Program-made: the position numbers and the translations under genes
The notes under the pieces: model-generated
The model's database searches: none
Seen by the model: only the letters and a program-made list of their open reading frames with translations
What the model was told of the DNA's origin: nothing
Shown here: one piece after another, positions 1 to 64,000 of the stretch
Layout of the letters: each line of letters opens with the position of its first letter
Numbering within the stretch: the first letter of the stretch is position 1
Source: a virus
Strand: one strand, 5' to 3'
Length of the DNA stretch: 64,000 nt
IMG/VR virus record: IMGVR_UViG_3300010885_052266
Location: 36,880-100,879 of that record

Positions 1-587
1 TCGCGTCCGACCGGGACGTCTTTGTCTTTCTGTGCGACGACACGCACCCCATTGAAATTGGCAAACTCGACAACGGCGATCCCGACCTTATTTTTCGCGG
101 TTTCTACTGTTGGAACAGCGAAGTCGGGACCCGCTCGCTCGGTATCGCGACCTTCTGGTTGCGGGGCGTTTGCCAGAATCGCAACCTTTGGGGAGTCGAG
201 GACTTCGACACCTTGCGGATCGTGCACACCAAGTACGGCAACGATCGCTTCGTTCGCGAGGCGGCGCCGGCGCTTGAGCGTTATGCCACCAGCGAGCCCA
301 CCAAGCTCCTGGCCGGCATCAATGCAGCGAAGAACGCCAAGGTGGCGAAGGATGATGAGGAGCGCACCAAGTTCCTCACATCCGACGCACTCGGCTTTTC
401 CTTCAAGCGTGCGCAGCAGATCATCGAGACCTGCGAGCGCGAGGACGGACGCAAACCCGAGACAGCGTGGGACATGGTCAACGGCATTACCGCCGTTGCT
501 CGGACCATTCCGCAACAGGACCTGCGCCTGGATGTCGAGAAAGTCGCATCCAAGCTGATGGACCGGGCCGCGCGCAACGCGGCTTGA
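1..587 (+). CDS. DUF932 family protein, C-terminal part (cut by window edge)
   Basis: The open frame is already running at base 3 and ends at TGA 585-587, so the N-terminus lies outside the window. The visible 194 residues contain the stretches CDDTHPIEIG, FRGFYCWNSEVG and GIATFWLRGVCQNRNLWG, followed by a mostly helical tail with FKRAQQIIETCEREDG. This matches the C-terminal half of DUF932 proteins of phages and plasmids, whose biochemical role is not established. It is the first gene of the early plus-strand cluster and is followed directly by the first double-hairpin element. An internal ATG at 159 exists, but the homologous region begins well upstream of it. Confidence 0.75.
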   Translation, partial: ASDRDVFVFLCDDTHPIEIGKLDNGDPDLIFRGFYCWNSEVGTRSLGIATFWLRGVCQNRNLWGVEDFDTLRIVHTKYGNDRFVREAAPALERYATSEPTKLLAGINAAKNAKVAKDDEERTKFLTSDALGFSFKRAQQIIETCEREDGRKPETAWDMVNGITAVARTIPQQDLRLDVEKVASKLMDRAARNAA

Positions 588-590
588 CCA

Positions 591-644
591 CCTGAAACCC
601 GCTCCGGCGGGTCGCTGGCATTCACGCCAGCATGAGGAGACAAT
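591..644 (+). repeat. Intercistronic double-hairpin element, copy 1
   Basis: The core CCTGAAACCCGCTCCGGCGG forms hairpin 1 (597-612): stem ACCCGC/GCGGGT with loop TCCG closed by C-G, a UNCG-type tetraloop. Hairpin 2 (614-631) has stem GCTGGC/GCCAGC and loop ATTCAC. A GAGGA ribosome site at 634-638 and the ATG at 645 follow. In this copy the TGA of the core (593-595) lies 8 bases after the real stop at 585-587. Confidence 0.8.
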
Positions 645-971
645 ATGCCCCACACTCCAGGCCCTTGGGCCGCTGGCGCATCTCTGATCACGAATTGGTC
701 CCAGGAGCGGCAGGACAAGCGAAACACCGAGGGTAGAACGCGCACCGTTGAGATCGCGCTTGTCCGTGAACCCTTACGCATCGCGCGTAACGGTCCCGAC
801 ACCATGGGCGAATACGAGGCCAACGTGCGGCTGATCACGGCCGCGCCTGACCTGCTGGAAGCACTGCGTGCCATCGTGCATCAGGTGCTGCAGGGCTCAG
901 TCCTGGAACGTGATGCTTGCCTACGACAGGCCCAAGAAGCCATCGCCAAGGCGACCATGAAACCCGGCTGA
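645..971 (+). CDS. Small phage protein with AAPDLLEAL motif
   Basis: 108 residues from ATG 645, preceded by GAGGA six bases upstream. The central stretch ANVRLITAAPDLLEAL followed by a helical, acidic tail is a widespread hallmark of small early phage proteins of unknown function. The stop codon TGA 969-971 forms the loop of the first hairpin of the next intercistronic element. No enzymatic motif is visible. The gene is cotranscribed with its neighbours, judging by spacing. Confidence is high that it is a gene and nil for function. Confidence 0.75.
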   Translation: MPHTPGPWAAGASLITNWSQERQDKRNTEGRTRTVEIALVREPLRIARNGPDTMGEYEANVRLITAAPDLLEALRAIVHQVLQGSVLERDACLRQAQEAIAKATMKPG

Positions 972-1009
972 GCCGGGTCGCGCCGCCACACCGCGGCGCC
1001 TGAAAAGGA
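962..1009 (+). repeat. Intercistronic double-hairpin element, copy 2 (variant)
   Basis: Hairpin 1 is ACCCGGC/GCCGGGT (962-968 with 972-978), and its three-base loop is the TGA stop codon of the preceding gene. Hairpin 2 (980-999) is GCGCCGC/GCGGCGC with loop CACACC. An AAGGAT ribosome site follows at 1005-1010, with ATG at 1021. Hairpin 1 differs in sequence from the other copies, but the layout is the same. Confidence 0.65.
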
Positions 1010-1020
1010 TACTCACATAA

Positions 1021-2028
1021 ATGCAAGAAACTGCTCTGGCTCATCACGAGCCGGATCTTCCATCGTACGACCACATCATTGTGGCGTTCAGTGGCGGCAA
1101 GGACTCACTCGCGTGCGTCCTGCATTTGCTTGAGCTGGGCGTGCCGGCGGACAAGATCGAGCTGCACCACCATCTCGTCGATGGTGGTGGCGGAACGGCT
1201 CTTATGGACTGGCCGGTGACCGAAGCCTACTGCGCGGCAGTCGCGCAGGCGCTTGAGATGCCATTGCTCCGCTCCTGGCGGTGCGGTGGCTTCTTGCGCG
1301 AGATGACCCGAGACAACCAGCCGACCGCCTCGATCATGTTCGAGCGGCTCGATGGCACACTCACAGAGGTCGGCGGCAATGGGCCAAAGGGGACGCGCCT
1401 GCGCTTCCCCCAGGTCTCTGCCGACCTCTCGGTGCGCTACTGTAGCGCCTATCTGAAAATCGACGTGTGCGACGCGTTGATCCGCAACGATGACCGCTTT
1501 CGCGGCACACGCACGCTGGTGGTAACCGGCGAGCGTGCCGAGGAAAGCTCGGCCCGGGCCCGCTATGCGGTGTTCGAGCCGCATCGGGCGGATCTGCGCG
1601 ACGGACGGCGCTACCAGCGCCACGTCGACGCCTGGCGGCCCGTCCACGGCTGGTCACGCGAACAGGTATGGGCGATCATCCAGCGCCACGGGATCATCCC
1701 GCACCCGGCCTATTACATCGGCTGGGGCAGGCTGTCCTGCTTGTGCTGCATCTTCGGAAGCCCGGACCAATGGGCTTCCATCAAAGCGATCGCGCCCTGG
1801 GAATTCGACCGGATCGCGCAATACGAGAGGCAATTCGGCACCACCATCCATCGGACCGAATCGGTGGTTGCGAGGGCCGCAAAGGGGAAACCCTACGCGG
1901 CAATCGAGGCCAACCCCGATCATGTCTCGACATGCCTGGATATGGCATTCTATGCCCCGGTTCGCTGCAACCCCGCTGACTGGCTCATGCCGGCCGGCGC
2001 GTTTGGCGAGAACACGGGGCCAACCTGA
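1021..2028 (+). CDS. PAPS reductase-like PP-loop ATP pyrophosphatase
   Basis: 335 residues. The pyrophosphatase loop SGGKDS lies at residues 24-29 after a short beta strand. Downstream are RYCSAYLK, TGERAEESSARARY, and WRPVHGWSREQVW leading to GRLSCLCCIFG, the order seen in phage members of the PAPS reductase/DndC-like family. These enzymes adenylate a substrate or reduce activated sulfate; phage copies are suspected to act in sulfur transfer to nucleic acid or in sulfur metabolism, but the substrate here cannot be told. No DndD or DndE partner is nearby. ATG 1021 follows AAGGAT. The stop is embedded in hairpin element copy 3. Confidence 0.8.
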   Translation: MQETALAHHEPDLPSYDHIIVAFSGGKDSLACVLHLLELGVPADKIELHHHLVDGGGGTALMDWPVTEAYCAAVAQALEMPLLRSWRCGGFLREMTRDNQPTASIMFERLDGTLTEVGGNGPKGTRLRFPQVSADLSVRYCSAYLKIDVCDALIRNDDRFRGTRTLVVTGERAEESSARARYAVFEPHRADLRDGRRYQRHVDAWRPVHGWSREQVWAIIQRHGIIPHPAYYIGWGRLSCLCCIFGSPDQWASIKAIAPWEFDRIAQYERQFGTTIHRTESVVARAAKGKPYAAIEANPDHVSTCLDMAFYAPVRCNPADWLMPAGAFGENTGPT

Positions 2029-2072
2029 AACCCGCTCCGGCGGGTCGCCTCGCAATCACGCGAGGCAAGAGG
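2026..2072 (+). repeat. Intercistronic double-hairpin element, copy 3
   Basis: TGA 2026-2028 is both the stop of the preceding gene and part of the repeat core. Hairpin 1 (2030-2045) is ACCCGC-TCCG-GCGGGT. Hairpin 2 (2047-2066) is GCCTCGC/GCGAGGC with loop AATCAC. AGAGGA at 2068-2073 serves the ATG at 2081. Confidence 0.8.
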
Positions 2073-2080
2073 AATTCAAA

Positions 2081-2425
2081 ATGGAAAAAGAAGAACCATG
2101 GCGCCGGGAAATTGTCCGGCGTGACGTCGTATTCGCGTCACTCGATGAGCTGGGGAATATCCTCTCGAAAAAACAGGCCAAGGCGTTCGTCTGGCCGGAC
2201 GAGGGAGAATTCCGCGGCGGTGACTGGCACTTCAACGATGAGCACCGCGGCCAATACGAGCCTCTGATCATCGATCCGCAGACGGCGAAAGCGATGACCG
2301 TAATCCATGACTCCCTGAGCCCCAGGAACCAGGCGACGTTTGCCGGACATGTAAGCAAGGGGCGGGGCCACTTCGGGGTGTGCTTTGAATTCTCCTGGAA
2401 GCATGTTCGCTTTGGCTCGACCTGA
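2081..2425 (+). CDS. Hypothetical early protein
   Basis: 114 residues starting MEKEEPWRREIVRRDV. ATG 2081 is chosen because it follows AGAGGA at the usual distance and lies right after double-hairpin element copy 3; the frame is open upstream, but only across the preceding gene. It is charged and soluble, with no signal peptide or membrane segment. The C-terminal half, with FAGHVSKGRGHFGVCFEFSW, looks like a small beta-rich fold. I do not recognise the family. It belongs to the cluster of small early genes. Confidence 0.65.
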   Translation: MEKEEPWRREIVRRDVVFASLDELGNILSKKQAKAFVWPDEGEFRGGDWHFNDEHRGQYEPLIIDPQTAKAMTVIHDSLSPRNQATFAGHVSKGRGHFGVCFEFSWKHVRFGST

Positions 2426-2470
2426 AACCCGCTCCGGCGGGTCACCTAGCGCCGATGCGAGGCATGAGGA
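2423..2470 (+). repeat. Intercistronic double-hairpin element, copy 4
   Basis: TGA 2423-2425 is shared with the preceding gene. Hairpin 1 (2427-2442) is ACCCGC-TCCG-GCGGGT. Hairpin 2 (2445-2462) is CCTAGC/GCGAGG with loop GCCGAT and one A-G mismatch, so it is the weakest of the five. GAGGA at 2466-2470 precedes ATG 2481. Confidence 0.75.
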
Positions 2471-2480
2471 AACTGAAACT

Positions 2481-2717
2481 ATGACAGACTACCTTATCAC
2501 CGAACTCGACGACGGTTTCCACGTCCGCGTCCTTGCTGCTGCCAGGACCACAGAAACCGCCTATAAGAAGTTCGCCAAAGAGAGCCGGGCCCGATGGGCT
2601 GCAGGCCAGACTTTTTTTAGCCCTGTACGTCGCGTCCGCGGTGGCCGCTCGCAAGTTCACGGCATGCTGGACCGCGACGTAGCGGCGCTGCCCACTTGGG
2701 GCGATGACGCACCCTGA
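2481..2717 (+). CDS. Small hypothetical early protein
   Basis: 78 residues starting MTDYLITELDDGFHVRVLAA. ATG 2481 follows a GAGGA site that ends the double-hairpin element. It is basic and short, with no recognised domain. The flanking elements on both sides share their TGA and ribosome site with the genes, which supports this exact frame and these boundaries. Function unknown. Confidence 0.6.
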   Translation: MTDYLITELDDGFHVRVLAAARTTETAYKKFAKESRARWAAGQTFFSPVRRVRGGRSQVHGMLDRDVAALPTWGDDAP

Positions 2718-2760
2718 AACCCGCTCCGGCGGGTCGCCCGCATCTCCGCGGGCCAGAGGA
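2715..2760 (+). repeat. Intercistronic double-hairpin element, copy 5
   Basis: TGA 2715-2717 is shared with the preceding gene. Hairpin 1 (2719-2734) is ACCCGC-TCCG-GCGGGT. Hairpin 2 (2736-2753) is GCCCGC/GCGGGC with loop ATCTCC. AGAGGA at 2755-2760 serves ATG 2768. Confidence 0.8.
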
Positions 2761-2767
2761 AACCACG

Positions 2768-3091
2768 ATGGCCCGAAACGCCATGATCGGCTCCGGAGAG
2801 CGGTTGCGCAGCAAAACGCGGCGCTGGCTCTCTCCTTTTCCGACCATCAACACCCACACCGAGCGTTCCACCCGCGCCACCCTTGCGCGTGTGGCGACGT
2901 GGCTGGTCGAGGAGGCGCGTGCCGAGGCGCGAGCGACCCGAGATGATTGGGCCGCGACCCTGCTCAGGGGATGCAATCCCCGCAACCTGTCGCAGTCCGA
3001 CATGGACACGCTGAACCACTTTCTGTTCGGCGATGTCGACGGGCCCGGCCCTGAGCATCGCGAAGCGCCGCACCCCTCTCTATTCGAATAG
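2768..3091 (+). CDS. Hypothetical early protein, last of the hairpin-linked cluster
   Basis: 107 residues starting MARNAMIGSGERLRSKTRRW. The N-terminal half is strongly basic. The middle is predicted helical, with ARVATWLVEEARAEARATRD, and the tail is acidic. ATG 2768 follows AGAGGA of element copy 5. No family recognised; the basic N-terminus would allow nucleic-acid binding, but that is only a possibility. The gene ends three bases before a rho-independent terminator, so it closes the first transcription unit. Confidence 0.6.
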   Translation: MARNAMIGSGERLRSKTRRWLSPFPTINTHTERSTRATLARVATWLVEEARAEARATRDDWAATLLRGCNPRNLSQSDMDTLNHFLFGDVDGPGPEHREAPHPSLFE

Positions 3092-3093
3092 CC

Positions 3094-3127
3094 TAGCCCC
3101 ACCGGGTCCGCCCGGTGGGGCTATTTT
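3094..3127 (+). terminator. Rho-independent terminator
   Basis: A perfect 13-bp stem (3094-3106 with 3111-3123, TAGCCCCACCGGG paired to its complement) has a TCCG loop and is followed by TTTTCGTTT. It directly follows the stop of the gene ending at 3091 and separates the small early cluster from the recombination cassette. Confidence 0.9.
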
Positions 3128-3241
3128 CGTTTCAACATTTCGGTTGACTCGACACACTACAGCGTGGGATGGTGGCGGCGTTCGAGAGACACGGAGCGAA
3201 TTCATGATGCTGCTGAGCAGCTGCCCGCGGGGATACCCGCG
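3128..3241 (+). promoter_or_regulatory. Probable promoter region of the recombination cassette
   Basis: About 115 bases lie between the terminator and the next gene. A TTGACT hexamer at 3144-3149 could be a -35 box, but no good -10 box lies 16-18 bases downstream. A promoter is expected here because transcription stops just upstream; the exact site is not resolved. Confidence 0.3.
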
Positions 3242-3562
3242 ATGACGGACCGGCGAGACTGGAAGTCCAGGTCGGTAGCCCAGCCGGAACCCGGCTATTT
3301 CCGATACAGGATGGTCCGCAATGGGCCGTTTGTCCCTGCCCGCATTTGCCACGAGGATGGCCTCTGGTGGGCCATGATCGAAGGCAGGGCCAAAGAGAAG
3401 GCATCTGACCCGGCCGCTGCGCCGAAGGTCTACCCGATCTGGCACGGCGCCGAGATGATCTCCGAGCGGCAATACTGGGCCGATATGGCGAAACGCGGCC
3501 TGCCGAATGCCTTGCCCGCCAACAAGCCCATCGACCTGACCAACCTTCCCCCTTTGTTCTGA
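3242..3562 (+). CDS. Hypothetical phage protein
   Basis: 106 residues from ATG 3242 (MTDRRDWKSRSV). A GTG at 3164 would add 26 residues, but that stretch is poorly protein-like and lacks a ribosome site. The protein is rich in aromatic residues, with GYFRYRMVRNGPFVPARICH and DGLWWAMIEG, which suggests a small compact beta fold. It is the first gene of the ERF/SSB cassette, 11 bases before the next gene. No catalytic motif visible and function unknown. Confidence 0.65.
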   Translation: MTDRRDWKSRSVAQPEPGYFRYRMVRNGPFVPARICHEDGLWWAMIEGRAKEKASDPAAAPKVYPIWHGAEMISERQYWADMAKRGLPNALPANKPIDLTNLPPLF

Positions 3563-3573
3563 AAGAAGAGGCA

Positions 3574-4584
3574 ATGAACGATTTCAATGTTCCGACGCGC
3601 GGCGTTGGCGACAATAGCGGCGATGTGCCTGAACTGTTTACACTCGATCCGGAGCTGATCCGGGAGCAGCTCGGCCAGGACTATGGGTCCATGGTGCGCA
3701 AGCGGGACGAGCTGCTCGCGGGAGTCGCTCGGCTCTGCCTCACGTACACGACAAAGGCGCGGTTCCCCACGCTCGAAGCGATTACCAACGCCACCGACAT
3801 TCAGGTCGGGGCAGTGTGCGTCGTCGACCGATCGGGGGAGTTGCCCCCATGTGCCGTGCTCATCGAACGGCGCAAGGAAGCAACCGGACGCCAGACCTCA
3901 ATCCTGACCGCCGCTGAGACGATCCGCCACCTGCTGAACACGATCGCGATCCCAGACGAAGAGGTTGCCGCCCGGGTCGTGTCGTTCGTCAGGCAGATCA
4001 AGGATCACCTCAAGCCGGTCGAAGCTGCTCGGGTCAAAGAGAAGGGCCCCTATGACGGAGCCGCCTCGGCCGTGCAGAGCTTCTTCAAGGCAACCATCGC
4101 CGACCCGCTCGGCGCGGCAGCCTCCGGGATCGAGACCGGTCCGCTCAAGACCTATGCCGCGGAGAAGGCGGCGGCCGAGAGGCGCCGGCGGGAGGCCGAG
4201 GCCGAGGAGGCCCGCCAGAAGGCCGAGCAGGCCAAGCAGGAGGCCGAGGCCGCGCGCAAGGCAGCCGAGGCGGTCATGACGGAGCGTGCCCTCGATCACG
4301 CCATCGATACGACGGACCGCGCCATTGTCGTGACCGAGGCGGCCGAACGCCTGGAGCGCCAGGCCGCGGCTCCGGTGCGGGATATGGCGCGCACACGCGG
4401 CTCGGCAGGCGGCGTGCTGTCGGCCCGATCGGTCTGGAAGCACCGGGTCGTGGATCCCGACAAGGTTCCGGATGATTTCTGGGTCATCGACCACGACAAG
4501 CTGGCCGCCCTGGCGCGGCAGGATAAGGCCGGCGCGTCCGTGCCCGGTGTCGAATTTTTCGACGATGTGACTGTGAGGGTGTGA
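3574..4584 (+). CDS. Coiled-coil protein next to the ERF recombinase
   Basis: 336 residues. A globular N-terminal half (about 1-175) is followed by a highly charged Ala/Glu/Lys/Arg coiled coil (about 190-235) and a C-terminal segment with SVWKHRVVDPDKVPDDFW and VPGVEFFDDVTVRV. Proteins with this layout and the W...V.D...VP / PGV C-terminal signature commonly sit beside ERF- or RecT-type annealing proteins in phages. Their role is unknown; accessory function in single-strand annealing recombination is an inference. The stop overlaps the ATG of the ERF gene (ATGA), so translation is coupled. Confidence 0.7.
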   Translation: MNDFNVPTRGVGDNSGDVPELFTLDPELIREQLGQDYGSMVRKRDELLAGVARLCLTYTTKARFPTLEAITNATDIQVGAVCVVDRSGELPPCAVLIERRKEATGRQTSILTAAETIRHLLNTIAIPDEEVAARVVSFVRQIKDHLKPVEAARVKEKGPYDGAASAVQSFFKATIADPLGAAASGIETGPLKTYAAEKAAAERRRREAEAEEARQKAEQAKQEAEAARKAAEAVMTERALDHAIDTTDRAIVVTEAAERLERQAAAPVRDMARTRGSAGGVLSARSVWKHRVVDPDKVPDDFWVIDHDKLAALARQDKAGASVPGVEFFDDVTVRV

Positions 4585-6149
4585 TGGATCAGCGCGTCGA
4601 AATTTCTCTCCCGAGCGATCCCGGCCCGGCCGAGCACATGACCGCGGAGGCGATGCTCAACCCGGCATTGTTCATGTCGCCCCGCATCGACCAATTATCC
4701 AAGGCGCTGAGCGCAGCGCAAGGGGAGATGCAAAATCCGAAAAAGAATGAGACCGCGACTGTTACGTCACGACGGACGGGCACAACCTTTCAGTATTCCT
4801 ATGCCACGTTGTCGGCAATACTTGACACGGTGCGCGCTCCTCTGAAGAACAACGGTTTATTCCTCTCGCAGATTGTGACGGGAAACGACCTGACCGTCAT
4901 GTTGTGCCATGAGTCTGGCCAATGGATGCGGGCCGGGATCCGCCTCCAACCCGCAGATTCCGGACCACAGGCGTTTGCCTCTGAGCTGACCGCATACCGC
5001 CGACATTTGATTCAAGGGCTGCTATCGATCAGCGCCGAGGATGACGATGACAGCAACATCGCCGAAGGCAACAATGTCACGCCAGGTCCCCGAGACCAGA
5101 GGCGCTGGGATCCCGAAGCGCCGGCCCAACCGGCCGAGGCGGACCCGTTGCTGGCCATGGCCCTTCGCACCCACAACGTCCGCGAGGGTGGTAACCTGCT
5201 GCGCCTCTGGATGGTCCAGGGCCGCGAGCGCGTCGAAAAGATGCGGCGGCAGGAGGACCAGCAGGAGCAGTTCTGCGCGGTCATCGACGCCGTTGCTAAG
5301 GCACTCCAACGAAGTTTAGGCACGGTGCTGGCCAGCGCCTGGAAGGCGATCATGGTCGCCACCACACGGGAGCAAGAGCGTGCTGTCGTGGAAAAGATGG
5401 ACGGCGAGTGGGCTGATACCCTGGCCGCGTTCCGGGCCGCCGAACCAGCGGTACACCAAGACCTGATGCGTCACGTGACCGCGCGGCGCGAGATCATCGC
5501 GGCCAATGTGAAGGCCGCCCAGGCCGAGGCCGATCGGATCGCGAAGGAGGATGCCGCGAAGGGGCCGCCGTTCGAGTATCGCGTGGCGGATTTCGTGGGT
5601 GATTTTTCGGACGAAATCTACACCAGTGCCGAGACCTGGGCGCGGGCATACGAGGCCATGTATCGCGCCACGCCGCCGGAGCACCTGCCGCTCCTCGCCG
5701 AGCACAATGCCGAAGCGTTGATGGATGCGGTGAAGCACTTCGGGGCAGAGGTTCTCCTGACCGACCTGCACCGGGAGGAAGCACCACGAGACGATGCGGG
5801 CGCGGCCCGTCCGATGGTCACGGCGACACGGATAGCCGACGGCTCTGTGACTACCCCGACGTTCACCACCAAGACACCCCCGGCACCGCCACTGTCCGAA
5901 GAGGAAGCCCTGGTAACGCTGCCGAAAGGGCGCGGCGAGGGCTACGACCTGGCCCTGTATCTGAAAGCGATCGGCGCATCCTTGGACGGGACGGTCCGCA
6001 CCATCGCCGACATGGACGTCTGGGAGCGGGTGAATTCGCCGATCTACCTGTCGGACAAGCTCCAAGGCGCGGATAGCACACGCATGCGGGTGTTCCGCGC
6101 CGTGGCGGCCCGCAAGCGTGGCCTCGGCATCCAGATCGACGCCGAGTGA
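4584..6149 (+). CDS. ERF family single-strand annealing protein with long C-terminal extension
   Basis: 521 residues from ATG 4584, overlapping the upstream stop. Residues about 30-150 carry ERF features: SKALSAAQGEM, a TFQYSYATLSAILDTVR strand-helix, NNGLFLSQIV, and SELTAYRRHLIQGLL. ERF proteins anneal complementary single-stranded DNA during phage recombination. Typical members are roughly 180-310 residues, so about 300 residues here are extra. The extension has helical, charged parts with RAAEPAVHQDLMRHVTARRE and a Pro/Thr-rich linker near residue 420. The SSB gene lies downstream, completing a recombination cassette. Confidence 0.85.
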   Translation: MDQRVEISLPSDPGPAEHMTAEAMLNPALFMSPRIDQLSKALSAAQGEMQNPKKNETATVTSRRTGTTFQYSYATLSAILDTVRAPLKNNGLFLSQIVTGNDLTVMLCHESGQWMRAGIRLQPADSGPQAFASELTAYRRHLIQGLLSISAEDDDDSNIAEGNNVTPGPRDQRRWDPEAPAQPAEADPLLAMALRTHNVREGGNLLRLWMVQGRERVEKMRRQEDQQEQFCAVIDAVAKALQRSLGTVLASAWKAIMVATTREQERAVVEKMDGEWADTLAAFRAAEPAVHQDLMRHVTARREIIAANVKAAQAEADRIAKEDAAKGPPFEYRVADFVGDFSDEIYTSAETWARAYEAMYRATPPEHLPLLAEHNAEALMDAVKHFGAEVLLTDLHREEAPRDDAGAARPMVTATRIADGSVTTPTFTTKTPPAPPLSEEEALVTLPKGRGEGYDLALYLKAIGASLDGTVRTIADMDVWERVNSPIYLSDKLQGADSTRMRVFRAVAARKRGLGIQIDAE

Positions 6150-6164
6150 GACCGGAGCACGGCT

Positions 6165-6536
6165 ATGTCGGACGATTGGCGCGACGCCGACGGCAACCTC
6201 GATCCCCAGCTGATCGGCCACGATATCGAGACGCTGGGGCACGCCTGGGCCGGGCTGAGCCACGCGGCATCCCTCCTGGACAAGACCCAGACCGCGGTCT
6301 TTGCCCAGATGGTGTTGGCCCACATGGAGGAGCACTCCGGGGTGAGCCGGGCCACGGCAGAGCTGAAGGTGCGTGGCTCCGATGACTGGATGAACCACAT
6401 CTACGCGGCTCTCGATGCCCGTCGGAGAGCGAATGTGGCCCTGGTGAACTTCGAGGCAGGCAAGGCCCGGTTCGAGGCGATGCGGACGCAGGAAGCCAGC
6501 CGGCGTGTGGAAATGACAACTCTCGGGAGGCGGTGA
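6165..6536 (+). CDS. Small helical protein between ERF and SSB
   Basis: 123 residues starting MSDDWRDADGNLDPQLIG. It is almost entirely predicted helix, with DKTQTAVFAQMVLAHMEEHS and a C-terminal run KARFEAMRTQEASRRVEM. Similar short helical proteins with a KARFEAMRTQ-like end are common beside SSB or recombinase genes in phages; no function is assigned. Its stop overlaps the SSB start (TGATG), indicating coupled translation. Confidence 0.65.
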   Translation: MSDDWRDADGNLDPQLIGHDIETLGHAWAGLSHAASLLDKTQTAVFAQMVLAHMEEHSGVSRATAELKVRGSDDWMNHIYAALDARRRANVALVNFEAGKARFEAMRTQEASRRVEMTTLGRR

Positions 6537-7078
6537 TGGCAGCGTCAATGAACAAGGTCCTACTGATCGGAAATCTGGGGAAAGACCCGGAAATCCGGAA
6601 CACCCAGGACGGCAAGAAGACCGCCAGCATGACCCTGGCCACGAGCGAGTCCTGGACCGACCGCGCCTCCGGTGAGCGCAAGGAGCGGACCGAGTGGCAC
6701 CGCGTCGTCGTGTTCAACGAGATGCTCGCCACGATCGCCGAGAAGTGGGCCAAGAAGGGTAGCAAGGTGATGGTCGAAGGCACCTTGCAGACCCGGAAAT
6801 GGACCGGCCAGGACGGCGTGGAGCGATACTCCACCGAGGTCGTGCTCGGCCCCTACAAGGCATCTCTGATTATCCTGCATAGCAGCCACCGGGACGATGG
6901 CCACGCCGGCGACGCCGATACGGGCGGGTCGGGACGTCGCGGCACCAGCGGGGCCGGCGGCGCGGCCGATCCTGCCCAGCGCGATGCAAGCGCACATTGG
7001 AGCCCAGGAGCGCCCACTCCCACCCAGCGTGCGGACGGCAAACGCCACTTCGGCGATAACGACGAAATACCGTTCTAA
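6536..7078 (+). CDS. ssb: Single-stranded DNA-binding protein
   Basis: 180 residues. The OB fold starts at MNKVLLIGNLGKDPEIR (residues 5-21) and includes SWTDRASGERKERTEWHRVV, FNEMLATIAEKWAKKGSKV and VEGTLQTRKWTGQDG, ending near residue 113. A Gly/Ala-rich linker leads to the acidic tip DNDEIPF (174-180), the bacterial-type tail that recruits partner proteins. Length matches typical SSB. It coats single-stranded DNA during replication and recombination and works with the ERF protein upstream. ATG 6536 overlaps the upstream stop. Confidence 0.95.
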   Translation: MAASMNKVLLIGNLGKDPEIRNTQDGKKTASMTLATSESWTDRASGERKERTEWHRVVVFNEMLATIAEKWAKKGSKVMVEGTLQTRKWTGQDGVERYSTEVVLGPYKASLIILHSSHRDDGHAGDADTGGSGRRGTSGAGGAADPAQRDASAHWSPGAPTPTQRADGKRHFGDNDEIPF

Positions 7079-7086
7079 CCCGCAGG

Positions 7087-7145
7087 ATTGGAATAATTCC
7101 AGAATAGCGTTTTTGCGCTTGCCAAACACACCGTAATGTGTGACC
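7087..7145 (+). promoter_or_regulatory. Intergenic region with two dyads, possible operator/promoter
   Basis: The 108-base gap after ssb is unusually AT-rich for this genome. It contains the 13-base palindrome TGGAATAATTCCA (7089-7101), a small AGCG/CGCT hairpin (7106-7119) and the dyad ACACA-CCGTAA-TGTGT (7126-7141). A TTGCGC/TAATGT pair with 15-base spacing is a weak promoter candidate. This may be a regulatory node for the next gene group. Confidence 0.35.
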
Positions 7146-7186
7146 TCATGTTTATAGCCAACCAGGTCACACCGAAGGGGGACACG

Positions 7187-7570
7187 ATGCCGCCGGCACC
7201 ACCACAACGAGATGACTCTAGCGGCTTTGCAAGCTTCGTGGATATGCTGGAGGCCCTGGAGGGCGGACAGCTCGTGCGCGACGCGACCGACGCGATGCAC
7301 ACGCTGTCTCATACGCTTCGCGACCACATGATAATGGGGCGAAAGGCCAAGGGCACGCTCAAGATTACGATCAATCTGAGCGCCGATCGCGGCCTGATCG
7401 AGGCGATCGCCGACGTTACCGTCAAGGAGCCGGCGCTGCCTCGCACGCGGTCGGCCTTCTACGCGACCGGATCAGGCCGCCTGACACGCGAGGACCCAAC
7501 CCAGCCGAACCTGCCGCTGCAGGGCGTGGACGATCATCCCAGCGTTCGGCGCCTTCGGGGGGTCGATTAA
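7187..7570 (+). CDS. Hypothetical protein upstream of DUF2303 gene
   Basis: 127 residues from ATG 7187, which follows GAAGGGGGACACG; the frame is also open to ATG 7136, but no ribosome site precedes that one. The sequence has a helical middle, FASFVDMLEALEGGQLVRDA, then a beta-like GTLKITINLSADRG segment with repeated DVTVKEPALPRTRS. Proteins of this type precede DUF2303 (YfdQ-like) genes in several phages. No catalytic motif; function unknown. Confidence 0.65.
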   Translation: MPPAPPQRDDSSGFASFVDMLEALEGGQLVRDATDAMHTLSHTLRDHMIMGRKAKGTLKITINLSADRGLIEAIADVTVKEPALPRTRSAFYATGSGRLTREDPTQPNLPLQGVDDHPSVRRLRGVD

Positions 7571-7621
7571 AGCGGCGCCAGCCAACCCACCACCAGCGCA
7601 ACAACCACAAGGAGCGCTATC

Positions 7622-8677
7622 ATGATCGATGCCGACTTCCTCACGAAACTGGACGAACTGACCAGCGCCAATACGGACATCCGTATGGTGAATGTCACGT
7701 CGCCCCCCGGACCGGAAGCTTTTATTGGCCGTGTCTACGGGATGGATGTGCCGCAGGGACGCAAATTTGAGGATTTGACAGCCAAGCTGCTGCAGACCCT
7801 GCCGAACCCGCTGTCCCGCACGGGAACGCAGACGCTGTTGGACCTCGACTCGTTCGCGGCCTATGTGAACCGCTACAAATTGCCCAACTCGGCGTTGTAC
7901 GCCGAGCAGGGCACCAACGGAAACGCGCCGAAGCTTGTCGCGATCTTCGATGAGCACGATGCTGTGAACGTGCCTGCGCCGCTCGACAAAGCCACGATCT
8001 TGGAGATGAGGGCCGCGCATGACGCCTTGAACGACGATGCCGCAGAAGACGAACAGGAACCGTTCGTCCTGCCGACGGTTTACACGTCGGCCGACACTCC
8101 CCGCCCGCAGTGGCGCCGGTTCCGCGCCGATTACCATTTCCCTGCGCACGACGCCTTCAAAGCCTGGTCAACTCAAAACAAGCAGCCCTTGTCGCAGTCT
8201 ACTCTCGCGGAGTGGATCGAGGATCACATCACCGATGTCATGGACATCAGCACGGCCGATCAGATCAAGGCGGTCAAAACGCGAGACCTGATCGGCCAGC
8301 TCAATCTGAGCTTGGGGAATCGTCTCCAGCTGCTGACCGCGGCGCGCGGGATGGCGGTGAAGGTGACCGAAGCGGTGCGGAGTGCCGTCAACACGAACGA
8401 CGGCAGCATTTCGGTGGCCTACGAGCAGACCCACGAGGCTGCCAGCAGGGACCCAGACCTGAAGGTTCCGACCGCGTTCGTGATCGCGCTGCCGGTGTTC
8501 GAAGGGGGCGCGGTGTTCCAGCTTCTGACCCGCCTGAAGTACCGGAAAGAAGGGCAGACGTTGAAGTGGTCCTTCGACGTGTACAACTTGAAGCGCGCCG
8601 TCGACGTCGCTTTCACATCCGCGTGCGACGACGTGGTCGCCGCGACGGGTCTGCCGCTCTACTACGCCAAAGTCTGA
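7622..8677 (+). CDS. DUF2303 (YfdQ-like) family protein
   Basis: 351 residues starting MIDADFLTKLDELTSANTDI. The family pattern is visible in YVNRYKLPNSALYAEQ, KLVAIFDEH, WRRFRADYHFPAHDAFKAW, SQSTLAEWIEDHITDV, and a C-terminal beta-rich half with FVIALPVFEGGAVFQLLTRL. DUF2303 proteins occur in phage early regions; their biochemical activity is not known. ATG 7622 lies downstream of AAGGAGCG. The gene closes with TGA 8675-8677, directly before a strong hairpin. Confidence 0.85.
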   Translation: MIDADFLTKLDELTSANTDIRMVNVTSPPGPEAFIGRVYGMDVPQGRKFEDLTAKLLQTLPNPLSRTGTQTLLDLDSFAAYVNRYKLPNSALYAEQGTNGNAPKLVAIFDEHDAVNVPAPLDKATILEMRAAHDALNDDAAEDEQEPFVLPTVYTSADTPRPQWRRFRADYHFPAHDAFKAWSTQNKQPLSQSTLAEWIEDHITDVMDISTADQIKAVKTRDLIGQLNLSLGNRLQLLTAARGMAVKVTEAVRSAVNTNDGSISVAYEQTHEAASRDPDLKVPTAFVIALPVFEGGAVFQLLTRLKYRKEGQTLKWSFDVYNLKRAVDVAFTSACDDVVAATGLPLYYAKV

Positions 8678-8679
8678 AG

Positions 8680-8712
8680 AACAGGCCGGGCGCTTCGCGC
8701 GTCCGGCCTGTC
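8680..8712 (+). promoter_or_regulatory. Strong intercistronic hairpin with TTCG loop
   Basis: ACAGGCCGGgcGC and cGCgtCCGGCCTGT pair around a TTCG loop immediately after the DUF2303 stop. No T-tract follows (CTTCGTCTGGG). The arrangement stop codon, tetraloop hairpin, ribosome site resembles the double-hairpin elements near the left edge, but the sequence is unrelated. It could be a processing, stabilising or weak termination signal. Confidence 0.6.
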
Positions 8713-8731
8713 TTCGTCTGGGAGGAAAACA

Positions 8732-8989
8732 ATGGAAAGAATACCAATGGTTCCGCCGTGGCGGGCCTATGTCTGGTCGACACCAGGAAGTACTGGCCTT
8801 GCGACAGTTATCGCCGAGATCAAGGCCGGTCCTATCACGGTCCAGTATGAAGTCAGGTGGGCAGACGGATGCACGGACTGCTTTGATCCGAGTGAAATCC
8901 AGCCCGCACCCAACGTATTTCCCTGGGGGCCAGTCGCCAGACTCCCCCTCTTTGAATCAGGAGAAGATCGTGTCACTGCCGCTTCATGA
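8732..8989 (+). CDS. Small hypothetical protein
   Basis: 85 residues (MERIPMVPPWRAYVWSTPGS). ATG 8732 follows GGGAGGAAAACA, a strong ribosome site. It has a short beta-rich body with TVQYEVRWADGCTDCFDPSE. It overlaps the start of the MarR-like gene by 20 bases in another frame. No family recognised; the CTDC pair is not enough to claim metal binding. Confidence 0.55.
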   Translation: MERIPMVPPWRAYVWSTPGSTGLATVIAEIKAGPITVQYEVRWADGCTDCFDPSEIQPAPNVFPWGPVARLPLFESGEDRVTAAS

Positions 8990-9320
8990 CGTTTTGCGCC
9001 CATTCGTGGAAGAGAATGACTTACTGTCAGTGCGGGCACTGACAATCCTGAGTTGGATCGTGGCGAACAGCGACGAACCCGAGAAGCGCACGGTCCGGGC
9101 CATCCACGGCGAATTCGGCATCCCGAAGCCGTCTGTGACCCGGGTGATGGATGCGCTGTTCCCCGTCTATGCAACGCGCGTGCCTGATCCGTCGGATCGA
9201 CGCTCGGTGCTGTGCCAGGCCACGCCCGTAGGCAGGCAGCTGATGGGCGCCCCTCCCGGTTCCGACGAGAGGGAAAGGACCCGCCCGAAGAGCCGCTCGG
9301 GGCAGGGGGCCGCGGTATGA
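8970..9320 (+). CDS. MarR-like winged-helix DNA-binding protein
   Basis: 116 residues from GTG 8970, preceded by AGGAGAAGATC. A winged helix-turn-helix spans residues 18-88: RALTILSWIVANSDEPEKRT, then TVRAIHGEFGIPKPSVTRVM as helix-turn-helix, and a wing with VPDPSDRRSVLCQATPVGRQ, the DxRxxxLxLTxxG pattern of MarR proteins. These bind operator DNA as dimers. The C-terminal 25 residues are Arg/Gly-rich. It likely regulates early phage genes. The stop overlaps the next ATG (ATGA). The longer frame from 8769 overlaps the upstream gene and lacks a start signal. Confidence 0.75.
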   Translation: MSLPLHDVLRPFVEENDLLSVRALTILSWIVANSDEPEKRTVRAIHGEFGIPKPSVTRVMDALFPVYATRVPDPSDRRSVLCQATPVGRQLMGAPPGSDERERTRPKSRSGQGAAV

Positions 9321-9976
9321 GGCTCCTGATCGCCAAGGAGCTTGCCGCCGAGCGGGAAGCCGCCCTCAAGCGTGCCCCGACCATGAGGCTCCTGATCGAC
9401 ACCGCCGGCACCGGAATTCAGAACTGGAAGCTGGACCGGCACCACCCCGATCAACCCTACCTGACCAGGCTGACTCTGCTCAGCGACGATCCGAGCGTCA
9501 CGCTGCCGATCTGCTCGCTGACGATGGCGCCGGTCGCCATCGATGAAGAGGCCCGGGCGTTCTACGGGATCAGCGACGAGGACCTCGCCGAGCGGGGCGA
9601 CCATGCGGGGGAAGTCTTTGCCGGCTTCCTCCACCAACTGGCGAAAGCTGACTCCGTCGCGGGATACTCGGTCAATTCCCACAAGCGCCTGCTCGACCGC
9701 ACCGCGCGTCACCTGGGCCTGCCCGATATCCCGTGGCCGCACAGCATCTGCCTGATGCAGCACGCCGCGCCGATCGTGCAGGTCCGCCGGGAGCGCGGGC
9801 GCTGGGTCTGGCCGAAGATGGAAGTTGCCTACCGGCACTTCGCCGGTACCAACCTGCCGCGCCCGTCTGACCCGCTCCAGGCGGGGATCGAGCTGATCAA
9901 GGCGGCTGGCGTGATCAATGCCGGGATCGAGGCGCACGGAACCGGCGCTCCGCCGGCGGGAGGCGACGGTGGATAG
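9317..9976 (+). CDS. DnaQ-like 3'-5' exonuclease fold, catalytic residues apparently lost
   Basis: 219 residues from ATG 9317. Motif I, normally DTETTG, reads IDTAGTGIQ, so the second acidic residue is Ala. The motif II region reads VAGYSVNSHKRLL, where an FD pair is expected. The end, usually HDAmaDv, reads SDPLQAGIEL. The conserved scaffold HSICLMQHAAPIVQ and WVWPKMEVAYRHFAG is intact, so the fold is probably kept without nuclease activity. The first 22 codons (9317-9382) are a templated insertion ahead of an original-looking MRLLID start at 9383. The start overlaps the MarR-like stop. Confidence 0.75.
   Translation: MRLLIAKELAAEREAALKRAPTMRLLIDTAGTGIQNWKLDRHHPDQPYLTRLTLLSDDPSVTLPICSLTMAPVAIDEEARAFYGISDEDLAERGDHAGEVFAGFLHQLAKADSVAGYSVNSHKRLLDRTARHLGLPDIPWPHSICLMQHAAPIVQVRRERGRWVWPKMEVAYRHFAGTNLPRPSDPLQAGIELIKAAGVINAGIEAHGTGAPPAGGDGG
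9333..9385 (+). repeat. 53-bp direct repeat, copy 1 (partner at 10311-10363)
   Basis: Bases 9333-9385 are identical to 10311-10363 and encode KELAAEREAALKRAPTM in both places. Around copy 1, the 16-mer ATGAGGCTCCTGATCG occurs at 9317 and again at 9383, bracketing the copied piece. This looks like a 66-bp in-frame insertion copied from the zinc-ribbon gene into the start of the DnaQ-like gene. Confidence 0.9.
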
Positions 9977-10265
9977 TGCCACAACGGCTACCGCGCTCGA
10001 TCGCCTTACGCCCGAGCAAATGGCGCGCGTCGAGGAAGCCCACGCTTTGGCCACCGTTGTCCTGGAACTTCTGAAGCCACTCACCAGGGCCGATCCGAGA
10101 TCTCTGTTGGCGGTTTTGACGGTCGTGCTCGCCAACGTCGCGACATGGGTTCCGAACGCCACACCGGAGACCGACAAAGAGATGATGGACATCCTCGTGG
10201 CCAATGTCCATGCGACGTTGGCGAACGCTCGGCTCGAAGTAGCGCCACCGGCGGGGAACGCGTGA
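9969..10265 (+). CDS. Small helical hypothetical protein
   Basis: 98 residues from GTG 9969, which follows GGAGGCGAC and overlaps the DnaQ-like stop. It is nearly all helical, with LTPEQMARVEEAHALATVVL, and a middle hydrophobic stretch PRSLLAVLTVVLANVATWVP that could be a buried helix or a weak membrane segment. The end is LANARLEVAPPAGNA. Unknown family. Its TGA overlaps the next ATG (TGATG). Confidence 0.55.
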   Translation: MDSATTATALDRLTPEQMARVEEAHALATVVLELLKPLTRADPRSLLAVLTVVLANVATWVPNATPETDKEMMDILVANVHATLANARLEVAPPAGNA

Positions 10266-10468
10266 TGGCTGAGCGGGTAGCTGATGACTTCGCCCACATC
10301 GCGGCGCGGACCAAGGAGCTTGCCGCCGAGCGGGAAGCCGCCCTCAAGCGTGCCCCGACCATGGGCGACACGTGCCGGCATTGCTCGGTCGGTTCCCTGA
10401 CTTATCGGTCCGGAAAGCTGGTCTGCGATCGGTGCAGCCTCGACCCGGATGGAGGCCGGCATGGCTGA
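10265..10468 (+). CDS. Small zinc-ribbon protein
   Basis: 67 residues. A helical N-terminus with TKELAAEREAALKRAPTM is followed by a CRHC ... CDRC ribbon (residues 37-57) with GSLTYRSGKLVCDRC, a typical two-CxxC knuckle that would bind one zinc ion. The N-terminal helix DNA is the source, or the sibling copy, of the 53-bp repeat in the DnaQ-like gene. The start overlaps the upstream stop and the stop overlaps the next start. Confidence 0.65.
   Translation: MAERVADDFAHIAARTKELAAEREAALKRAPTMGDTCRHCSVGSLTYRSGKLVCDRCSLDPDGGRHG
10311..10363 (+). repeat. 53-bp direct repeat, copy 2 (partner at 9333-9385)
   Basis: Exact copy of 9333-9385. Here it is an internal part of the zinc-ribbon gene without bracketing short repeats, so this is the more likely donor. 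Confidence 0.9.
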
Positions 10469-10580
10469 CGGCAGCAAGATCGAATGGACCAACGCGACCT
10501 GGAACCCCGTCACGGGATGCACCATCGATGCGGCCCATGAGCGGGTCGCGGCCCGACGGGGCCGGCGGGGGATGCCATGA
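10461..10580 (+). pseudogene. Truncated DUF5131 (phage Gp37/Gp68-like) remnant
   Basis: 39 codons beginning MADGSKIEWTNATWNPVTGC. This is the characteristic N-terminus of the DUF5131/Gp37-Gp68 family, full-length members of which are about 230-300 residues and continue with a Cys-rich SPGCxxCYA segment. Here homology stops after GCT, and an unrelated Arg-rich tail HERVAARRGRRGMP ends at TGA 10578-10580. It is probably a deletion remnant that keeps its overlapping start and stop (ATGA at both ends), so it may still be translated. Confidence 0.7.
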
Positions 10581-10750
10581 CTTTCAGTGGTGACGCACAA
10601 GCCGACCTCTGCCGACTACTCGGAAACGGCTGCTGGCCTCGCGTGATCCTGACCACGCCTTTCGTGCTCGTATGGGCGGTTCTCGCCGGGATCCGATTGG
10701 CAGGCAGGTGCGCGGGTTCGCTCTACGGCATGACGCGAGACGTCCAATGA
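10577..10750 (+). CDS. Small single-span membrane protein
   Basis: 57 residues from ATG 10577, starting MTFSGDAQADLCRLLGNG. The stretch RVILTTPFVLVWAVLAGIRL is a clear transmembrane helix followed by Arg/Gly residues, so a C-terminus inside the cell is likely. The start overlaps the DUF5131 remnant and the stop overlaps the next ATG (ATGA). The family is unknown. Confidence 0.5.
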   Translation: MTFSGDAQADLCRLLGNGCWPRVILTTPFVLVWAVLAGIRLAGRCAGSLYGMTRDVQ

Positions 10751-11628
10751 TACCGCCAGGCGCTGAAACACTCTTGCCGAACGCGCTGCTGATCGTGGCT
10801 GCGATCGATGCGGGACAACTCACTGGCTCACATTATAGCCAAATGAGCGACGAAATCGGAGGCGCGATCCACAAGAACGCGGCGTGGGTCCGACGTCACG
10901 GCAAGCCGATCGACTCGGAGCTGCGCAATTGCGCAGCTCCGCAATGGGCCAATCTGAGCCCTCGCAGCTACTGCTCTCTGCGGCTAGATGGCATCATGCT
11001 GGCTCGCCTGCTCCGTTCGGCTGAGCCCAACGAGCAACCTCTGCAGGGTTGCAGGTGGTGTGGAACCAGCCGCGGGCCGGTAGGCGATATCTATGGGTGT
11101 CGCCAACTATACTCGTGTGGCTCGGTTCAGCAGTGGTGTCCGGACCAGGTCCCCGGCCTGCCGAAGCCTGAAATCCCACCAAGGCTGCGCTCGGCTCAGC
11201 ACCAAGGCGTTTGGTTCCGAGCGTTTCCTTGTTCCAAGCTGCAACGGTCATTCGATCGGCCCAACGTCACCAGCGACGGCGTTGAACCGATTCCCGGCAT
11301 GCTGGTCGACCTGAACAGGGGAAGCGGCGCCTATGGCCTCTACCAGACAGGGACCGTCCTTGCCTCAGCGTCCGGCACGGCGCTGGTCTCTTGGCCTGAC
11401 CTGCCCGCCGATATCGTCGAGACCAGCCAGCTCATCACGCCCGGCGCCAAGGATAACACCGGGCTGACCGACTACCAGGCCAAGGTCTGCGCCGCGATCC
11501 GAGACGGCCGATTGGTTCTGACCAACGAAGGCGGCGTGCAGGTCGGTCGGATCGATGGCGCCAAGATTTGCGCCGATGCCCTTGCCGTGATGCGGGAGCG
11601 GGGCTTCCTCGCCGGGCTTGAGTCATGA
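10747..11628 (+). CDS. Hypothetical protein with Cys-rich middle
   Basis: 293 residues from ATG 10747 (MIPPGAETLLPNALLIVAAI). Three parts can be seen: a helical N-terminus; a Cys-rich segment near residues 100-145 (CRWCGTSRGP, YGCRQLYSCG, QQWCPDQ) that could bind metal; and a C-terminal half with GLYQTGTVLASASGTALVSW. The last part, from ATG 11300, looks self-contained and could be a separate gene in the same frame. Function unknown. The stop overlaps the next start. Confidence 0.55.
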   Translation: MIPPGAETLLPNALLIVAAIDAGQLTGSHYSQMSDEIGGAIHKNAAWVRRHGKPIDSELRNCAAPQWANLSPRSYCSLRLDGIMLARLLRSAEPNEQPLQGCRWCGTSRGPVGDIYGCRQLYSCGSVQQWCPDQVPGLPKPEIPPRLRSAQHQGVWFRAFPCSKLQRSFDRPNVTSDGVEPIPGMLVDLNRGSGAYGLYQTGTVLASASGTALVSWPDLPADIVETSQLITPGAKDNTGLTDYQAKVCAAIRDGRLVLTNEGGVQVGRIDGAKICADALAVMRERGFLAGLES

Positions 11629-12053
11629 AGCCGACGAACGCTGGCCGCTCGCTCGGAAATGTTCTGCAACGCGAGGCGCGCTTCAGGGCGTCTGGCCAAT
11701 GGCCGGCCTGGCGCTGGCAGGACTTGCCCGACGGCGTCCCCGGTGCCTCGGGCTGGTCGGCCGATGTCAGGCGGGTCGCCGAGAACGGTGTGTTCGTTGT
11801 CCTCGTCCGGGACCTGGACGCCGGGCCGTTTGGCAAGCTCCAGCACGCCATGATCAGAACGACGTCGGCGACCGAGGTCACATGGCGCGAGAAGCAGCGG
11901 ATCAAGGACGAGCTGTTCGGCCGGGAGCGCACCGCGATCGAGGTGTTCCCACCGGTCAGCGAGCTGATCGACGAAGCCAACGCCTACCACCTCTGGGTGT
12001 TCCCGCCCGGCACGCTGCTGCCGTTCACCCTGGCGAGGCGGCCTGCACAGTGA
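11625..12053 (+). CDS. DUF7694-like phage protein
   Basis: 142 residues (MKPTNAGRSLGNVLQREARF). Conserved features I recognise from this phage family are VFVVLVRDL, HAMIRTTSATEVTWREKQRI, KDELFGRERTAIEVFPP and LIDEANAYHLWVFPPG. The family has no known activity. ATG 11625 overlaps the preceding TGA. The next frame begins at GTG 12050, overlapping this stop. Confidence 0.7.
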   Translation: MKPTNAGRSLGNVLQREARFRASGQWPAWRWQDLPDGVPGASGWSADVRRVAENGVFVVLVRDLDAGPFGKLQHAMIRTTSATEVTWREKQRIKDELFGRERTAIEVFPPVSELIDEANAYHLWVFPPGTLLPFTLARRPAQ

Positions 12054-12305
12054 CGGCGTGCGCTTCCCTGCTGTGCGATGCCTGTGCCCATCCCGGTCGG
12101 TGCTGCACGGGCTTTGAACTGAATGGCGGCTCGTTCGGCGCCGGCGAGACTGCACTGGAGATGCTGGTGCGCATGGCAACAATCACGACCGCCACGAACG
12201 CGGATGGCAACCCGGCCGTGGTGCTCGGCAAGCAGCCCCTGCCTCAACCCCTACGACCGCGATCGCTGCCACCGCGCGGTCCTGATGGAGCTTGCAAACC
12301 GATGA
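12050..12305 (+). pseudogene. Cys-rich YkgJ-like small protein with apparent +1 frameshift
   Basis: From GTG 12050 one frame reads CDACAHPGRCCTGFELNGGS and continues to PAVVLGK near 12231. A second frame then takes over with SPCLNPYDRDRCHRAVLMEL and ends at TGA 12303-12305, overlapping the endolysin ATG. Both halves look like real protein, so a one-base shift around 12230 separates them. The CxxCxHxGRCC pattern resembles small Fe-S or zinc proteins of the YkgJ type. Without the shift, the first frame runs into the endolysin and would give a 413-residue fusion. A sequencing error, a real mutation or programmed shifting are all possible. Confidence 0.5.
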
Positions 12306-13291
12306 GCGAAGATCCGAAGCCAATCTATCTGCCGAGTCGGCTCCACTTCGCCGATCTGCCGGGCACAGTCAGCCTCGACCCGGGGAACGTCAAATTCCTT
12401 TGGCTGGGACCGACCATACCGGTTCCGGCCGGACCATACAGGCGCCCTATCCTGGGAGACGAGCCACTCCCGACTCCCCTGGCGACTCCCCTGGCGCCGC
12501 AAGCGGAAGCAGGGACAGTGTCCCAACCGCCGGTCGCGTCCGGGTTGGTCACGGATGCTCCGTCGAGCCAAGGCGCGGTGGCGACATCGGCCGATCCGGC
12601 CTCGTCCAACCCAGTGCCCGACTTTCCCGTCGAGACGTCGCCGCCTGTCGCAACCCCGGTCCCGGCGCCACTGCCCGGTCTGGAAGCCGCGATCCGTGCC
12701 TGCGCCCCGCGCCTGACCGATGCGCAGATCGCGTCCTGGGTCGACGCGCTGACGGAGACTCTGCGGCGCAACCGCATCGACACGCCGCGCCGGATTGCCG
12801 CGTTTGTCGGCCAGTGCGCGCATGAAAGCGGCGGCTTCACGGTGATGCAGGAAAACCTGAACTACCGCGCCGAACGCCTGTATCAGGTCTGGCCGGCACG
12901 GTTTCCGAACCTTGCGGCGGCGAACGAGTGCGCGCGCAACCCGGAACGGTTGGCCAACCGTGTCTATGCAAACCGTATGGGCAACGGCGATGAGGCTTCA
13001 GGCGATGGCTGGCGCTTTCGCGGTCGTGGCCTGATCCAGTTGACCGGTCGATCCAACTACCAGCGCTTCGCCAACAGCCTGGGCTGCACCATCGAGGAAG
13101 CGGCCCAGCGCGCCGAAACGCCGCGGGGCGCCGGGGAAAGCGCGGCGTTCTTCTGGTCGGCCAACAGCCTGAATACCCTGGCCGATGCCTGGTCCATCGA
13201 CGCCATGACCCGCAAGATCAATGGCGGCACCGCGGGCGCGGCCGAACGCCGCCACCTGTGCGACGCCGCCCTCGCCGCCATCGGAGAATAG
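12302..13291 (+). CDS. GH19 family endolysin (glycoside hydrolase)
   Basis: 329 residues from ATG 12302. A Pro/Ala/Thr-rich, probably disordered region (about 40-125) precedes a GH19 chitinase-like domain (about 125-329). AHESGGF (173-179) supplies the likely catalytic Glu175; GRGLIQLTGRSNY (241-253) and FFWSANSLNTLAD are family hallmarks. Such enzymes cleave peptidoglycan glycan strands at lysis. No signal peptide is seen, so export would depend on the holin encoded next. An in-frame extension upstream to 12050 exists, but it corresponds to another gene. Confidence 0.9.
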   Translation: MSEDPKPIYLPSRLHFADLPGTVSLDPGNVKFLWLGPTIPVPAGPYRRPILGDEPLPTPLATPLAPQAEAGTVSQPPVASGLVTDAPSSQGAVATSADPASSNPVPDFPVETSPPVATPVPAPLPGLEAAIRACAPRLTDAQIASWVDALTETLRRNRIDTPRRIAAFVGQCAHESGGFTVMQENLNYRAERLYQVWPARFPNLAAANECARNPERLANRVYANRMGNGDEASGDGWRFRGRGLIQLTGRSNYQRFANSLGCTIEEAAQRAETPRGAGESAAFFWSANSLNTLADAWSIDAMTRKINGGTAGAAERRHLCDAALAAIGE

Positions 13292-13292
13292 A

Positions 13293-13946
13293 ATGTTTGC
13301 AGCATTACTGCCGCTTGTCCTGAGCCTGGCCCCGCAACTCGCGGGCATGATCTTCGGATCGAAAGGCGGAGAGGCCGCCGATCAGGTCCTTGGCATCGTC
13401 AAGACCGTGGTCGGCGTCGATCCAACAACATCGGAAGGCGCCGCCGCCGCGGTCGCCGCCATCCAGGGCAACCCCGATGCGGCGCGGGAGTTGCAGACGA
13501 GGCTCGGGGAACTGCATCTGCGCATGCTGACCGAGCAGAACCGGGAACAGGACCAACAGCGCGAGGACGCCCTGAAGGAGCTGCAAAGACGGTTGACCGA
13601 TGTGGGGTCCGCGCGGTCCCATACAATCGCCCTGGCCGGAACGAACAGTCCACTGGCGTATGGCAGCATGATCCTGTCGGGTTTCATCCTGATCGCCTTT
13701 TCGATCATGCTGTACGTGGTACTGACCAGCCAAATGCCGCAGGACAACGCCGCCTTGGCCAACGTCCTGCTGGGCACCTTGGCCGCCATGGCAACCCAGG
13801 TCGCCAATTACTGGTTGGGATCGAGTTCAGGCAGTGCGGCAAAGAACTCGGCATTGGCCGGGGCGCATAATGCGCTGGCCAACAGCGTGCCGGCCGATCT
13901 GGCGCGCTCGGTCGGCCCCAGCGAGCCGCCCGGTCGGTTCCAGTAA
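13293..13946 (+). CDS. Holin, GTA 3TM type
   Basis: 217 residues from ATG 13293. The hydrophobic N-terminus (4-20) and two strong membrane helices, YGSMILSGFILIAFSIMLYV (123-142) and ANVLLGTLAAMATQVANYWL (156-175), match the three-segment holin of gene-transfer-agent type. A charged coiled coil (residues 62-105) lies between them. GSSSGSAAKN after the last helix is typical. It would permeabilise the inner membrane and release the GH19 endolysin encoded one base upstream. Confidence 0.85.
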   Translation: MFAALLPLVLSLAPQLAGMIFGSKGGEAADQVLGIVKTVVGVDPTTSEGAAAAVAAIQGNPDAARELQTRLGELHLRMLTEQNREQDQQREDALKELQRRLTDVGSARSHTIALAGTNSPLAYGSMILSGFILIAFSIMLYVVLTSQMPQDNAALANVLLGTLAAMATQVANYWLGSSSGSAAKNSALAGAHNALANSVPADLARSVGPSEPPGRFQ

Positions 13947-13989
13947 ACGTCGCGGGAAATTGCGCCCCGGTTCGCACCGGCTGAGTCCG

Positions 13990-14268
13990 ATGCACGGCAG
14001 TCGGTTCGTCGTTTGGGAGAGATTTACTGGCGTCAGGCGACGCTCAAGCATTACCGCATCGGGGGACGGTGGCGGCTACCTAGCGACGGTGGCGGCAGCG
14101 AAGAAGCTGCACCAGATCGCGCCGCTTCAGTTGGTGCGGGCCCTCGGACCGGCGACGGGATGGTACCGGCCAGTGTGCGAGCTTCGCTGGCCACCCTTTG
14201 ATGAATCCCCACACGGCGAGCTTCGCTGGCCGCCTTTTGATGACCTCTTACACGGGAAGGAACCCTGA
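13990..14268 (+). CDS. Small protein with 13-residue tandem repeat (tentative)
   Basis: 93 residues from ATG 13990. The end carries a tandem repeat, ELRWPPFDESPHG then ELRWPPFDDLLHG. Between the two DNA units several differences fall at third codon positions (CCA/CCG, CCC/CCT, GGC/GGG), which supports coding in this frame. The stop lies two bases before the next ATG, suggesting coupling. The start is weakly supported. Function unknown. Confidence 0.45.
   Translation: MHGSRFVVWERFTGVRRRSSITASGDGGGYLATVAAAKKLHQIAPLQLVRALGPATGWYRPVCELRWPPFDESPHGELRWPPFDDLLHGKEP
14177..14254 (+). repeat. 39-bp tandem duplication
   Basis: Two units at 14177 and 14216, offset 39 bases, both begin GCGAGCTTCGCTGGCC. 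They encode the 13-residue ELRWPPFD repeat of the overlapping small gene. Confidence 0.8.
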
Positions 14269-14270
14269 TA

Positions 14271-15368
14271 ATGGACGACGTATCAGACGATATGCGAGAG
14301 ATTTTCCAGGCGGCCGGGATGTCGGAAGACCAGGCCGATGATTTGCTAAAAGCCGCTGAGATGCTCGTGGGGGGGGATGGCCGATTGCTCGTGAAGCCAT
14401 GGCGGCTGACGCCAGAGGCGACACGGAAGGCACTTCTGGAAGAACAGGTGTCGACGGAGCTCGGCGGCGCGTGGGAAGATCAAGACGACACGGAAGAGGC
14501 CACACAGGCCGGCCTGGAAAGCGCGATTACTCTGCTCAGGCAGGGGCGACTCATCTGGCTGGACGAGGTGCCGCCGCTTGATGTGCTGGAGCGGGAATCG
14601 GGCCGCGGACAACAGATGTTTTTTGATGGCTTCATTCGCCATCCCTTTCAGGACGGCTATATCCTGGCGTTCAACAACAGCAGCTTTAACCGCGAAAACG
14701 CGGCAGGCATGAAGGAATTTGCAGAGGTATTCGAGAAGCTAGGCGTCACCGACGCCGCTAGCGGTCACGTCATGGTGATCGAGCCACGGGCCGCCGAAAA
14801 GGATGACCTCGGTCCGCCGAAAGTCGACGTATTCGCTTTTGCCGCGATGGAAGTACAGGGGGAGAAGTTACTCACGCCGTCCGTGGAATTCATATTTCAT
14901 GTGACGAAAGACGGTCTCAAGGCCGAAGACCCGGACGGCCTTGATGACGCCTTCCTCGAACCGCAGCAGCGTTTGGCTGTGAACCACCTGCGTCACCAAT
15001 GCTCGCACATGCTGTTCTATGGGTTGATGATCTTGAATACCGAGTTCGTGCCAATCGAGGCCGTGCCAGCCCCTGAGAAGCTCAACAAGCAACGGGTTAA
15101 AAGTGGAAAGGACCCACTGCCTGGCTTCACCAAAGTCCACACCGAAGACTACATCACGGCTCTGACCGGCAAACCCAAGGCGCGATCCGAGGATGCGCAG
15201 GGCGGAACGCACGCCTCCCCTGTCCCGCATCTGCGCCGCGGCCATCGTCGATGGCTGGACGCCGAGCATACCCGCTCGACATGGGTTAGGGATTCGCTCG
15301 TCAACGTCCGCAAGCAGGTGTTCGGCGACCGGACGCGGTCATTTTACGACGCCAGTAAGCTGCATTGA
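14271..15368 (+). CDS. Conserved phage hypothetical protein
   Basis: 365 residues from ATG 14271, preceded by GAAGGAACC. The N-terminal 75 residues are acidic and helical. The middle has YILAFNNSSFNRENAAGMKE and VDVFAFAAMEVQGEKL. The C-terminus has LPGFTKVHTEDYITAL and a His/Arg-rich HASPVPHLRRGHRRWL, a motif I have seen in phage proteins of unknown role. No catalytic site can be assigned. It is the last plus-strand gene before the convergent terminator. Confidence 0.75.
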   Translation: MDDVSDDMREIFQAAGMSEDQADDLLKAAEMLVGGDGRLLVKPWRLTPEATRKALLEEQVSTELGGAWEDQDDTEEATQAGLESAITLLRQGRLIWLDEVPPLDVLERESGRGQQMFFDGFIRHPFQDGYILAFNNSSFNRENAAGMKEFAEVFEKLGVTDAASGHVMVIEPRAAEKDDLGPPKVDVFAFAAMEVQGEKLLTPSVEFIFHVTKDGLKAEDPDGLDDAFLEPQQRLAVNHLRHQCSHMLFYGLMILNTEFVPIEAVPAPEKLNKQRVKSGKDPLPGFTKVHTEDYITALTGKPKARSEDAQGGTHASPVPHLRRGHRRWLDAEHTRSTWVRDSLVNVRKQVFGDRTRSFYDASKLH

Positions 15369-15380
15369 GTAGGACGGGAG

Positions 15381-15411
15381 GCGAGGCCGGCTCCACCTGA
15401 GCCGGCCTCGC
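15381..15411. terminator. Hairpin between convergent transcription units
   Basis: A perfect 12-bp stem GCGAGGCCGGCT/AGCCGGCCTCGC (15381-15392 with 15400-15411) encloses a 7-base loop. It lies after the last plus-strand gene and the last minus-strand gene. No T-tract follows on either strand, so termination efficiency is uncertain. Confidence 0.6.
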
Positions 15412-15511
15412 CCTAGCATCAGGAGCGGCGCGGTGGCGTCTTTTTCACCGTGGCCTTATCGGCCCCACTGGCCGTATCCGTCTCCGTTGCTGCGGCCTCG
15501 GCGGCCGGCGT

Positions 15512-15877
15512 TTACGCAGTCTCCTCCTCCGCCGGCGCGACGACAGGCGCCTCGGTCGAGGCGCCCTCGATCGCATCGATCAAAGCCATCACCCCGCTCG
15601 ACGCCACGGTGAAGTTCACCTTGTCCAGACGCATCCGCAGGTATTCGTAGTCCGCATCCTCCAGCGCGAGGTGCGTCTGGCCAAGCTGGGCGTCGAGGGT
15701 GTTCAGGACACGCATCGCGCTGCGCACGCCCTGGACATTCATGCCGTTCGGGTCGAACTGGCACATGTTCCTGATGTGCTCCGCAAAGACGACATCCGGG
15801 TGAATCACCGCTTCGCCTTTGTCGGTAAAGCCCCGGATCGCCCCGCTCGGGACCGTCTTCAGTTCGATGTATTTCAT
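15512..15877 (-). CDS. Small phage structural-module protein
   Basis: 121 residues from ATG at 15877 (MKYIELKTVPSGAIRGFTDK); an ATG nine bases upstream (MAGMK) is an equally possible start. The body is mixed, with GVRSAMRVLNTLDAQLGQTH and LRMRLDKVNFTVASSG, and the tail is Ala/Glu/Pro-rich. It is the last gene of the minus-strand late operon, downstream of the tail fibre. The family is unknown; a role in fibre assembly is only a guess from position. Confidence 0.55.
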   Translation of the reverse strand: MKYIELKTVPSGAIRGFTDKGEAVIHPDVVFAEHIRNMCQFDPNGMNVQGVRSAMRVLNTLDAQLGQTHLALEDADYEYLRMRLDKVNFTVASSGVMALIDAIEGASTEAPVVAPAEEETA

Positions 15878-15950
15878 GCCTGCCATCCATGATTTGTGAC
15901 ACGGCACAGGGAAATGTGGGCGGTCGCCGGGTCAAAGGGCTCGGACGGAG

Positions 15951-16271
15951 TCAGCCCTCCTCGGCGCCGACGAACTGAGGCATGTCAGCGATCACCTGAT
16001 ACAGCGCGCCGCGCGGGTCGGCGGACCACGGCACGATGGCCCCGGCAAGGTCTTCCATCGGAATGCCTATCACCCTGGTGTCGACGTGGTCCTTCTTGTC
16101 CATCCTGGCCGCCTGGTTCATGTATCCGAGCAGGGTGACCCGGACCACGCCGGTCTTTTCGACCCCGTCCAGCTCGAACGCCTCATCGTAGTTCCAGTGC
16201 GCCGTTTCGATCCTCCAATACTGGAGTGTCATCCCTGTCCGCTGGTATTCGAGGGCCTTCAGAAGTGCCAT
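15951..16271 (-). CDS. Hypothetical protein downstream of tail fibre
   Basis: 106 residues (MALLKALEYQRTGMTLQYWR), two bases after the tail-fibre stop. Beta-rich segments include YWRIETAHWNYDEAFELDGV and RVTLLGYMNQAARMDKKDHV. The small compact sequence, without membrane or metal motifs, resembles short proteins found after fibre genes in other phages. No function can be assigned. Confidence 0.6.
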   Translation of the reverse strand: MALLKALEYQRTGMTLQYWRIETAHWNYDEAFELDGVEKTGVVRVTLLGYMNQAARMDKKDHVDTRVIGIPMEDLAGAIVPWSADPRGALYQVIADMPQFVGAEEG

Positions 16272-16273
16272 GG

Positions 16274-19200
16274 TTAAGCTCCGATCAGACCGTGGGTGGT
16301 CGCCGCCGCTTGAAGGGCCATCACGCGGCCGGCGAGCTGCGCCAGCGTGACAGTGGCCGTGTCGTAGACCGTCGCCTTGTTGGTGGTCCCGGTCATGGCG
16401 GCCCAGCCGGTGTCGTGGGCGCCGACCACCTGCGTGCCGTTGATCTGTAGCACTTTCCCGGACGCGAGGTTGATATGGTCGAGTGCGCTGATGATGCCCG
16501 TGCCCTTGGCATCCAGGATCAGGTTTACATCGGCATTCGCGCCGAGAGCCGAGACGGTCACCCCATTGCCGGTGGCGCCGCCGGTGATCGCGACGTAGTT
16601 GACAGCGGACGCGGTGTTGGTGACGGCCAACTGGACGCCGCCTGACGCCGCAAAGGTCATGCCGCCCGTGCCGCCTCCAGCTATCGCAATAGCCGTACCG
16701 CTTGTCGTGTTAGGTGTTATCGACACCGTATTGCCGGACGATCCGATAGTTACCACACCATTCGGCGATATGCTCAGCGCCGACACTGGCGGTGCAGCAT
16801 TGGAGGTTAAAAAATCCAATGTAATCTGATTGCTGCCATTGTTAGTAGCTCTAATCAATGCGTCGCGTGTATTTACGCCGTTGTTCCCCGGATCGAGCGA
16901 AATTGCAACCGCAGTGCTGGCCGTCAAAGAGGCATTTATTAACCTCATCGAATAAATTGTCGCCCCCGCAGCGGTTCCACTGACTTGAACCGGACCCGAA
17001 GCGGTCAGCAACCCAGCCGAATGCGTGAGGGTGTAATTGCCCGCGTTGAAGTTGATAACCGCGCCCGAGGCCAAAAACGCATCCGCCCACATGAGCGACG
17101 TTGTTCCGAGCGCGGTGCCGTCTGAAACTGCTGGCGAAAGTGCCGACAATGTTAGCTGCATCTCGGCCGCGCTGTTGACCGCCCATCCAAGGGTATTCGC
17201 CGCAGGTAGGTACATACCATTGGTCGGCACGGTTGAACTGGACGGTATGAACGCCGTTGCAGTGAATGCAGCCGACCCGGTGACGGCTGGAGTGATCGCT
17301 ACGACACCAGACCCCTTAGCATTTAGGATCAGGTTGATATTAGTGTCACTGCCAAGCGCTGATATCGTCACGCCGCTCCCGGTAGCACCCCCCGTCAGGC
17401 TTGCATAATTAACAGAACTGGCGGTATTCGTGATCTGGAATTGGATTCCCCCCGCTGTGGCAAAGTTTATACCACCCGTGCCAGCGCCCGTGATGGTGGC
17501 TGCCGTGGACGACGACGTGTTCGGCGCGATTGTGATCGTGTTGCCAGACGCACCGAACGTGGTGATCCCGGCGGCGTCGATCACCACCCGGTCCACCAGT
17601 GTCGTGGTGCCGAGGGTCGTCGTGCTGAAAACGATCGCCGTGCCATGCGCCGTCCCCGACCACGCCTCGTCGGTTCGCAACGCTATACGGACCTGCTCAC
17701 CGCTGTAGGCCGATCCGTCGTACCCTCGACCCGATATCGACCCCAAAATACTGCCGGTGCCGAGGCCAACTGGAGCCGCATTCGTGCCTAGCGATTTCCG
17801 GAATGTCAGGTATCCCTGCCCGGCGAACGTATCGACCAACAGGTATGCGTTGGCAGAATCCGCCTGAGTGGCCCGGAAGACCGTGCCGGACAGGTTCCCA
17901 GGAGCGGTCGCGGCGTTCAGGTTTAGAGCAATCGAGCCCAGGGCCTGGATCATGTGGACGCCGTCGTCCGCCACACCGCCTACCAACATCCGTCCCGCGC
18001 TGGTCAGCGCCCATTTTTCGAGAAAAGTGTTGGCCGTCGCGGCTTGGAAGATCGAGAACCGAGACGCGCCCCCGAGGGTGGACTCCGCGACCGGGCCGAT
18101 CCGCACGCGCCCGCCCGGTCCGCCGGTCGAAACATCAAGGCTATTAAATTCGAGTTTTGCCCAAAGGTTCCCCGTGTCCCAGCCCGAGCCATTGGCTGAG
18201 TCCACGATCACAATACCGTTCGCGACGGCTGTCCCGGACGTGCCGTTTGACGCCGTGTTGATCGTCAGAAGTCCACCGTTCGAGCCAGACGGTCCGACAA
18301 GAACCAGTGTCGATGACGTGATAGTCATCGCCGCAGACCCCGAGGTGGCTGATCCGCCTGACACCACAATACGAGCGTCGTAGTCAGGCGAAGATGCACT
18401 CGAATGGAAGTCAATGAACGGCGTTGACGTGCCGACACGTCCCGTCAAACCTATTTCGATGCTACTCGACCCGAAATGTACTTGATTATCTGTGCCGTAG
18501 TAGGCGAATACGGCTCCGTCCGAGCGGAGGCTGCTACCCGCATATACTGTCCCTACCACCCCCAACCCACCAGCAACAGTCAGGGCGCCCGTGGTGGAAG
18601 AAGTCGACGCCGTGGTCGGTTTCACCGCGATGACCGTTGATGTTCCGGTCAGGATCTGCGTCGTGTTGGCCGCCAACGCCACCGTGTTCCCCGAGGACAG
18701 ATACATCCCGTTCACCGGGACGGTGCTCCCGGTCACGATCAGGGACGCAGCCGTAGCCGAACCCGTCACCCCTAGCGTGCCGCCCACCGTCGTCGCACCG
18801 CCGCTGCCCTGGATCGCCAGGACCGACACCCCGGACTTCGTCAGATTGACGGTCAGCCCGGCCCCGTAGCTTCTCCCGATCCGGATCAGAGCCTCGGTCG
18901 CCACGTTGGTTTCGGTCGATGCGGAGGCGGTCCACGCCGATCGAAAGAGTTCGACGCCGTCCGGGATCGTCGTGGTGATGGTGCCGCCCGAGACGTAGGC
19001 GGTCCACCCCGAGGCGTTGATCGTGCCCCCCTCGGCGGTCTGCAACTCGAACGTGTTCGTGGTCGCGTTTGCGACGCGATAGGAAATCTTGATCGTCCCA
19101 CCACCCGTATAGGTGCCGAAATTCGTGGTATCGACCGCAACCCCGCTCGGATAGGTCAGTGTGAACGTGTCGTTCGTCCGGTTCGCCACGACATAGTACG

Positions 19201-22200
19201 GATTGCCCACCAGCTGATACATTGACGTTTTGGAGGTAGAGCTGCCGAACCCGCTCAGTCTCACCCTTGCGCCGTTGGGCAGGCCGTGCCCTGTCTTGGT
19301 GAATACTCCCGGGTTGGCCTGGGTGACCGACGCGATGGTCTGCTGGTTGACCTGCGTCATGCCGACGACTGCCGTGGCATCGAACACGGTGCCGTTTGCC
19401 AGCCCGTGCGCGTTTGACGTCACGACCGGCGGGTTGGCCGCTGTGATCCCGGTGATGGTCTTGTTGATGACCGAGGTCACCTTGATGAACACATCGCCTC
19501 CGGTCTTGACCAACGAGCCAATCCAGTAGCCGGTACCGGGCGTAGAGCCGATCGAGACCGTCGCGGTCTTGAACCTGTTGACATTCAGGCTGGCGCCGGT
19601 CGACGTTCCGGTCAGGGCGACATAGCCGACTTGTAGCTCGCCGCCGTACGTGCCTTGAGTCAGCTCTCCACCGTCCCACTGCATGATCTGCCCGGTGAAG
19701 ATCGCCTCCCGGAAGTGAAAGCCCTTCGCGAGTTGTGCCGGGGCGTTGATGTAGTCAGACCCGCCCGTCAGGTGCATCAACACCCCGTCGGAAGCGGCAG
19801 GGAAGGCCGACCCGTACGTTGCTACGGCAAATATGGTCTTGAAGCGGCCGTTGTATTTATCCGGAGCTGCGGCCGTACCGGCGTTCGAAACGCTTATCGC
19901 GGTCCAGTCACGCACTGGCTGAACCGCATGATCACCGATTGTCGTGATGAGAAGACCGGTACCGTTGACGAAGCTCGTCCCGACGACGGCCATCAAGTCG
20001 ATTTCCATGCCGGTCAGGCCGCGGCGAAAGGTCGCCCCTGCGTTCAAGGTCGCCTGGAGGTTGGCAGCGTAGATGTTGCCCCACCCGTAATTGTTATCTA
20101 AGCCAAAGCCTTCAGCAATCCCACCGGCGTTGTTCGACGCGTTGTGCGAGAATTTCCCGCCGATCATGCCGGTGGAGTCGTTGATCAGCTGGGTGTCGCC
20201 CATTTCCGATATCGACGCGTCGATCGCGGTGCGGCCGCCGTTGTACCCTGCGTTCAGGATGCCGGCGATATTCAGGTAATCGAGCGAACCGCCGGTCAGC
20301 AGCTTGGCTGTGTCGTCGAGAGACCCCATGCCGACATAGTAGCCGGAGGTCGTGCTGACGCCAGAATAGGACGACTTGAAAAACGCGAGAGGCGGCACTA
20401 CCGACGCCGTCGAAGCTAAGGTGAGGGCCGGATAATGCGAGGTATATGTGGAGAAGCTCCGCGCCTTGACCCCCCCCTTTACGTCTACGTTGAGCGCCTC
20501 TGTGGTCGCAAGGTCCGGCCCAAAGTAGGCCATGTGCGGGTCAGCCAGCGTCCCCAGGTTGCGGCGCAGGTCCAGCATGGTTTCCCCCGCGCCGCTCTGG
20601 TTGTATATACTGGCCTGGAATCTTTGGGAGAACTCCACGGAGACGGTGGCGCCGGTCAGCCCGCCGCCCGTGACCGGCTCAACGGCGAGACTGGTCGGCA
20701 GCACGCTATAGTTGCCCTGCACGGTGATCGTCAGTGCCCCGGTCAGCGCTCCGTCGCTGATCGTGCCCGTGGCCTGGAACTTCGTGCCTGTGCCGGTCGT
20801 GCCGGTCACCGTCACGGCACCGTTCGACCCGCCAGAACCGCCCGATACGACAGTGGCCGAAATCACATTCGTAGTCGGCGGCGTCCGGATCTTCGCTTTG
20901 CGGGTAGACCCGGTGTACCATTCGATGGCGCGGTCCGCCGTGCCGTCGCCGACCAGCTTCAGGGTCGATGACGTCCCGGAGGAGCGCCCGATCGCCAGGC
21001 TCCCCACGACCTCGGTTGCCCCGCCGCTGGTGTTCAGCGACAGCGTGTTGGCCGCGGCCCAGGTCGGGGTCAGCACGGCACCACTGCCTGAGCCGCCGCT
21101 GACCGTGATTGTGCCTGGCGCGGCCGCGGAGACGTCCGGGGCCAGCACGGACACGGTGAGCAGGCCGATGCCCAGCGAGACCGTTGTCCCGACCAGACTC
21201 CCGCCCGTGACAGGCTCGACGGCCGTGTTGGTCGGATTGACCGTGTAATTGCCCACCACCGTCACGGTCGGCACCAGGACCAGCGAGACCGTTGCCCCGG
21301 TCAGCCCGCCGCCCGTAACGGGCTCGACAGCGGCATTGGTCGGGGCAACGGTGTAGGCGCCCACCACCGCCACGATGAGCGCGCCGGTCAGCACCCCAGA
21401 GCCGTTGATCGTGCCCGTGGCCTGGAACCGGGTTCCTGTCCCGGTCGTTCCGGTCAGAGTCACCGCCCCTGGCGTGCCGCCGGTGCCGCCCGCCACCACT
21501 GCCGCGGACAGCACCTGGTTCCCACCCAACACCCCGCCGGCCGATATGATGCCCGTCGCTTGGAACTTCGTCCCGGTGCCGGTCGTGCCGGTCACGGTAA
21601 CCGCCCCTGGCGTGCCGGAGCCGCCGCCGGCGACGATGCGCGCGTTCAACACCTTGGTATTGGTCACGCGATACTGCGACCGCACGCCCGAGGTCAGCTC
21701 GGCATAAAGGATGTCGCCCGGGTAGTAGTTCCCCACGCCAGCCGCGCCTGACCCGGCGGTTGAGACGGAAACCGCGCTGACCTTGGCGAGCGGGATATCA
21801 ATCTCGATCCCGCCCGCGACCTGCTTGATGAACAGGTTGGCCGAGCGGAACTGGCCTGTCCCGTCGATCGAGGCGCCGGGGACATGGATGGAGTGGCCTG
21901 ATTGCTGGGAGAAATTGACGTTGCCGAACGCCACGCCCCGGGTAGCAAGGGGCGGCGGCAGGATGGCGTTCAGGGTCGCCCCGTCGCCGTTGTTCGTCTG
22001 AAAATTAGCGGTGATGAGTTCGGCCGTGGCTGCCATGGCCCAGCGACGGTCCCGCGTCCCGAACGCGATGCCTTGCGCCCAGGTGGCGGTCGCTCCGACC
22101 CCGTCGACCGCAATGGCCTCGCCGTCGATCGCGAAGACGATGTTACTCCGGCTCGCGGCGGTCCGATGCGCGGCGAGCAGGGTGACCCCGATCCCTCGCG

Positions 22201-23578
22201 CGTCCCGCACGCTGGCGCCGGAGCGGATCGCCAGACCGGCCTCGCCCCAGGCGGCGACCTCCGCGTAGTTCGTCGCACCTGAGTTCAGCGTGATCTGAGG
22301 ACGCAGGGTGTGCACCGATCCGGCCGCGCCAGTCGTAAGGTCCGTGCCTCCCTGGCTGTAGGACCAACTCGACGTGAACTTGCCGATCGCGTGCAGCATG
22401 TCGCCGCGCACACCAATGGCGCCGGCCTGGGTCAGGGCGACCCGGAACGGAACGCGCCCGCCCTTGGCTGATCCGCCGCCCACCGTGTGCCCCACGAGCA
22501 GGACGCCAGCCCCTGTCGCTGCGTCGGGCGTGATGTCGGCAGTATCGGCCGAGATGGCGAGCTGGTGCAGCGCGTCCGCTGTGGTCCCGGTATAGGTCGC
22601 CCCGGTTGTGTTCCAGGCCATAGCGAGAGCGGACACGGCATGGACGCTGGACTTGCCGGTCAAGTCATAGGTGGCAGCGGGACTCTGATACGCGACGGCC
22701 GACAGGACGTTTCCGACCGTCACCGTGCTGGGAGAGGCAGCGCCTGGCGTGTTAAGGCCGGTGTTCGGTTGCACGATGAGCGCCGAGACGGAACCGGACA
22801 CCCCGACCCGCAGACGATACCCGTTGGGGACCCGCAGGGCCATCTCGCGACCCGCCGGCACGGTCAGGGCCACCCCGACGATCGAGGAGACGGTCTCGTT
22901 GGCGATCGTGAGCGGCGCGGTGCTTGAGTTGAGCAGCGTGGTGGTCCCACCCACCGAGAGGGTCGTGCCGATCGTCGCGGCGTTCGCGATGACCAGGCCC
23001 GTGCCAGACCCGTTGCCCGTGATGGTCCCGGACGCGGTGATGGCCGCTGCCGTCGTGGTGCCCGCAATCGCCAGGGTCGAGGACAGCGACACGGGATGCG
23101 AGAACTGGATTGCCCCCGAGCCGCTGCGGGTAATCAAGACGGGGTTGGAGCTGGTCGCGCCAGGGGCAATCGAGAGCGTGTTTCCGGTCGTGCCGACCGT
23201 CACGCCGGAGTTGCTGGATACCGTGCCGGAAGAGCCGGTCGTGCCTTTGATCGAGCCGATCAGGTTCCAGGCCCCGAGCGTCTTCTGGTAGACGTTCCCG
23301 GTCACGATATCGAGATTGTAGTCGTAGTCCGCCCCGGTATCGGCCGACGGGGCGCCCGACGAATGGAGCCACGTGGCCGAGGTCGCATCGATCACGCCGT
23401 CCGAACTGATCGAGACGTTGTGGCCGGGCCGCACGAGATGCGACCTGATCTGCGAAAGCGAGGCGCGCCGGCCCGTCGAGACGCCGCTGACCACCTGGAT
23501 CAGCAGCGTCTGGTCGGTATTGGCCAGCGTCGAGGCGGCGTCCAGTGCGTCGAACTGGATCAGGGTCGTATCGGCCAC
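16274..23578 (-). CDS. Giant tail fibre / receptor-binding protein
   Basis: 2434 residues. GTG 23578 is chosen because GGAG lies eight bases upstream. The N-terminus MADTTLIQFDALDAASTLAN resembles fibre attachment regions. Most of the rest is Gly/Thr/Ser-rich repeat sequence typical of trimeric beta-helical fibres: VTVTGTTGTGTKFQATG modules near residues 640-1010, and GGIQFQITNTASSVNYASLT / NINLILNAKGSGVV modules near the C-terminus. No intramolecular chaperone peptidase is recognised at the end. It would mediate adsorption to the host surface. It is the largest gene in the window and sits at the distal end of the tail operon. Confidence 0.85.
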   Translation of the reverse strand: MADTTLIQFDALDAASTLANTDQTLLIQVVSGVSTGRRASLSQIRSHLVRPGHNVSISSDGVIDATSATWLHSSGAPSADTGADYDYNLDIVTGNVYQKTLGAWNLIGSIKGTTGSSGTVSSNSGVTVGTTGNTLSIAPGATSSNPVLITRSGSGAIQFSHPVSLSSTLAIAGTTTAAAITASGTITGNGSGTGLVIANAATIGTTLSVGGTTTLLNSSTAPLTIANETVSSIVGVALTVPAGREMALRVPNGYRLRVGVSGSVSALIVQPNTGLNTPGAASPSTVTVGNVLSAVAYQSPAATYDLTGKSSVHAVSALAMAWNTTGATYTGTTADALHQLAISADTADITPDAATGAGVLLVGHTVGGGSAKGGRVPFRVALTQAGAIGVRGDMLHAIGKFTSSWSYSQGGTDLTTGAAGSVHTLRPQITLNSGATNYAEVAAWGEAGLAIRSGASVRDARGIGVTLLAAHRTAASRSNIVFAIDGEAIAVDGVGATATWAQGIAFGTRDRRWAMAATAELITANFQTNNGDGATLNAILPPPLATRGVAFGNVNFSQQSGHSIHVPGASIDGTGQFRSANLFIKQVAGGIEIDIPLAKVSAVSVSTAGSGAAGVGNYYPGDILYAELTSGVRSQYRVTNTKVLNARIVAGGGSGTPGAVTVTGTTGTGTKFQATGIISAGGVLGGNQVLSAAVVAGGTGGTPGAVTLTGTTGTGTRFQATGTINGSGVLTGALIVAVVGAYTVAPTNAAVEPVTGGGLTGATVSLVLVPTVTVVGNYTVNPTNTAVEPVTGGSLVGTTVSLGIGLLTVSVLAPDVSAAAPGTITVSGGSGSGAVLTPTWAAANTLSLNTSGGATEVVGSLAIGRSSGTSSTLKLVGDGTADRAIEWYTGSTRKAKIRTPPTTNVISATVVSGGSGGSNGAVTVTGTTGTGTKFQATGTISDGALTGALTITVQGNYSVLPTSLAVEPVTGGGLTGATVSVEFSQRFQASIYNQSGAGETMLDLRRNLGTLADPHMAYFGPDLATTEALNVDVKGGVKARSFSTYTSHYPALTLASTASVVPPLAFFKSSYSGVSTTSGYYVGMGSLDDTAKLLTGGSLDYLNIAGILNAGYNGGRTAIDASISEMGDTQLINDSTGMIGGKFSHNASNNAGGIAEGFGLDNNYGWGNIYAANLQATLNAGATFRRGLTGMEIDLMAVVGTSFVNGTGLLITTIGDHAVQPVRDWTAISVSNAGTAAAPDKYNGRFKTIFAVATYGSAFPAASDGVLMHLTGGSDYINAPAQLAKGFHFREAIFTGQIMQWDGGELTQGTYGGELQVGYVALTGTSTGASLNVNRFKTATVSIGSTPGTGYWIGSLVKTGGDVFIKVTSVINKTITGITAANPPVVTSNAHGLANGTVFDATAVVGMTQVNQQTIASVTQANPGVFTKTGHGLPNGARVRLSGFGSSTSKTSMYQLVGNPYYVVANRTNDTFTLTYPSGVAVDTTNFGTYTGGGTIKISYRVANATTNTFELQTAEGGTINASGWTAYVSGGTITTTIPDGVELFRSAWTASASTETNVATEALIRIGRSYGAGLTVNLTKSGVSVLAIQGSGGATTVGGTLGVTGSATAASLIVTGSTVPVNGMYLSSGNTVALAANTTQILTGTSTVIAVKPTTASTSSTTGALTVAGGLGVVGTVYAGSSLRSDGAVFAYYGTDNQVHFGSSSIEIGLTGRVGTSTPFIDFHSSASSPDYDARIVVSGGSATSGSAAMTITSSTLVLVGPSGSNGGLLTINTASNGTSGTAVANGIVIVDSANGSGWDTGNLWAKLEFNSLDVSTGGPGGRVRIGPVAESTLGGASRFSIFQAATANTFLEKWALTSAGRMLVGGVADDGVHMIQALGSIALNLNAATAPGNLSGTVFRATQADSANAYLLVDTFAGQGYLTFRKSLGTNAAPVGLGTGSILGSISGRGYDGSAYSGEQVRIALRTDEAWSGTAHGTAIVFSTTTLGTTTLVDRVVIDAAGITTFGASGNTITIAPNTSSSTAATITGAGTGGINFATAGGIQFQITNTASSVNYASLTGGATGSGVTISALGSDTNINLILNAKGSGVVAITPAVTGSAAFTATAFIPSSSTVPTNGMYLPAANTLGWAVNSAAEMQLTLSALSPAVSDGTALGTTSLMWADAFLASGAVINFNAGNYTLTHSAGLLTASGPVQVSGTAAGATIYSMRLINASLTASTAVAISLDPGNNGVNTRDALIRATNNGSNQITLDFLTSNAAPPVSALSISPNGVVTIGSSGNTVSITPNTTSGTAIAIAGGGTGGMTFAASGGVQLAVTNTASAVNYVAITGGATGNGVTVSALGANADVNLILDAKGTGIISALDHINLASGKVLQINGTQVVGAHDTGWAAMTGTTNKATVYDTATVTLAQLAGRVMALQAAATTHGLIGA

Positions 23579-23647
23579 GGCCTACTCCGAGACGGTCAGG
23601 GTGCTCATGGCCCGAAGGCGAACATCCCCGGTCGCCGGCTCAAGGCT

Positions 23648-23800
23648 TCAACGCAGAAGGTGAGCGATCCAGATTGCCGGGGCGGGGTTGAAGGTCAGAA
23701 ACATGCTGACGGTGACGCCACCGAAAGCGGCCCAGTCCCTGACGCGCCGCCATGGCTTTTCGGCGTGGTATTCGGCGAATCGCCGCATCGCTCCCTCCAT
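23648..23800 (-). CDS. Small membrane protein
   Basis: 50 residues from ATG 23800, overlapping the upstream stop (TGATG). One hydrophobic helix, FGGVTVSMFLTFNPAPAIWI, follows a basic N-terminal part MRRFAEYHAEKPWRRVRDW. After its TGA the same frame continues as EPATGDVRLRAMSTLTVSE to TAG at 23582-23584, which looks protein-like. It sits in a pair of small membrane proteins between the I-J gene cluster and the tail fibre. Function unknown. Confidence 0.5.
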   Translation of the reverse strand: MEGAMRRFAEYHAEKPWRRVRDWAAFGGVTVSMFLTFNPAPAIWIAHLLR

Positions 23801-24063
23801 CAATGCAACTGCGTCCAGACCCAGGCGGCGAAGGCTGCCGCGCCCCCCAACAGTGCGCTGCTGACTGCCCCGATGGCTCCCTTGGTCAGCACGCCGCCGA
23901 TCCACCGCAAGGCGATCCCGCCCCAATTGAGCCAGGTCAGAAGGCATCGCAGCAGCCTGATGTCGTCGGTTGATAGCGTCCGGGAGGCCGGTGCCCCGCG
24001 ATCCTGATTTTGTCGTCCATTGTTGTCGGTGCCCCTCAGCTGGTTGTCCTTATCGTCGCCCAT
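23800..24063 (-). CDS. Small membrane protein, holin-like in layout
   Basis: 87 residues (MGDDKDNQLRGTDNNGRQNQ). A polar N-terminus is followed by two hydrophobic stretches, LLTWLNWGGIALRWIGGVLT and AIGAVSSALLGGAAAFAAWV. Such small two-span proteins near tail fibres can be accessory holins or membrane factors, but a dedicated holin is already present at 13293-13946. It is translationally coupled to the next gene. Confidence 0.55.
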   Translation of the reverse strand: MGDDKDNQLRGTDNNGRQNQDRGAPASRTLSTDDIRLLRCLLTWLNWGGIALRWIGGVLTKGAIGAVSSALLGGAAAFAAWVWTQLH

Positions 24064-24084
24064 TCCGTGCCCCGCCTGAACGCG

Positions 24085-24705
24085 CTAAGGCGTGGGCCAG
24101 ATCACCGCGCCCACAATGGAAGAGATTTCATCGCCGTCGGTCGCTTGCGCAATTCGGAGCTTGGCCTCACGCCGGAGCGCCTTGATCTGGGCGCCCGCGC
24201 TGTGCCAGGCGGCCCGCGCGGCCAGGGTAGCCTCCGCTATCTCGCGGATCGATTTCTCACGCCCGACCGCGGCCTGGGCGGCCTGCTCAGCGACGAGCCA
24301 GGGATAGTCGGCAGGGTCGAGGGGATCGGCCGCGGCCAGGGCACGCTCCGCGTCCGCCGCGCTGGCCTCGTATTCCAGGGATTGGCCCGCGCCGGGAGTG
24401 AGCCAACGCTGCCGCGCTCTTTCGGCTTGGGTGTCGATGTCTCGCTCCGCGCGAGAACGGAGCACCGACAGGGTGGGATCGGCTCGCGGCGCGGGAATCA
24501 ACTCACCTTCCACGAGCCGCCAATTGGTGGAGCCGTCGAGCCGGGCCGCCTGGGCCGCTAGCAGGGGGATCAGGTCCGGCTTACGTTCCCACCGGCCCGA
24601 GGCAGCGTCGGGCGACGTGTACCCGATGTTCGTCAGCTGTCCGTCAGGCGCGACTCTGACGAAACAAACCTTTCCGTCGGCGCCGATATAGTCGGTCCAA
24701 TCCAT
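24085..24705 (-). CDS. Probable tail fibre assembly-like protein
   Basis: 206 residues from ATG 24705, overlapping the upstream TGA. The N-terminal part has DGKVCFVRVAPDGQLTNIGY and WRLVEGELIPAPRADPTL. The C-terminal part is a long charged helix region, RSRAERDIDTQAERARQRWL and TLAARAAWHSAGAQIKALRR, with the DYPWLVAEQAA pattern typical of fibre assembly chaperones of the DUF4376 style. It would help fold or attach the fibre encoded downstream. The assignment rests on layout and position rather than a full domain match. Confidence 0.5.
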   Translation of the reverse strand: MDWTDYIGADGKVCFVRVAPDGQLTNIGYTSPDAASGRWERKPDLIPLLAAQAARLDGSTNWRLVEGELIPAPRADPTLSVLRSRAERDIDTQAERARQRWLTPGAGQSLEYEASAADAERALAAADPLDPADYPWLVAEQAAQAAVGREKSIREIAEATLAARAAWHSAGAQIKALRREAKLRIAQATDGDEISSIVGAVIWPTP

Positions 24706-24902
24706 CACCGCTTGATCACCATCCCGACCATATGTACTTCTTTGATGGTGGAATCCGCACTCGCTCCATCGTATTTCATTTGGACGTCGTAGTCATAAGT
24801 CCCAGCAGCGGGGAAATCTATCTTGAACGAGCAAGAATCCGCTGCGACGTACGGGCCTAAGACAACCTGCCCATCAGACCGCAGCACTCTATAAACGATC
24901 AT
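24705..24902 (-). CDS. Small hypothetical tail-tip protein
   Basis: 65 residues (MIVYRVLRSDGQVVLGPYVA), overlapping the I-J fusion stop by four bases (ATGA). It is a beta-rich sequence with CSFKIDFPAAGTYDYDVQMK. It may be an accessory of the tail tip. No family recognised. Confidence 0.55.
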   Translation of the reverse strand: MIVYRVLRSDGQVVLGPYVAADSCSFKIDFPAAGTYDYDVQMKYDGASADSTIKEVHMVGMVIKR

Positions 24903-27900
24903 ACACCAGCCCCTCCTCCGTCGCCCTCTCCGCCACCGCCACCACCGTTGTTGCCGCCTTGCGCGACCGCTGAAACGCCATCCGTCACGGTGCGCACATC
25001 GATGCGCACCTTGGCATTTGCCGGAACCACCAGGCTCACGCTGGCATAGGTGACCCAGGACGCCGTCGGGGTGGTCGCCGTTCCCATGTAGTCCGTATCA
25101 GTTGCGGTGATGCTCTGCGTCTGGATCTCCGAAGTCCCAACCGCAAGATTGTCGATTTGCGCGCTCTTGATGACTGCCGTGCCGATCTGGGCGCTGTTTG
25201 CCAGGATGAAGTTGGCCGCGAGATGGGTTGCCGAGATCGCGGCGGCGCTGATCTCTGTCGCCCGAACGGCACCGGCCGCGATCTTGCCGAACGTCACCGC
25301 GTTGGCGGCGATTTCGCCCGCCGTGATCGACAAGGCAGCGATCTTGCCGGCGGTGATGGCACCAGCCGCAATCTCCGAAGCCGTGATAGCGCCGGCCGCA
25401 ATCTTGGCCGTGGTAATGGCCCCGGCGTTGATCTCGGCCGTGGTGACCGCGTTGGCCGCGATTTCGTTGGCCGTGACAGCGTCCGCCGCGATCTTGGCGG
25501 TGGTGATGGAGCCGGCGCTGATCGCCGTGGCCGTGACAGCGTTGGCCGCGATCTCGCCTGCCGTGATGGACCCGGCGGCGATCTTGGCGGTGGTGATCGA
25601 TCCGGCTGCCAGCTCGGCGGCCGTGATCGACAGGGCGGCGATCTTGCCAGCCGTCACCGACCCGGCGGCCAACTCGTTGGCCGTGACCGCGCCGGCCGCC
25701 AGTTTAGCGGTGGTGATGGCCCCTGCGGCTATTTCGCCTGCCGTGATAGCGCCGGCGGCGATTTTGGCGGTGATGATCGATCCCGCTGCCAGCTCGGTGG
25801 CCGTGATCGATAGTGCGGCGATCTTGCCGGCCGTGACCGATCCGGCGGCCAACTCGTTGGCCGTGACCGCGCCGGCCGCCAGTTTAGCGGTGGTGATGGC
25901 CCCTGCGGCTATTTCGCCTGCGGTGATGGCGCCGGCAACGATTTTGGCGGTGGTGATCGATCCGGCTGCCAGCTCGGTGGCCGTGATCGAAAGGGCGGAG
26001 ATCTTGCCGGCTGTGATCGCCCCGGCCGCTATTTCGTTGGCGGTGACCGCGCCGGCTGCCAGTTTGGCGGTGGTGATGGCCCCAGCCGCGATCTCACCCG
26101 CCGTGACGGAATTGGCCGCCAGTTTTGCCGTGGTGATCGATCCGGCTGCCAGCTCGGCGGCCGTGATCGAAAGGGCGGCGATCTTGCCGGCTGTGATCGC
26201 CCCGGCCGCTATTTCGTTGGCCGTGACCGCGCCGACTGCCAGTTTGGCAGTAGAGATCGAGTTGTCCGTGATCTGGGTTGAAGTTATCTGCCCGGTGATC
26301 TTGGTCGCGGCTATTGCTGCGATCTGGGCATTGCTGATCTGGCCGGATATTTTCGCCGCCGCGAGGTCCGCAATCTGCGCGTCGGTGAGCTGCCCGGTGA
26401 TCTTGGTAGAAGCGATCGCGGCCAACTGTGCGTCGGTGAGCTGCCCCGAGACCTTTGCCGCCGCGATTGCCTGGATCTGGGCATCGGTCAGTTGGCCGGT
26501 GATCTTGGTAGAAGCGATCGCGGCCAACTGTGCGTCGGTGAGCTGGCCAGATATCTTCGCCGCGGCGAGGTCGGCGATCTGGGCGTCGGTCAGTTGCCCA
26601 GTGATCTTCGTCGCAGCGATCGCGGCCAGCTGCGCGTCGGTGAGTTGCCCCGAGACTTTGGCGGCCGCGATCGCGGCCAACTGTGCGTCGGTGAGCTGGC
26701 CGGAAATCTTCGCCGCGGCGAGGTCGGCGATCTGGGCGTCGGTGAGCTGCCCGGTCACCTTCGACGCTGCCACACCCACGATCTGGGCGTTGTTGACCTG
26801 CCCCGTGATCTCGCCGAGGTTGATCAACTCGACCCATACCCCGGCTCGGTACTGGTAGAGCTTGTTGTCCACCGTGTTGAAGGAAACGGCGTCCTCGACT
26901 CCCGGCTCGGAAGTCCCCGTCATCAGCAAGACAGGCTTGATCGATGCAGCGAATTTCGCGGTGTTGATGATCCCGTCGGCCAGATCGTCGGTGATCAGCA
27001 GCGTCGTGGTGGCGGAAACCGGGCCGGCGAAGGCCCCGGCGACTACCGGGGTGCCAAGCGCGATCCCCCGGACCCAGTAGAACCAGGTGCTGTTCGGCAC
27101 GAGGACGGCGCTGTCCGCATCGAGGAACGTCGTGCTGCCCGACACGCCGATCTGGGTTGCTCCGACACCCGGGCCGTTCTGGCTGGAATTCCCACGCCAG
27201 ATTTCATACTGCAGGATGTCTCGCCGGTTCGTGACGGGCTGCCAGCGCAGCTGGACGCGGCGCGTGCCGCCGGTCGCGGAGAGACCCCCGGGGGCGGCTG
27301 GGGGATCGACCTTGCCGTCTACCAGCAGCGCCGAGCTGGTCAGGGTCCAGGAGGAAGTCTTGCCGTCCCGCCCGATCGAGCGGACCCCGAACGTGAACGA
27401 GCCGCCGGCGGGCAGCGAGTCGATATCGAACGAGGACGAAACCGCGACGGTCCAAATCTGGTAGAAATTGCTGGCCGTGGCCATGACCTGGAAGCTCTCG
27501 ATGCGCGGATCGAGAGGGGCGCTCCAGGACACGGTGACGCGGATCACCTGGGTCACGCCGACGCCAGTCATGTAGTCCCGAGCCGTGACGTTGGTGGGTG
27601 GCGGCATAGCCGCGGTCAGCAGGGCCGGGAGGATCGAATAGTTCGGCTCGTCGAGCTTGAGGCCCAGCTCGATGTAACCGAACTTGCTCGGGTTGTGGCT
27701 GACAGCGGTGACCGAATAGATGCCCTTGGACTCTTCGCCAAGCGCGAGAACCTGAAACTGCCGGGGCGCGACCTGGGTGGACTGAACGATCCATTCAGCG
27801 TTCGGACTGGGCGTCAGAGCCAGGGCGCGATTCAGCTTCGCGATCGAGAAATCGGGGGTCGTGCCGGCGGAGACGAACGCATCAACCGGGACTGCGCTGT

Positions 27901-30900
27901 CGAGCGTGCCATCCGGCAGGACGACCGAAATCTTGTAGGTTTCGCCCGGGACGGTTTCGAACACCTTGTCAAGGTGCAGCTCGTGCGCGACCCGCACGCC
28001 GGCAACCTGGTGGACAAAGGCGGTCAAGCCGGTGTCGTCGATCTGCCACGCGGTCGAATAGACGGTCTGACCGCTGCCCGCGACCACGTCGAGCCGGGTC
28101 GTGACCGTCGTTTGAGACGCGAGCACGACCTTATGCGAGATACGCTGCCACTGGTCCCGCTTGGTCAGGTCAGCGTCGTAACTCGGTCTCGACGATCCGA
28201 AGAGTTGCAGACCGATGCCAGGAGATAGGCCAAAAATCAGTCCGGACAGTGCGAGGGCTTCCTCCACCACGGTGAATGTGCTGGTGGAGGACAGCCGGAC
28301 CGTGGTGCCGCTGAACGCGGCAGGAATCCAAACGTAGCACGACACGTAATAGGTGCCCGCTGGCAGCGAGACCGAGATATGTCCGGTGTCCGTCGACGCG
28401 CCGTTGCCGAACCCGTGGTTGAATACTGTTGCGGCCTGGAACAACGCGCCTGGCGGGCCTGCCACCGTCACCGTGTTCGGCGCGACCGGGATCAGCGTGG
28501 GCGTGCCCGAGTCCGCGATATAGTTGTTGCCCGACGGGACGGTGGTGCGCCGGAGCCGCCCGCCCATCCTGGCCCCGACATAGGCGGGGTCGGTGAGCTG
28601 GATGATGTCGCCGGGCCGGAGATCGATGTGATACGGGCCCGCCTTGTAGGACACGGTCTCGTCCTGGTACTGCCCGGTGTAGATCATCCAAAGGCCGAGC
28701 CGGTGCGCCGCGCCGCGGGTCGTGCAGCCCCAGGCGACGATGTCGGTCGAGACGACACCGCGCTTGGCGATGTCCAGCGCGTCCGACACCTGCTCATAGG
28801 CCGGGATGTATCGGTTTGCGCGATCGAGGTAGGCGATCCGGACCATATTGTGGCGGGTCTTGAGGCTGGTGCTTTCGTAGGCAAAATCACCGTTAATCAC
28901 GTTGGTCTGGTTAACCAGCTTGACCGGATCGGCCGGCATGTCGGCGGTGACGACGATCTGGCCAGATCCCCAATACGACATGCCCCGAAACGTCGAGACC
29001 ATCATCTGGATGAGCCTGTACGCATCGTCCTGGTTGGCGATCACCACGTTGACCGAGTAGCGCGGCTCCTGGCCGCCAAACCCATCCTGGACAAAACCAT
29101 CAGCGTATTGGGCGATGTTGTAGAGGTCGGCCCGGGTGCTTGAGAGGTAATTCTGCGGACAGGCTGCCCCGTATCGGGTGTTGGAGAGCATATCGAGCAG
29201 CACGAACGCCGCGTTGTCGCTGGGCCGCTGATGCATCGACACCAGGTCCCACACGCCGCCCGTCGTGCCGGGCCCGGAGTTCGCATAGGTCCGGGTCGAA
29301 GGCTCGTAGTTCAGCGGCACCTCGATCGTGCGGCCGTAGATTTCATAGGTCCTGGCTGGCAGGTTGGATCCGAACGTCTCCGCGTCCAGGGTCACCGCGA
29401 TATAGGCGCTGTCCGGATAGATCAGGCGGTGGTCGTTGATGATGTCCAGCAGATCGAAGTAGAGGTCGTTTTGCAGGTTGGTTGGATCAGCGCTGTCCGC
29501 GGTGACCCGGGTGAGCCGCACGTCCCAGGTATTCGCGCCATTATCCGATGGCAGGTCGAAGCGATGACTCCGCTGGTACGCCGACATACACTTGCCGCCG
29601 ACGATGTGGACATCGGCCGTCATCTTGTAGGAGCCGACCCATCCATTGCTGCCAGACTTGCTGGGACGGACTTCTACTTTGTAGTGCAACTCTGGCGCTG
29701 CGTCGATGTTCCCCGAACTCGTGTCGCGCTGATACATCGCGGGCAGCCGGATCGTGACCCGTGCCGCGGTCGCCGTGATGCTGGTGAAGGTCTGCACCAC
29801 CGGGTCGGACTGCTGCACGCGGCGCCCGACCTGCACGGCGGTCTCCGATGCCGGAAAACCGGTAACGGGGTCCTGATCCGGCAGGCCGTACCGTATCTCC
29901 CAGGTCACGCCCTTGTAGTTGTAGGTTCCGTCCGATGCCTGAAGCGGCGTGTCGTTGAAGTAGATCGACTTCGCACCATCGGTCAGCCCGCCGATCGGCC
30001 CTTCCGACAGGAAATCAATGATTCGGACGATGGCCTTGCTGCGGAGCGTATTGGGCGCTTCCGTGCCGCCACCACCGCCACCGCCACCCTTGCCCCCGCC
30101 GCCGCCTGCGCCGCTTTCGCCACCGCTGCGGTCGTCCGCTCCCACGGTAACCGTGCCTTGGCCATCGCTGACCTGCCCGGTCGTGCCGATCGACTCGGTC
30201 TGACCACCGTCTAGCGTGGTGCCTCCGTAGGCTGACACCTCGTATCCGGAACCACTCGGGTCTGGCTGGGTCAGGGACTGGCCCGGCGAGAAATCCTCGG
30301 CAGAGTAGCCCAGGCTGCCCACGACGGACCCGACCCGCATTCGGCCGTACACGACCGGCATCGGGCCGCCCTGATAAGCGACATTGGTCAGGCCGCTTAT
30401 CAGGAACGAGTTGGTGGCCTGCGCCGTCTGGGCCGCTTTGGGCTGCGGCGAGAGGAGTTGGGTGATGCCGGTCAGCATCAGCGCCCCGCCGAACAGCGCC
30501 AAGTTGCCGATCGTGAAGCTGCCGATCAGCGAGGCCCCGAAACCCCCTCCGACGACGCCCATGCCGAATTCGGCACCGCCGACGATCGCAGCCTCGGCAA
30601 TAGCCGACGCGCCAAAGGTCGGGATTGCCATAATGACCGAGGCAATGACAAGCACCGCACCCAGGATCGTCTTTCCGCCACCACTGTTTTTCGCACCGGC
30701 TGCCACCGGCACGATGTGCAACTCGCTGCCCGGCACGACCCGCAGGCCGAGGCCGGAGACCGGCAGATCAACCCCGGACCGGAACTTGCCACGCCTGACC
30801 CGGTACTGGCCCTTCTCCAGCTCGGCACGAAAGTCCGGGACCAGTTTGGTCAGCGCGTAGACTGCCCCGGAAGCCGAGCCCGCGCCGATATTGAACTCCG

Positions 30901-30976
30901 CCCCGAATTTTCGGCGGAGCCGGCCATGCAGGACGACTCGGACCGTTGCAGGAGCGGCGGCGAGGCGGTTACTCAT
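24899..30976 (-). CDS. Tail tip host-specificity protein: fused lambda gpI-like and gpJ-like domains
   Basis: 2025 residues. Residues 1-190 match tail assembly protein I: a beta-grasp domain (VRVVLHGRLRRKFGAEFNIG), then hydrophobic Gly-rich segments around ILGAVLVIASVIMAIPTFGA. From about 195 (TNVAYQGGPMPVVYGRMRVG) the TipJ/gpJ core follows, with RIIDFLSEGPIGGLTDGAKS, and fibronectin type III domains near 1120 and 1230. The C-terminus is repetitive: 17-residue units (about 1395-1560) and 10-residue units (about 1575-1895). In lambda, I and J are separate genes. The protein forms the tail tip hub and contacts the receptor. Confidence 0.9.
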   Translation of the reverse strand: MSNRLAAAPATVRVVLHGRLRRKFGAEFNIGAGSASGAVYALTKLVPDFRAELEKGQYRVRRGKFRSGVDLPVSGLGLRVVPGSELHIVPVAAGAKNSGGGKTILGAVLVIASVIMAIPTFGASAIAEAAIVGGAEFGMGVVGGGFGASLIGSFTIGNLALFGGALMLTGITQLLSPQPKAAQTAQATNSFLISGLTNVAYQGGPMPVVYGRMRVGSVVGSLGYSAEDFSPGQSLTQPDPSGSGYEVSAYGGTTLDGGQTESIGTTGQVSDGQGTVTVGADDRSGGESGAGGGGGKGGGGGGGGTEAPNTLRSKAIVRIIDFLSEGPIGGLTDGAKSIYFNDTPLQASDGTYNYKGVTWEIRYGLPDQDPVTGFPASETAVQVGRRVQQSDPVVQTFTSITATAARVTIRLPAMYQRDTSSGNIDAAPELHYKVEVRPSKSGSNGWVGSYKMTADVHIVGGKCMSAYQRSHRFDLPSDNGANTWDVRLTRVTADSADPTNLQNDLYFDLLDIINDHRLIYPDSAYIAVTLDAETFGSNLPARTYEIYGRTIEVPLNYEPSTRTYANSGPGTTGGVWDLVSMHQRPSDNAAFVLLDMLSNTRYGAACPQNYLSSTRADLYNIAQYADGFVQDGFGGQEPRYSVNVVIANQDDAYRLIQMMVSTFRGMSYWGSGQIVVTADMPADPVKLVNQTNVINGDFAYESTSLKTRHNMVRIAYLDRANRYIPAYEQVSDALDIAKRGVVSTDIVAWGCTTRGAAHRLGLWMIYTGQYQDETVSYKAGPYHIDLRPGDIIQLTDPAYVGARMGGRLRRTTVPSGNNYIADSGTPTLIPVAPNTVTVAGPPGALFQAATVFNHGFGNGASTDTGHISVSLPAGTYYVSCYVWIPAAFSGTTVRLSSTSTFTVVEEALALSGLIFGLSPGIGLQLFGSSRPSYDADLTKRDQWQRISHKVVLASQTTVTTRLDVVAGSGQTVYSTAWQIDDTGLTAFVHQVAGVRVAHELHLDKVFETVPGETYKISVVLPDGTLDSAVPVDAFVSAGTTPDFSIAKLNRALALTPSPNAEWIVQSTQVAPRQFQVLALGEESKGIYSVTAVSHNPSKFGYIELGLKLDEPNYSILPALLTAAMPPPTNVTARDYMTGVGVTQVIRVTVSWSAPLDPRIESFQVMATASNFYQIWTVAVSSSFDIDSLPAGGSFTFGVRSIGRDGKTSSWTLTSSALLVDGKVDPPAAPGGLSATGGTRRVQLRWQPVTNRRDILQYEIWRGNSSQNGPGVGATQIGVSGSTTFLDADSAVLVPNSTWFYWVRGIALGTPVVAGAFAGPVSATTTLLITDDLADGIINTAKFAASIKPVLLMTGTSEPGVEDAVSFNTVDNKLYQYRAGVWVELINLGEITGQVNNAQIVGVAASKVTGQLTDAQIADLAAAKISGQLTDAQLAAIAAAKVSGQLTDAQLAAIAATKITGQLTDAQIADLAAAKISGQLTDAQLAAIASTKITGQLTDAQIQAIAAAKVSGQLTDAQLAAIASTKITGQLTDAQIADLAAAKISGQISNAQIAAIAATKITGQITSTQITDNSISTAKLAVGAVTANEIAAGAITAGKIAALSITAAELAAGSITTAKLAANSVTAGEIAAGAITTAKLAAGAVTANEIAAGAITAGKISALSITATELAAGSITTAKIVAGAITAGEIAAGAITTAKLAAGAVTANELAAGSVTAGKIAALSITATELAAGSIITAKIAAGAITAGEIAAGAITTAKLAAGAVTANELAAGSVTAGKIAALSITAAELAAGSITTAKIAAGSITAGEIAANAVTATAISAGSITTAKIAADAVTANEIAANAVTTAEINAGAITTAKIAAGAITASEIAAGAITAGKIAALSITAGEIAANAVTFGKIAAGAVRATEISAAAISATHLAANFILANSAQIGTAVIKSAQIDNLAVGTSEIQTQSITATDTDYMGTATTPTASWVTYASVSLVVPANAKVRIDVRTVTDGVSAVAQGGNNGGGGGGEGDGGGAGV
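25300..26265 (-). repeat. 30-bp coding repeats (10-residue units) in the tail tip gene
   Basis: About thirty near-identical units encode patterns such as AGAITAGEIA and AGSITTAKLA. Many blocks are identical over 60 or more bases (compare 25680-25750 with 25855-25930), which points to expansion by recombination or slippage. Confidence 0.85.
26280..26790 (-). repeat. 51-bp coding repeats (17-residue units) in the tail tip gene
   Basis: Roughly ten units encode TKITGQLTDAQIADLAA-like sequences, alternating AKISGQ/AKVSGQ/TKITGQ starts. They are located just before the 10-residue repeats and likely form an extended fibrous stalk. Confidence 0.85.
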
Positions 30977-31707
30977 AGCGGAACCTCATAGCGGAACCAG
31001 TCGGTGACGTGGCCCAGCCAGCGCACCAGGGGTTCGCGCCGCGACAGGCGGTTCTCCAGGTGATGGAGGATCATCCCGCGCCCGTCGCAGATCGCGACAT
31101 GGTTCGGCTCGTTGTGCCGGATCTGCATCAGCACGACATCGCCGTCGCGGGGATCGTCCGATCTGCCGCCGATGCGCGTGAATCCGGCCGCGAGCAGGTT
31201 CCCCCGGTAGAGATCAGGCTTGCCGATCCAGCACCGGTCGGCCCGCGGGAACTCGGGCAGGATGATCTGACGTGTGAGCCGGTACCAGTCGCGCACCAGG
31301 GCCGCGCAATCGCCCCGCCCATCCGTCCCGCTCGGGCCATACCGGAAATCCCGACCCAGCAACGCAGGCGGTTCGAGTTGGTCGCCCCAGAAGTAGGGGA
31401 GAAGCGCTGCCTCGGCGTCGCAGGCCACGATCCCCCAGGGCACGTCCATGACGATCTGCTGCTGGATGTCGAATTCCGACGGCTCGACAGGCCCGTCGGG
31501 ATGCGAATGGATCAGGGCCAGCAACTCGCCGGCCTGCAGGAGCGGCTCGATCTGATCGTCGCAGCGGAAATACTCGCGCGGGCGTTTCGACCTGTTCTCC
31601 AGCGGCATGTAGCCGCCCGCCGTGATCGCGCCGCACGATTCGTTGGGATAGTCCCGGATCGCGTGTTCCCGCGCGGCCTGGGCAACATCGGGGGCCAGGA
31701 ATCTCAT
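30973..31707 (-). CDS. Tail assembly protein K: JAB/MPN peptidase plus NlpC/P60
   Basis: 244 residues from ATG 31707, overlapping the L-like stop. The N-terminal JAMM metal site is present: Glu23 in NESCGA, then HSHPDGPVEPSEFD (67-80) giving the HxHP, Ser and Asp ligands. The NlpC/P60 half has GRGDCAALVRDWYR with Cys134 and NHVAI with His203. This matches lambda gpK, needed for tail tip assembly and thought to cut peptidoglycan peptides. The longer upstream frame is ignored because it overlaps the L-like gene. Confidence 0.9.
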   Translation of the reverse strand: MRFLAPDVAQAAREHAIRDYPNESCGAITAGGYMPLENRSKRPREYFRCDDQIEPLLQAGELLALIHSHPDGPVEPSEFDIQQQIVMDVPWGIVACDAEAALLPYFWGDQLEPPALLGRDFRYGPSGTDGRGDCAALVRDWYRLTRQIILPEFPRADRCWIGKPDLYRGNLLAAGFTRIGGRSDDPRDGDVVLMQIRHNEPNHVAICDGRGMILHHLENRLSRREPLVRWLGHVTDWFRYEVPL

Positions 31708-32723
31708 CGGCCGATCGACAGGCCGGGGAAGGCGTTGAAGGGTAGCCGGGCGCCGGGACCGAACCGCGCCACGCAGCTGCTCTGCCGGAGCCCGCAAACA
31801 TCCAGGGAAGCTGTGCCGGTCGACGTGTCGTCGGCCTTGAAATAGGCGCCGCCACTGTACGGACACGTGCCCGGCACGAAACCGGCAATCCCGTCCACGT
31901 CCGTCACATACTGGCGATAGAGAAAGCTGCACGTGTCCCGGATCATGGTCCGGCGCGGCAGTTTGAGGCCTTGCTGATCCAGCGCGGCGGTCAGCTCCAG
32001 CTCCACGGAAACGCGGGTCTGCGCGGATTTTCTGTCCACGAAATAAATATCAGGCTCGAAGAACGCGGTGGGATCAGGCGTTTCGCCATCATCCAGGAAG
32101 CCCCGGAACGTCCTGATGCGCGTCACCTGGGCGCCGAGCAGGTCGTTATTCGCAATTACCAAAGCGCCGGCGAGACCGCTTATATTCGAAACACTCAGCT
32201 TGGGTCTCGGTATTTTCCCGGTTCCAGACCATTCGAACCCTTGCACGTCGATCGGCATGGGAATGTAGTCGTTTCCCCTGAAACGAACCGCCTTAGTGCC
32301 TATAAATGTCCAGGCGGCGCCGGATGCGGGAATAGCCGTCAGCGGGACGGTAAGGGTGATCTCCGTGGCCGAGATGTTGCCGCTCCCGTAAGGGTTGGCG
32401 ATCGTCACGGTCGTAACGGCGGATACCAGCGTCGGGGCATATACCTCGCCATCGCCGACGTCGACCACGATGCTATACGGGCGGCCCTCGACCAGCGGCA
32501 ACAGCTTGTCCAGGGTGACGACCGACGCTGTCCGCGTCCCGGTTGGCGCGAGCAGACCGGACGAGCGGAGATCGATGATCCCGGAGGTCCAGCGATAGAC
32601 CTCGCCCTGCTGGGTCGCGACCCCGTTCACCGTGAACAGCGGCGACGTGTCCAGCTCGAAGAGTTCGATGTAGCCGTCGGCTTCAAGCTGCTGCGCCGCG
32701 GCCAGGACCGGATTGGCGGCCAT
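31704..32723 (-). CDS. Minor tail protein L-like with an inserted domain
   Basis: 339 residues. The L family is visible in YIELFELDTSPLF, FRGNDYIPMPIDVQGFEWSG, GKIPRPKLSVSN, VTRIRTFRGFLDDGE and the Cys-rich end: CSFLYR, TCPYSGGAYF and CGLRQSSCVARFG. These four conserved Cys positions bind an iron-sulfur cluster in lambda gpL. Residues about 50-146 (TASVVTLDKLLPLVEGRPYS and following) are not part of the usual family and look like an inserted beta domain. The protein joins the tail tip complex with M, K and I-J. Confidence 0.85.
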   Translation of the reverse strand: MAANPVLAAAQQLEADGYIELFELDTSPLFTVNGVATQQGEVYRWTSGIIDLRSSGLLAPTGTRTASVVTLDKLLPLVEGRPYSIVVDVGDGEVYAPTLVSAVTTVTIANPYGSGNISATEITLTVPLTAIPASGAAWTFIGTKAVRFRGNDYIPMPIDVQGFEWSGTGKIPRPKLSVSNISGLAGALVIANNDLLGAQVTRIRTFRGFLDDGETPDPTAFFEPDIYFVDRKSAQTRVSVELELTAALDQQGLKLPRRTMIRDTCSFLYRQYVTDVDGIAGFVPGTCPYSGGAYFKADDTSTGTASLDVCGLRQSSCVARFGPGARLPFNAFPGLSIGR

Positions 32724-33004
32724 CAGGGCAGCTCAGGCAGATCAACGGTCTGCCCCCGAAGCGCGTGGGTGCAGTCGTCGAGGAATTGGATTTCCCCGGC
32801 GGTCAGGAAATAGTGACACCGCGTGGCGACCACCATGCTGGGCTTGAAGGTCGGCGCCTCGGCATTGTTGTCCCAGGTCCAGCGCGCGCCGGACGGGGCG
32901 GGCCGCGAGACGTGGAAGACGTGCATCTCTTCGCAGCCAGGGCACCAATGCGCGTATCCGCCCGCGACGCTGCGCAACACTGGACTGATTCTTGCCACCC
33001 GCAC
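32723..33004 (-). CDS. DUF6527-like protein
   Basis: 93 residues. Family marks are WCPGCEEMHVFHV, RWTWDNNAEAPTFKPSMVV, RCHYFLTAGEIQFLDDCTHA and GQTVDLP. A CxxC and further Cys/His residues suggest a metal-binding fold; the role is unknown. GTG 33004 is used here; a second GTG six bases later is also possible. Position between M-like and L-like tail genes is common for this family, and the stop overlaps the L start. Confidence 0.7.
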   Translation of the reverse strand: MRVARISPVLRSVAGGYAHWCPGCEEMHVFHVSRPAPSGARWTWDNNAEAPTFKPSMVVATRCHYFLTAGEIQFLDDCTHALRGQTVDLPELP

Positions 33005-33075
33005 CTCGATCTGTTGATCGAGGCCGGGGTGCGGGGCGCCGGTTCCCGGGGCAAAAGCCTATTGCCGGGGGTCCG

Positions 33076-33423
33076 TCAGAAGACGGGGCGCTCCTCCAAG
33101 GAGATCATGAACGAGTCCTCGGTAGGCAGCGGATGCCCGCGCTGTGTTTTGAGCCACACCCAGGTGCGAGGGGCCTGTTCCCTGGGTAGCCGGAAATAGA
33201 ACGGCGTCCCGACATGCGTTTCGAGGAAGTCCGTGATCGCGTTCACCTCCTCGACCGTCATGAACTCCCAATAGAGACTCTGGGTCCGATCGTAGGGCCT
33301 TGCCCCATCTGGCGCCGACGTCTTGAATCCGTCGCCATAGGCTGACGTGAGCATCCTGGCCGTAACATCCTGCATGGTCCCGTTGGACGATGGCGCCCTG
33401 GGCACCGAGAGCGTATCGGTCAT
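33076..33423 (-). CDS. Tail tip protein M-like
   Basis: 115 residues (MTDTLSVPRAPSSNGTMQDV). It has the DGFKTSAPDGARPY, WEFMTVEEVNAITDFLETHV and GTPFYFRLPREQAPRTWVW pattern of lambda gpM-type proteins, which join the tape measure end to the tail tip. Length matches the family. It is two bases downstream of the tape measure stop and upstream of the L-like gene, in the usual lambda order. Confidence 0.8.
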   Translation of the reverse strand: MTDTLSVPRAPSSNGTMQDVTARMLTSAYGDGFKTSAPDGARPYDRTQSLYWEFMTVEEVNAITDFLETHVGTPFYFRLPREQAPRTWVWLKTQRGHPLPTEDSFMISLEERPVF

Positions 33424-33425
33424 GA

Positions 33426-36400
33426 TCAGATCCCCACGGTCAGATCGCCGCCGTCCCGGCGCTCGTTGGTGAGCGTGTTGCGCACCGCCTGGTTGATCAG
33501 CATCTCGATCTGACGTTGGGTGTTCGCAGCAGCGGACGGGTCCATCCGTCCGTCGCGGCCCGTGGCGCCACCCTGAATGGTGATCGGCGCGTTGATCGTG
33601 ATCGCGTTGCGGCCACCGCCGCCGGACGCCTGGACGCCCAGGTTGCCGCTCGACAGCCGCTTCAGCGGCAGGATCGCCTCGTTGTCGATCTCTCCTGCCA
33701 TCACCGCGCCGCTGGCGGCCTGAAACAGGGTGGGGCGGTCGATCACGCCGCCTGATGCGAGATAGCGGATCGGTTGACCCGGGCCAGGCATCAGTGATGC
33801 GGGCTCCGGCATTGGCAATGAGGCGTCGTGCCGCCCGGAGATCACGCCACCCTGGGCGAGGAAGATCGGCCTGTCCGGCGCTGGCATCATCGACGGCGAG
33901 GCCGGCGTGCTGCCCACACGGTCCGACAGGCCGGGCTTATGGAACGAAGGGCTATCCGCCCTCGCCAGCTCGCGCGCATCCAAATCGACCCCTAGCGCTC
34001 CGCCTGCGTGTCGCTTCAGTGGCAGGATCAATTCGCGGTCAACCCCATCCTTGCCACGGCTCGCCGCCTGGATACCAAATTTCCCATCTCCCAGCCGCTT
34101 CAGCGGCAGGATCGCCTCGTTGTCGATCTCTCCTGCCATCACCGCGCCGCTGGCGGCCTGAAACAGGGTGGGGCGGTCGATCACGCCGCCTGATGCGAGA
34201 TAGCGGATCGGCTGGCCGCCGACGACCACGCCGCCCTCGGCGAACAAGCCCATGAACGCGCTGAATAGGCTCCCGATGATGGATGATCCGCTGCCGGAGG
34301 CGGCGGCCCCGGCGGCTGATCCCACGGCGGATGCGGCGGTCCCGGCCGCCGAAGTGGAGCTGCTGGAGAACAGGCCCTTGGCCGCCTTCCCCGCGAACTC
34401 CGTGGCGCCGTCCACCACGTTCTCGAACCCTTTCATCAACGGGCGCGTAACGAAGCTCCGGAGCATGAACCGCTCAAGGTCGCGCAGCAGAGAGTTCAAG
34501 ACGTCGGACGTTTTCCCTCCACCCAGCACCGCGGCCTCGAAGGCCTGCATCGCCGACTCTTTCATCTGGAGGTAGCCCTGCCGGACCTGCTGCTGGTCCT
34601 GCATGAGCTGCTTCAGGCTCTCGTTGCGCTCGTAGACGGGTAGGACATCTTCGCGCTTCAGGGCCGCGCTCTTGCCATCTTTGTCTACTGCGTCTTTGGT
34701 GGCGATGACGGCGCGGTCTGCCAGAAGGGAGGCGCGTTCTCGACCCAAACGCGCCGCCGATGCGAATGGTCCGGCGCTGGCGTCCACCTCCAGCATCTCG
34801 TTCTCTTCGTCCATTTGCACGCGGCGTTTCTGGAAGTTCGCCTTCGCCTGGTTTCCGGCGACCTGATCCGTCTGAGGTTTGAACGCCTCGTATTTTTTGG
34901 TCACCTCATCGATTTCTTTGGCGAGACCTGGCATCTCCTTTTTGAGCGCCTCAAGTGCCCGGATCATGTTGTTGCTGGTCAGGTGGCGCTCGAACTGTTC
35001 GCCGGCCTCCTTGCCATGGTCGTATGCCTCGGCCAGCTCGTACAGACCACGAATCTGAGTGTCGTAATTGGCCGTCTGCCCAGCAAGGCTAAGCCTCTGA
35101 TTGTCGATGATGGACCCGACCCGGCGCTGGGCATCCTCCCTAGCGTTGGGAGAGCTAGGGTCCTCAAATCTTGCCGTCATAATCTGGCGGCCGAAATCCC
35201 CCGTGCCGGCCAGGATGGCGCTTATGCCTGCGGCATTCCGCCCGCGCTCGGAACCGTAGGCTTCGTTCGCCTGGATGTTACGGAACCGTTCGTCCTGCTG
35301 CTGCGCGACGCGCGCCGCATCCACGGCCCCGACAACCGAGGGGTCGTTCGACGAGCGGAGCCGCGCCATTGCGAGGGCCGGATCGCCGCTTTGGCTCCCC
35401 AGGGCACGCTCGTAGAGCTGGTTGATCTGGGGCGTGAAGGACGAGCCATACCCGCCCGCACCGAGGATGCGGTGCAGGGTCGGCAGATCGGTGACCGGGC
35501 CGGTGATTCCCTGTCGATCCAGGATCTGGCCGATGTATCGGCCAGCCGCGGGGATCGCGCGGCTCGGATCGAGGCGATCGTCCGTGGTATCGTTGACCGT
35601 CAGGCCCACGCCGCGGCGTTGGGCCGTGGCGGCATCGAACTGCATCATCCCGCGATGCTCGGTGCCGCCCGTGCCGTTGGTCGGAGGGTCGGCCAGAAGG
35701 CTCCCCTCGCGGTATGCCAGGACAGCCATCACCTCGGGCGTGATGCGGCCTCCTGTCGCGTTGGCGGCTTGCAGGAAGTAGGGATCGTATCGCGCGCCAC
35801 GCTGTTCCTCACCGCGCGGCAACACCTCGCTCGGCGATCCCATGATGGCTGGGTTGGTGCGGTTCTGCTCCAGGACGGGGGCGAGATATTGGAACTCCCG
35901 GCGCTGCGGCGGGGTCATCTCATTGATCTGGCCCTGCACCCCGGCTCGCCAGTTCGTGTCGCGCGCAGAGGTCAGGTTGGCCGCGGTGGTGCGGAGGCTT
36001 TCCATTTCGCCGCGCACCTCCTTCATCAAGCCGATCGTCTCGCGCAGCCCCCTTATCTGTGCCTCATCCTTGCTCGCGATGGCCTGCATCAGCAGACCGT
36101 GGTACTCGCGCTCAACCTGCAGGTCACTGATGAGGCGTTTCTGGACGTCGCCCCGCATGCCGGCCGCCGCCGTGATCTGGCGCTCCTGCTCGATCATCAC
36201 CTGCGCGTCGGCGCGACGTTGCTCAGCGGTGCCGGCGACCTGGATCGCCAGGGCCCCCCGGCGCTCGGTCCGGAAGGCCTCCGGATCGGTGGCGGGCAGT
36301 CTCAGCTGCTCCTGCTTGAGATCGGCCTCGATCCCTGCGTTGATGGCGGCGACGTCGCGCGCCGGGCCGAAGCCGGCAGCCGTGATACTGGCGGCCCTGG

Positions 36401-38528
36401 TCCGGGCCTGCTCGTTCGATTGGCGCATCGCGACTTCGGACGCACGCGCTGCCGTCGTCTGACGTTCGATGACTGCTGTCTCGGCCGCCCTGGCATCGGC
36501 ACCGGCCTGCGCCTCGGTTTTCTGCGCGCGCATCGCGGCGGTCCAGGCCTGCCAGCGTGCCGTGGCCCGCTCGACCGCCGCCGAACCTTCCTCGATCGCG
36601 TCCCGGATGCGCTGCTGGATCTGCACATCCTCGTCTGTCGTCTGCTGGGCGCGTGTCAGGTAGTTCTGATCTTCCCCCGCCTCGATCTGACGGAACGACT
36701 CCTTCTGACGCGGACTGAACGACCCAGGACCCTGGCCCAGGGCCATGATGCCGCTCGGCATCAGGTTCTGCTCGGCCCACCGGCTGGTGGAGATGCCGTT
36801 CTCCGGTGCTTGTCCGAACCGCAGCATGGCTCTGGCCCGGCCGCGCTGTTCGGGCGGCACTGACAGCATCCAGCGATCTTCTTCGACCTGGGCCAGGGTG
36901 GAGCCGCCCGGGGTTTCTATGCGCTGGCGGGCGACCCTGGCGAGGTCCAGCATGTTGTCGTAGCGGGGCGTGGCCTCCTGACTGGCTTCGATGCGGTCGC
37001 TCATCTGCGGCCTGCCGTCTGGGCCGGTTCCTCTGATGTATGCCTTGATCAGGTTGTTCAACACGTCGGCGTTGGCGCCGGAGTCCGGTTCCGGGACTTT
37101 GGAGTAGTTGAAGGGCACCAACGGCTTGAAATCCGGAGATTCCAAAACCTTATTGCTGTAGTTGCCAGGCTTATAGCCGCGCGTAAGCGCCTCGATACGC
37201 TGGTCGGCCTGGACGATCCGCGCCGGTTCCGTGAACCCCACCCCGGCCAGTCCATCGGCGAGACCGGCCTGCTGGCGCTGCAGCTCCACGGCGGACATGG
37301 GCCGGCTGTCGGCTTCCAGGGGCCGCGTCGCGTCCCGCCCCACCGCGTTCTGTGCCGAGTTGGTTACCCATCGGCCCAGCGCGCTGTCCCAGATGCTGTT
37401 CGCGCCGTTCAGCCGGAACAGACCGGTGAAGCCTCCAGGTCCGAAAATGCTGCCGTCGCGTCCGATCTGCTCGCCGCGCTGCGCCTGAATGTTCATCTGG
37501 CGCGCCCGGTACGTCGCCATGGCATCATCGGGGCCCTCCCCGATGCCGGGATCGTAGAACGGATCAGGTGAAGTGCGTGGCCGACGCCCGGCCTTTCGAA
37601 GATCGGCCGGCGCGTCACGATCGAGAAACCGCAACATCGCAAGTTCGTTGCGGGGGTCTTGCAGAGACAATGGACGCACGTCCATACCTCTGTAGATAGA
37701 CTGCATCTGGTCAGGAGAGAACTGTTTGAAATCGTAGTTGGAGCGGAGGTCCGATAGCGCGTCAATATCGGTACGTGACGATAGTATAGACGCAGTGGCC
37801 CGCTCGATCATCTCCGCCCGGGATCGATCTACTGCCTCGACCCGGAGCCTGCGCTCCCGGTCCTGGACCGGCTCATGTCCCTGGTTCAACACCGAGGTCA
37901 GGCTTTCAACCCCGAGCGGCCCCAGGACTTCCTGCACGATGCGAGAATTGCCCTGGCTTGGCTGGTACGAGCGGGCCTTCGCGACGAACTCGGCGAAGAC
38001 CCGGTCGGCGTCCCCCGCGGTTCGCCCGGTCATGGACACGCCATACTCCTGCATGATCTCACGCAGCTGGCGGCCCGCGGCGGTCTGCGCCTCAATCGCG
38101 CTGGTAACCCGCTGGATGCCGGCAGCGGTCTCCATCGACGTCATGTGCATTCGCGAGGCGGCGCTCGCATAAGCCTCCATCGCGACCACGCCTGTCCCAA
38201 GGGACGTCGCCAACGCCTCCGCCCTGTCCCGCGCGGTGGAGAAGTCACGGAACGACCGCTCAGTGAGGCCCAATCCGGCGCGGAGGTTCTGAAGATCCCG
38301 GACTACGCCTTGGAGCGACGCAGCCATCTGACCGAGCTGGGTGGAAGACTCCCCCGCACCGCGCGAGAACGATGCGACGCTGTTGTTGGTTAGGTACGCC
38401 CTCTCGCCAAACCCCTGCAAGGCGCGGTCGGCCCGGACGGCCTGGGTGGCGAACTGGTCCAGGGCCTGGTGCCCTTGGACCACCGGCGCACTGTCGATAT
38501 TAAAGCTGAGGGTAGCGAGGTCTTGCAT
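33426..38528 (-). CDS. Tape measure protein with lysozyme-like transglycosylase domain
   Basis: 1700 residues. The N-terminal 200 residues are helical with coiled-coil character. An SLT/lysozyme-like domain lies near residues 905-1030: EVMAVLAYREGSLL with the likely catalytic Glu about 941, then HRGMMQFDAATAQRRGVG and RILGAGGYGSSF. A charged helix region follows (about 1130-1330), then a Ser/Ala/Gly-rich hydrophobic part and the tape-measure end motif PIRYLASGGVIDRPTLFQAA. That end is present twice because of a 119-bp duplication. The protein sets tail length and probably helps penetrate peptidoglycan on DNA entry. It follows G/GT. Confidence 0.9.
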   Translation of the reverse strand: MQDLATLSFNIDSAPVVQGHQALDQFATQAVRADRALQGFGERAYLTNNSVASFSRGAGESSTQLGQMAASLQGVVRDLQNLRAGLGLTERSFRDFSTARDRAEALATSLGTGVVAMEAYASAASRMHMTSMETAAGIQRVTSAIEAQTAAGRQLREIMQEYGVSMTGRTAGDADRVFAEFVAKARSYQPSQGNSRIVQEVLGPLGVESLTSVLNQGHEPVQDRERRLRVEAVDRSRAEMIERATASILSSRTDIDALSDLRSNYDFKQFSPDQMQSIYRGMDVRPLSLQDPRNELAMLRFLDRDAPADLRKAGRRPRTSPDPFYDPGIGEGPDDAMATYRARQMNIQAQRGEQIGRDGSIFGPGGFTGLFRLNGANSIWDSALGRWVTNSAQNAVGRDATRPLEADSRPMSAVELQRQQAGLADGLAGVGFTEPARIVQADQRIEALTRGYKPGNYSNKVLESPDFKPLVPFNYSKVPEPDSGANADVLNNLIKAYIRGTGPDGRPQMSDRIEASQEATPRYDNMLDLARVARQRIETPGGSTLAQVEEDRWMLSVPPEQRGRARAMLRFGQAPENGISTSRWAEQNLMPSGIMALGQGPGSFSPRQKESFRQIEAGEDQNYLTRAQQTTDEDVQIQQRIRDAIEEGSAAVERATARWQAWTAAMRAQKTEAQAGADARAAETAVIERQTTAARASEVAMRQSNEQARTRAASITAAGFGPARDVAAINAGIEADLKQEQLRLPATDPEAFRTERRGALAIQVAGTAEQRRADAQVMIEQERQITAAAGMRGDVQKRLISDLQVEREYHGLLMQAIASKDEAQIRGLRETIGLMKEVRGEMESLRTTAANLTSARDTNWRAGVQGQINEMTPPQRREFQYLAPVLEQNRTNPAIMGSPSEVLPRGEEQRGARYDPYFLQAANATGGRITPEVMAVLAYREGSLLADPPTNGTGGTEHRGMMQFDAATAQRRGVGLTVNDTTDDRLDPSRAIPAAGRYIGQILDRQGITGPVTDLPTLHRILGAGGYGSSFTPQINQLYERALGSQSGDPALAMARLRSSNDPSVVGAVDAARVAQQQDERFRNIQANEAYGSERGRNAAGISAILAGTGDFGRQIMTARFEDPSSPNAREDAQRRVGSIIDNQRLSLAGQTANYDTQIRGLYELAEAYDHGKEAGEQFERHLTSNNMIRALEALKKEMPGLAKEIDEVTKKYEAFKPQTDQVAGNQAKANFQKRRVQMDEENEMLEVDASAGPFASAARLGRERASLLADRAVIATKDAVDKDGKSAALKREDVLPVYERNESLKQLMQDQQQVRQGYLQMKESAMQAFEAAVLGGGKTSDVLNSLLRDLERFMLRSFVTRPLMKGFENVVDGATEFAGKAAKGLFSSSSTSAAGTAASAVGSAAGAAASGSGSSIIGSLFSAFMGLFAEGGVVVGGQPIRYLASGGVIDRPTLFQAASGAVMAGEIDNEAILPLKRLGDGKFGIQAASRGKDGVDRELILPLKRHAGGALGVDLDARELARADSPSFHKPGLSDRVGSTPASPSMMPAPDRPIFLAQGGVISGRHDASLPMPEPASLMPGPGQPIRYLASGGVIDRPTLFQAASGAVMAGEIDNEAILPLKRLSSGNLGVQASGGGGRNAITINAPITIQGGATGRDGRMDPSAAANTQRQIEMLINQAVRNTLTNERRDGGDLTVGI
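33655..33773 (-). repeat. 119-bp direct repeat, copy A (partner 34093-34211)
   Basis: Identical to 34093-34211, offset 438 bases (146 codons), so the reading frame is kept. It encodes the tape-measure C-terminal motif around SGAVMAGEIDNEAILPLKRL. Confidence 0.9.
34093..34211 (-). repeat. 119-bp direct repeat, copy B (partner 33655-33773)
   Basis: Exact copy of 33655-33773 within the tape measure gene. The sequence between the copies encodes a diverged third version (ELILPLKRHAGGALGVDL). Confidence 0.9.
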
Positions 38529-39289
38529 CTACGGTTCGCCCATGACTTTCCGGAATTTCATTTCAAGGCCGATGATGGCGGTGATTTCCCATTGTCGAAG
38601 CTTGATGTTCCGCATCCCGCACCAGTCGGTGATGTCACGAGGCGAAAGAGGATTGCACCCTTTCTCCGTGACGGTCCGCCCCATGCTCATCTCCCAGAAC
38701 CAGTTGAGCAGGTAGACCGCTTCGTCCGGGCACTCGACATCACCTTTGTCCTTTGGGTGGGGGAACCCTGACTGTCGCTTGAACGATGCGTAGGCGTCTC
38801 TCAGTGTCGGCCCGTCGGCCTTCGGCCTCGACAGGCGGAAATCGTGTTCCGCCCATTCGAGGAGCCGTGCCGTCAGGCTGGCAAAAAATTTCCATCCGCC
38901 TGGATGAACCCGATGGCCTGGTCGCGCAGCCACGCGAACCGTGTGTCGCTCCACAACCGGCGCGCATTGTCATCGGAGTAGGCGAAAGGCTTACCATCCA
39001 GCTCAGGGATGTTCCATGCCACGGTGCATGCGGCAAGGAGTTCGGTCTCGTCCCTCGCGAATTCATCCTGGGTGGTGATGACACCGCGGGCCCGGCGCTC
39101 GGCGCGGCGCTCCTGCATCGCGCGCTCAGCGTTGCAATAAATGTCGGAGGCGCGGCCGTGCAGGGTGACGGTGACGAGTTCGCCGGCATCGGTGCGCACC
39201 GGCCCGCGGTCGCGCGGGTGGATCAGCTGCATCGGCACGCCGGATTGGGCTCGGGTGCGGGTATCGAGACTTGCGAGATCGAACGTCAT
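38529..39289 (-). CDS. Tail assembly chaperone GT (product of -1 frameshift)
   Basis: Reading starts at ATG 39289 as protein G and shifts to the -1 frame at the slippery heptamer 38882-38888, giving ...ADGNFL-ASLTARLLEWAEHD... and ending at 38529, about 253 residues. The T part has no credible start of its own; its open frame runs back through the G gene. It includes LRDAYASFKRQSGFPHPKDK and DITDWCGMRNIKLRQWEITA, typical of T-like parts. In lambda, G and GT bind the tape measure and recruit tail tube subunits during tail assembly. It is followed by the tape measure one base later. Confidence 0.8.
38873..39289 (-). CDS. Tail assembly chaperone G
   Basis: 138 residues (MTFDLASLDTRTRAQSGVPM). 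ATG 39289 follows GAGAGGCC. The N-terminal MQLIHPRDRGPVRTDAGELV region and the C-terminal WLRDQAIGFIQADGNFLPA match chaperones encoded before tape measure genes. The stop TGA lies six bases after the slippery heptamer. The normal product is G; a minority of ribosomes would make GT. Confidence 0.8.
   Translation of the reverse strand: MTFDLASLDTRTRAQSGVPMQLIHPRDRGPVRTDAGELVTVTLHGRASDIYCNAERAMQERRAERRARGVITTQDEFARDETELLAACTVAWNIPELDGKPFAYSDDNARRLWSDTRFAWLRDQAIGFIQADGNFLPA
38882..38888 (-). promoter_or_regulatory. -1 ribosomal frameshift site, U UUU UUG
   Basis: On the minus strand the codons read GGA AAT TTT TTG CCA GCC TGA, so TTTTTTG is in the correct X XXY YYZ phase. Shifting back one base opens the T frame (GCC AGC CTG ACG). 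Slip-prone tail-chaperone sites of this kind are conserved in siphophages. Confidence 0.85.
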
Positions 39290-39355
39290 GGGAAAGGCCT
39301 CTCTGCCATTGAGGTAGCGGCCTCAAGGCAGACGGGGCCTGTTCCCGGGGCAAGG

Positions 39356-39565
39356 TCATGTTGTGGCGGCGCTCTCGCGGAGGTGGACTTCGTCATTCCA
39401 GCGCTTCTCCAGCGCGCGCCGCCATCCGGCCGGCGGTGGCCATGGAACGCCCCAGCCGGCCAGAGACTTCGCCGTCCACCCCCCGCCCGGCGTCTGTGCG
39501 GCCGCAATCTCTTCTGGTGAGGGCAGCGAGACTTTGCTGGGCCCGACTTTGTCGCGGTCAGCCAT
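39356..39565 (-). CDS. Small basic Trp-rich protein
   Basis: 69 residues (MADRDKVGPSKVSLPSPEEI). It has the pattern AAAQTPGGGWTAKSLAGWGV then PWPPPAGWRRALEKRW, which I have seen at the ends of short phage proteins of unknown function. It starts two bases after the Bro-N gene stop, suggesting coupling. No catalytic motif. Confidence 0.55.
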   Translation of the reverse strand: MADRDKVGPSKVSLPSPEEIAAAQTPGGGWTAKSLAGWGVPWPPPAGWRRALEKRWNDEVHLRESAATT

Positions 39566-39567
39566 CG

Positions 39568-40395
39568 CTACGACACGAGCTTCGGCTTCTTGAAGGTCAG
39601 CACCCCCTGCCCTTCGATCGCGGCGCGATGCTCGGCGATCAGGGTCGCTCCTTCAGCTTTCATCCACCCCTGGATCGCGCTCGGTTGGAAAAGGTACCGG
39701 CCCGACTCTCTGCTGATGCGAACCGCGTCAGGAAGCTCTCGGTCCAGGCACCAGCGCGTAAGTCGGCGGCTGCATTTCTGGGATAGCGCCCGGCGGCGCT
39801 TGGTTCCGATACCGTGCTCGATCAGAACCTCCAGCATGGGACGGTACGCGATGGCCGCTATGCGGGGATCGGCTTCGACGATCATCGTCCGCACCTGGTC
39901 GGCGAGATTTTGAACCACCGCATCGGTGGTGTGTGCCTGAACGGCGAGGTGTTGAATCGCCGTGGCCTGTTCGGTCAGCATCTTCCCGACAACCGCCTTG
40001 ACGATACCGCCGATGGCGTTTCGGACTTCGTCGGGCAGAGACGGGCCTTGACCTGGCGCGGCGTAAGAGCCGGTCTGGCGAATCGAGGGGAGGACGTCAT
40101 GGCGGATCCAACGGTCGAACCGTCGAGCCTCGGGCTTTCGGCTGCGTAGGATGACGGAGTAGAGGCCGGGCTCGTTAATGAGGGTGACGGTCTTCGCTCC
40201 GTTGAAGCCTGGGACTCCCTCATTATTAGTGAGGGAGGTCTTCTCATCGTCGTCCAGTTTGGTCGCGGCCTGAGACGGATTGTTAATGCCCAGCGCGCGG
40301 CACACGTCGGCCAGCACCCACCATGGAGCGTTGTCACGCACCATAAGGCGCACGCGGGCCTCCTCGAACATGAGCGGAAGCAAACTACCTGCCAC
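39568..40395 (-). CDS. Bro-N domain antirepressor-like protein
   Basis: 275 residues from GTG 40395, ten bases after AGGAGG; TTG 40383 and ATG 40371 are alternatives. The Bro-N domain (about 9-100) is clear: RVRLMVRDNAPWWVLADVCR, ALGINNPSQAATKLDDDEKT, TLINEPGLYSVILRSRKPEA and FDRWIRHDVLPSIRQTGSYA. The C-terminal half has MTEQ-like helices and GWMKAEGATLIAEHRAAIEG. Such proteins bind DNA and often act as phage antirepressors. A truncated second copy of the N-terminal half and its leader lies directly upstream. Confidence 0.85.
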   Translation of the reverse strand: MAGSLLPLMFEEARVRLMVRDNAPWWVLADVCRALGINNPSQAATKLDDDEKTSLTNNEGVPGFNGAKTVTLINEPGLYSVILRSRKPEARRFDRWIRHDVLPSIRQTGSYAAPGQGPSLPDEVRNAIGGIVKAVVGKMLTEQATAIQHLAVQAHTTDAVVQNLADQVRTMIVEADPRIAAIAYRPMLEVLIEHGIGTKRRRALSQKCSRRLTRWCLDRELPDAVRISRESGRYLFQPSAIQGWMKAEGATLIAEHRAAIEGQGVLTFKKPKLVS

Positions 40396-40469
40396 AACGA
40401 CCTCCTGCATATAATGCGGACACCACATTGATATGTAGCACGACATCGCGCAACCCCCGTCGCCCACAG

Positions 40470-40769
40470 GACCTCGGCGGTGACCCACTTCTTGAAACGC
40501 CTCGCCGCAGGCTTGCGGCTGCGGAAGATCAAGGAGTAGAGGCCGGGCTCGTTGATTATGGTCGGAAGCGAGGCGCCGGCCGCTAACCCATTGATTTTGG
40601 CACCCTCGGCATTACCGAGGGTCTCCTTCTCGTCGTCGTCGAGGCGGCCGGCAGCATCACTCGGATTGCTGATCTCCAGCACGCGACACACATCCGCTAG
40701 CAGCCACCATGGAGCGTTGTCACGCACCATAAGGCGCACGCGAGACTCCTCGAACACGAGCGGAAGCAA
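40470..40769 (-). pseudogene. Truncated duplicate Bro-N domain
   Basis: From TTG 40769 the frame encodes a complete Bro-N core (RVRLMVRDNAPWWLLADVCR, SLPTIINEPGLYSLIFRSRK, ARRFKKWVTAEV) but then runs into the leader of the intact copy and continues as nonsense to 39975. The two copies align with a constant 386-base offset, including about 80 bases of leader, and differ at many positions. The start corresponding to GTG 40395 is GCG here. A short Bro-N-only protein might still be made. Confidence 0.75.
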
Positions 40770-40867
40770 GCTACCTGCCGCAACGACCTCCTACATATAA
40801 TGTTAATACCGCACTGATATGTGTCGCGGCTTCGCGCAAGCCCCGTCGCCCAGGGAACCCGGAACGC

Positions 40868-40907
40868 AAAAAGGGCCGTCGCCCGGGGATTCCGGACGAC
40901 GGCCCTT
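40868..40907 (-). terminator. Rho-independent terminator of the NUMOD1-like gene
   Basis: On the minus strand AAGGGCCGTCG and CGACGGCCCTT (40897-40907 with 40871-40881) pair around a GC-rich 15-base loop that can extend the stem, followed by TTTTTGCG. It lies seven bases after the stop of the gene ending at 40915 and before the Bro-N leader. Confidence 0.85.
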
Positions 40908-40914
40908 CAGCCGT

Positions 40915-41448
40915 TCAGAGTCTGCCGCGAACGGTCTCGCTGCGCACACTCTCGTAACTGCGACCCAATGCCTGGGCTGCTGCAATGATGGACGGATAGA
41001 CCTTTCCATCGACATGGACCGGGCGGGATCGGCGATCGACCCGGATTTTCGGGGCGACAGGCTGGGCAGTCTGGACGGGTGCCGCCGCTCCACCGGCCTT
41101 GGGCGCCGGACCCTGGGGAACAGGGGCTGGTGCCAGATCGGGTTCGGGTGCGGGGGTGCCGCCGGGCGCTTCCTGCAACGCCTCGATAAACGCCTCGATA
41201 TCGGCGATGATGGAGGCGATCATGGCCTTCTCCGAAGCGGTACCATCCTCGCTGATCCACTCCTGAAGCTCGGCGAGCTTATAGAGCACTTCTTCGAGGG
41301 TGGCGCTTCGCGCCTGGATCAGGTCGTCGCCGGCCTGCTGGCCCAGCTCCAGGTATAGGTCGGAATTGGGGTCGGATATACGGGTCTCCGCCCAAAGTTG
41401 CTTGATTCTCGCGTTGGTCGCGTATAGCCTCGTGACATGGTTTGGCAT
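40915..41448 (-). CDS. NUMOD1-like DNA-binding protein
   Basis: 177 residues (MPNHVTRLYATNARIKQLWA). A helical N-terminal half (1-92) is joined by a Pro/Ala-rich linker (95-133) to a short C-terminal domain (143-175), VHVDGKVYPSIIAAAQALGR followed by SYESVRSETVRGRL. That matches the NUMOD1 helix-turn-helix usually attached to homing endonucleases (xxVDGxxYxSIxEAAxxLG). No nuclease domain is present, so it may be a stand-alone DNA-binding protein. It has its own terminator, and a 15-bp hairpin lies just upstream of its ribosome site. Confidence 0.6.
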   Translation of the reverse strand: MPNHVTRLYATNARIKQLWAETRISDPNSDLYLELGQQAGDDLIQARSATLEEVLYKLAELQEWISEDGTASEKAMIASIIADIEAFIEALQEAPGGTPAPEPDLAPAPVPQGPAPKAGGAAAPVQTAQPVAPKIRVDRRSRPVHVDGKVYPSIIAAAQALGRSYESVRSETVRGRL

Positions 41449-41465
41449 GGTATTGCCTTTTCCTA

Positions 41466-41500
41466 CGGGGTCGCTGGTGTTTGTTACACCAGCGACCCCG
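41466..41500 (-). promoter_or_regulatory. Perfect 15-bp hairpin upstream of the NUMOD1-like gene
   Basis: CGGGGTCGCTGGTGT and ACACCAGCGACCCCG form a flawless stem with a 5-base loop. On the minus strand it ends two bases before the AGGAAAAGG ribosome site of the gene starting at 41448. There is no T-tract, so it may insulate or control translation rather than terminate. Confidence 0.7.
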
Positions 41501-41614
41501 CCTTTGGGTCATACTGTGACCTCGTCAGCCTCCGCTCGATGCGGAGAAAGGCACAACTAGAATATAGTAATTATATTACATTATTCAATGCGATGGGCGC
41601 TATTGTGTCGGCTT

Positions 41615-42049
41615 TTATTTCGGAAGCCACTCGCATTCGTGCTTGATCTTCTCGTCATAATCGCCTCTCTCTTCCCGTAGAGGCCACTCGTCGGATATTA
41701 GTACTTTGTCGACTTGCCATTCGATACCATCAAATGTGAGACGGGCGGCAAATGGCGACCGTCCTGCATACCCGCCAAAGCCATTCTTAGAGTTGACCAT
41801 CCCGCATACAAAGACCCCACCAATTTTCCAGGTAGCTGGGCCACGCCCTGTCAGTAAGGGGGAGGACCAAAAGGGTGTAATGACCCCTCGCGCCCATGGA
41901 TCGAACGAATATCGAGCCGACTCTGGATCCCGAAGAGTCTTCTCGAAGTGCCGCTTGACTGCGGCCTCAGCGACCTTCTGACTTGGAGGGGATTTGTCCT
42001 TCGCGGCATTCTCCTCGGCTTTCTGTGCCGCTGCGTTACGGAGCGCCAC
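41615..42049 (-). CDS. Putative lipoprotein-like protein, start unclear
   Basis: 144 residues from GTG 42049. The same frame is open upstream and reads SAAGCSPSHLYAGRNYRPDV, a lipobox followed by a polar tether, but it has no start codon before a stop near 42155, so the signal peptide seems broken or out of frame. The body has an Ala/Lys-rich helix, then VKRHFEKTLRDPESARYSFD and GGYAGRSPFAARLTFDGIEW. A promoter lies about 120 bases upstream of the GTG. AT content is higher than its neighbours, which suggests a separate origin. Confidence 0.5.
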   Translation of the reverse strand: MALRNAAAQKAEENAAKDKSPPSQKVAEAAVKRHFEKTLRDPESARYSFDPWARGVITPFWSSPLLTGRGPATWKIGGVFVCGMVNSKNGFGGYAGRSPFAARLTFDGIEWQVDKVLISDEWPLREERGDYDEKIKHECEWLPK

Positions 42050-42170
42050 TTCATTCTCAGCCCGTTCAACGTCCGGTCGATAATTGCGCCCCGCGTATAA
42101 ATGGGATGGCGAGCATCCCGCCGCTGAACACCGGACCGCGCATCTCGCCTGCCCTCATTGCCATCACACT

Positions 42171-42199
42171 ATAATAGGTGAGCCCAAGCCGATCACCAA
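42171..42199 (-). promoter_or_regulatory. Sigma-70-type promoter for the lipoprotein-like gene
   Basis: On the minus strand TTGGTG (42199-42194), a 17-base spacer and TATTAT (42176-42171) form a good -35/-10 pair. It lies directly after the terminator of the tail tube gene, so it starts a separate accessory transcription unit. Confidence 0.6.
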
Positions 42200-42210
42200 C
42201 CCCCCAACAG

Positions 42211-42246
42211 AAAACGGCCCCGGGGGTCGCACACCCCAGGGCCGTT
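42211..42246 (-). terminator. Rho-independent terminator of the tail tube gene
   Basis: On the minus strand AACGGCCCTGGGGT pairs with ACCCCCGGGGCCGTT (one bulge or mismatch) around a short loop, followed by TTTTCTGTT. It lies 35 bases after the stop of the gene ending at 42281. Confidence 0.85.
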
Positions 42247-42280
42247 CCCTTCTTGCCCGAGCCTATTGGCAGGACAGGCG

Positions 42281-43516
42281 TCAGGCGAGGCTGTCTTGCA
42301 TCATGAGCGTGGTGTTCACCCAGGCGGACCCGGAACCGGCCGTGGACTTGCGATACCCGGCAAAGCCGTAAGAGCGCATGATGGCGCGGTCCGAGTCGGT
42401 GCGCTGGGCGGACACCAGGCGCATGCGCGGGAGATGCAGAGCCAGGAAATCGGCCCCGACCGCCGCCGAGTTCGGGATGACGACCGTGACCTCGACATCG
42501 TTCTGCTGGAAGAAGTCGTCGTCGAAATTGTCGTCCGTGGTCAGCATGGTGATAGTGCCGCGCACCCCCATCATCCCGGTGGAGATCTTCGGCACCCCAT
42601 CCGACGCCCCGATTGTCGGCACGGGCTGGAGCGCCTGGCTGATCTGGATGTTGAACCCGGTGATGTAACCGATGATCGCGCCGGCCGAACCGACGCGGTC
42701 ATAGACCACGGTTCCGTTTACCGGCCTGATGCCGTCCGCTGTGGATTCCGCCGTTGGGGTGGCGTAGACGCGGCTCCCGGCACGGACGAGCCTCTTCCCG
42801 GCCAAGCTTGCTTGCAGGTTCACGAACCCGTTGGGTTGAACGGCCAAGCCAATCGAACCGACCTTGAGGCCGAGGCCGAGACGCGAGCGGGCATTGGCCG
42901 CGTCCCAGTCTTCCATCGTGTAGGATCGCTGCACCTGGGCGGCGAGCAAAGGCTGGATCAGCGTCTTACCGGTAACCGTGACGACAACGGCTGCCTGACC
43001 GGACGCCCACGCCACCGCTATCGGGTTCGGCGCACAGGTCAGCACCGTCGCGGTGACGCCGTTTACAAACAGGTTGACGTTGTTCAGAACCGCCGGGGCG
43101 CCGGTGATGCCGCTCAATCGGATGGTGTGACCGATCTTGATGTTCGAGGTCAGGTAGTTTGACGTCGCCGACGTGATGGTGATCACAGTCCCGCTGGTGG
43201 TAAGGGCCGTGTCAGCCTTGGCCGACACCGTCGGGCCGGCGGTCCACGTGCCGCGCGTGACGCCCTCGAAAAGCTGCTTGTAGGTCCCTGGCGCGGCCTC
43301 GCCGGCAATGGTGCTGACAAGGCTCGGCACTCCGACAAACCCGTCGATTGCCTGAGCGTCGGGCAAGATCAACTGGCTCTGTGCCTCGGGGAGTTGATCC
43401 TCCAGCGTGAAGTTGGCGCGTCGGATGATCTGCCCCGGCCCCGATGCCTGGGTGCCGAAGGTCGACTCCTCGGCCAGAACGATGACCCGCTGATAACCGT
43501 CCGCATATTCTGTCAT
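42281..43516 (-). CDS. Major tail tube protein
   Basis: 411 residues (MTEYADGYQRVIVLAEESTF). It has the layout of siphophage tube proteins of the Phage_tube_2 type: N-terminal AEESTFGT, central QVQRSYTMEDWDAANARSRL and VGSIGLAVQPNGFVNLQASL, and C-terminal FNIQISQALQPVPTIGASDG, GVRGTITMLTTDDNFDDDFF. An Ig-like insertion rich in Thr/Ser (about 85-190) may decorate the tube. It would polymerise into the tail tube around the tape measure. It has its own strong terminator, as expected for a highly expressed structural gene. Confidence 0.85.
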   Translation of the reverse strand: MTEYADGYQRVIVLAEESTFGTQASGPGQIIRRANFTLEDQLPEAQSQLILPDAQAIDGFVGVPSLVSTIAGEAAPGTYKQLFEGVTRGTWTAGPTVSAKADTALTTSGTVITITSATSNYLTSNIKIGHTIRLSGITGAPAVLNNVNLFVNGVTATVLTCAPNPIAVAWASGQAAVVVTVTGKTLIQPLLAAQVQRSYTMEDWDAANARSRLGLGLKVGSIGLAVQPNGFVNLQASLAGKRLVRAGSRVYATPTAESTADGIRPVNGTVVYDRVGSAGAIIGYITGFNIQISQALQPVPTIGASDGVPKISTGMMGVRGTITMLTTDDNFDDDFFQQNDVEVTVVIPNSAAVGADFLALHLPRMRLVSAQRTDSDRAIMRSYGFAGYRKSTAGSGSAWVNTTLMMQDSLA

Positions 43517-43526
43517 GTGCCGCTCC

Positions 43527-43943
43527 TCAGTCGGTGCCGTAAAAGACGACCAGGATCGGCACCGTGATCCAGTCCCCCGCTCTGATCTCGGGTTGCTCAG
43601 ACGCTGAAATCACCGTGAGAACGGGGCCGGTCTCCGTGACAATCGCCGTGCCCCGGGTGAAGTGGCGCGCTACGCGGCCCGCTATGGAATCAGCCATGTC
43701 GGCCCCCTCTGTCGCGGGCCGGTTCACGTTGATCTGATAGGTTCCGTCGATGCGGTGTGCCGTGCTCGCCCCGACCCCGAGCGGCGCGCGGACAAAAGCC
43801 GAGACCCGGCCCGTGATGTAGGGCACGCCGCCCTGCGGCTGGTACGGCACGCCACCGGTGATGATCGCAGCGCCGCCGGCATTGAACGTGGCGAGACGGG
43901 CATCGAACGCGCGCCGCACCGCGCCTTGCGTGGTCTGCACCAT
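43527..43943 (-). CDS. Tail terminator-like protein (DUF4128 type)
   Basis: 138 residues from ATG 43943, overlapping the upstream stop (TGATG). Typical parts are MVQTTQGAVRRAFDARLATF, a loop with VPYQPQGGVPYITG, HRIDGTYQINVNRPATEG, and ITVPILVVFYGTD. Proteins of this family cap the tail tube and join it to the head. Its position between connector and tube genes fits this role. Confidence 0.75.
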   Translation of the reverse strand: MVQTTQGAVRRAFDARLATFNAGGAAIITGGVPYQPQGGVPYITGRVSAFVRAPLGVGASTAHRIDGTYQINVNRPATEGADMADSIAGRVARHFTRGTAIVTETGPVLTVISASEQPEIRAGDWITVPILVVFYGTD

Positions 43944-44377
43944 CAGCCTGTTCCCCCGCCCTGTCCCTGGTCCGCCATGACGCGCTGGACCGCGCGGCGC
44001 GCGATTTCTGGCATGGCCGCCATGGTCTGCTGGGCCATGCCACGCCCGGGCTGGTCGAAATTCCGCCCCAGGCTGTCCTGACCCACGAAGCCGAACTCGA
44101 TCCGGCGCGCATAGACGACCGGGTTGACGATCAGGATGCGATCGCCGGCCCGTATGTGTTTTATGACTTCTTCGGGGCGCGGCACCCGACCCGGCAGGGG
44201 GATCGGGTCGTTGTTGCGCACGATGGTCCAGTTGGCCCGCAGGTAGCCGGTGTTGACCGGGGTCAGGGATTTGACATGGTTCACCGCGTCCAGCGCGATG
44301 GCTTGGAACGCGAGATCGGACCGAGCCTTGGCGGCCTGGACCCACTGCTCGACCGCAACGGAGAATTCCAGGGGCAT
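43943..44377 (-). CDS. HK97 gp10-like neck protein
   Basis: 144 residues from ATG 44377 (MPLEFSVAVEQWVQAAKARS). The family core is present: SLTPVNTGYLRANWTIV, ILIVNPVVYARRIEFGF and a helical C-terminus RGMAQQTMAAMPEIARRAVQ. Members of this group lie between head-tail connectors and the tail terminator. Overlaps on both sides (ATGA and TGATG) show tight translational coupling. Confidence 0.8.
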   Translation of the reverse strand: MPLEFSVAVEQWVQAAKARSDLAFQAIALDAVNHVKSLTPVNTGYLRANWTIVRNNDPIPLPGRVPRPEEVIKHIRAGDRILIVNPVVYARRIEFGFVGQDSLGRNFDQPGRGMAQQTMAAMPEIARRAVQRVMADQGQGGGTG

Positions 44378-44985
44378 TACCGGGCCTGCACGTCCCAGGC
44401 GCTGGTCAGCACACCCCAGAAGACCGGCCGGACATTGACCACGGTGCGCCATGCTTCATCGACGTAGAGCTGCTGGTCCATGAGCGGCTTCGTCGTGTTG
44501 AAGGACGGCATCCTGACGAACAGGTCGCCGGCCAGGATACGATCGTTCGTCATGCTGATCGGCGCGCCCGTGAGAACGACCCAAACCTGCTGGTCGGCCA
44601 CCCAGGTCGGCACGATCACGGCGCCATCGGCCTGGTTGGATGGCAGCGGGGCGGCGAGGGAGACGGCGGCGAACCCCGGGTTTGGCGTGACGCTCGGGTC
44701 CATGGACGGGAGCCGGGCAGTCGCCGTGGCGGAGACGGTGATCGGATCGAGTGCACCGATCTTCAGCTTGTCGCCCGCAATGATACGGCCCGTGGCCTGG
44801 CCGGCCCGGATCGCGATGGTGGTGGCGCCGGACGAGTGGTTCCCATCAAGCACTGGCGAGACCAGCACGGCCGGGTTCGGCGAGACGCCGTTGACCAGCG
44901 TGGTCCGGCGCAGCGTCACCCGAGTCCCGCGTCGCTCGACCGCGTCAGCGTAGCGGCGGATGATGGTATCGTCGCCGGTCGTCAC
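44377..44985 (-). CDS. Head-tail connector / stopper-like protein
   Basis: 202 residues from GTG 44985, overlapping the upstream stop (GTGA). The start reads VTTGDDTIIRRYADAVERRG, and the body is beta-rich with TWVADQQVWVVLTGAPISMT, ILAGDLFVRMPSF and a C-terminal WRTVVNVRPVFWGVLTSAWD. Its size and place directly after the gp6-like connector gene suggest a head completion or stopper role. It is longer than usual because of a Thr/Ala-rich middle part. Moderate confidence. Confidence 0.6.
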   Translation of the reverse strand: MTTGDDTIIRRYADAVERRGTRVTLRRTTLVNGVSPNPAVLVSPVLDGNHSSGATTIAIRAGQATGRIIAGDKLKIGALDPITVSATATARLPSMDPSVTPNPGFAAVSLAAPLPSNQADGAVIVPTWVADQQVWVVLTGAPISMTNDRILAGDLFVRMPSFNTTKPLMDQQLYVDEAWRTVVNVRPVFWGVLTSAWDVQAR

Positions 44986-45536
44986 GAGACCCAGGCCCGC
45001 GATACCGAGCCTTGCAGCAGGGAGACCGCTTGTGGTGGCACCGAGCCTGGACCGGTCGGCCAGAAGCCGGCCCCGCCGACACCGACCCAGGACTCGCTGG
45101 TGGCGTTCATGTCGATCTTCCTGGCGTCCCACATGGCCTTGACCGTGTATTTCGTGGCCAGCTTCACGGTCGCGGGAACAGCGTCCTCGCCGCCGGAAAA
45201 CACCACGGTCACGTTCTTGATCCCGCGCGGGAACTTGCCCTGCTTCCAGATGACCATGTGATCGTCGAACGTGAGCTGCGCGACCGGGATCGCGCTCTGC
45301 CCGTCGATCGTCACCGATGTCAGGGACCGGATCGGCCAGCCATTGACCGGCAGGGTCGGCCCACCCCCGCCGCTCAGGGCCTCGGTGCGGGTCGCTTGGA
45401 GGAGACTGCGCCGGCCCAGGATGTGCAGGCACTCATCCGATGCGGCCGTGACCAGGGTCGCGATCAGCGCGTCCCTGGCCGAGTCCGTGATGTCCAGCCA
45501 ATCCTTGGCTTCGGCGAGGGTGATCAGATCCGGCAC
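44982..45536 (-). CDS. Head-tail connector (HK97 gp6/QLRG-like)
   Basis: 184 residues (MPDLITLAEAKDWLDITDSA). The N-terminal TLAEAKDWLDITDSARDALI pattern followed by ATLVTAASDECLHILGRRSL is the classic gp6-like connector signature; the middle has LPVNGWPIRSLTSVTIDGQS. The protein joins the portal ring to the tail. A four-base overlap with the next gene couples translation. Confidence 0.85.
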   Translation of the reverse strand: MPDLITLAEAKDWLDITDSARDALIATLVTAASDECLHILGRRSLLQATRTEALSGGGGPTLPVNGWPIRSLTSVTIDGQSAIPVAQLTFDDHMVIWKQGKFPRGIKNVTVVFSGGEDAVPATVKLATKYTVKAMWDARKIDMNATSESWVGVGGAGFWPTGPGSVPPQAVSLLQGSVSRAWVS

Positions 45537-45541
45537 AGGGG

Positions 45542-46117
45542 TTATTCAGCCTTCGGCGTGTCGGTCGTGATGGCCCCAGCCGCGATCTCATTGGCGATCG
45601 GCGGCGTCTCTGGTTCGATGACCAGCCCATGCGGATCGAAGGTGAGGGTAGCGGCCTCGGCATCCGGCGTGTCGGGGCGAGGCTTCGATTTTCGCCCGGG
45701 GGCGCCGCCTTTCTTTGCACCCGGGGCATCACGTCCGCCCGCGCCAGTCGCGTCATCGCTGGGAGGTTCTGATAGCGCTGGGGCAGAGCCGGCGGACGGT
45801 TCGCGCTCATCGAGCGTATTGACCACCAGTTCGCGCAGATATGGGAGCGTGGCGCGCCCGTCGAGGACAACGCCGTGCATCCGCAGCAGCTCGCGGAGCA
45901 GGCGCTTCTCGGCCAAGGGGTCGCCCGCGACCTCGGCATCTCGGGCGTGGACCGGTTCCGCGATGCCTTTGAGGTTGTGATGATGGGGTGATTCGAGATC
46001 GCTGTAGACCTCGGGGGGAAGCCCGTCGGGAACGGTGATCTGGTCGTCGTCATCGCCGACGAACGACATGCCCTGCACCGAAACCGAGGCGACGCCTGGT
46101 GGTAGCTGATATCGCAT
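45542..46117 (-). CDS. Hypothetical protein of the head-tail region
   Basis: 191 residues (MRYQLPPGVASVSVQGMSFV). ATG 46117 follows GTGAGGCAGCA. An N-terminal beta-like part with FVGDDDDQITVPDGLPPEVY is followed by a helix, EKRLLRELLRMHGVVLDGRA, and a Pro/Ala/Lys-rich disordered end. It lies between the capsid gene terminator and the gp6-like connector. Related small proteins occur at this location in many phages; the role is unknown. Confidence 0.6.
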   Translation of the reverse strand: MRYQLPPGVASVSVQGMSFVGDDDDQITVPDGLPPEVYSDLESPHHHNLKGIAEPVHARDAEVAGDPLAEKRLLRELLRMHGVVLDGRATLPYLRELVVNTLDEREPSAGSAPALSEPPSDDATGAGGRDAPGAKKGGAPGRKSKPRPDTPDAEAATLTFDPHGLVIEPETPPIANEIAAGAITTDTPKAE

Positions 46118-46133
46118 TGCTGCCTCACTGCGA

Positions 46134-46170
46134 GTGAAAAGAAGGCGAGGAGCGGATCACCGCCCCTCGC
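46134..46170 (-). terminator. Terminator after the major capsid gene
   Basis: On the minus strand GCGAGGGGCGG and CCGCTCCTCGC pair (one G-T) around TGAT and are followed by CTTCTTTTC. It lies ten bases after the capsid stop and probably reduces transcription into the connector genes. Confidence 0.75.
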
Positions 46171-46180
46171 AAGCCGAGGA

Positions 46181-47656
46181 TCAGGCGGCGGACAGGTTGG
46201 TGATGATCCCCATCGACGGCGGGAAATAGTGCTGCAACACTTGGTTCGAGTAGACGCCATACTCGTAGGAGCGGGTTCGAATGGGCCATTCGACTTGGTG
46301 ATAGTCACGCAACGTCTTGATTTGCAGAATGTTGTTGACGTTGTTCATGGCGTAGGGAAGCGTGTTGGTCAGGAACATCACCGTGCCCGGCGGCATGTGG
46401 GGATGTTGCGTGATCGTCAGCGACTTCTGAGTCCCGTACGCGTTGGTGTACCCCAGCGGCGCCGCTGCCCCGATGACCTGCCCTTGCGGATTGAAGGTGA
46501 AGGTGAAGCGCGCGAGAGATGTTGCCGCCCCCTGCTGCACCATAATCTTCTTCAGGGTCGTGACTTCCTGCGTCGAGATCAGGATTTCATCCGGAACCAG
46601 GCGATGGGTGTCGTACCAGTAGCGGAGCGCGTCATCGAACTCGACGATGCCGCCCGCGCCGTCTGGGGTCAGCGACGAGCCGGCCGTCACCGCCTTGTAG
46701 TACGCCCCCATGGCGGTCTTGCCGACCATCCCCAGCAATCCGTCGTGGATCAGCGAGTCGGCCGAGAAGTCGAACGCGGTCAGGAGCGAAGCCAGCTGCG
46801 TGCCGCTTGGCAATGCCGTGATCACGGCCTGCGACACGGTGGTGATGGAGTGGAACCGCTCCGCCCCCGCCGTTCCCGCGTACCACGCATAGCCGCACGC
46901 GCCGCGCAGTGGGGTCACCTTGGCCGTCACCATGTTGGCCGAACCGGAGGCCGTTGCCGCCGAACCAGCCGCGGACGGGAGCGCCGTGCCACCGTTGATC
47001 GTCTCGACGGTGCCGTCCATGTTCTGGCGCTGGAACTGCTGGACGATCGACGATGTGCCGTTGAAGCGGCGCCACGCGTCGAAGGTCAGAGCGACACAGA
47101 TCACAGAGACAGTGGTCGGGTGGGCGATGGTCCCGCCGGAGGTCGCAACCGTCAGGCTTGGCGTCGGGGTCTGGCCGATCGGGTTGGTCGCATTGGCGCC
47201 GAGGATGATCTTCTCCTCCTCCTCGAACATGGAGTTCGTCAGCCCCATGACCGCACGGGCGCGGATGTCATCGAACCCTTGCGCCTGTTCTTCCGCCGTC
47301 ATCGTGGCGGACGATTCAAGGCCGATGGTTCGATACGCGGCATAGTATTCCGCAGTAACGGCATCGATCTGGCCACCACGGCGACCGTCACTGATACCTG
47401 CGTTGATCTGGTTGCTGTTATACTTCAAAATAGCCTTCCAGTTTGCTTGCGATCCCCCGACACCGGCCACTCGCGGGATTCTGTTCCGCAGCGGCGAGTT
47501 CCATGGGACCAGGTTCTTCACGGCCTGATCTAGGTCGTAAGTCTGGAGGCCCTGGGTCGGATTGGAATTGGCGGTGAAGGTCGCGGCCTTTGCCAGATCG
47601 CCCGCGCTCTTCGAGAGCGCATTGCGGACCAGGGCCAGGGTTTCAGCAGTACTCAT
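46181..47656 (-). CDS. Major capsid protein
   Basis: 491 residues. An N-terminal leader MSTAETLALVRNALSKSAGD ends at LAK (21-23), then AATFTANSNPTQGLQTYDLD begins the body. Other capsid-like parts are INAGISDGRRGGQIDAVTAE, FDDIRARAVMGLTNSMFEEE, LVPDEILISTQEVTTLKKIM and a C-terminal VEWPIRTRSYEYGVYSNQVL. It is set off by a terminator on each side, fitting high independent expression. The start lies right after a 16-base hairpin that contains the only ribosome-site-like GAG. Confidence 0.85.
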   Translation of the reverse strand: MSTAETLALVRNALSKSAGDLAKAATFTANSNPTQGLQTYDLDQAVKNLVPWNSPLRNRIPRVAGVGGSQANWKAILKYNSNQINAGISDGRRGGQIDAVTAEYYAAYRTIGLESSATMTAEEQAQGFDDIRARAVMGLTNSMFEEEEKIILGANATNPIGQTPTPSLTVATSGGTIAHPTTVSVICVALTFDAWRRFNGTSSIVQQFQRQNMDGTVETINGGTALPSAAGSAATASGSANMVTAKVTPLRGACGYAWYAGTAGAERFHSITTVSQAVITALPSGTQLASLLTAFDFSADSLIHDGLLGMVGKTAMGAYYKAVTAGSSLTPDGAGGIVEFDDALRYWYDTHRLVPDEILISTQEVTTLKKIMVQQGAATSLARFTFTFNPQGQVIGAAAPLGYTNAYGTQKSLTITQHPHMPPGTVMFLTNTLPYAMNNVNNILQIKTLRDYHQVEWPIRTRSYEYGVYSNQVLQHYFPPSMGIITNLSAA

Positions 47657-47675
47657 ATCACATCTCGATGTGACT
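47657..47675 (-). promoter_or_regulatory. Hairpin at the major capsid translation start
   Basis: On the minus strand TCACATC-GA-GATGTGA forms a 7-bp stem ending two bases before ATG 47656. The only ribosome-site candidate (GAG, seven bases upstream of the ATG) is inside it, so translation could be governed by this structure. Upstream sequence to 47835 is partly AT-rich and is the probable capsid promoter region. Confidence 0.45.
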
Positions 47676-47835
47676 TAAAGCCGCGACCCGACGGCGTAGA
47701 TGGGCCGGTCCTGTTGCTCTTCAGGGGTTTGACGAGCGCGCCGCGATCACTCGCTGGCACGGCTCAGGCGCCGGGGCCGGTGTACCCGTGTCAAGGACAC
47801 ATTTTTATGTTTTTGAGGATAAAATTCCGGGCAAA

Positions 47836-47864
47836 GAAAAACGGCGGCTTTGGGAGCCGCCGTT
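47836..47864 (-). terminator. Rho-independent terminator after the scaffold-like gene
   Basis: AACGGCGGCT/AGCCGCCGTT (47840-47849 with 47855-47864) around a 5-base loop is followed on the minus strand by TTTTTCTTTGC. It lies 23 bases after the stop of the scaffold-like gene. Confidence 0.9.
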
Positions 47865-47887
47865 ATCTCAGCGCGAGGGTCGAAGGA

Positions 47888-49405
47888 TCAGCGGTACTTG
47901 GCGAGTGCTACCTCGGGCGGTGTGCCGCGCTGGATTTTGTAGAGTGCCACAGCCCTGTCGTTCGGGTCCGTCATCTTCTCAAGCGTGTCCGCGATGGCCT
48001 CCTCGGTCATCGCGTCGGGATCGCCGCCGGTATCGACCTGCTTCTCCAGCTTGCCCCCCTTGCCCAGGACGGCTTTCGGCACCTGCGGCAGCCCCATCAC
48101 CTTTTCGAGCGTGGCGGTCAGGCTGGTCACCTGCCTCTGCAGTTCGGTGACCGCCGGGTCTCGCTTTGCCAATGTGCCGGTCGGGGCAGCCTTGGCGAAC
48201 GGGTTCTTTTTCTTCTTGTCCTCTTCGCTTTCACCGTCCGCGCCGGCCGTCGGTTCTTCCTTGTCCGCGCCGTCGCCCTGATCTTGCTCGGCGCCCTGCT
48301 CCGCGCCAGCCATTTGGTCCGGATCGTCTCCGGTCGCCGCAGGGTCAGCACCCGCATCGCCGCCTTGCAGCTGGCCCAACACGCCGTCGAGCTGGATCAG
48401 GGCTGCCGAGAGGCAGCGGCCGACGATGTGCAGAGCGCCGATCATGTCGGTCGGCTCTTCCTCGCCCTCGGCCGCCTCGTCGTCCGGCGCACCTTGTCCG
48501 CCTGGGGCACCCCCACCGGCACCACCCGTCATGCTGGGGTCCAACTTGCTGAGCTTGTCGTCACCATCGGGCTCGAACAGCTTGTTCAGCGCGGCCTCTT
48601 CCACGCCCACGGCCAGCAGCACACCGCATGCCTGATCCAGCATGGCCTGATCCAGCACGTCGGGATGGGTCGCGAACTTGGCCAGCTCCTCGGGCAGCGC
48701 CGTCATCAGCCTGACATCCGCGCCGTCGGCGGATTTCACCACCAGTTCCTGCATGCCATCGGGAGGGTCGTCATCGGTCAGGATGTCGACATGCTCATTG
48801 ACCGCGGCCCGCATCGCCAGTTCCGCGCCAGCCAGGCAGTAATCGAGATACGCCTCGACTTCCTCGGACGGCGTGTCGGTGGCCTCCTTGCCGCCCCCCG
48901 GTGCAGCGTTGCCGTACCACTCCTTGCCTTCCTTGATCGCGGCGATGTCGGCGGCGAGGCGGGAGACCATATTTGCGATGCGTCCGACCGTACCCATCCC
49001 CTTGAACAAGGGATCGGCTTCCTCGGGCGCCATCTTCGCGAGCGCATCGGCGACGACCGCCTCCTGCTCATCACTGATCGCCTCGGTCAAAGCATCGGTG
49101 AACTCGGTGAAGCTCTTTGCCAGCAGCTCGTCGCGGTCGTCACCGCCGGCGCCTACAATGTCCGTCACGCTCCTCGAAAGCGTGTCGACCATCGCCTGGA
49201 GGGTCGCGTCGGGCATACCAATGTCCTTCTTTAGTGTGGATGTGCCGTCCTTCGCCTTCGCGCGTCTGTTCCGGACGGCCCGCAACAAGCGCATGTTCAG
49301 GAGATGGCTGGTCGCCGGGACAAGGTGCTTCACCTTGCGCTCCAGATCGTAGCCTTGCAGGCCAACGGTCGGATTGGGATTGGCGGAGAAGGTGGCGCCG
49401 CTCAT
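47888..49405 (-). CDS. Scaffold-like internal head protein carrying a capsid N-terminal segment
   Basis: 505 residues from ATG 49405, overlapping the upstream stop (ATGA). Residues 3-35 (GATFSANPNPTVGLQGYDLE, then KHLVPATSHLL) closely match the start of the mature capsid protein (AATFTANSNPTQGLQTYDLD, then KNLVPWNSPLR). The remainder is acidic and helical, with a long Asp/Glu/Gly-rich segment (about 315-430) and a helical C-terminus ending PPEVALAKYR. Such composition fits a scaffolding protein, and it sits right before the capsid gene. Its LAK end resembles the proposed protease site. Confidence 0.65.
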   Translation of the reverse strand: MSGATFSANPNPTVGLQGYDLERKVKHLVPATSHLLNMRLLRAVRNRRAKAKDGTSTLKKDIGMPDATLQAMVDTLSRSVTDIVGAGGDDRDELLAKSFTEFTDALTEAISDEQEAVVADALAKMAPEEADPLFKGMGTVGRIANMVSRLAADIAAIKEGKEWYGNAAPGGGKEATDTPSEEVEAYLDYCLAGAELAMRAAVNEHVDILTDDDPPDGMQELVVKSADGADVRLMTALPEELAKFATHPDVLDQAMLDQACGVLLAVGVEEAALNKLFEPDGDDKLSKLDPSMTGGAGGGAPGGQGAPDDEAAEGEEEPTDMIGALHIVGRCLSAALIQLDGVLGQLQGGDAGADPAATGDDPDQMAGAEQGAEQDQGDGADKEEPTAGADGESEEDKKKKNPFAKAAPTGTLAKRDPAVTELQRQVTSLTATLEKVMGLPQVPKAVLGKGGKLEKQVDTGGDPDAMTEEAIADTLEKMTDPNDRAVALYKIQRGTPPEVALAKYR

Positions 49406-52400
49406 TCGGCTGGCCCCGAGAAACGGGTCATGGCGCGCTGCACTGCATTCGGATCGTATCCGGTGAACCAGGAGTGCGCGGCCCGCCCGAGTTCGGCCCC
49501 GGCCCATGATCCCGCGACCCCGCCGGCAAAGGCGCCGACGCCCCCGGCAAACCCTCCGGCGATGCCCCCGATCGTGCTACCCACGATCTGCCCCCCGGTC
49601 TCCGCCGCCATTCGACCCAGGGAGAATTCTTCCTCGACGCGCTCCGGTACGGGCTTCCCCGCGACGCGATACGCGGCTCGGGCCGCCGCATCCCCGGCAA
49701 AGTTCCCAACCGCGCCGCCGACCGCTGCCGCGGCCAGTTTGACCCCGGCTGACACGATCTGCGCCGGCCCAGGGAGGAACCGCTCGGCGATCGACATGGC
49801 GGCCCCGGCAGGAAAACCCGCCGCGACCTTGCTCGCCAGTTTGTTCGCAACCCCCACAACGGCCTGCTTTCCCGCCAGGTGATGCGCGCCTTGTTCGGCC
49901 AGGCGCTCCCCCGCGATGGCCGATACCTCGGTCGTGACGATATCGGCCTTCTTTCCCGCTACCGCACCCAGGAATCGGCTCGCGATCTCCGACGCCGCCT
50001 CCATCCCGGCGTTGTATCCCAGTTCACCGGAAATCCGGACCGGGTGGAGGCTCCCCATCGGGGCAGCGGCGACGGGTTTCGGGGCAGCGGCGACGGGTTT
50101 CGGGCGAGCATGCCGGACCATAGCGGCCCGACCCGGCGTCTGTCGGCGCTGAGTGGGTTGCCGCGGCGCTCCGGCCGATCCGCCGCCCGCGGGCGCAAAC
50201 TCACCGCCCTCGGAACTGCCCGCGCCGTGGCGCTGGTGCTTGGTTGAGTCGAACGCCTTGATCAGATCGTCGATGTCGTCCAGCTTCTCGACGCGGGCGG
50301 CCCGCTTGAGCTTCCGCGCTTCCGCGTCCAGTGAGTCATACAGGGCCGCGTCGGTTTCCCAGTGGCCTTCCTTGATGTGGTCCGCCGCGTTTCGACGCGA
50401 CTCCTGGCTCGATCCGGCGAACGCGTTCAGCGCATTCGCCGCGACGGTGACCGAGTCCTGCAAGCCAAGGCCGTGGACGCGCCCGACATGGGACGCTAAG
50501 ACCTTCACGACGTTCTGCACGTCCCGGTTCGATCCGGGCCAGTTGTTCGTGAGGGACCGCCCGAACCGGTTCGCGTGCCCCGCTGTCAGGTTTTCGAACT
50601 CTTCGTCGTCCCAGTCCTTCGGCTGACTGGCCGACTTCCGGACATTGTCCCGCACGCTCGGCCCGGCATCACCTTGCCCCGGGTTGCCCTGGCGCTGCTC
50701 TCCGCCCTGGCTCTGGCCTGCGATCTTCTTGTGGATCCCGAGCATCGTCTCCGGGGACAAGCCTTTCTGCACACCAACGATGTGCGCGGCCCGGTGCAGG
50801 TTCGCCTTTTCCTCGCGGTTCGGGTTGAACCGCAGCGCGCGATCCATCTCTGACGTCAAAGCGCGAGCGATCGCGCCCCTGTCGTCGGTGTTGAAGTCGG
50901 CCGCGTTCGGGAAGATCGAGTGATGGTTTCGAGGGACCTCGTTGGCCTTGGCCCGATTGGTCAGCAGGACGTAGCGCTGCTGCGGGGTCAGGACCTGCGC
51001 CTCATTGGCGAACAGCGATTTCAGCGCATGGAAATATGTGCGCTGATCATCACCACCCTTCTTGTCCGGCGTGAGATACAGGTTCTCGATATGCTGGCGC
51101 ACGGGCTGGCTCGCGCCCTTCGCGTCGCTGCCCATCTTGAGGTAGGCGACCCGCACATCGCCGGCGCCTGGGATGTTCTCCCGCACGATCGCGCCGGCCT
51201 TGCCGATCTCCGACAGGGCGCTCTTGACCATGTCCTTCACGGCCTGCGGCAGATTGTGGAGATCGCCGGTATCGAGCGCGCCACCGCCGCCTCCGCCGCC
51301 TCCGCCGCCCTCGGGACGTTCCCAGCGCCCGTCGCGGAGCGCGCCCTTGACTTGCGACATCTTGCCGCCCGACACGATCGGCCTGACCTGACCGTTCGTG
51401 CTGTCCTGTCGCTCGCCGTAGACGACGATTCGCTCGCCCTTTTCGGTGGGGTGCGGCGCGGTCAGGGCGGAGAACGACGCGCCGGTCAGCGCATTGGTGT
51501 CGGTTTCGATACTCAGGCCACGCGGGAACGGAGCCGGGGTCTTGCCGTCCTCCGGGCCGAGCACTCTGTCCTTGCCCCAGTTGAAGAGGTCCTTTGCCCC
51601 ATCCCCCGCCAACCCGATCAAGCCGATATTGCGGGTGGTTTTGATCCACGACGGCGAGAATCCACCCTTGCCGTCGGGCGTGAAGAATAGTTCGTGCGCC
51701 AGATCGGTCGCACCCGCGCGCGCCAGAGCCGTCTTGTCCGCGGCAAACGCGGCAAGGCGCTGCATGGTCGGGCGTTGCAGGAAGTCCCGAGCCGCCCCGG
51801 TCATCTGGGCCGTGGCCTGGCGCAGATCCTGCCGGATGTCAGCCGCCAGGGACTCCGGCATCAGGCGGATGCGCGAGCCAGGGGCCGGGTTGTCGAGCGC
51901 GTTCTGGTAATCGGTCACCGCCGAAGCGCGCCGGGCCCGCGCCAGGGCCAGTTCGCCACTGACCTCGTCCCAGGATGCTGTGGCGGCCGAGACGCGAGAA
52001 TCCAGGTCGGCCCGGACCGTCGGATCGATGTTCCTGCCGCGCAGAGCCGCCCGGGCATCCCGTACGGTTTGCAGCTCGCGCTGGACCTGGGACGCCTTGC
52101 GCTGGAGGCCCCGCACCTCGCGATGCAGCGCGGCCACTTTGGCCGTGGCGGACTTTGCCCCGCGCGGAACGCCGTGGGCCTCGGACATAACGGCAAGCGC
52201 GCCGAGGTTTCGGTTGGCCCGCTCCGCGATCATCTGGGCCTGCTTGCCCCGCGTCTCGGCAACAGTGGCATCGAAGACCCGCGCCGCCTTGTCCCTGGCC
52301 TTGGCACTGATGTCGGAGATGATCACGGCCTGATCCATGGCGGACGCGGCCGGGATTTTCTTGCCGGTGATCGGCGATACGATCCCGGCGCCGGCATCCT

Positions 52401-54423
52401 TCAGCTTCAGCGCGGTGGTGGATGCCTTCGCGTTCAGTTCCGCTGCCTTGGCCGTGGCGACGGAAGCAGTCTCGACCGCGGCCTCGGCCGCGTGCACCGC
52501 TTCCAATCCGGTCGTCCTGGCCAGAATGGCCTTGGCACTGGTCTCGGCCGTCTGCGCTTCTCCCCACGCGGCGGCGGTCTGCGCAACCGTGTCTTCCGCC
52601 GTCTTGATCTTGCCGAAATGGGCCGTGATCTGATCGTCGACGCCGTTGACCCAACCGGATCGGCCCTCGAACCAGTGCAGCGCCGTGGTCTGCTGCTCCG
52701 GCGCCAGATCCTTGATGGCCTGCTTGAACTGCGCCGGGGTGGCCCGCTCCGCGAAGGCCTTGATCTCCGACGCGGCCCGCGTGTCCTTCAGGTTGCGCTG
52801 GGGGATGCCGGCCTTGATGTCGGCCACCGAGCGCCAGGTCTTGCCCGCCTTGTCCGGGACCTTGAATTCATCCCAGAACGCCGCGATCGATCCGATCTTT
52901 TCGTTCACCTCATCGGCGATGCGCCGCTTGTAGTGCAGGTCGGTCGATGCCCCGTAACGCTCCATGGCGTCCCTGGCCGCCTTGAACTGCGGGTTCTGCT
53001 GGACCGCCTCGTCCAGCACAGTGTCGCGGGTCGCCAACAGGCGCTTCACGCCCCCTTGGCCAAGCCGGGTGTTGGTCAGGGACAGGCGACGATCGAACGC
53101 GTCCTTGGCCTTGCGGGCCGCGCCCTGCACCAGCTTAGCGTTTCCGCCGCGCAGCATGGCATAGGTTCCGAGCGCCGCGGCCGCGCCGCCCAGCACCGCG
53201 CCGGCCACCGCGCCATTCCGCGCGTTCGCTGCCGACGAGAACTTTCCGTCCTCATCACGATAGGGGTTGCCGCGCTTACGCCCCACGAGTTCGCCAACGC
53301 CAAGGCCCGCGGCGGCGCCACCGGCACCCCCTGCCAGGGCGCCGCCGATCCCGGCGAGGCCGGCCAGGACGAGGCGCCCACCGCCGGACCACATGCCTGG
53401 AACGCGCGGCACAGCCTTGGCGAGATCATCGCCGGCCGCGACCTTCTGGATGCGGCGATAGGAGGTTGCGTCGATCGACTGGGCAAATGGTTCCGGGTCC
53501 AGGACCGATCCTTTCCACGTCCGCTTGATCACCAGCGCGGTGGGGATCGCCAGCGCGACCATCATGGCGCCACGGCGCACGGCTTGCGCCCGAGGCGTGG
53601 CACCGCCGGAAGCGGCTGCGTCGCCCAGGAAGCGAACCGACCGGCTCGCGGCCCCGGCGACAAAATCACCGGCTAGTGCCCCCGCCTTTCTGCCCAACTC
53701 GGCCCCGGCGAGGGTCGACGAGCGGGCGCTTGCTTCTCGCGCCGCGGCCCCGGCTCGGAGCTTTGTCGCGAATGCTCCTGCCGCCCTGCTGCGAGCCAGA
53801 CGAGCGACCAGATCAGCGCCGGCCGCGAGACCCGATGTCGCGGTCGTGGCGCCGCGTGCCGCAACCCCTACCCCGATCCCGGCGGCGAGCTTTCCGGTCT
53901 GACCTCCAGCCCAGCGCGCGGCGCGAGCCACCAGACCATTCTCCTTTCCTCTCGCGAGACTGGTCACCAGGCCAATAGCGGCGACGGCGGACGTGCCGTC
54001 CCGGATCGAGACGGCCGCTTCTCGGTATCGGGTCTCCGGGATGATCGCAGCCTGAAGCGCGGCGTAGCCGGCATTCTGCTCTGTCAGCTTCTCATGCTCG
54101 CGCTGGGTCTTGGGTAGCGCGACAGACAGAGATGGCGACGGCGCGGAAGCGGCCGATGCGCCTCCTCCACCCTTCGCCTGGAACTTCCCATCATCATCCC
54201 TGGGATGTTCGGCTTCGTCGAAACCGTCTCTGGCGGCCTTGGCGAGCAGATGACTGTCGATCTTGGCCATGGCCGTGACGCCTGGGGTCCTGCCCTGATG
54301 GGCGCTGGAATAGAGCTTGCGCAGCTCCTGCAGCTTGACCGGGGCGCTGGGGTGCGCCTGGTTGTGCTGGATGACGCGATTGCGCAGCTCGCCGATCAGG
54401 TTGGAGTCGAAATGCGGCCGCAT
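49402..54423 (-). CDS. 1673-residue internal virion protein, ejection candidate
   Basis: ATG 54423 is chosen because it overlaps the protease stop (TGATG). Residues 59-81 carry the head-protein tag, HLLAKAARDGFDEAEHPRDD then DGKF; further tag versions are YRDEDGKFSSAANARN (internal) and IKAFDSTKHQRHGAG (near the end). Large parts are Ala/Gly-rich with hydrophobic stretches, and the C-terminus has a long glycine zipper (GGQIVGSTIGGIAGGFAGGV). Such features suit a protein packaged in the head that inserts into the host membrane during DNA entry. No known enzyme domain was recognised. Confidence 0.6.
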   Translation of the reverse strand: MRPHFDSNLIGELRNRVIQHNQAHPSAPVKLQELRKLYSSAHQGRTPGVTAMAKIDSHLLAKAARDGFDEAEHPRDDDGKFQAKGGGGASAASAPSPSLSVALPKTQREHEKLTEQNAGYAALQAAIIPETRYREAAVSIRDGTSAVAAIGLVTSLARGKENGLVARAARWAGGQTGKLAAGIGVGVAARGATTATSGLAAGADLVARLARSRAAGAFATKLRAGAAAREASARSSTLAGAELGRKAGALAGDFVAGAASRSVRFLGDAAASGGATPRAQAVRRGAMMVALAIPTALVIKRTWKGSVLDPEPFAQSIDATSYRRIQKVAAGDDLAKAVPRVPGMWSGGGRLVLAGLAGIGGALAGGAGGAAAGLGVGELVGRKRGNPYRDEDGKFSSAANARNGAVAGAVLGGAAAALGTYAMLRGGNAKLVQGAARKAKDAFDRRLSLTNTRLGQGGVKRLLATRDTVLDEAVQQNPQFKAARDAMERYGASTDLHYKRRIADEVNEKIGSIAAFWDEFKVPDKAGKTWRSVADIKAGIPQRNLKDTRAASEIKAFAERATPAQFKQAIKDLAPEQQTTALHWFEGRSGWVNGVDDQITAHFGKIKTAEDTVAQTAAAWGEAQTAETSAKAILARTTGLEAVHAAEAAVETASVATAKAAELNAKASTTALKLKDAGAGIVSPITGKKIPAASAMDQAVIISDISAKARDKAARVFDATVAETRGKQAQMIAERANRNLGALAVMSEAHGVPRGAKSATAKVAALHREVRGLQRKASQVQRELQTVRDARAALRGRNIDPTVRADLDSRVSAATASWDEVSGELALARARRASAVTDYQNALDNPAPGSRIRLMPESLAADIRQDLRQATAQMTGAARDFLQRPTMQRLAAFAADKTALARAGATDLAHELFFTPDGKGGFSPSWIKTTRNIGLIGLAGDGAKDLFNWGKDRVLGPEDGKTPAPFPRGLSIETDTNALTGASFSALTAPHPTEKGERIVVYGERQDSTNGQVRPIVSGGKMSQVKGALRDGRWERPEGGGGGGGGGGALDTGDLHNLPQAVKDMVKSALSEIGKAGAIVRENIPGAGDVRVAYLKMGSDAKGASQPVRQHIENLYLTPDKKGGDDQRTYFHALKSLFANEAQVLTPQQRYVLLTNRAKANEVPRNHHSIFPNAADFNTDDRGAIARALTSEMDRALRFNPNREEKANLHRAAHIVGVQKGLSPETMLGIHKKIAGQSQGGEQRQGNPGQGDAGPSVRDNVRKSASQPKDWDDEEFENLTAGHANRFGRSLTNNWPGSNRDVQNVVKVLASHVGRVHGLGLQDSVTVAANALNAFAGSSQESRRNAADHIKEGHWETDAALYDSLDAEARKLKRAARVEKLDDIDDLIKAFDSTKHQRHGAGSSEGGEFAPAGGGSAGAPRQPTQRRQTPGRAAMVRHARPKPVAAAPKPVAAAPMGSLHPVRISGELGYNAGMEAASEIASRFLGAVAGKKADIVTTEVSAIAGERLAEQGAHHLAGKQAVVGVANKLASKVAAGFPAGAAMSIAERFLPGPAQIVSAGVKLAAAAVGGAVGNFAGDAAARAAYRVAGKPVPERVEEEFSLGRMAAETGGQIVGSTIGGIAGGFAGGVGAFAGGVAGSWAGAELGRAAHSWFTGYDPNAVQRAMTRFSGPAE

Positions 54424-55004
54424 CACGCAACCCTCGCTCGCCACAGGTCGGAGAATGTCTTCGCCGGGGGACGCCACAACTGGCCGAACGTGCGTGCTAC
54501 GCCGTGTAGTGGCAGACGTTCTGTCATGCCATCCGCCTTTACGAGTTCAGCGAAGCGCGCAGTCGGGATGCAAGGGTTATCGACCAGGGAGATTTCGGTG
54601 ATGCGGGGCGTGTATCGCCGCAGGTTGCCATCCTGCCAGGATTTCGCGTATCCGCCACCCATACTTACACCAGTATATACTCCCTCAAGGCACTTTCTCC
54701 ATTCGTTGTCGTCAACGATTTTCATGACGACATCGACGGCCTTCTCGTCGTCGTTGAAGGTGATTTCCGTCACCTTCCCCGCCGCCGTCTTTTGGTGCAT
54801 TACGCGGACATTTCCCTTCGACAGGCCGTTCGACATGGTCGCCATCTCGTCAGACCATTTTTGAAACGCGGGCTTCGCGGTTGCGTAGTCCATGATTTCT
54901 TGACTCTTGTCCGCCACTTCCTGTGCGGCTCGCGCAATGACCAGGCGCCGCTCCACGTCAATCTTGACCAGCGGGATACTGAGCATGGGCTGTTGGCTGT
55001 TCAT
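54423..55004 (-). CDS. Prohead protease, XkdF type
   Basis: 193 residues (MNSQQPMLSIPLVKIDVERR). It has the XkdF-like serine protease pattern: DYATAKPAFQKWSDEM, NDDEKAVDVVMKIVDDNEWR, LEGVYTGVSMGGGYAK with the likely active Ser, and RYTPRITEISLVDNPCIPTA. LVKADG at 154-159 just after the domain may be a self-cleavage site. Proteases of this type cut scaffold and capsid leaders during head maturation. It sits centrally among the tagged head proteins. Confidence 0.85.
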   Translation of the reverse strand: MNSQQPMLSIPLVKIDVERRLVIARAAQEVADKSQEIMDYATAKPAFQKWSDEMATMSNGLSKGNVRVMHQKTAAGKVTEITFNDDEKAVDVVMKIVDDNEWRKCLEGVYTGVSMGGGYAKSWQDGNLRRYTPRITEISLVDNPCIPTARFAELVKADGMTERLPLHGVARTFGQLWRPPAKTFSDLWRARVA

Positions 55005-55017
55005 ATCGTCTCTCCGG

Positions 55018-55659
55018 TCAGCCGATCAGACTTAGGCGCGAGATTGTGCGGGTCACCGGGTTGCTCTCGACGGCCCCGCTGTAGGCACGCGCTGCCCGTT
55101 CGCCACCCACGGCCCCAGCCACAGCGCCGAGGATGGCCCCGCCTCGCCCGGCGCGTCGGCCCAGCCGCGCACCAAGGGACGCACCCGCCGCCGCCCCGAG
55201 CACAGCCCCGGTCGCGCGGCGTTTGATGTCGAAGAGCCGCCCGACAAAGGACAGCCGGCGGGCCTTGGCCGGATCGGGGTCGGCGGCTTTGCGTAGTGCG
55301 AGCCTCGCCTGCGCCGCGTCCCGGAGCATCTTCTCCCCAGGGTGAACCGGGCGGGCGGCGGCGGGTGCCGTCCCCTGCTCCGCCGGTGGCTTTGCAGCGG
55401 GCGGCTTCTTCGCGGGTGGCGGAGCGTCGATCGTCGCTCGGGCGCGGGCCAGCCAATGCTCGGCGATGCGCTTGCGCAGCGGGTCGGGTCCGTCGGCCCA
55501 TTTCATCAGCACGGCCTCGGATGCCGGATCGGACCACTGCGTCGCGAGCCGCAGCACATCCTGGGAAATGTAGGCGAAACGGACCGCATCGGGCCCGTCC
55601 GCCAGCTTCATCAGGTCGAGGACAATCCCGTCCAGGGCTTGATCGTCAGGTCTCGCCAC
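55018..55659 (-). CDS. Glycine-zipper internal protein
   Basis: 213 residues from GTG 55659, which follows GAGGAGCGCACC. A helical N-terminal half (VLDLMKLADGPDAVRFAYIS) is followed by a Pro/Ala/Lys linker and a hydrophobic Gly/Ala zipper, GAVLGAAAGASLGARLG and GGAILGAVAGAVGGERAARA. Such zippers mark membrane-inserting proteins, so a role in DNA ejection is plausible. It lies between the MuF-domain protein and the protease. No family recognised. Confidence 0.6.
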   Translation of the reverse strand: MARPDDQALDGIVLDLMKLADGPDAVRFAYISQDVLRLATQWSDPASEAVLMKWADGPDPLRKRIAEHWLARARATIDAPPPAKKPPAAKPPAEQGTAPAAARPVHPGEKMLRDAAQARLALRKAADPDPAKARRLSFVGRLFDIKRRATGAVLGAAAGASLGARLGRRAGRGGAILGAVAGAVGGERAARAYSGAVESNPVTRTISRLSLIG

Positions 55660-55674
55660 GGTGCGCTCCTCGGC

Positions 55675-57969
55675 TCAGGGTGGCGCATCGGCCACCAGAC
55701 TGAAGCCGGACTGGGCAGCGGCGGTTCTCGGAACAAGGGCAATAGACATTGTGCAGCGGCAGCGCACAACTTGCCTGAGAGGCGCATCGGACTGGTGGGG
55801 CCACAGAATGCGGTCGCCGTTGGGCGCCACGAAGGGCGTGTAGAGACCGATCACCTGCTGACCGTGCAGCCCCACGTGATCCGGCCTGGTGCGGTCGTCG
55901 GTGGTCGTGGAGACCCACGTCTTGATGACCGTGAAGTCCATGTGCTCGTTCAGATAGTCCCGCACGGCATCGACGTGGCCATTGTTCGCGGCTCGTAACC
56001 CCTCGGTGCGTGCGATGGTGTTGGCCCGGAACGCGAGGTATCGGCGATGATAGGCGTCGACCATCTTGTTGATCTGGTCGTCGCCGAGCGGTGTGTCGGT
56101 GTCGATCGCGCGCGACACGGTGCGGTCGAACCGGGCGTCCCGCAGGGCGCGGCCCAGCGCATCGGGATCCAGCGCGGTCAGGGCGCGACGGTAGGAGACG
56201 ACATGGCCAGCCTGCACCGGGGTAAGCCCGATCGTCTGGCGCAGCAGGCGGGCCGTCACCTCGGTGGGCTGGCCCTGAAACGCGGCGTCCTGCAATACGG
56301 ACCGGATCGTCTGGAGCTGCTCGTCCGCCAGCGAGCCGGCCAGCTTGAGGCGATACTGGCGGGCGAAGGAGTTGACTCGCTCGCTGCCCGTGTCGAGCGA
56401 GACGCTGATCGTGCGGGGCGAGCCGTCGGCGCCCCGGGTCGCGACGGGCACCTCGACCCCCGCCCCGCCCCGCACCGCGGCATCCAATGGCCGGGTGGCC
56501 TGATCCAGGTCGGTCAGCAGCGTGGTGTGCAGGGCCGCGCTACGCTGAAGCAGACGATCGATCGGCAGCCGGGTCCAAGAGCCGAACATCTCGGCGATGT
56601 TCTGCGCCAGGCTGTTCTCAGCCCGTCTACCCGCGCGATACACGGCGTCGGCCGGATCGGGTGGGGGATCGTCGGCGGCCTTGGCAAGCGGTGGATTGGA
56701 GTGTTGCTCCAAGCGGGCCTTCCTGCGGTTCGCGACGAGGCGGTTGATTGCCGCGATGCCACCAGCCGCAACACCCGCGCCGGCGACAGCACCGGCACCG
56801 ATCAGCGCGATTCGCCGGTTGCCGCGCAGCATGGCGAGTGTCCGCAGGGCCGGGCGGACCGTCCAGCGCGCCACGGCATGCTCGCCGATCACGCGGTCCG
56901 AGGCGCGGGGCAGCTCGCGTTCGAGCCATGCCTGCAGCCTACCCGCCATCGGCGCCATTGCCGGCGCTTCTGGGGTTCCTCCCGTGGCGATGGCATGAGC
57001 CACTTCCCGCTGCGCTGACCGCCGGCTCGGCGATTTCGCTTGCCCCAGGTCGAGCGCCCCGAACCGGCGGTCCTGCAAATCGTCAAGCAGATTGCTCCGG
57101 AGCCGGCGCCGTTGCACGACGGTCGGGTTCCCGTCGATTACCACCTCATGCGCGGGATGATGCCGGTCAACATTCCGCACAACCTGCTCGATCATCGTCT
57201 GCCGAACCTGCGGCACCGGCAGGCCGAACTGTCTCATGATGCCACGCAGATGCCGACGAGGCGCTAGCCTGGCGATGTCCTCCACGTCCTTGATGGACGT
57301 AATGCCATGCTCGGCGAATTCGTCCGGGGCTTCGGCGATCATGTCGATAACGTGCTGCGGATTTCTCCACTCCACGATGGTCGGTCCCCGCACATGTCGC
57401 ACGTATTCCGGGACATGGGCGATGTGGACTTGCGCCTCGCGCATCTCAACGCGTGGCGCTCTGCCATTCTCGCGTAGGTCGGTGATCCGTTCCTCCAGAC
57501 CAGTGACCCTGTCTCGGAGGCGGCGCTCGCCCGCGGCATCGCTGCTGGCCCAGACCGGTTCACCACTCTCGGGATCCCAGAACCGCTCGGCTTTCGCGGC
57601 GATGTGTTGCCGAAGCTCGTATCCGGCCCGGTTGGCCCTGCTCCTCAGCGTGCGCAGCGCCGTAGGGATGAACTCGGCATTCCGCGGCGAACTGCTCAGC
57701 CCCCGCGCGATGCTCGCTTCCGCCGCGGCGTGACGGGCCTGACGAGCCCGGTTCTTGGCGCGCACTTCGCGGACTCGCGCCACCGCGGCTCGGACGTCCT
57801 GACTGGCAGCGGCCCGGATCGTGCGGACGCGGGACGCCGCGACAGCGCCGCCAGCAACACCAGCAGATGCCACCAGGGCTGAGGCACCAGCGGCTCCGGC
57901 GGCGGTCCAGCGCCCGTCCTCGTCCCGCGGCTGGGTCTGGTCATAGTCCTTGGCGAGGTCAAGCGGCAC
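55675..57969 (-). CDS. Polyvalent head protein with C-terminal MuF (SPP1 gp7-like) domain
   Basis: 764 residues from GTG 57969, overlapping the upstream stop by 11 bases. The N-terminus is MPLDLAKDYDQTQPRDEDGR, the head-protein tag. Ala-rich hydrophobic parts and a long helical middle follow. The MuF domain (about 600-745) shows RYLAFRANTIARTEGLRAAN, DDRTRPDHVGLHGQQVIGLY and a CRC end (RQVVRCRCTMSIA). MuF proteins sit inside the head near the portal, and some carry toxins or enzymes injected with DNA. An unassigned 400-residue middle region could hold an effector. Confidence 0.85.
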   Translation of the reverse strand: MPLDLAKDYDQTQPRDEDGRWTAAGAAGASALVASAGVAGGAVAASRVRTIRAAASQDVRAAVARVREVRAKNRARQARHAAAEASIARGLSSSPRNAEFIPTALRTLRSRANRAGYELRQHIAAKAERFWDPESGEPVWASSDAAGERRLRDRVTGLEERITDLRENGRAPRVEMREAQVHIAHVPEYVRHVRGPTIVEWRNPQHVIDMIAEAPDEFAEHGITSIKDVEDIARLAPRRHLRGIMRQFGLPVPQVRQTMIEQVVRNVDRHHPAHEVVIDGNPTVVQRRRLRSNLLDDLQDRRFGALDLGQAKSPSRRSAQREVAHAIATGGTPEAPAMAPMAGRLQAWLERELPRASDRVIGEHAVARWTVRPALRTLAMLRGNRRIALIGAGAVAGAGVAAGGIAAINRLVANRRKARLEQHSNPPLAKAADDPPPDPADAVYRAGRRAENSLAQNIAEMFGSWTRLPIDRLLQRSAALHTTLLTDLDQATRPLDAAVRGGAGVEVPVATRGADGSPRTISVSLDTGSERVNSFARQYRLKLAGSLADEQLQTIRSVLQDAAFQGQPTEVTARLLRQTIGLTPVQAGHVVSYRRALTALDPDALGRALRDARFDRTVSRAIDTDTPLGDDQINKMVDAYHRRYLAFRANTIARTEGLRAANNGHVDAVRDYLNEHMDFTVIKTWVSTTTDDRTRPDHVGLHGQQVIGLYTPFVAPNGDRILWPHQSDAPLRQVVRCRCTMSIALVPRTAAAQSGFSLVADAPP

Positions 57970-60187
57970 GGCGCAGCACGTCGGCGAGGGGAATGCGGAG
58001 ATCCGCGACCATCGCGTTCCGCTTCAGGCGCAGTTCCGGCGTCTCCGGGACTGGCGGCACCGGAGCAGGCCCGAGGAGGCGATCCACGTCGGCCAGCACC
58101 GAGGCGACGTGCGGATCGATGCGGCGACGGGCAGCACCAGGCTGAGGCGCTGCGCTGGACAGGATGCGGTCGGCCTCCTGCACCTGCGTCGCGACGCGAT
58201 CGTCGATGCAGTCGGACGGGGCGGCCTTGGTGAGCGGCTTCTTGGGGAATGTCACGGTGCCGAAAGCGCGGTCCTGCGCGTAGAGCGGCGTGAGCATCTT
58301 CGTATCGAAGAGCGCCACGTTCCTGCTCCGACCGATAGTGCCGTGATAGCCAGCCTCCTCCAGGATATTCTTCTGAGCCTCTGTCGGGTTTGTGTGCAGG
58401 GCCGACAAACCCGAAAAATCCCTTTTGGTCGAACCCCAGGAACCATTATGGCCAGCGGCCACCAGTCGTTCGTAGAAGGGCACCAAGTCCTTCGGCATTT
58501 TCCTCTTGTCGGTCGAGATGGCGTCCTCTGGAAAATCCAGCCCGAGTTCCAGCAACTTGGCCTTCGGGCTCACTTTGAAGGCGGTCACCGATCCCAGGGC
58601 CTCTTGCCCAGCCCCATACCCCCGGGTGACCTTCTTCTTTGTTGCCGCATAGACGGCGGTGTATCCTCGCGGGATAGGCGTGAAATCGTGTGTCGCAGGC
58701 GCGCCCCGCCACACGATTGTCCCTGGGTTGGCCTTGATCGCCGATCGAACCGCCGCCAGTCTCGACGCGCGGTCGATTTTCAGGGACTGCCCGAGAGAGG
58801 GAACGATAGCGGCCACCGCATTGCTTCCCAGCTTCGGTAGCGTTCTGGCTAGAATGGTCAGCCCTCGACCGTGACCTGTCAGACCGTAATACAAGCCAAC
58901 GGCCCCGGCGCCGGCCGGCCACACCATATTGCCTGCATAGTTCAGGCGATCCGACCAACTTGGGCCTACCCATCCGTCTTCAGGCCTTCGCCTTATGGCG
59001 GCTGTCGTTTCCATCGCAACCGACCCCACCGCGAGGGCTGAGGTCGCGAGAAGAGAGGCAGTGCCTCCGCTCCTGGCTAGGCCACGCAGAACGCGCCTTA
59101 TGGCGGGAGTCCCGCGCGGCATGGCCGCTGCGGCCACAATGCCCGCGTTAAGGCCCATGATCCCCACGGCGCCCCCGACAGATCCCAGGATCCCCTGGTT
59201 GACGGGAGATCTGAGCGGAGAGACGATGCTTTCCTTGAGGTCTGCCAATAATTTTCGGTTTTTCGGAGCGAACTTCCCGTCATCGTCCCGCTTAACCTTC
59301 GACTCATCACTGAGCGGAGAGACGATGCTTTCCTTGAGGTCTGCCAATGTTCCGGCGATCGTGGTGCCGCCCTTGCTCGCGAACTTCCCATCCTCGTCCC
59401 GCTTAACCTTCGTCTCGTCGAAGGCCTTCACCAGCACATCGTTCGGCCGCAACCGCAGACGCACCGCACCGGTCCGCTTGTCCCTGCGCTGGTCCGCGAA
59501 CGGCTTGCCGAACTCGGCCCGATACGGCTGCGATGCCCCCTTCAGATCCCCGGTGCGCATCTCGTTCCAGAGCCGCCGGCGTGTGTAGCGCATGAATGGA
59601 ATGAGCGGGGTCAGCTCCTCCTTCTGCGAGTCACTCATCCAGAAGTCGTAATCGAGCACGCCGAAATCGTGCAGCGCCAGCATGGCGGCATGATTGTAGG
59701 CGCGGTTGACGGCCCCAGGCGGCGCATCGGGCGGCAGGATCAGATCCCCGGTCCGACGCTTCATGGTGAACTTGTCCTTGATCCCGTGCACCGCGACGAG
59801 CTGGCGGGTCTCCTTCGCCTTGGCGATCGCGTCCTGGCGGTTCGATTGGATCACGCCCTTCAGCTTGCCGACCAAGGTCGTGTGCTGCTCGGGCGAAAGC
59901 GCCTTCGGTGCCTGCCATTCGATCTTGGGCGGCGCCTTGAACCAGTCCGCCGGCGCCTCCCGGTTCTTGCTGCCCGTGTAGGCTGTCGGCAGCTCGGCAA
60001 TCTTCGCGCCGATCCGCTGCCAGGACTCGCCCCGTGTCAGGGAGCGGCTCTGCGGGCGCGCGACCGTGGCCATGGGAAGCGAGCCCGCACCGGAGCCAGA
60101 GAACCGTCCCGCGTCGTCCCTGGTGTGCTTGGACTCATCCCACCGGTAGGACATCTGGAACTTGGCGAGGGGGAGCGATAGCGGCAT
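57959..60187 (-). CDS. Polyvalent head protein with ART-like domain
   Basis: 742 residues. The N-terminal tag is MPLSLPLAKFQMSYRWDESK then HTRDDAGRF. Two further tags follow a duplicated 33-codon unit: VKRDEDGKFASKGG (261-274) and VKRDDDGKFAPKNR (298-311), each followed by LADLKESIVSPL. Hydrophobic Gly-rich segments lie at 332-440. Residues about 487-630 resemble an ADP-ribosyltransferase: TIVWRGAP (Arg494), GYTAVYAATKKKVTRGYGAG, VSPKAKLLELG, and GYHGTIGRSRNVALFD. ART domains in polyvalent proteins are thought to modify host targets after injection. Active residues are not proven. Confidence 0.65.
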   Translation of the reverse strand: MPLSLPLAKFQMSYRWDESKHTRDDAGRFSGSGAGSLPMATVARPQSRSLTRGESWQRIGAKIAELPTAYTGSKNREAPADWFKAPPKIEWQAPKALSPEQHTTLVGKLKGVIQSNRQDAIAKAKETRQLVAVHGIKDKFTMKRRTGDLILPPDAPPGAVNRAYNHAAMLALHDFGVLDYDFWMSDSQKEELTPLIPFMRYTRRRLWNEMRTGDLKGASQPYRAEFGKPFADQRRDKRTGAVRLRLRPNDVLVKAFDETKVKRDEDGKFASKGGTTIAGTLADLKESIVSPLSDESKVKRDDDGKFAPKNRKLLADLKESIVSPLRSPVNQGILGSVGGAVGIMGLNAGIVAAAAMPRGTPAIRRVLRGLARSGGTASLLATSALAVGSVAMETTAAIRRRPEDGWVGPSWSDRLNYAGNMVWPAGAGAVGLYYGLTGHGRGLTILARTLPKLGSNAVAAIVPSLGQSLKIDRASRLAAVRSAIKANPGTIVWRGAPATHDFTPIPRGYTAVYAATKKKVTRGYGAGQEALGSVTAFKVSPKAKLLELGLDFPEDAISTDKRKMPKDLVPFYERLVAAGHNGSWGSTKRDFSGLSALHTNPTEAQKNILEEAGYHGTIGRSRNVALFDTKMLTPLYAQDRAFGTVTFPKKPLTKAAPSDCIDDRVATQVQEADRILSSAAPQPGAARRRIDPHVASVLADVDRLLGPAPVPPVPETPELRLKRNAMVADLRIPLADVLRRAA
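59211..59348 (-). repeat. 99-bp-offset direct repeat in the ART-like gene
   Basis: A 39-base block is identical at 59211-59249 and 59310-59348. Flanking sequence of each unit is similar as well, giving the doubled RDxDGKF plus LADLKESIVSPL module. Confidence 0.85.
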
Positions 60188-60200
60188 TGTCAGTTTCCGA

Positions 60201-60410
60201 TCAGGTAATCCGCTGGAGGCCGACCAATTCCACCTCGGCGGGCGGATCGGTCGCCACCGGGAGCGACGGTCCTTCCAGCGTCAGCACCGTCACGCCGGGA
60301 TCGGTGTGGCTCACAGCCAGGATAGAGCATCCGATCGGGATGCCGATCGCCTCACACAGCAGAACGTCGCTGATCTTCAACACGCCAACGCGGGATACAG
60401 GTTCGGTCAT
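60201..60410 (-). CDS. Small hypothetical protein after portal
   Basis: 69 residues (MTEPVSRVGVLKISDVLLCE). ATG 60410 overlaps the portal stop (ATGA). It has a beta-rich sequence with IGIPIGCSILAVSHTDPGVT and a C-terminal VATDPPAEVELVGLQRIT. It may be a small head component. Family unknown. Confidence 0.6.
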   Translation of the reverse strand: MTEPVSRVGVLKISDVLLCEAIGIPIGCSILAVSHTDPGVTVLTLEGPSLPVATDPPAEVELVGLQRIT

Positions 60411-62287
60411 CGCCTTCCCCTCTTCAATTTGCCCTCGACGTCCCGCAGCGTGCGCAGCACGGTGGGGTGGAACACGACGTTCGAAAGGGGGTCGGATCGG
60501 AACGTATCGTCGTCGGTCACGTCGATGCGTCGCGCTGCCTCGCCCTTGGCGCCCAGGCCGACCGCCTCCAGCAGGGTGGGGTCGATATCGTTCAGCAGCT
60601 GCGCGGCCTTGGGATGCACGCCCGGCGCCACGTTGGGCGCACCGGCACCGTCCATGGGCGGCCCGCCGTTGTGGCCCATCATGCCGGGCATGCCGCCCAT
60701 CGCGTCCGGCGCCATCGGAGCCCGTGGCATCATCAGGCCCATCTTCTGGGCCTTGAGGATGTCCGTGACGAACATCATCCCCATCGGGCCGATACCCCAC
60801 ACGGCATGATCCATGCCGATCGGGGCTTCGCCGCGCGCGATTCGCACCTCGTCGATGGACTTGCGCCCGATCTGGATCAGCGCCAGGTCGCGTTGATCCT
60901 GCTCGGCCGGATCCGCGCGCCGCGCGTCGTCCCAGACCAGCTCCAGGTCGGTGTAGCCGAACACGTTCTGGATGATGTGGTCCATCAGGGACTTGAACCA
61001 CATCATCATCGGCTGGAGCCCCTCCGCCAGCGCGGCCTCATAGGCGTTGTCCGCCGTGGCTCGGTTCATCATCTTGACGAACGGCATCGGCGGCAGGGAG
61101 AAGGCATAGCAGACGACCCTGGCGAGCCATTCGTCGTTGCCGTCCCCCAGACTCTGCTCCGACCTGGTGGGCTGGTAGTTCATCTCGCCCGGGATGAACT
61201 TCATCTTCCGGCGCGTGTTCTGGTCGGCCAGCATGGCGTCCCAGACTTTCTGGAAGTGCTCGATCTGCTCGGGCGTCCAGGTCTTTGGCACGCTGACCAG
61301 CGCCTCGGGCACATTGCCCTCGGTGAAGTAGGACAGCTTCGCGACCTCGCGCCGGATCGCGATGTTGACCGTCATGATGATCTGCTCGACCGGCGAGAAG
61401 CCGTATCGGTGGCCGACCCGGATGTTCCTGGGCCAGTAGATCAACTCGTCGGTCGTATAGTTGACGGCGGGCAAGCCCTTCAGGATGTGCTGGTAGGCGG
61501 GATAGGGCGGCTCCGGCACGCGCCCCGTGTGATCCAGCAGCACGTTGATGTCCGCCCCTTGGATCAGTTCAAGGCTATGGACCTTCCCGCCGACGGTCCG
61601 ACGCACGTAGATGGCGGGCGCGTCGGTGACGAGCTGGGCGTCGATCAGCGATCTGGCCCACAGGGTCCAGGGCGTGCGCCGGTCTGGGCGACGCATTATG
61701 GCTTCGATTTCGTCGCTCCGCTCGTCCGCGTCACGCCGGACCTTCTCGTTCCTGTCCTTGATCGGCAGGCAGCTCCACGTGAGATTCCCAAATTGATCTT
61801 TCCGGGTCTCGATCGCGAGGCGCAGGATGTCGAGGTTCTGGGCGAGCGCCTCCAGTTGCGCGAAGCTGGTCCCCTCGAACCGGCGCGGCGTGACCCCGAT
61901 ATTGGCAGCAGCCGGGTAGTCCCACTCTCGGCCCCTGACCTCTTCGGGGTTTTGGACCACAGGGCGAAGCGGGTTGCCCGGCCCCATCCACGGATCGCGC
62001 AGCTGGACCGTAAAGCTGGTGCCGGTGACCCGAGACACGGCGGTTGACTGCCAGTCCAGCAGCGACGTTCCCGGCGCCTGCCCGCCCACGGGTGCGACCT
62101 GCTGGGGCTGGTGCTGCGCCGGGTCGGGTTGGTTCGCCTGGGTCTGTGACGCGGCGCCCCCGTTGAACACGGCAGCCAGCGTGTCCTTGGCGCGCTGGAA
62201 CCAGCTCGCCTCGATCGGCCGCTCTTTCCCATCGCTGCGCCAGTTGCGCCGCGGATCAGGGACGTGGTTCGGGTCGCCCAGTGCCAT
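60407..62287 (-). CDS. Portal protein
   Basis: 626 residues (MALGDPNHVPDPRRNWRSDG). Portal marks: LAQNLDILRLAIETRKDQFG, WTLWARSLIDAQLVTDAPAI, DELIYWPRNIRVGHRYGFSP, MTVNIAIRREVAKLSYFTEG, and a C-terminal helix with FKSLMDHIIQNVFGYTDLEL. A Met/Gly/Pro-rich segment near residue 540 lies in the C-terminal crown. The protein forms the dodecameric ring through which DNA is packaged and ejected. Terminase, which normally lies just upstream, is not in the window. Confidence 0.9.
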   Translation of the reverse strand: MALGDPNHVPDPRRNWRSDGKERPIEASWFQRAKDTLAAVFNGGAASQTQANQPDPAQHQPQQVAPVGGQAPGTSLLDWQSTAVSRVTGTSFTVQLRDPWMGPGNPLRPVVQNPEEVRGREWDYPAAANIGVTPRRFEGTSFAQLEALAQNLDILRLAIETRKDQFGNLTWSCLPIKDRNEKVRRDADERSDEIEAIMRRPDRRTPWTLWARSLIDAQLVTDAPAIYVRRTVGGKVHSLELIQGADINVLLDHTGRVPEPPYPAYQHILKGLPAVNYTTDELIYWPRNIRVGHRYGFSPVEQIIMTVNIAIRREVAKLSYFTEGNVPEALVSVPKTWTPEQIEHFQKVWDAMLADQNTRRKMKFIPGEMNYQPTRSEQSLGDGNDEWLARVVCYAFSLPPMPFVKMMNRATADNAYEAALAEGLQPMMMWFKSLMDHIIQNVFGYTDLELVWDDARRADPAEQDQRDLALIQIGRKSIDEVRIARGEAPIGMDHAVWGIGPMGMMFVTDILKAQKMGLMMPRAPMAPDAMGGMPGMMGHNGGPPMDGAGAPNVAPGVHPKAAQLLNDIDPTLLEAVGLGAKGEAARRIDVTDDDTFRSDPLSNVVFHPTVLRTLRDVEGKLKRGRR

Positions 62288-62298
62288 GCCGGCGGGCC

Positions 62299-62571
62299 TT
62301 ACTGCAGCGCGATGATATAGGTGGCCGTGGTGCCGGTCTGGAGGACGCGGCGCGCATACATCGGCAGTAGCGTGCCGGCCGGGACCGCCTTCAGGGTGAC
62401 GGGCTGGGCGTCGTCGTCATTGCGCAGGATCACGGTCACATCGCCCAATCCGCCCACCCACAGGCTGCGAGCCGTGAGCGGCAGATCGAGACCATCGCTG
62501 GGCGTGACGGCCTGCCCCTTGATGAACGGCCCGTTCATGCCGGGGTGCGCGCCGTGATACATGTCGGGCAT
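62299..62571 (-). CDS. Head spike base protein (RcGTA rcc01079-like)
   Basis: 90 residues from ATG 62571 (MPDMYHGAHPGMNGPFIKGQ), with GGAG 14 bases upstream; a TTG 15 bases earlier is an alternative. The pattern AVTPSDGLDLPLTARSLWVG, GDVTVILRNDDDA, TLKAVPAGTLLPMYARRVLQ and TGTTATYIIAL matches the small beta-sandwich base protein of RcGTA-type head spikes. In that particle it sits on the capsid as a mount for spike fibres. Here it lies next to the portal, and no separate spike fibre gene is visible. Confidence 0.75.
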   Translation of the reverse strand: MPDMYHGAHPGMNGPFIKGQAVTPSDGLDLPLTARSLWVGGLGDVTVILRNDDDAQPVTLKAVPAGTLLPMYARRVLQTGTTATYIIALQ

Positions 62572-62634
62572 CGCCGCGATCTCCAATAATTGTGGAGACC
62601 TCGGTGGCGGGCGCCTGTCGCCGCGACAAGGCTG

Positions 62635-62901
62635 CTAGGCCGCTCTGAGCCGTTCCTTGTCAGCCGGAGATTCGCATTCGCTTGCATCCGTCGCCACCGC
62701 GGCCAGAATCTGCCCGATGGCGTCGGCAACCTCGCCAGCAGCTGCTGGCGGCAGCTCCAGGAGCGCGCGCGTCAGTATCGTCAGGCCAACTTCTAGCCTG
62801 GCGCCGATGGAAAAGGTTCCCCCGTCAACGGCTGCGTTGATCCTGACGAGCGCGGCCCGCGCTTCCTTATCTGAGCAGAATGTCGGTAGAATCTCGGTCA
62901 C
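62635..62901 (-). CDS. Small helical hypothetical protein
   Basis: 88 residues from GTG 62901, preceded by GGGAGACACCTT, a good ribosome site. It is mostly helical, with DKEARAALVRINAAVDGGTF and TILTRALLELPPAAAGEVAD. It is the first gene after the probable late promoter. Family unknown. Confidence 0.6.
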   Translation of the reverse strand: MTEILPTFCSDKEARAALVRINAAVDGGTFSIGARLEVGLTILTRALLELPPAAAGEVADAIGQILAAVATDASECESPADKERLRAA

Positions 62902-62996
62902 AAGGTGTCTCCCTTATTGGTGTGCGTGACAGTTTCTTCATCAGGCGAGGGACGTTTTTGTTTTGTCGCGGCATTATCTGAGGATTGTTCGTTGAT

Positions 62997-63026
62997 ATTA
63001 TCCAAACGTCAACCGGCCGTTCGCAA
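62997..63026 (-). promoter_or_regulatory. Probable late promoter upstream of the portal operon
   Basis: On the minus strand TTGCGA (63026-63021), an 18-base spacer and GATAAT (63002-62997) form a plausible promoter in the AT-rich 147-base gap between genes. An alternative TTGACG (63012-63007) with AACAAT 17 bases on overlaps it. It would drive the head genes. Confidence 0.5.
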
Positions 63027-63048
63027 CAATTTGGCGCCGGATGCTTGG

Positions 63049-63876
63049 CTAGACTGACGATTCGGCGGATTTACGCTCATTTCCTGGTCTTGTCCGGGCT
63101 GGTATGCGCGAAATGCGCTGATGCTCGGGGCAATATGAAAAGCCCGCTTGACGCAAGTCATGGGGCACCGGGCAGTCACAGAACGGATACGCCGGGTAGG
63201 CGGGCGTCTCGTCGTTGCTCCACAACGGCCAGCAGCAGGTCGGGCTTGGTCCGGCAGCGACGAGCTTCTGTGGCTCCACCCTGTACCGGAACGGCTCGCC
63301 CTCGACCGGCTCGTAGTCGATGCGTTTGACCTCGGGCTTGACCTCGGGGGTCGCTTCGCCGCGCGCCCGGGCCGAGTAGGGTGCGTGTGGGTTGCGGGTG
63401 AACGGCCCCCAGGCCGTAACAGCCCCGGTTGCGATGATCCGCACCCGACGCCGGCTGTCCTTGATCTCCACCGTGATGCGCCCGGCGATGGCGAGACGCT
63501 CCAGCGCGCGGTGGACCGAGTTTCGACCGCGTCCGCCCGCAAGTTGCCCGAGTTCCGGGTTTCCTGGCATGGGCTGGATGCTGCGGGCCAGGCGCTGAAC
63601 GATGGCCTCGACCTGGGCCATAAGGGGCGTGACGGCGTGGGTCGTGACTGGCGCCGCGGGGAGGGCGAGTGGCGCGGGATCTGCGATGAAGCGCAGGCCG
63701 GCCGGCGCAATGAGGCGCAGCATCCCCTCGGAGAAGGCTGCGAGGACATGGGCCGGGATGTGGCGCTCAAGCGGAAGGCGCCTCTGGCCGCTCCGGAAAT
63801 CGACCGGCTCCGGGAAGCATGGTATCGCGAACCGGCCATGAACGCTTGTGGAGAGGATAGCTGATGTGGCTGACAC
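63049..63876 (-). CDS. Winged-helix regulator with GcrA-like C-terminal zinc motif
   Basis: 275 residues from GTG 63876, nine bases after GGGAG. Residues about 85-150 form a probable winged helix: VEAIVQRLARSI, LGQLAGGRGRNSVHRALERL and a wing ITVEIKDSRRRVRII. The C-terminus has CCWPLW (214-219), PFCDC (231-235) and SYCPEH (247-252), the CxWP...FC...YCxxH signature of GcrA, the alphaproteobacterial cell-cycle transcription factor. The usual GcrA N-terminal DNA-binding part is absent. It may direct late transcription by contacting host RNA polymerase. It lies just upstream of the proposed late promoter. Confidence 0.65.
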   Translation of the reverse strand: MSATSAILSTSVHGRFAIPCFPEPVDFRSGQRRLPLERHIPAHVLAAFSEGMLRLIAPAGLRFIADPAPLALPAAPVTTHAVTPLMAQVEAIVQRLARSIQPMPGNPELGQLAGGRGRNSVHRALERLAIAGRITVEIKDSRRRVRIIATGAVTAWGPFTRNPHAPYSARARGEATPEVKPEVKRIDYEPVEGEPFRYRVEPQKLVAAGPSPTCCWPLWSNDETPAYPAYPFCDCPVPHDLRQAGFSYCPEHQRISRIPARTRPGNERKSAESSV

Positions 63877-64000
63877 AGGAGCCGGCTCCCAGTGATTCCC
63901 GCAAATCAGGCGGCACGGGATGGCTACGTCACATTTCTGTGTCCCGTCAAATACATTATCATGTTCGGGTTAGCGGGCGTTCTTCCCGAGAAGGGCCGCC
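63877..64000 (-). other. Right edge: untranslated upstream region of the GcrA-like gene
   Basis: No gene is visible in these 124 bases. On the minus strand there is a TTGACG hexamer followed by the imperfect dyad GACACAGAAATGTGAC, which could be a promoter with an operator. The window ends before the next gene. Confidence 0.35.

Follow-up and report, generated by a model that had tools for sequence, protein, structure and literature searches.

How a separate scaffolding protein grips the phage shell, and how the head proteins packaged into that shell are chosen, is known for few model phages only. In phage lambda, the short scaffold Nu3 is produced from an in-frame internal start within the longer protease gene C. 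In HK97, the N-arm of the capsid protein is disordered in Prohead I, and in Prohead II it lies approximately where the scaffold was in Prohead I (PMC10275583), while the structure of D3 suggests the same sharing of one site by N-arm and scaffold (PMC12749128). Both phages combine an HK97-fold shell with cleavage between K and S, and in both the scaffold (delta) and the N-arm use the P-domain site in turn (PMC10275583, PMC12749128); their scaffold, however, is a part of the capsid protein with no sequence in common with the arm, whereas at the locus described here a separate protein copies the arm. In P22, 80alpha and phi29, one end of the scaffold touches the capsid near the N-arm helix, but the summary given in the D3 source speaks of binding in the neighbourhood of the arm and not of a copied arm sequence (PMC12749128).

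The capsid targeting sequences (CTS) of T4 are short N-terminal peptides found on several head-internal proteins and tied to prohead proteolysis (PMC9026906). A shared N-terminal peptide is likewise observed here, on the scaffold, on protease fusions and on NUDIX/Acb1-like fusions. However, the T4 sequence is a propeptide that is cut off and works through core proteins (PMC9026906), whereas the arm copy resembles the mature N-arm, and the predicted cut lies before the segment, at a K on its N-side, so that the segment would stay on the protein. Encapsulin cargo-loading peptides are also short and dock cargo inside an HK97-fold shell (PMC8346489), but they are usually C-terminal, are unrelated in sequence, serve cellular shells and do not copy the shell's own arm; the present locus, which has portal, MuF-like and protease genes, is a phage head module and not a cellular shell operon. 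No prior report of a scaffold carrying a copy of the capsid arm was found in the open-licence papers searched.

The window, i.e. the whole 64,000-nucleotide stretch analysed here, belongs to a 100,879-bp virus contig (IMG/VR record IMGVR_UViG_3300010885_052266). Its head module comprises, in transcription order, the following features:

60407-62287, minus strand: portal
57959-60187, minus strand: 742-aa protein
55675-57969, minus strand: MuF-like protein
55018-55659, minus strand: 213-aa protein, weak glycine-zipper match
54423..55004, minus strand: head maturation protease (XkdF-like), a separate gene (phrog_9427, E 6e-11; phrog_34096, E 7e-5)
49402..54477, minus strand: 1691-aa protein, between protease and scaffold
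49402..49405, minus strand: ATGA overlap of the 1691-aa ORF stop and the long scaffold start
47888..49405, minus strand: long (armed) scaffold, 505 aa (ORF and family alignment)
49295..49396, minus strand: arm copy, scaffold residues 4-37 (BLASTP E 9e-10)
49217..49306, minus strand: variable basic linker, scaffold residues 34-63, with 9 K/R and 2 D/E
49224..49231, minus strand: internal Shine-Dalgarno-like AAGAAGGA, 7 nt before the internal ATG
47888..49216, minus strand: putative short scaffold, 442 aa, from the internal start M64 (49216), suggested by a conserved Met with Shine-Dalgarno (SD) sequence
46181..47656, minus strand: major capsid protein, 491 aa, predicted HK97 fold, phrog_13692
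47588..47656, minus strand: capsid leader, residues 1-23, ending at Lys23 (LAK), putative cut between K23 and A24
47483..47584, minus strand: capsid N-arm segment, residues 25-58, common to the scaffold (BLASTP)
45542-46117, minus strand: 191-aa protein
44982-45536, minus strand: head-tail adaptor

The 1691-aa protein gave no match in PHROG and Pfam searches, nor did its counterparts in related phages, proteins of 1250-1430 aa at the same place, match Pfam. The window protease can be aligned with the proteases of fused protease-scaffold proteins.

The capsid protein is predicted to adopt the HK97 fold: its AlphaFold2 monomer model (pLDDT 83, pTM 0.80) was matched by Foldseek to many phage capsids, including that of HK97, the best PDB match being the SPO1 capsid (E 1.8e-11), while a PDB sequence search with the capsid profile returned nothing useful. 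Among 45 diverse capsid homologues, the residue aligned to Lys23 is K in 43 and is preceded by a leader of median 27 residues; the arm that follows has roughly the consensus K-[SA]-xFxQSxSxTSGLxxYDLExxAKxLYPVxTPLRN. Because the HK97 capsid protein is cut at K103/S104 by a protease that acts between K and S (PMC10275583), Lys23 is by analogy a likely cleavage site of the same kind (K followed by S or A), and capsid residues 25-58 are likely to form the mature N-arm.

Scaffold residues 4-37 and capsid residues 25-58 are identical at 22/34 positions without a gap, and the local score of 105 is far above those of 1000 shuffles (mean 23, maximum 47). A search of the whole record with the capsid protein matched the capsid gene and the scaffold segment only. 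The resemblance of the two N-terminal segments, and the position of the capsid one behind a leader ending in LAK, had been claimed by a first-pass annotation and are borne out; its nearly gapless match also stood, although its residue numbers were off by one or two. Chance similarity was rejected on the BLASTP E value, the shuffles and a profile search of the loci described below. Beyond the 34 residues, the 505-aa protein and the capsid protein have nothing else of note in common, and derivation of the whole scaffold from the capsid was discarded because the likeness stops after the arm.

Scanning IMG/VR and GTDB contigs for the capsid yielded about 245 loci, and an arm-copy profile built from these was run over the ORFs of the first 165 (134 distinct). 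In this search, whose E values jump clearly from 5e-5 to 2.3, the segment occurred, apart from the capsid itself, solely in ORFs of head genes lying upstream of the capsid gene. The window phage and at least two dozen relatives carry the copy on a head-building protein, in five kinds of position:

A, N-terminus of a separate scaffold of ~490-560 aa: the window, L001, L010, L011, L014, L015, L017, L019, L021, L027, L028, L065, L071 and the bacterial contigs L184 (Acidocella) and L185 (Rhodospirillales)
B, N-terminus of a long fusion: L126/L131 (arm, NUDIX, Acb1-like, protease and scaffold), L120/L200, Bradyrhizobium sp. Tv2a-2 (arm, NUDIX, protease and scaffold), L118 (arm, protease and scaffold) and L230
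C, between protease and scaffold: Thermoanaerobacterium phage THSA-485A, Alicyclobacillus phage MMB025 and L022
D, C-terminus of a ~1500-aa upstream protein: L078 (Zeta-toxin domain match) and L046
E, short stand-alone ORF: L089, the sole locus whose arm has its own stop

A further copy stands at the start of a separate 251-aa ORF (L074). The scaffolds of class A are preceded by a large ORF of ~1250-1700 aa wherever the upstream DNA reaches far enough. Apparent new copies in L227 and L257 proved to be broken capsid ORFs and were excluded.

All 19 separate scaffolds found by capsid-only or scaffold-core-only searches begin with the arm copy: 15/15 found via the capsid and 4/4 new ones from scaffold-core-only queries (L270, L272, L273 and L274), the latter scan being run with two subsets of the 13-sequence core alignment because the full alignment was too divergent. 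Seven armed loci (L167, L169, L172, L177, L180, L182 and L183) were obtained with the arm motif as the seed of the scan and are left out of this count. Most fused protease-scaffold phages lack the copy, which is present in about 12 of 79 protease-bearing loci (a count with some redundancy), so that it is not needed in general in this capsid family. The same capsid family, with no arm copy upstream, also occurs in contigs of Neisseria gonorrhoeae (L237) and N. sicca (L236).

Conservation within the long scaffold is highest in the arm, with a mean top-residue fraction of 0.60 for residues 1-33, as against 0.28 for residues 34-63 and 0.37-0.52 for the core; a K/R-rich stretch follows the arm in nearly all relatives. 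The copies also appear to resemble the arm of their own capsid beyond chance, with a summed score of 1309 vs 1013 +/- 49 when permuted (n = 24) and a partial Mantel r of 0.43 (p 2e-4) after controlling for capsid-core similarity, a result to be read as support and not proof because the control is a linear one applied to related loci. About five of the 19 copies have drifted from the present capsid arm; in the exceptional clade L017/L019/L021/L027/L071 the copy has ceased to resemble its own capsid arm and is missed by the capsid-arm profile alone (E 1.5-62).

The scaffold gene adjoins the capsid gene on its upstream side, its core is acidic (45 D/E to 15 K/R) and its AlphaFold2 monomer model is predicted, weakly, to be helical (pLDDT 56); such a position, acidity and mostly helical prediction are those of a scaffolding protein. 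The 505-aa protein matches no PHROG or Pfam family, but its profile matches, at E 1e-3 to 1e-10, the C-terminal regions of several fusions of protease and scaffold, and from position, composition and this homology we infer that it is a scaffold.

In the separate scaffolds, a Met at the start of the core falls in one alignment column and is preceded by an AAGGAG-like sequence. An internal ATG with an SD match of at least 5 nt occurs in 12/14 loci, as compared with 4.6% of 984 other in-frame ATGs (Fisher p 3e-14), and most of the newly found separate-scaffold loci also have the internal Met and SD, an in-frame start with its own ribosome-binding site as in a Nu3-like nested gene. As a rule, little SD precedes the upstream start of the long form, which lies directly beside the stop of the gene before it or shares bases with that stop; in the window, the ATGA overlap points to likely translational coupling. 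Because the conserved internal ATG and SD precede the scaffold core, the gene probably gives two products, a long form with the arm and a short scaffold, and on the simplest reading of the sequence the long form would be minor and coupled and the short one major. The segment does begin the 505-aa protein, as annotated, but the scaffold proper probably starts at M64 and the segment lies on an upstream in-frame extension, a placement of the arm of separate scaffolds that is new here. Lambda C/Nu3 has a similarly nested short scaffold, but its extension is a protease, whereas here it consists of ~63 residues of arm and basic linker; in L118, the same design of arm and internal start precedes a protease-scaffold. 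A stand-alone arm peptide in the window was rejected because the frame runs open through ~30 variable codons into the scaffold, as in all separate-scaffold loci. A programmed frameshift joining the 1691-aa protein to the arm was also rejected, because the needed shift is not constant: start and stop overlap by 4 nt at some loci, but elsewhere by a single nucleotide or not at all. No slippery site was seen at the window junction.

We favour, at a probability of roughly 55%, the reading that the shared segment is a surrogate capsid N-arm, by which the long scaffold docks on the N-arm site of the HK97-fold shell. Binding, its site, displacement, packaging and the two products with their ratio we infer as follows. 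The scaffold gene would give an abundant short scaffold, from the internal ribosome-binding site, and a scarcer long form, coupled to translation of the upstream gene, that carries the copy of the mature capsid N-arm and the basic linker. In the procapsid, the capsid's own arm would still be tied to its leader and mobile, and the arm copy of the long scaffold could settle on the inner face of the shell, at the N-arm site, and thereby anchor the acidic helical core. Once the protease cuts the leader after Lys23, the freed capsid arm would take the site and the scaffold would be released. Such docking is supported by HK97 and D3, in which the N-arm takes the place of the scaffold once the latter is gone, and by the K at or next to the capsid's cleavage position in copies inside a polypeptide, a residue for which the N-terminal copies of separate scaffolds have no need. 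Against it stand the disorder of both arms, that of the scaffold and that of the capsid, in the AlphaFold2 monomers, the drifted clade, and the absence of the copy from most fused protease-scaffold phages. The first-pass annotation had proposed a shared binding surface, which is the best-supported of its readings because the segment is present in 19/19 scaffolds, tracks its own capsid arm and is portable, and because HK97 and D3 share such a site. Its other proposal, an origin of the scaffold in a duplicated 5' end of the capsid gene, is not supported, given that only the ~35-residue arm is capsid-like and that the core is homologous to protease-scaffold C-termini and has its own internal start. 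It had suggested comparing relatives, and the segment is absent only from fused protease-scaffold phages, not from separate-scaffold ones. An arm-carrying scaffold gives a directly testable rule, namely competition for the arm site.

In relatives, the same tag on protease-scaffold or enzyme-bearing head proteins could dock those cargoes, and the copy seems to be a portable docking tag, holding internal proteins on the shell during assembly. A broader and more tentative possibility is that a copy of the mature capsid N-arm forms a general encapsulation code for the scaffold, the protease and packaged NUDIX, Acb1-type anti-CBASS or toxin-domain proteins, docking on the N-arm sites of the shell and kept in step with the capsid by co-evolution. 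The arm would then be made as an extension upstream of an internal start, or be freed by the prohead protease, and the docking sites might be those left vacant around the portal vertex. The tag on NUDIX/Acb1-like fusions and on the Zeta-toxin-domain protein suggests a use for cargo, and packaging and injection have been proposed for related 'polyvalent' head proteins (PMC5512222). As a sequence tag, the copy could allow packaged proteins, including anti-defence enzymes, to be predicted from genomes, and it suggests a ready peptide for cargo loading into this family of HK97-fold shells.

Among the alternatives, it is unlikely that both proteins carry the segment as a recognition site which the prohead protease reads as K-(S/A)xFxQ...SGLxxYDL, with the cut after K. 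The near invariance of that K in capsids would fit, as would the K at or next to the capsid's cleavage position before copies inside polypeptides (THSA-485A, MMB025, L022, L046 and L078) and also before the N-terminal copies of L118 and L126, and the cut of the HK97 protease between K and S (PMC10275583). However, the copies of the window and the other separate scaffolds are N-terminal, with no preceding K and nothing to remove, and yet are conserved. Moreover, HK97-type cleavage sites are not known to need a 30-residue consensus.

We consider it improbable that the arm is mainly an encapsulation tag for internal or injected proteins, the long scaffold of the window being one cargo or the adaptor of the 1691-aa protein. 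The copies on NUDIX/Acb1-like fusions and at the end of the Zeta-toxin-domain protein, the stand-alone peptide in L089 and the resemblance to the targeting sequences of T4 internal proteins (PMC9026906) agree with such a role, but in all separate-scaffold loci the arm is fused in frame to the scaffold core and not to an enzyme, and the enzymes in arm fusions come with protease and scaffold too.

At the residues in common, codon identity is close to the expected value in most loci (12/20 in the window, 8.6 expected) but high in MMB025 (11/13, expected 4.6, z 3.9), L074 and L120, and the pooled z is 3.2, so that some local copying happened. These loci, and the DNA identity of about 69-74% between the window arm segments, would agree with a recent event, a chance duplication or gene conversion that copied the capsid 5' end to no functional effect. 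Such an origin is nevertheless very improbable, since the segment is common to very distant phages, is the most conserved part of the long scaffold and is present in 19/19 separate scaffolds, mostly without raised codon identity. The likeness seems to be mostly old and at the protein level, with occasional recent copying, and a cleavage motif alone or a simple recent duplication fits less well than a surrogate N-arm.

Several further features were observed. One ORF of L126 (2743-5700), and of L131, joins arm, NUDIX, Acb1-like and prohead-protease domains, the Acb1-like domain being of the anti-CBASS type and named RNA ligase in PHROG, and one ORF of L120 (2386-5067, the same region as L200) joins arm, NUDIX and protease; judged from their domains, such ORFs would be unusual fusions of a possible anti-defence enzyme with a head protease. 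In the window, the motif xRDxxG(K/R)(F/W) occurs six times on the minus strand (60121, 59401, 59290, 57927, 54201 and 53259), is confined to three large proteins of the head region (742, 764 and 1691 aa), in which it often lies close to the N-terminus, and may be a further head-protein signal. At 39568-40769 (minus strand), two adjacent ORF stretches have similar N-terminal segments, LPLMFEEARVRLMVRDNAPWWVLADVCRALGINNPSQAA and LPLVFEESRVRLMVRDNAPWWLLADVCRVLEISNPSDAA, which presumably resemble BRO/antirepressor N-terminal domains, and the arrangement looks like a tandem duplication.

Follow-up and report, generated by a model that had tools for sequence, protein, structure and literature searches.

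Three phages encode, between the large terminase subunit and the portal, a protein that joins a winged helix to a C-terminal domain related to the sigma-interacting domain (SID) of GcrA and that lacks the DNA-binding head of GcrA itself. The protein studied here, P0001, is encoded in a window of 64,000 nucleotides that forms the right-hand end of a virus record of 100,879 bases. The first 123 bases of this record are identical to its last 123, so that the map closes on itself. The sequence comparisons support a replacement of the GcrA head in P0001 by an unrelated winged helix, with the GcrA-type C-terminal domain kept. We consider it fairly probable that P0001 is a phage transcription factor, in which a DNA reader of its own is combined with a tail binding region 2 of the host housekeeping sigma.

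The gene and its place in three phages

The coordinates given in an earlier note on this DNA are exactly those of the open reading frame (ORF) listed as P0001 in Table 1. The codon-position G+C of this frame is 0.68/0.56/0.77, to be compared with 0.64/0.46/0.78 in the terminase large subunit gene and 0.73/0.53/0.80 in a Mu F-like gene; together with the relatives in two other phages, this rules out a chance ORF or a wrong frame. Because residues 1-70 show the same pattern as the remainder of the gene (0.70/0.54/0.74), the N-terminal extension is probably translated.

Table 1 Coordinates of P0001, its parts and its neighbours in the window
Feature	Position	Strand	Basis and remarks
P0001, whole gene	63049..63876	-	275 aa, GTG start; winged helix and GcrA-type C-terminal domain; codon-position G+C, relatives in two other phages
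Possible ribosome-binding site, GGGAG	63886..63890	-	9 nt before GTG, read from sequence
N-terminal extension, residues 1-80	63637..63876	-	Low model confidence
Winged helix-turn-helix, residues 81-151	63424..63636	-	AlphaFold2; LexA Z 9.1, CRP about 8
GcrA-type SID, residues 209-256	63109..63252	-	Sequence and profile comparison; motif C214-H252 at 63121-63237
Terminase large subunit gene, end	63970..64000	-	Most of the gene at the record start, L002:93-1787; joined via the 123-bp terminal repeat (window 63878-64000)
Portal gene, downstream neighbour	60407..62287	-	Pfam Phage_portal E 2.6e-19; phrog_2662 E 3.2e-63
Two overlapping sigma-70-like promoter matches	62984..63026	-	Downstream of P0001, same strand; weak

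The first relative of P0001 was reached through the portal gene. A search with this gene returned 110 viral relatives, 80 of which were kept, and among 15 of these 80 whose records were searched with P0001, one (G001, 96,571 bases) contained a relative, P0003 (E 1.2e-27). When IMG/VR was scanned with P0001 and P0003 together, five loci were recovered, namely G001, L090, L091, P0005 and P0006. L090 and L091 represent a third phage in two contigs, with an identical fusion gene and downstream sequences that did not match in an ungapped comparison; P0005 is a phage protein with a GcrA head (Pfam GcrA, E 8.3e-15), and P0006 consists of a SID only (E 0.017). Direct searches with P0001 yielded no relative in phages (six records at E 10, the best at E 4) or in plasmids (two records), and the pattern stretches retrieved from IMG/VR (2) and from GTDB contigs (183) included none that was confirmed, so that no fusion relative beyond the three phages was confirmed in the IMG/VR or GTDB pattern scans. 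An Azospirillum plasmid match (E 2) was rejected: its alignment covers the winged helix and linker, and the plasmid protein lacks the CxWP motif.

The gene order is the same in the three phages: terminase small subunit, terminase large subunit, fusion, small ORFs and portal, all in one direction, with other ORFs between the two terminase genes in the record that contains the window. As it lies between the terminase large subunit and the portal in all three, the fusion gene is a member of the late cluster and does not stand apart in front of this cluster. The terminase stop and the GTG of P0001 are 93 bases apart (63877-63969), and a further 147 bases (62902-63048) separate P0001 from the next ORF, of 88 aa, which was not picked by a rough gene caller. 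This downstream gap is not conserved: the ORF that follows in the two relatives overlaps the fusion gene or begins 38 bases after it. The earlier note had placed the gene just upstream of a likely late promoter, which is a weak claim: the promoter-like sites, both in this gap, are little above chance (2 in 60000-64000, against a mean of 0.6 and sd of 0.9 in 50 shuffles of this 4-kb region), the gap varies and the gene is inside the cluster. A 14-bp near-palindrome at 62992-63005, taken as an operator candidate, had two other matches in the window with 3 mismatches each, and 3 matches were reached by 6 of 100 shuffles. No repeated operator was found in 62860-64000, where the repeats are short two-copy pairs.

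Several other genes of the record were observed in passing. Two terminase-large-subunit-like ORFs lie near each other (L002:93-1787 (-), 564 aa; L002:2330-3478 (-), 382 aa), and the shorter matches phrog_38 over residues 16-286 only and differs by eye in the region of the ATP-binding motif. ORFs of 2434, 2025, 1700 and 1691 aa occupy the structural region (window 16274-23578, 24899-30976, 33426-38528 and 49402-54477, all (-)), and an anti-repressor gene stands among the structural genes (window 39568-40488 (-)). A phosphoadenosine phosphosulfate reductase-like gene (window 1021-2028 (+)) and a gene encoding a nucleoside diphosphate kinase domain (L002:12274-13113 (-)) are also present.

The C-terminal domain and its relation to GcrA

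By sequence comparison, the C-terminal domain of P0001 is homologous to the SID of GcrA. The motif CxWP...FC...YCxxH is formed in P0001 by C214, W216, P217, F232, C233, Y248, C249 and H252. On its own, P0001 reaches only E 0.14 and 13 bits against Pfam GcrA (PF07750), below the curated cut-off of 26.9, and as a whole it falls outside this family, the N-terminal head being absent as well. P0003 matches the same model over positions 76-145 (E 4.6e-4; 21 bits, also below 26.9), and the L091 fusion gives no match at E 1. A GcrA SID profile searched against 1428 six-frame ORFs from the record retrieved nothing at E 10, and P0001 obtained just 2.8 bits with filters off. The last loop of the P0001 SID contains an insertion, which is the likely reason why this profile misses it. 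Since the direct Pfam and SID-profile scores are weak, the homology rests on bridging relatives.

These relatives connect P0001 to GcrA in both directions. The SIDs of P0001 and the phage GcrA P0005 are 52% identical over 44 columns (BLASTP E 2e-11, single comparison), and the score of 121 between the P0001 C-terminal stretch and P0005 was attained by 0 of 2000 shuffles, and again by 0 of 2000 when Cys and His were held fixed. Set against 29 chromosomal GcrA SIDs (30 loci from the Pfam GcrA search described below, minus L158, omitted since the motif expression failed to find it), the profile of the three fusion C-termini gave a probability of 94.6 (E 6.9e-8), compared with 0.6 and 0.1 for wrong-domain controls. 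In the reverse search, 385 alphaproteobacterial genomes were scanned with a profile built from the three fusions, and 85 had a match at E <= 0.01, mostly via model positions > 170. Of 190 genomes of this class, 115 contain a match to Pfam GcrA, and at least 40 of the 49 fusion-profile matches in those 190 genomes overlap a GcrA match. The nine others comprise three short SID-only ORFs (L101, L103, L105), one GcrA-like protein with a head (L124), three matches not made via the SID (the second match in G042, G083 and G077) and two in G080. The proposal in the earlier note that the C-terminal motif of GcrA is kept is thus confirmed by the identity to P0005, the profile comparison and the reverse search; similarity confined to spaced cysteines, which would have spoken against it, is not what the shuffles show.

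Structural comparison was less informative for this domain. A profile (A3) matched the GcrA structure 5yix in the PDB at E 4.6e-8, a result that is partly circular, as A3 itself contains GcrA sequences, five of them chromosomal and one from a phage, and profiles A2 and A4, built without GcrA-headed rows, matched no PDB chain at E 10. In an AlphaFold2 model of P0005 from a single sequence, residues 73-157 fell below pLDDT 50, which left the SID unusable.

Some SIDs are found nearly by themselves on alphaproteobacterial chromosomes. Five ORFs of 66-110 aa (L101, L103, L104, L105 and L106; flanks L160 and L162-L165) contain little beyond a SID of the WP[LM]W type, and their neighbours resemble ordinary metabolic genes by eye.

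The winged helix and other heads

A divergent GcrA head in P0001 was ruled out by profile comparison, in which the probability of a GcrA DNA-binding head was 0.1 for P0001 and 98.5 for the positive control P0005. An AlphaFold2 model was obtained from a 15-row alignment in which the N-terminal part was covered by three rows only. The overall confidence of the model is limited (mean pLDDT 65, pTM 0.38); the winged helix is formed by blocks of pLDDT 83-95 over residues 81-160, residues 1-80 are mostly below pLDDT 60, and the SID is of mixed confidence, with blocks of pLDDT 53-86 over 211-260. Three helices and a beta wing superpose on known winged helices of the LexA/CRP type, which is a likeness of fold and not of family membership. 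The best fit is LexA (PDB 1jhf; rmsd 2.1, 22% identity over 71 residues), limited to the first 72 residues of LexA and showing, as a common fold, no function; CRP heads rank second (Z scores in Table 1). Foldseek alone gave no match to the model at E 0.001. Because the structure-match lists are filled by the winged helix, the SID fold was barely probed by them and the absence of GcrA from these lists is uninformative.

Among the three phages, conservation is highest in the winged helix (49-74% pairwise identity), followed by the SID (31-44%) and the extension (24-32%). The N-terminal part had been described in the earlier note as a MarR- or GntR-like winged helix. The winged helix is borne out, whereas the family assignment is not: LexA and CRP rank highest, no MarR or GntR profile was matched in Pfam at E 10 (only GcrA and TBPIP appear), and in NCBIfam the one MarR model found (E 0.13) scored 12.3 bits against a cut-off of 230.

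Other arrangements of the SID occur in viruses. The motif expression was found in 13 distinct frames among 164 viral loci, of which three have this winged helix, six a GcrA head (head profile E <= 3e-7) and four neither detected. Because portal similarity or SID patterns had been used to select the loci, these counts carry no frequency information, and the winged-helix profile used for sorting was built from the same three fusion proteins. In L091, two SID proteins with different heads adjoin, as the fusion gene is directly followed by a second GcrA-like protein (L091:7312-7893; Pfam E 2.4e-11), whose head is that of GcrA and whose SID is of the CCYP type. It is possible, at somewhat less than even odds, that the SID of GcrA serves phages as a portable module of ~45 residues for polymerase docking, which they have joined to a GcrA head, to a winged helix or to no detected head. 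Activators would result that act through sigma-70 region 2 independently of GANTC methylation, and P0001, encoded between terminase and portal, would be one of these.

Matches confined to the head side of GcrA were also observed. P0005 matched 43 records of public phages, and among the 40 matches listed the coverage is residues 2-74 at most, on the head side. The listed proteins of Lactobacillus and Lacticaseibacillus phages (H33-H72) match the head side of phage GcrA only, and some of them are annotated as GcrA cell cycle regulator. A 376-aa ORF that heads a reverse-strand gene run (L002:8523-9653 (-)) matches phrog_323 ("transcriptional regulator, D5-like"; E 1.6e-6), and also the GcrA profile in its helix-turn-helix part only.

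A possible route to host polymerase and its alternatives

In Caulobacter GcrA, the SID binds sigma region 2, the head reads methylated promoters and an unstructured linker lies between them (PMC7403470); a 2025 preprint describes monomeric GcrA as binding below the -35 box and contacting the sigma2 domain (PMC12340889). GcrA is among the few activators described as acting via sigma region 2 (PMC7403470, PMC6917491), and its choice of promoters is tied to adenine methylation. By analogy, the SID of P0001 would dock on region 2 of host sigma-70, and its winged helix would bind DNA at an operator of its own, other than the site of GcrA. Host RNA polymerase would be placed at promoters bearing this operator and their opening aided, as by GcrA at methylated promoters, with the GANTC methyl mark no longer necessary. 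The outcome would be activation rather than repression, and P0001 probably steers host polymerase to chosen genes. The late genes of the phage are candidate targets because of the position of the gene, and activation of late genes by a LexA homologue has been described in phage GIL01 (PMC6182141); its place inside the late cluster would suit feedback or action at host promoters equally well.

The same docking might instead serve a sigma-70 decoy or repressor, in which the SID occupies region 2 and excludes host GcrA, or holds polymerase at a blocked site, and thereby shuts off the host. This is compatible with the SID proteins in which no DNA-binding head was detected, both in the four viral frames above and in the short chromosomal ORFs, yet a winged helix that is the best conserved part fits a protein obliged to read DNA, and we regard a decoy as unlikely. 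Somewhat less probable still is a C-terminal domain that has lost sigma binding and has taken another role, for instance as a structural zinc knuckle in a packaging-cluster protein that binds a phage operator. Such a loss would agree with the insertion in the last loop of P0001, with the Met that replaces the motif Trp in the L091 fusion, and with the absence from P0001 of the AY(Q)P stretch, which most of the chromosomal GcrA rows have after the motif (QRISRIPART in P0001). It is opposed by the invariance of C214, P217, W219, P228, C233, S247, C249 and H252 in 9 SID rows, and by P0005, which combines a GcrA head with a WP[LM]W-type SID like that of P0001. The invariant residues suggest that three Cys and one His may hold a metal in the SID.

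The position beside the terminase large subunit and the DNA-binding head might further be taken to indicate a DNA-binding packaging protein, the terminase small subunit. This is highly improbable, and the identity was ruled out, since in each of the three phages another gene fits, matching phrog_1206 (E 1.1e-5, 7.1e-10 and 1.6e-5), and no PHROG matches P0001 at E 1 or P0003 at E 0.1.

As a putative activator, P0001 resembles several known proteins in part. With Caulobacter GcrA (PF07750; PDB 5yix, 7ye1) it shares the CxWP...FC...YCxxH SID and the order of head, linker and SID (layout in PMC7403470), and it differs in its unrelated winged-helix head, WP[LM]W in place of WPIGDP, the loop insertion and the lack of AYQP. 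GcrA-type proteins are encoded by other phages (phiCbK gp222, PMC3556154; Atu_ph08 gp5, PMC6630229), which are described as GcrA homologues and compared here by description only; the phage GcrA P0005, unlike P0001, has kept the GcrA head. GIL01 gp6 (PMC6182141) is a LexA-like phage DNA-binding protein that activates late genes, but its host is Bacillus, its abstract mentions no SID and it resembles P0001 in fold alone. Homologues of GcrA encoded by phages have been known from the literature since 2012 (phiCbK; PMC3556154); new here, within the open-licence literature, is the GcrA SID on a different head, no description of which was found in that literature, judged mostly from titles and the starts of abstracts. 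If our reading is correct, this natural head swap would show that a tail docking on sigma can function with a DNA reader unrelated to the GcrA head, and would give a phage a means of redirecting host polymerase that requires no phage-encoded sigma factor or polymerase. Treating "GcrA" as two separable modules would sharpen annotation, given that some head-only matches are annotated GcrA.

The GANTC site is under-represented in the record, with 209 observed and 373 expected under a second-order Markov model; this figure, taken from this phage alone, would fit an alphaproteobacterial host. A possible N6-adenine DNA methylase (L003:8754-9584 (+); Pfam N6_Mtase E 2.3e-6) is of interest given the rarity of GANTC.
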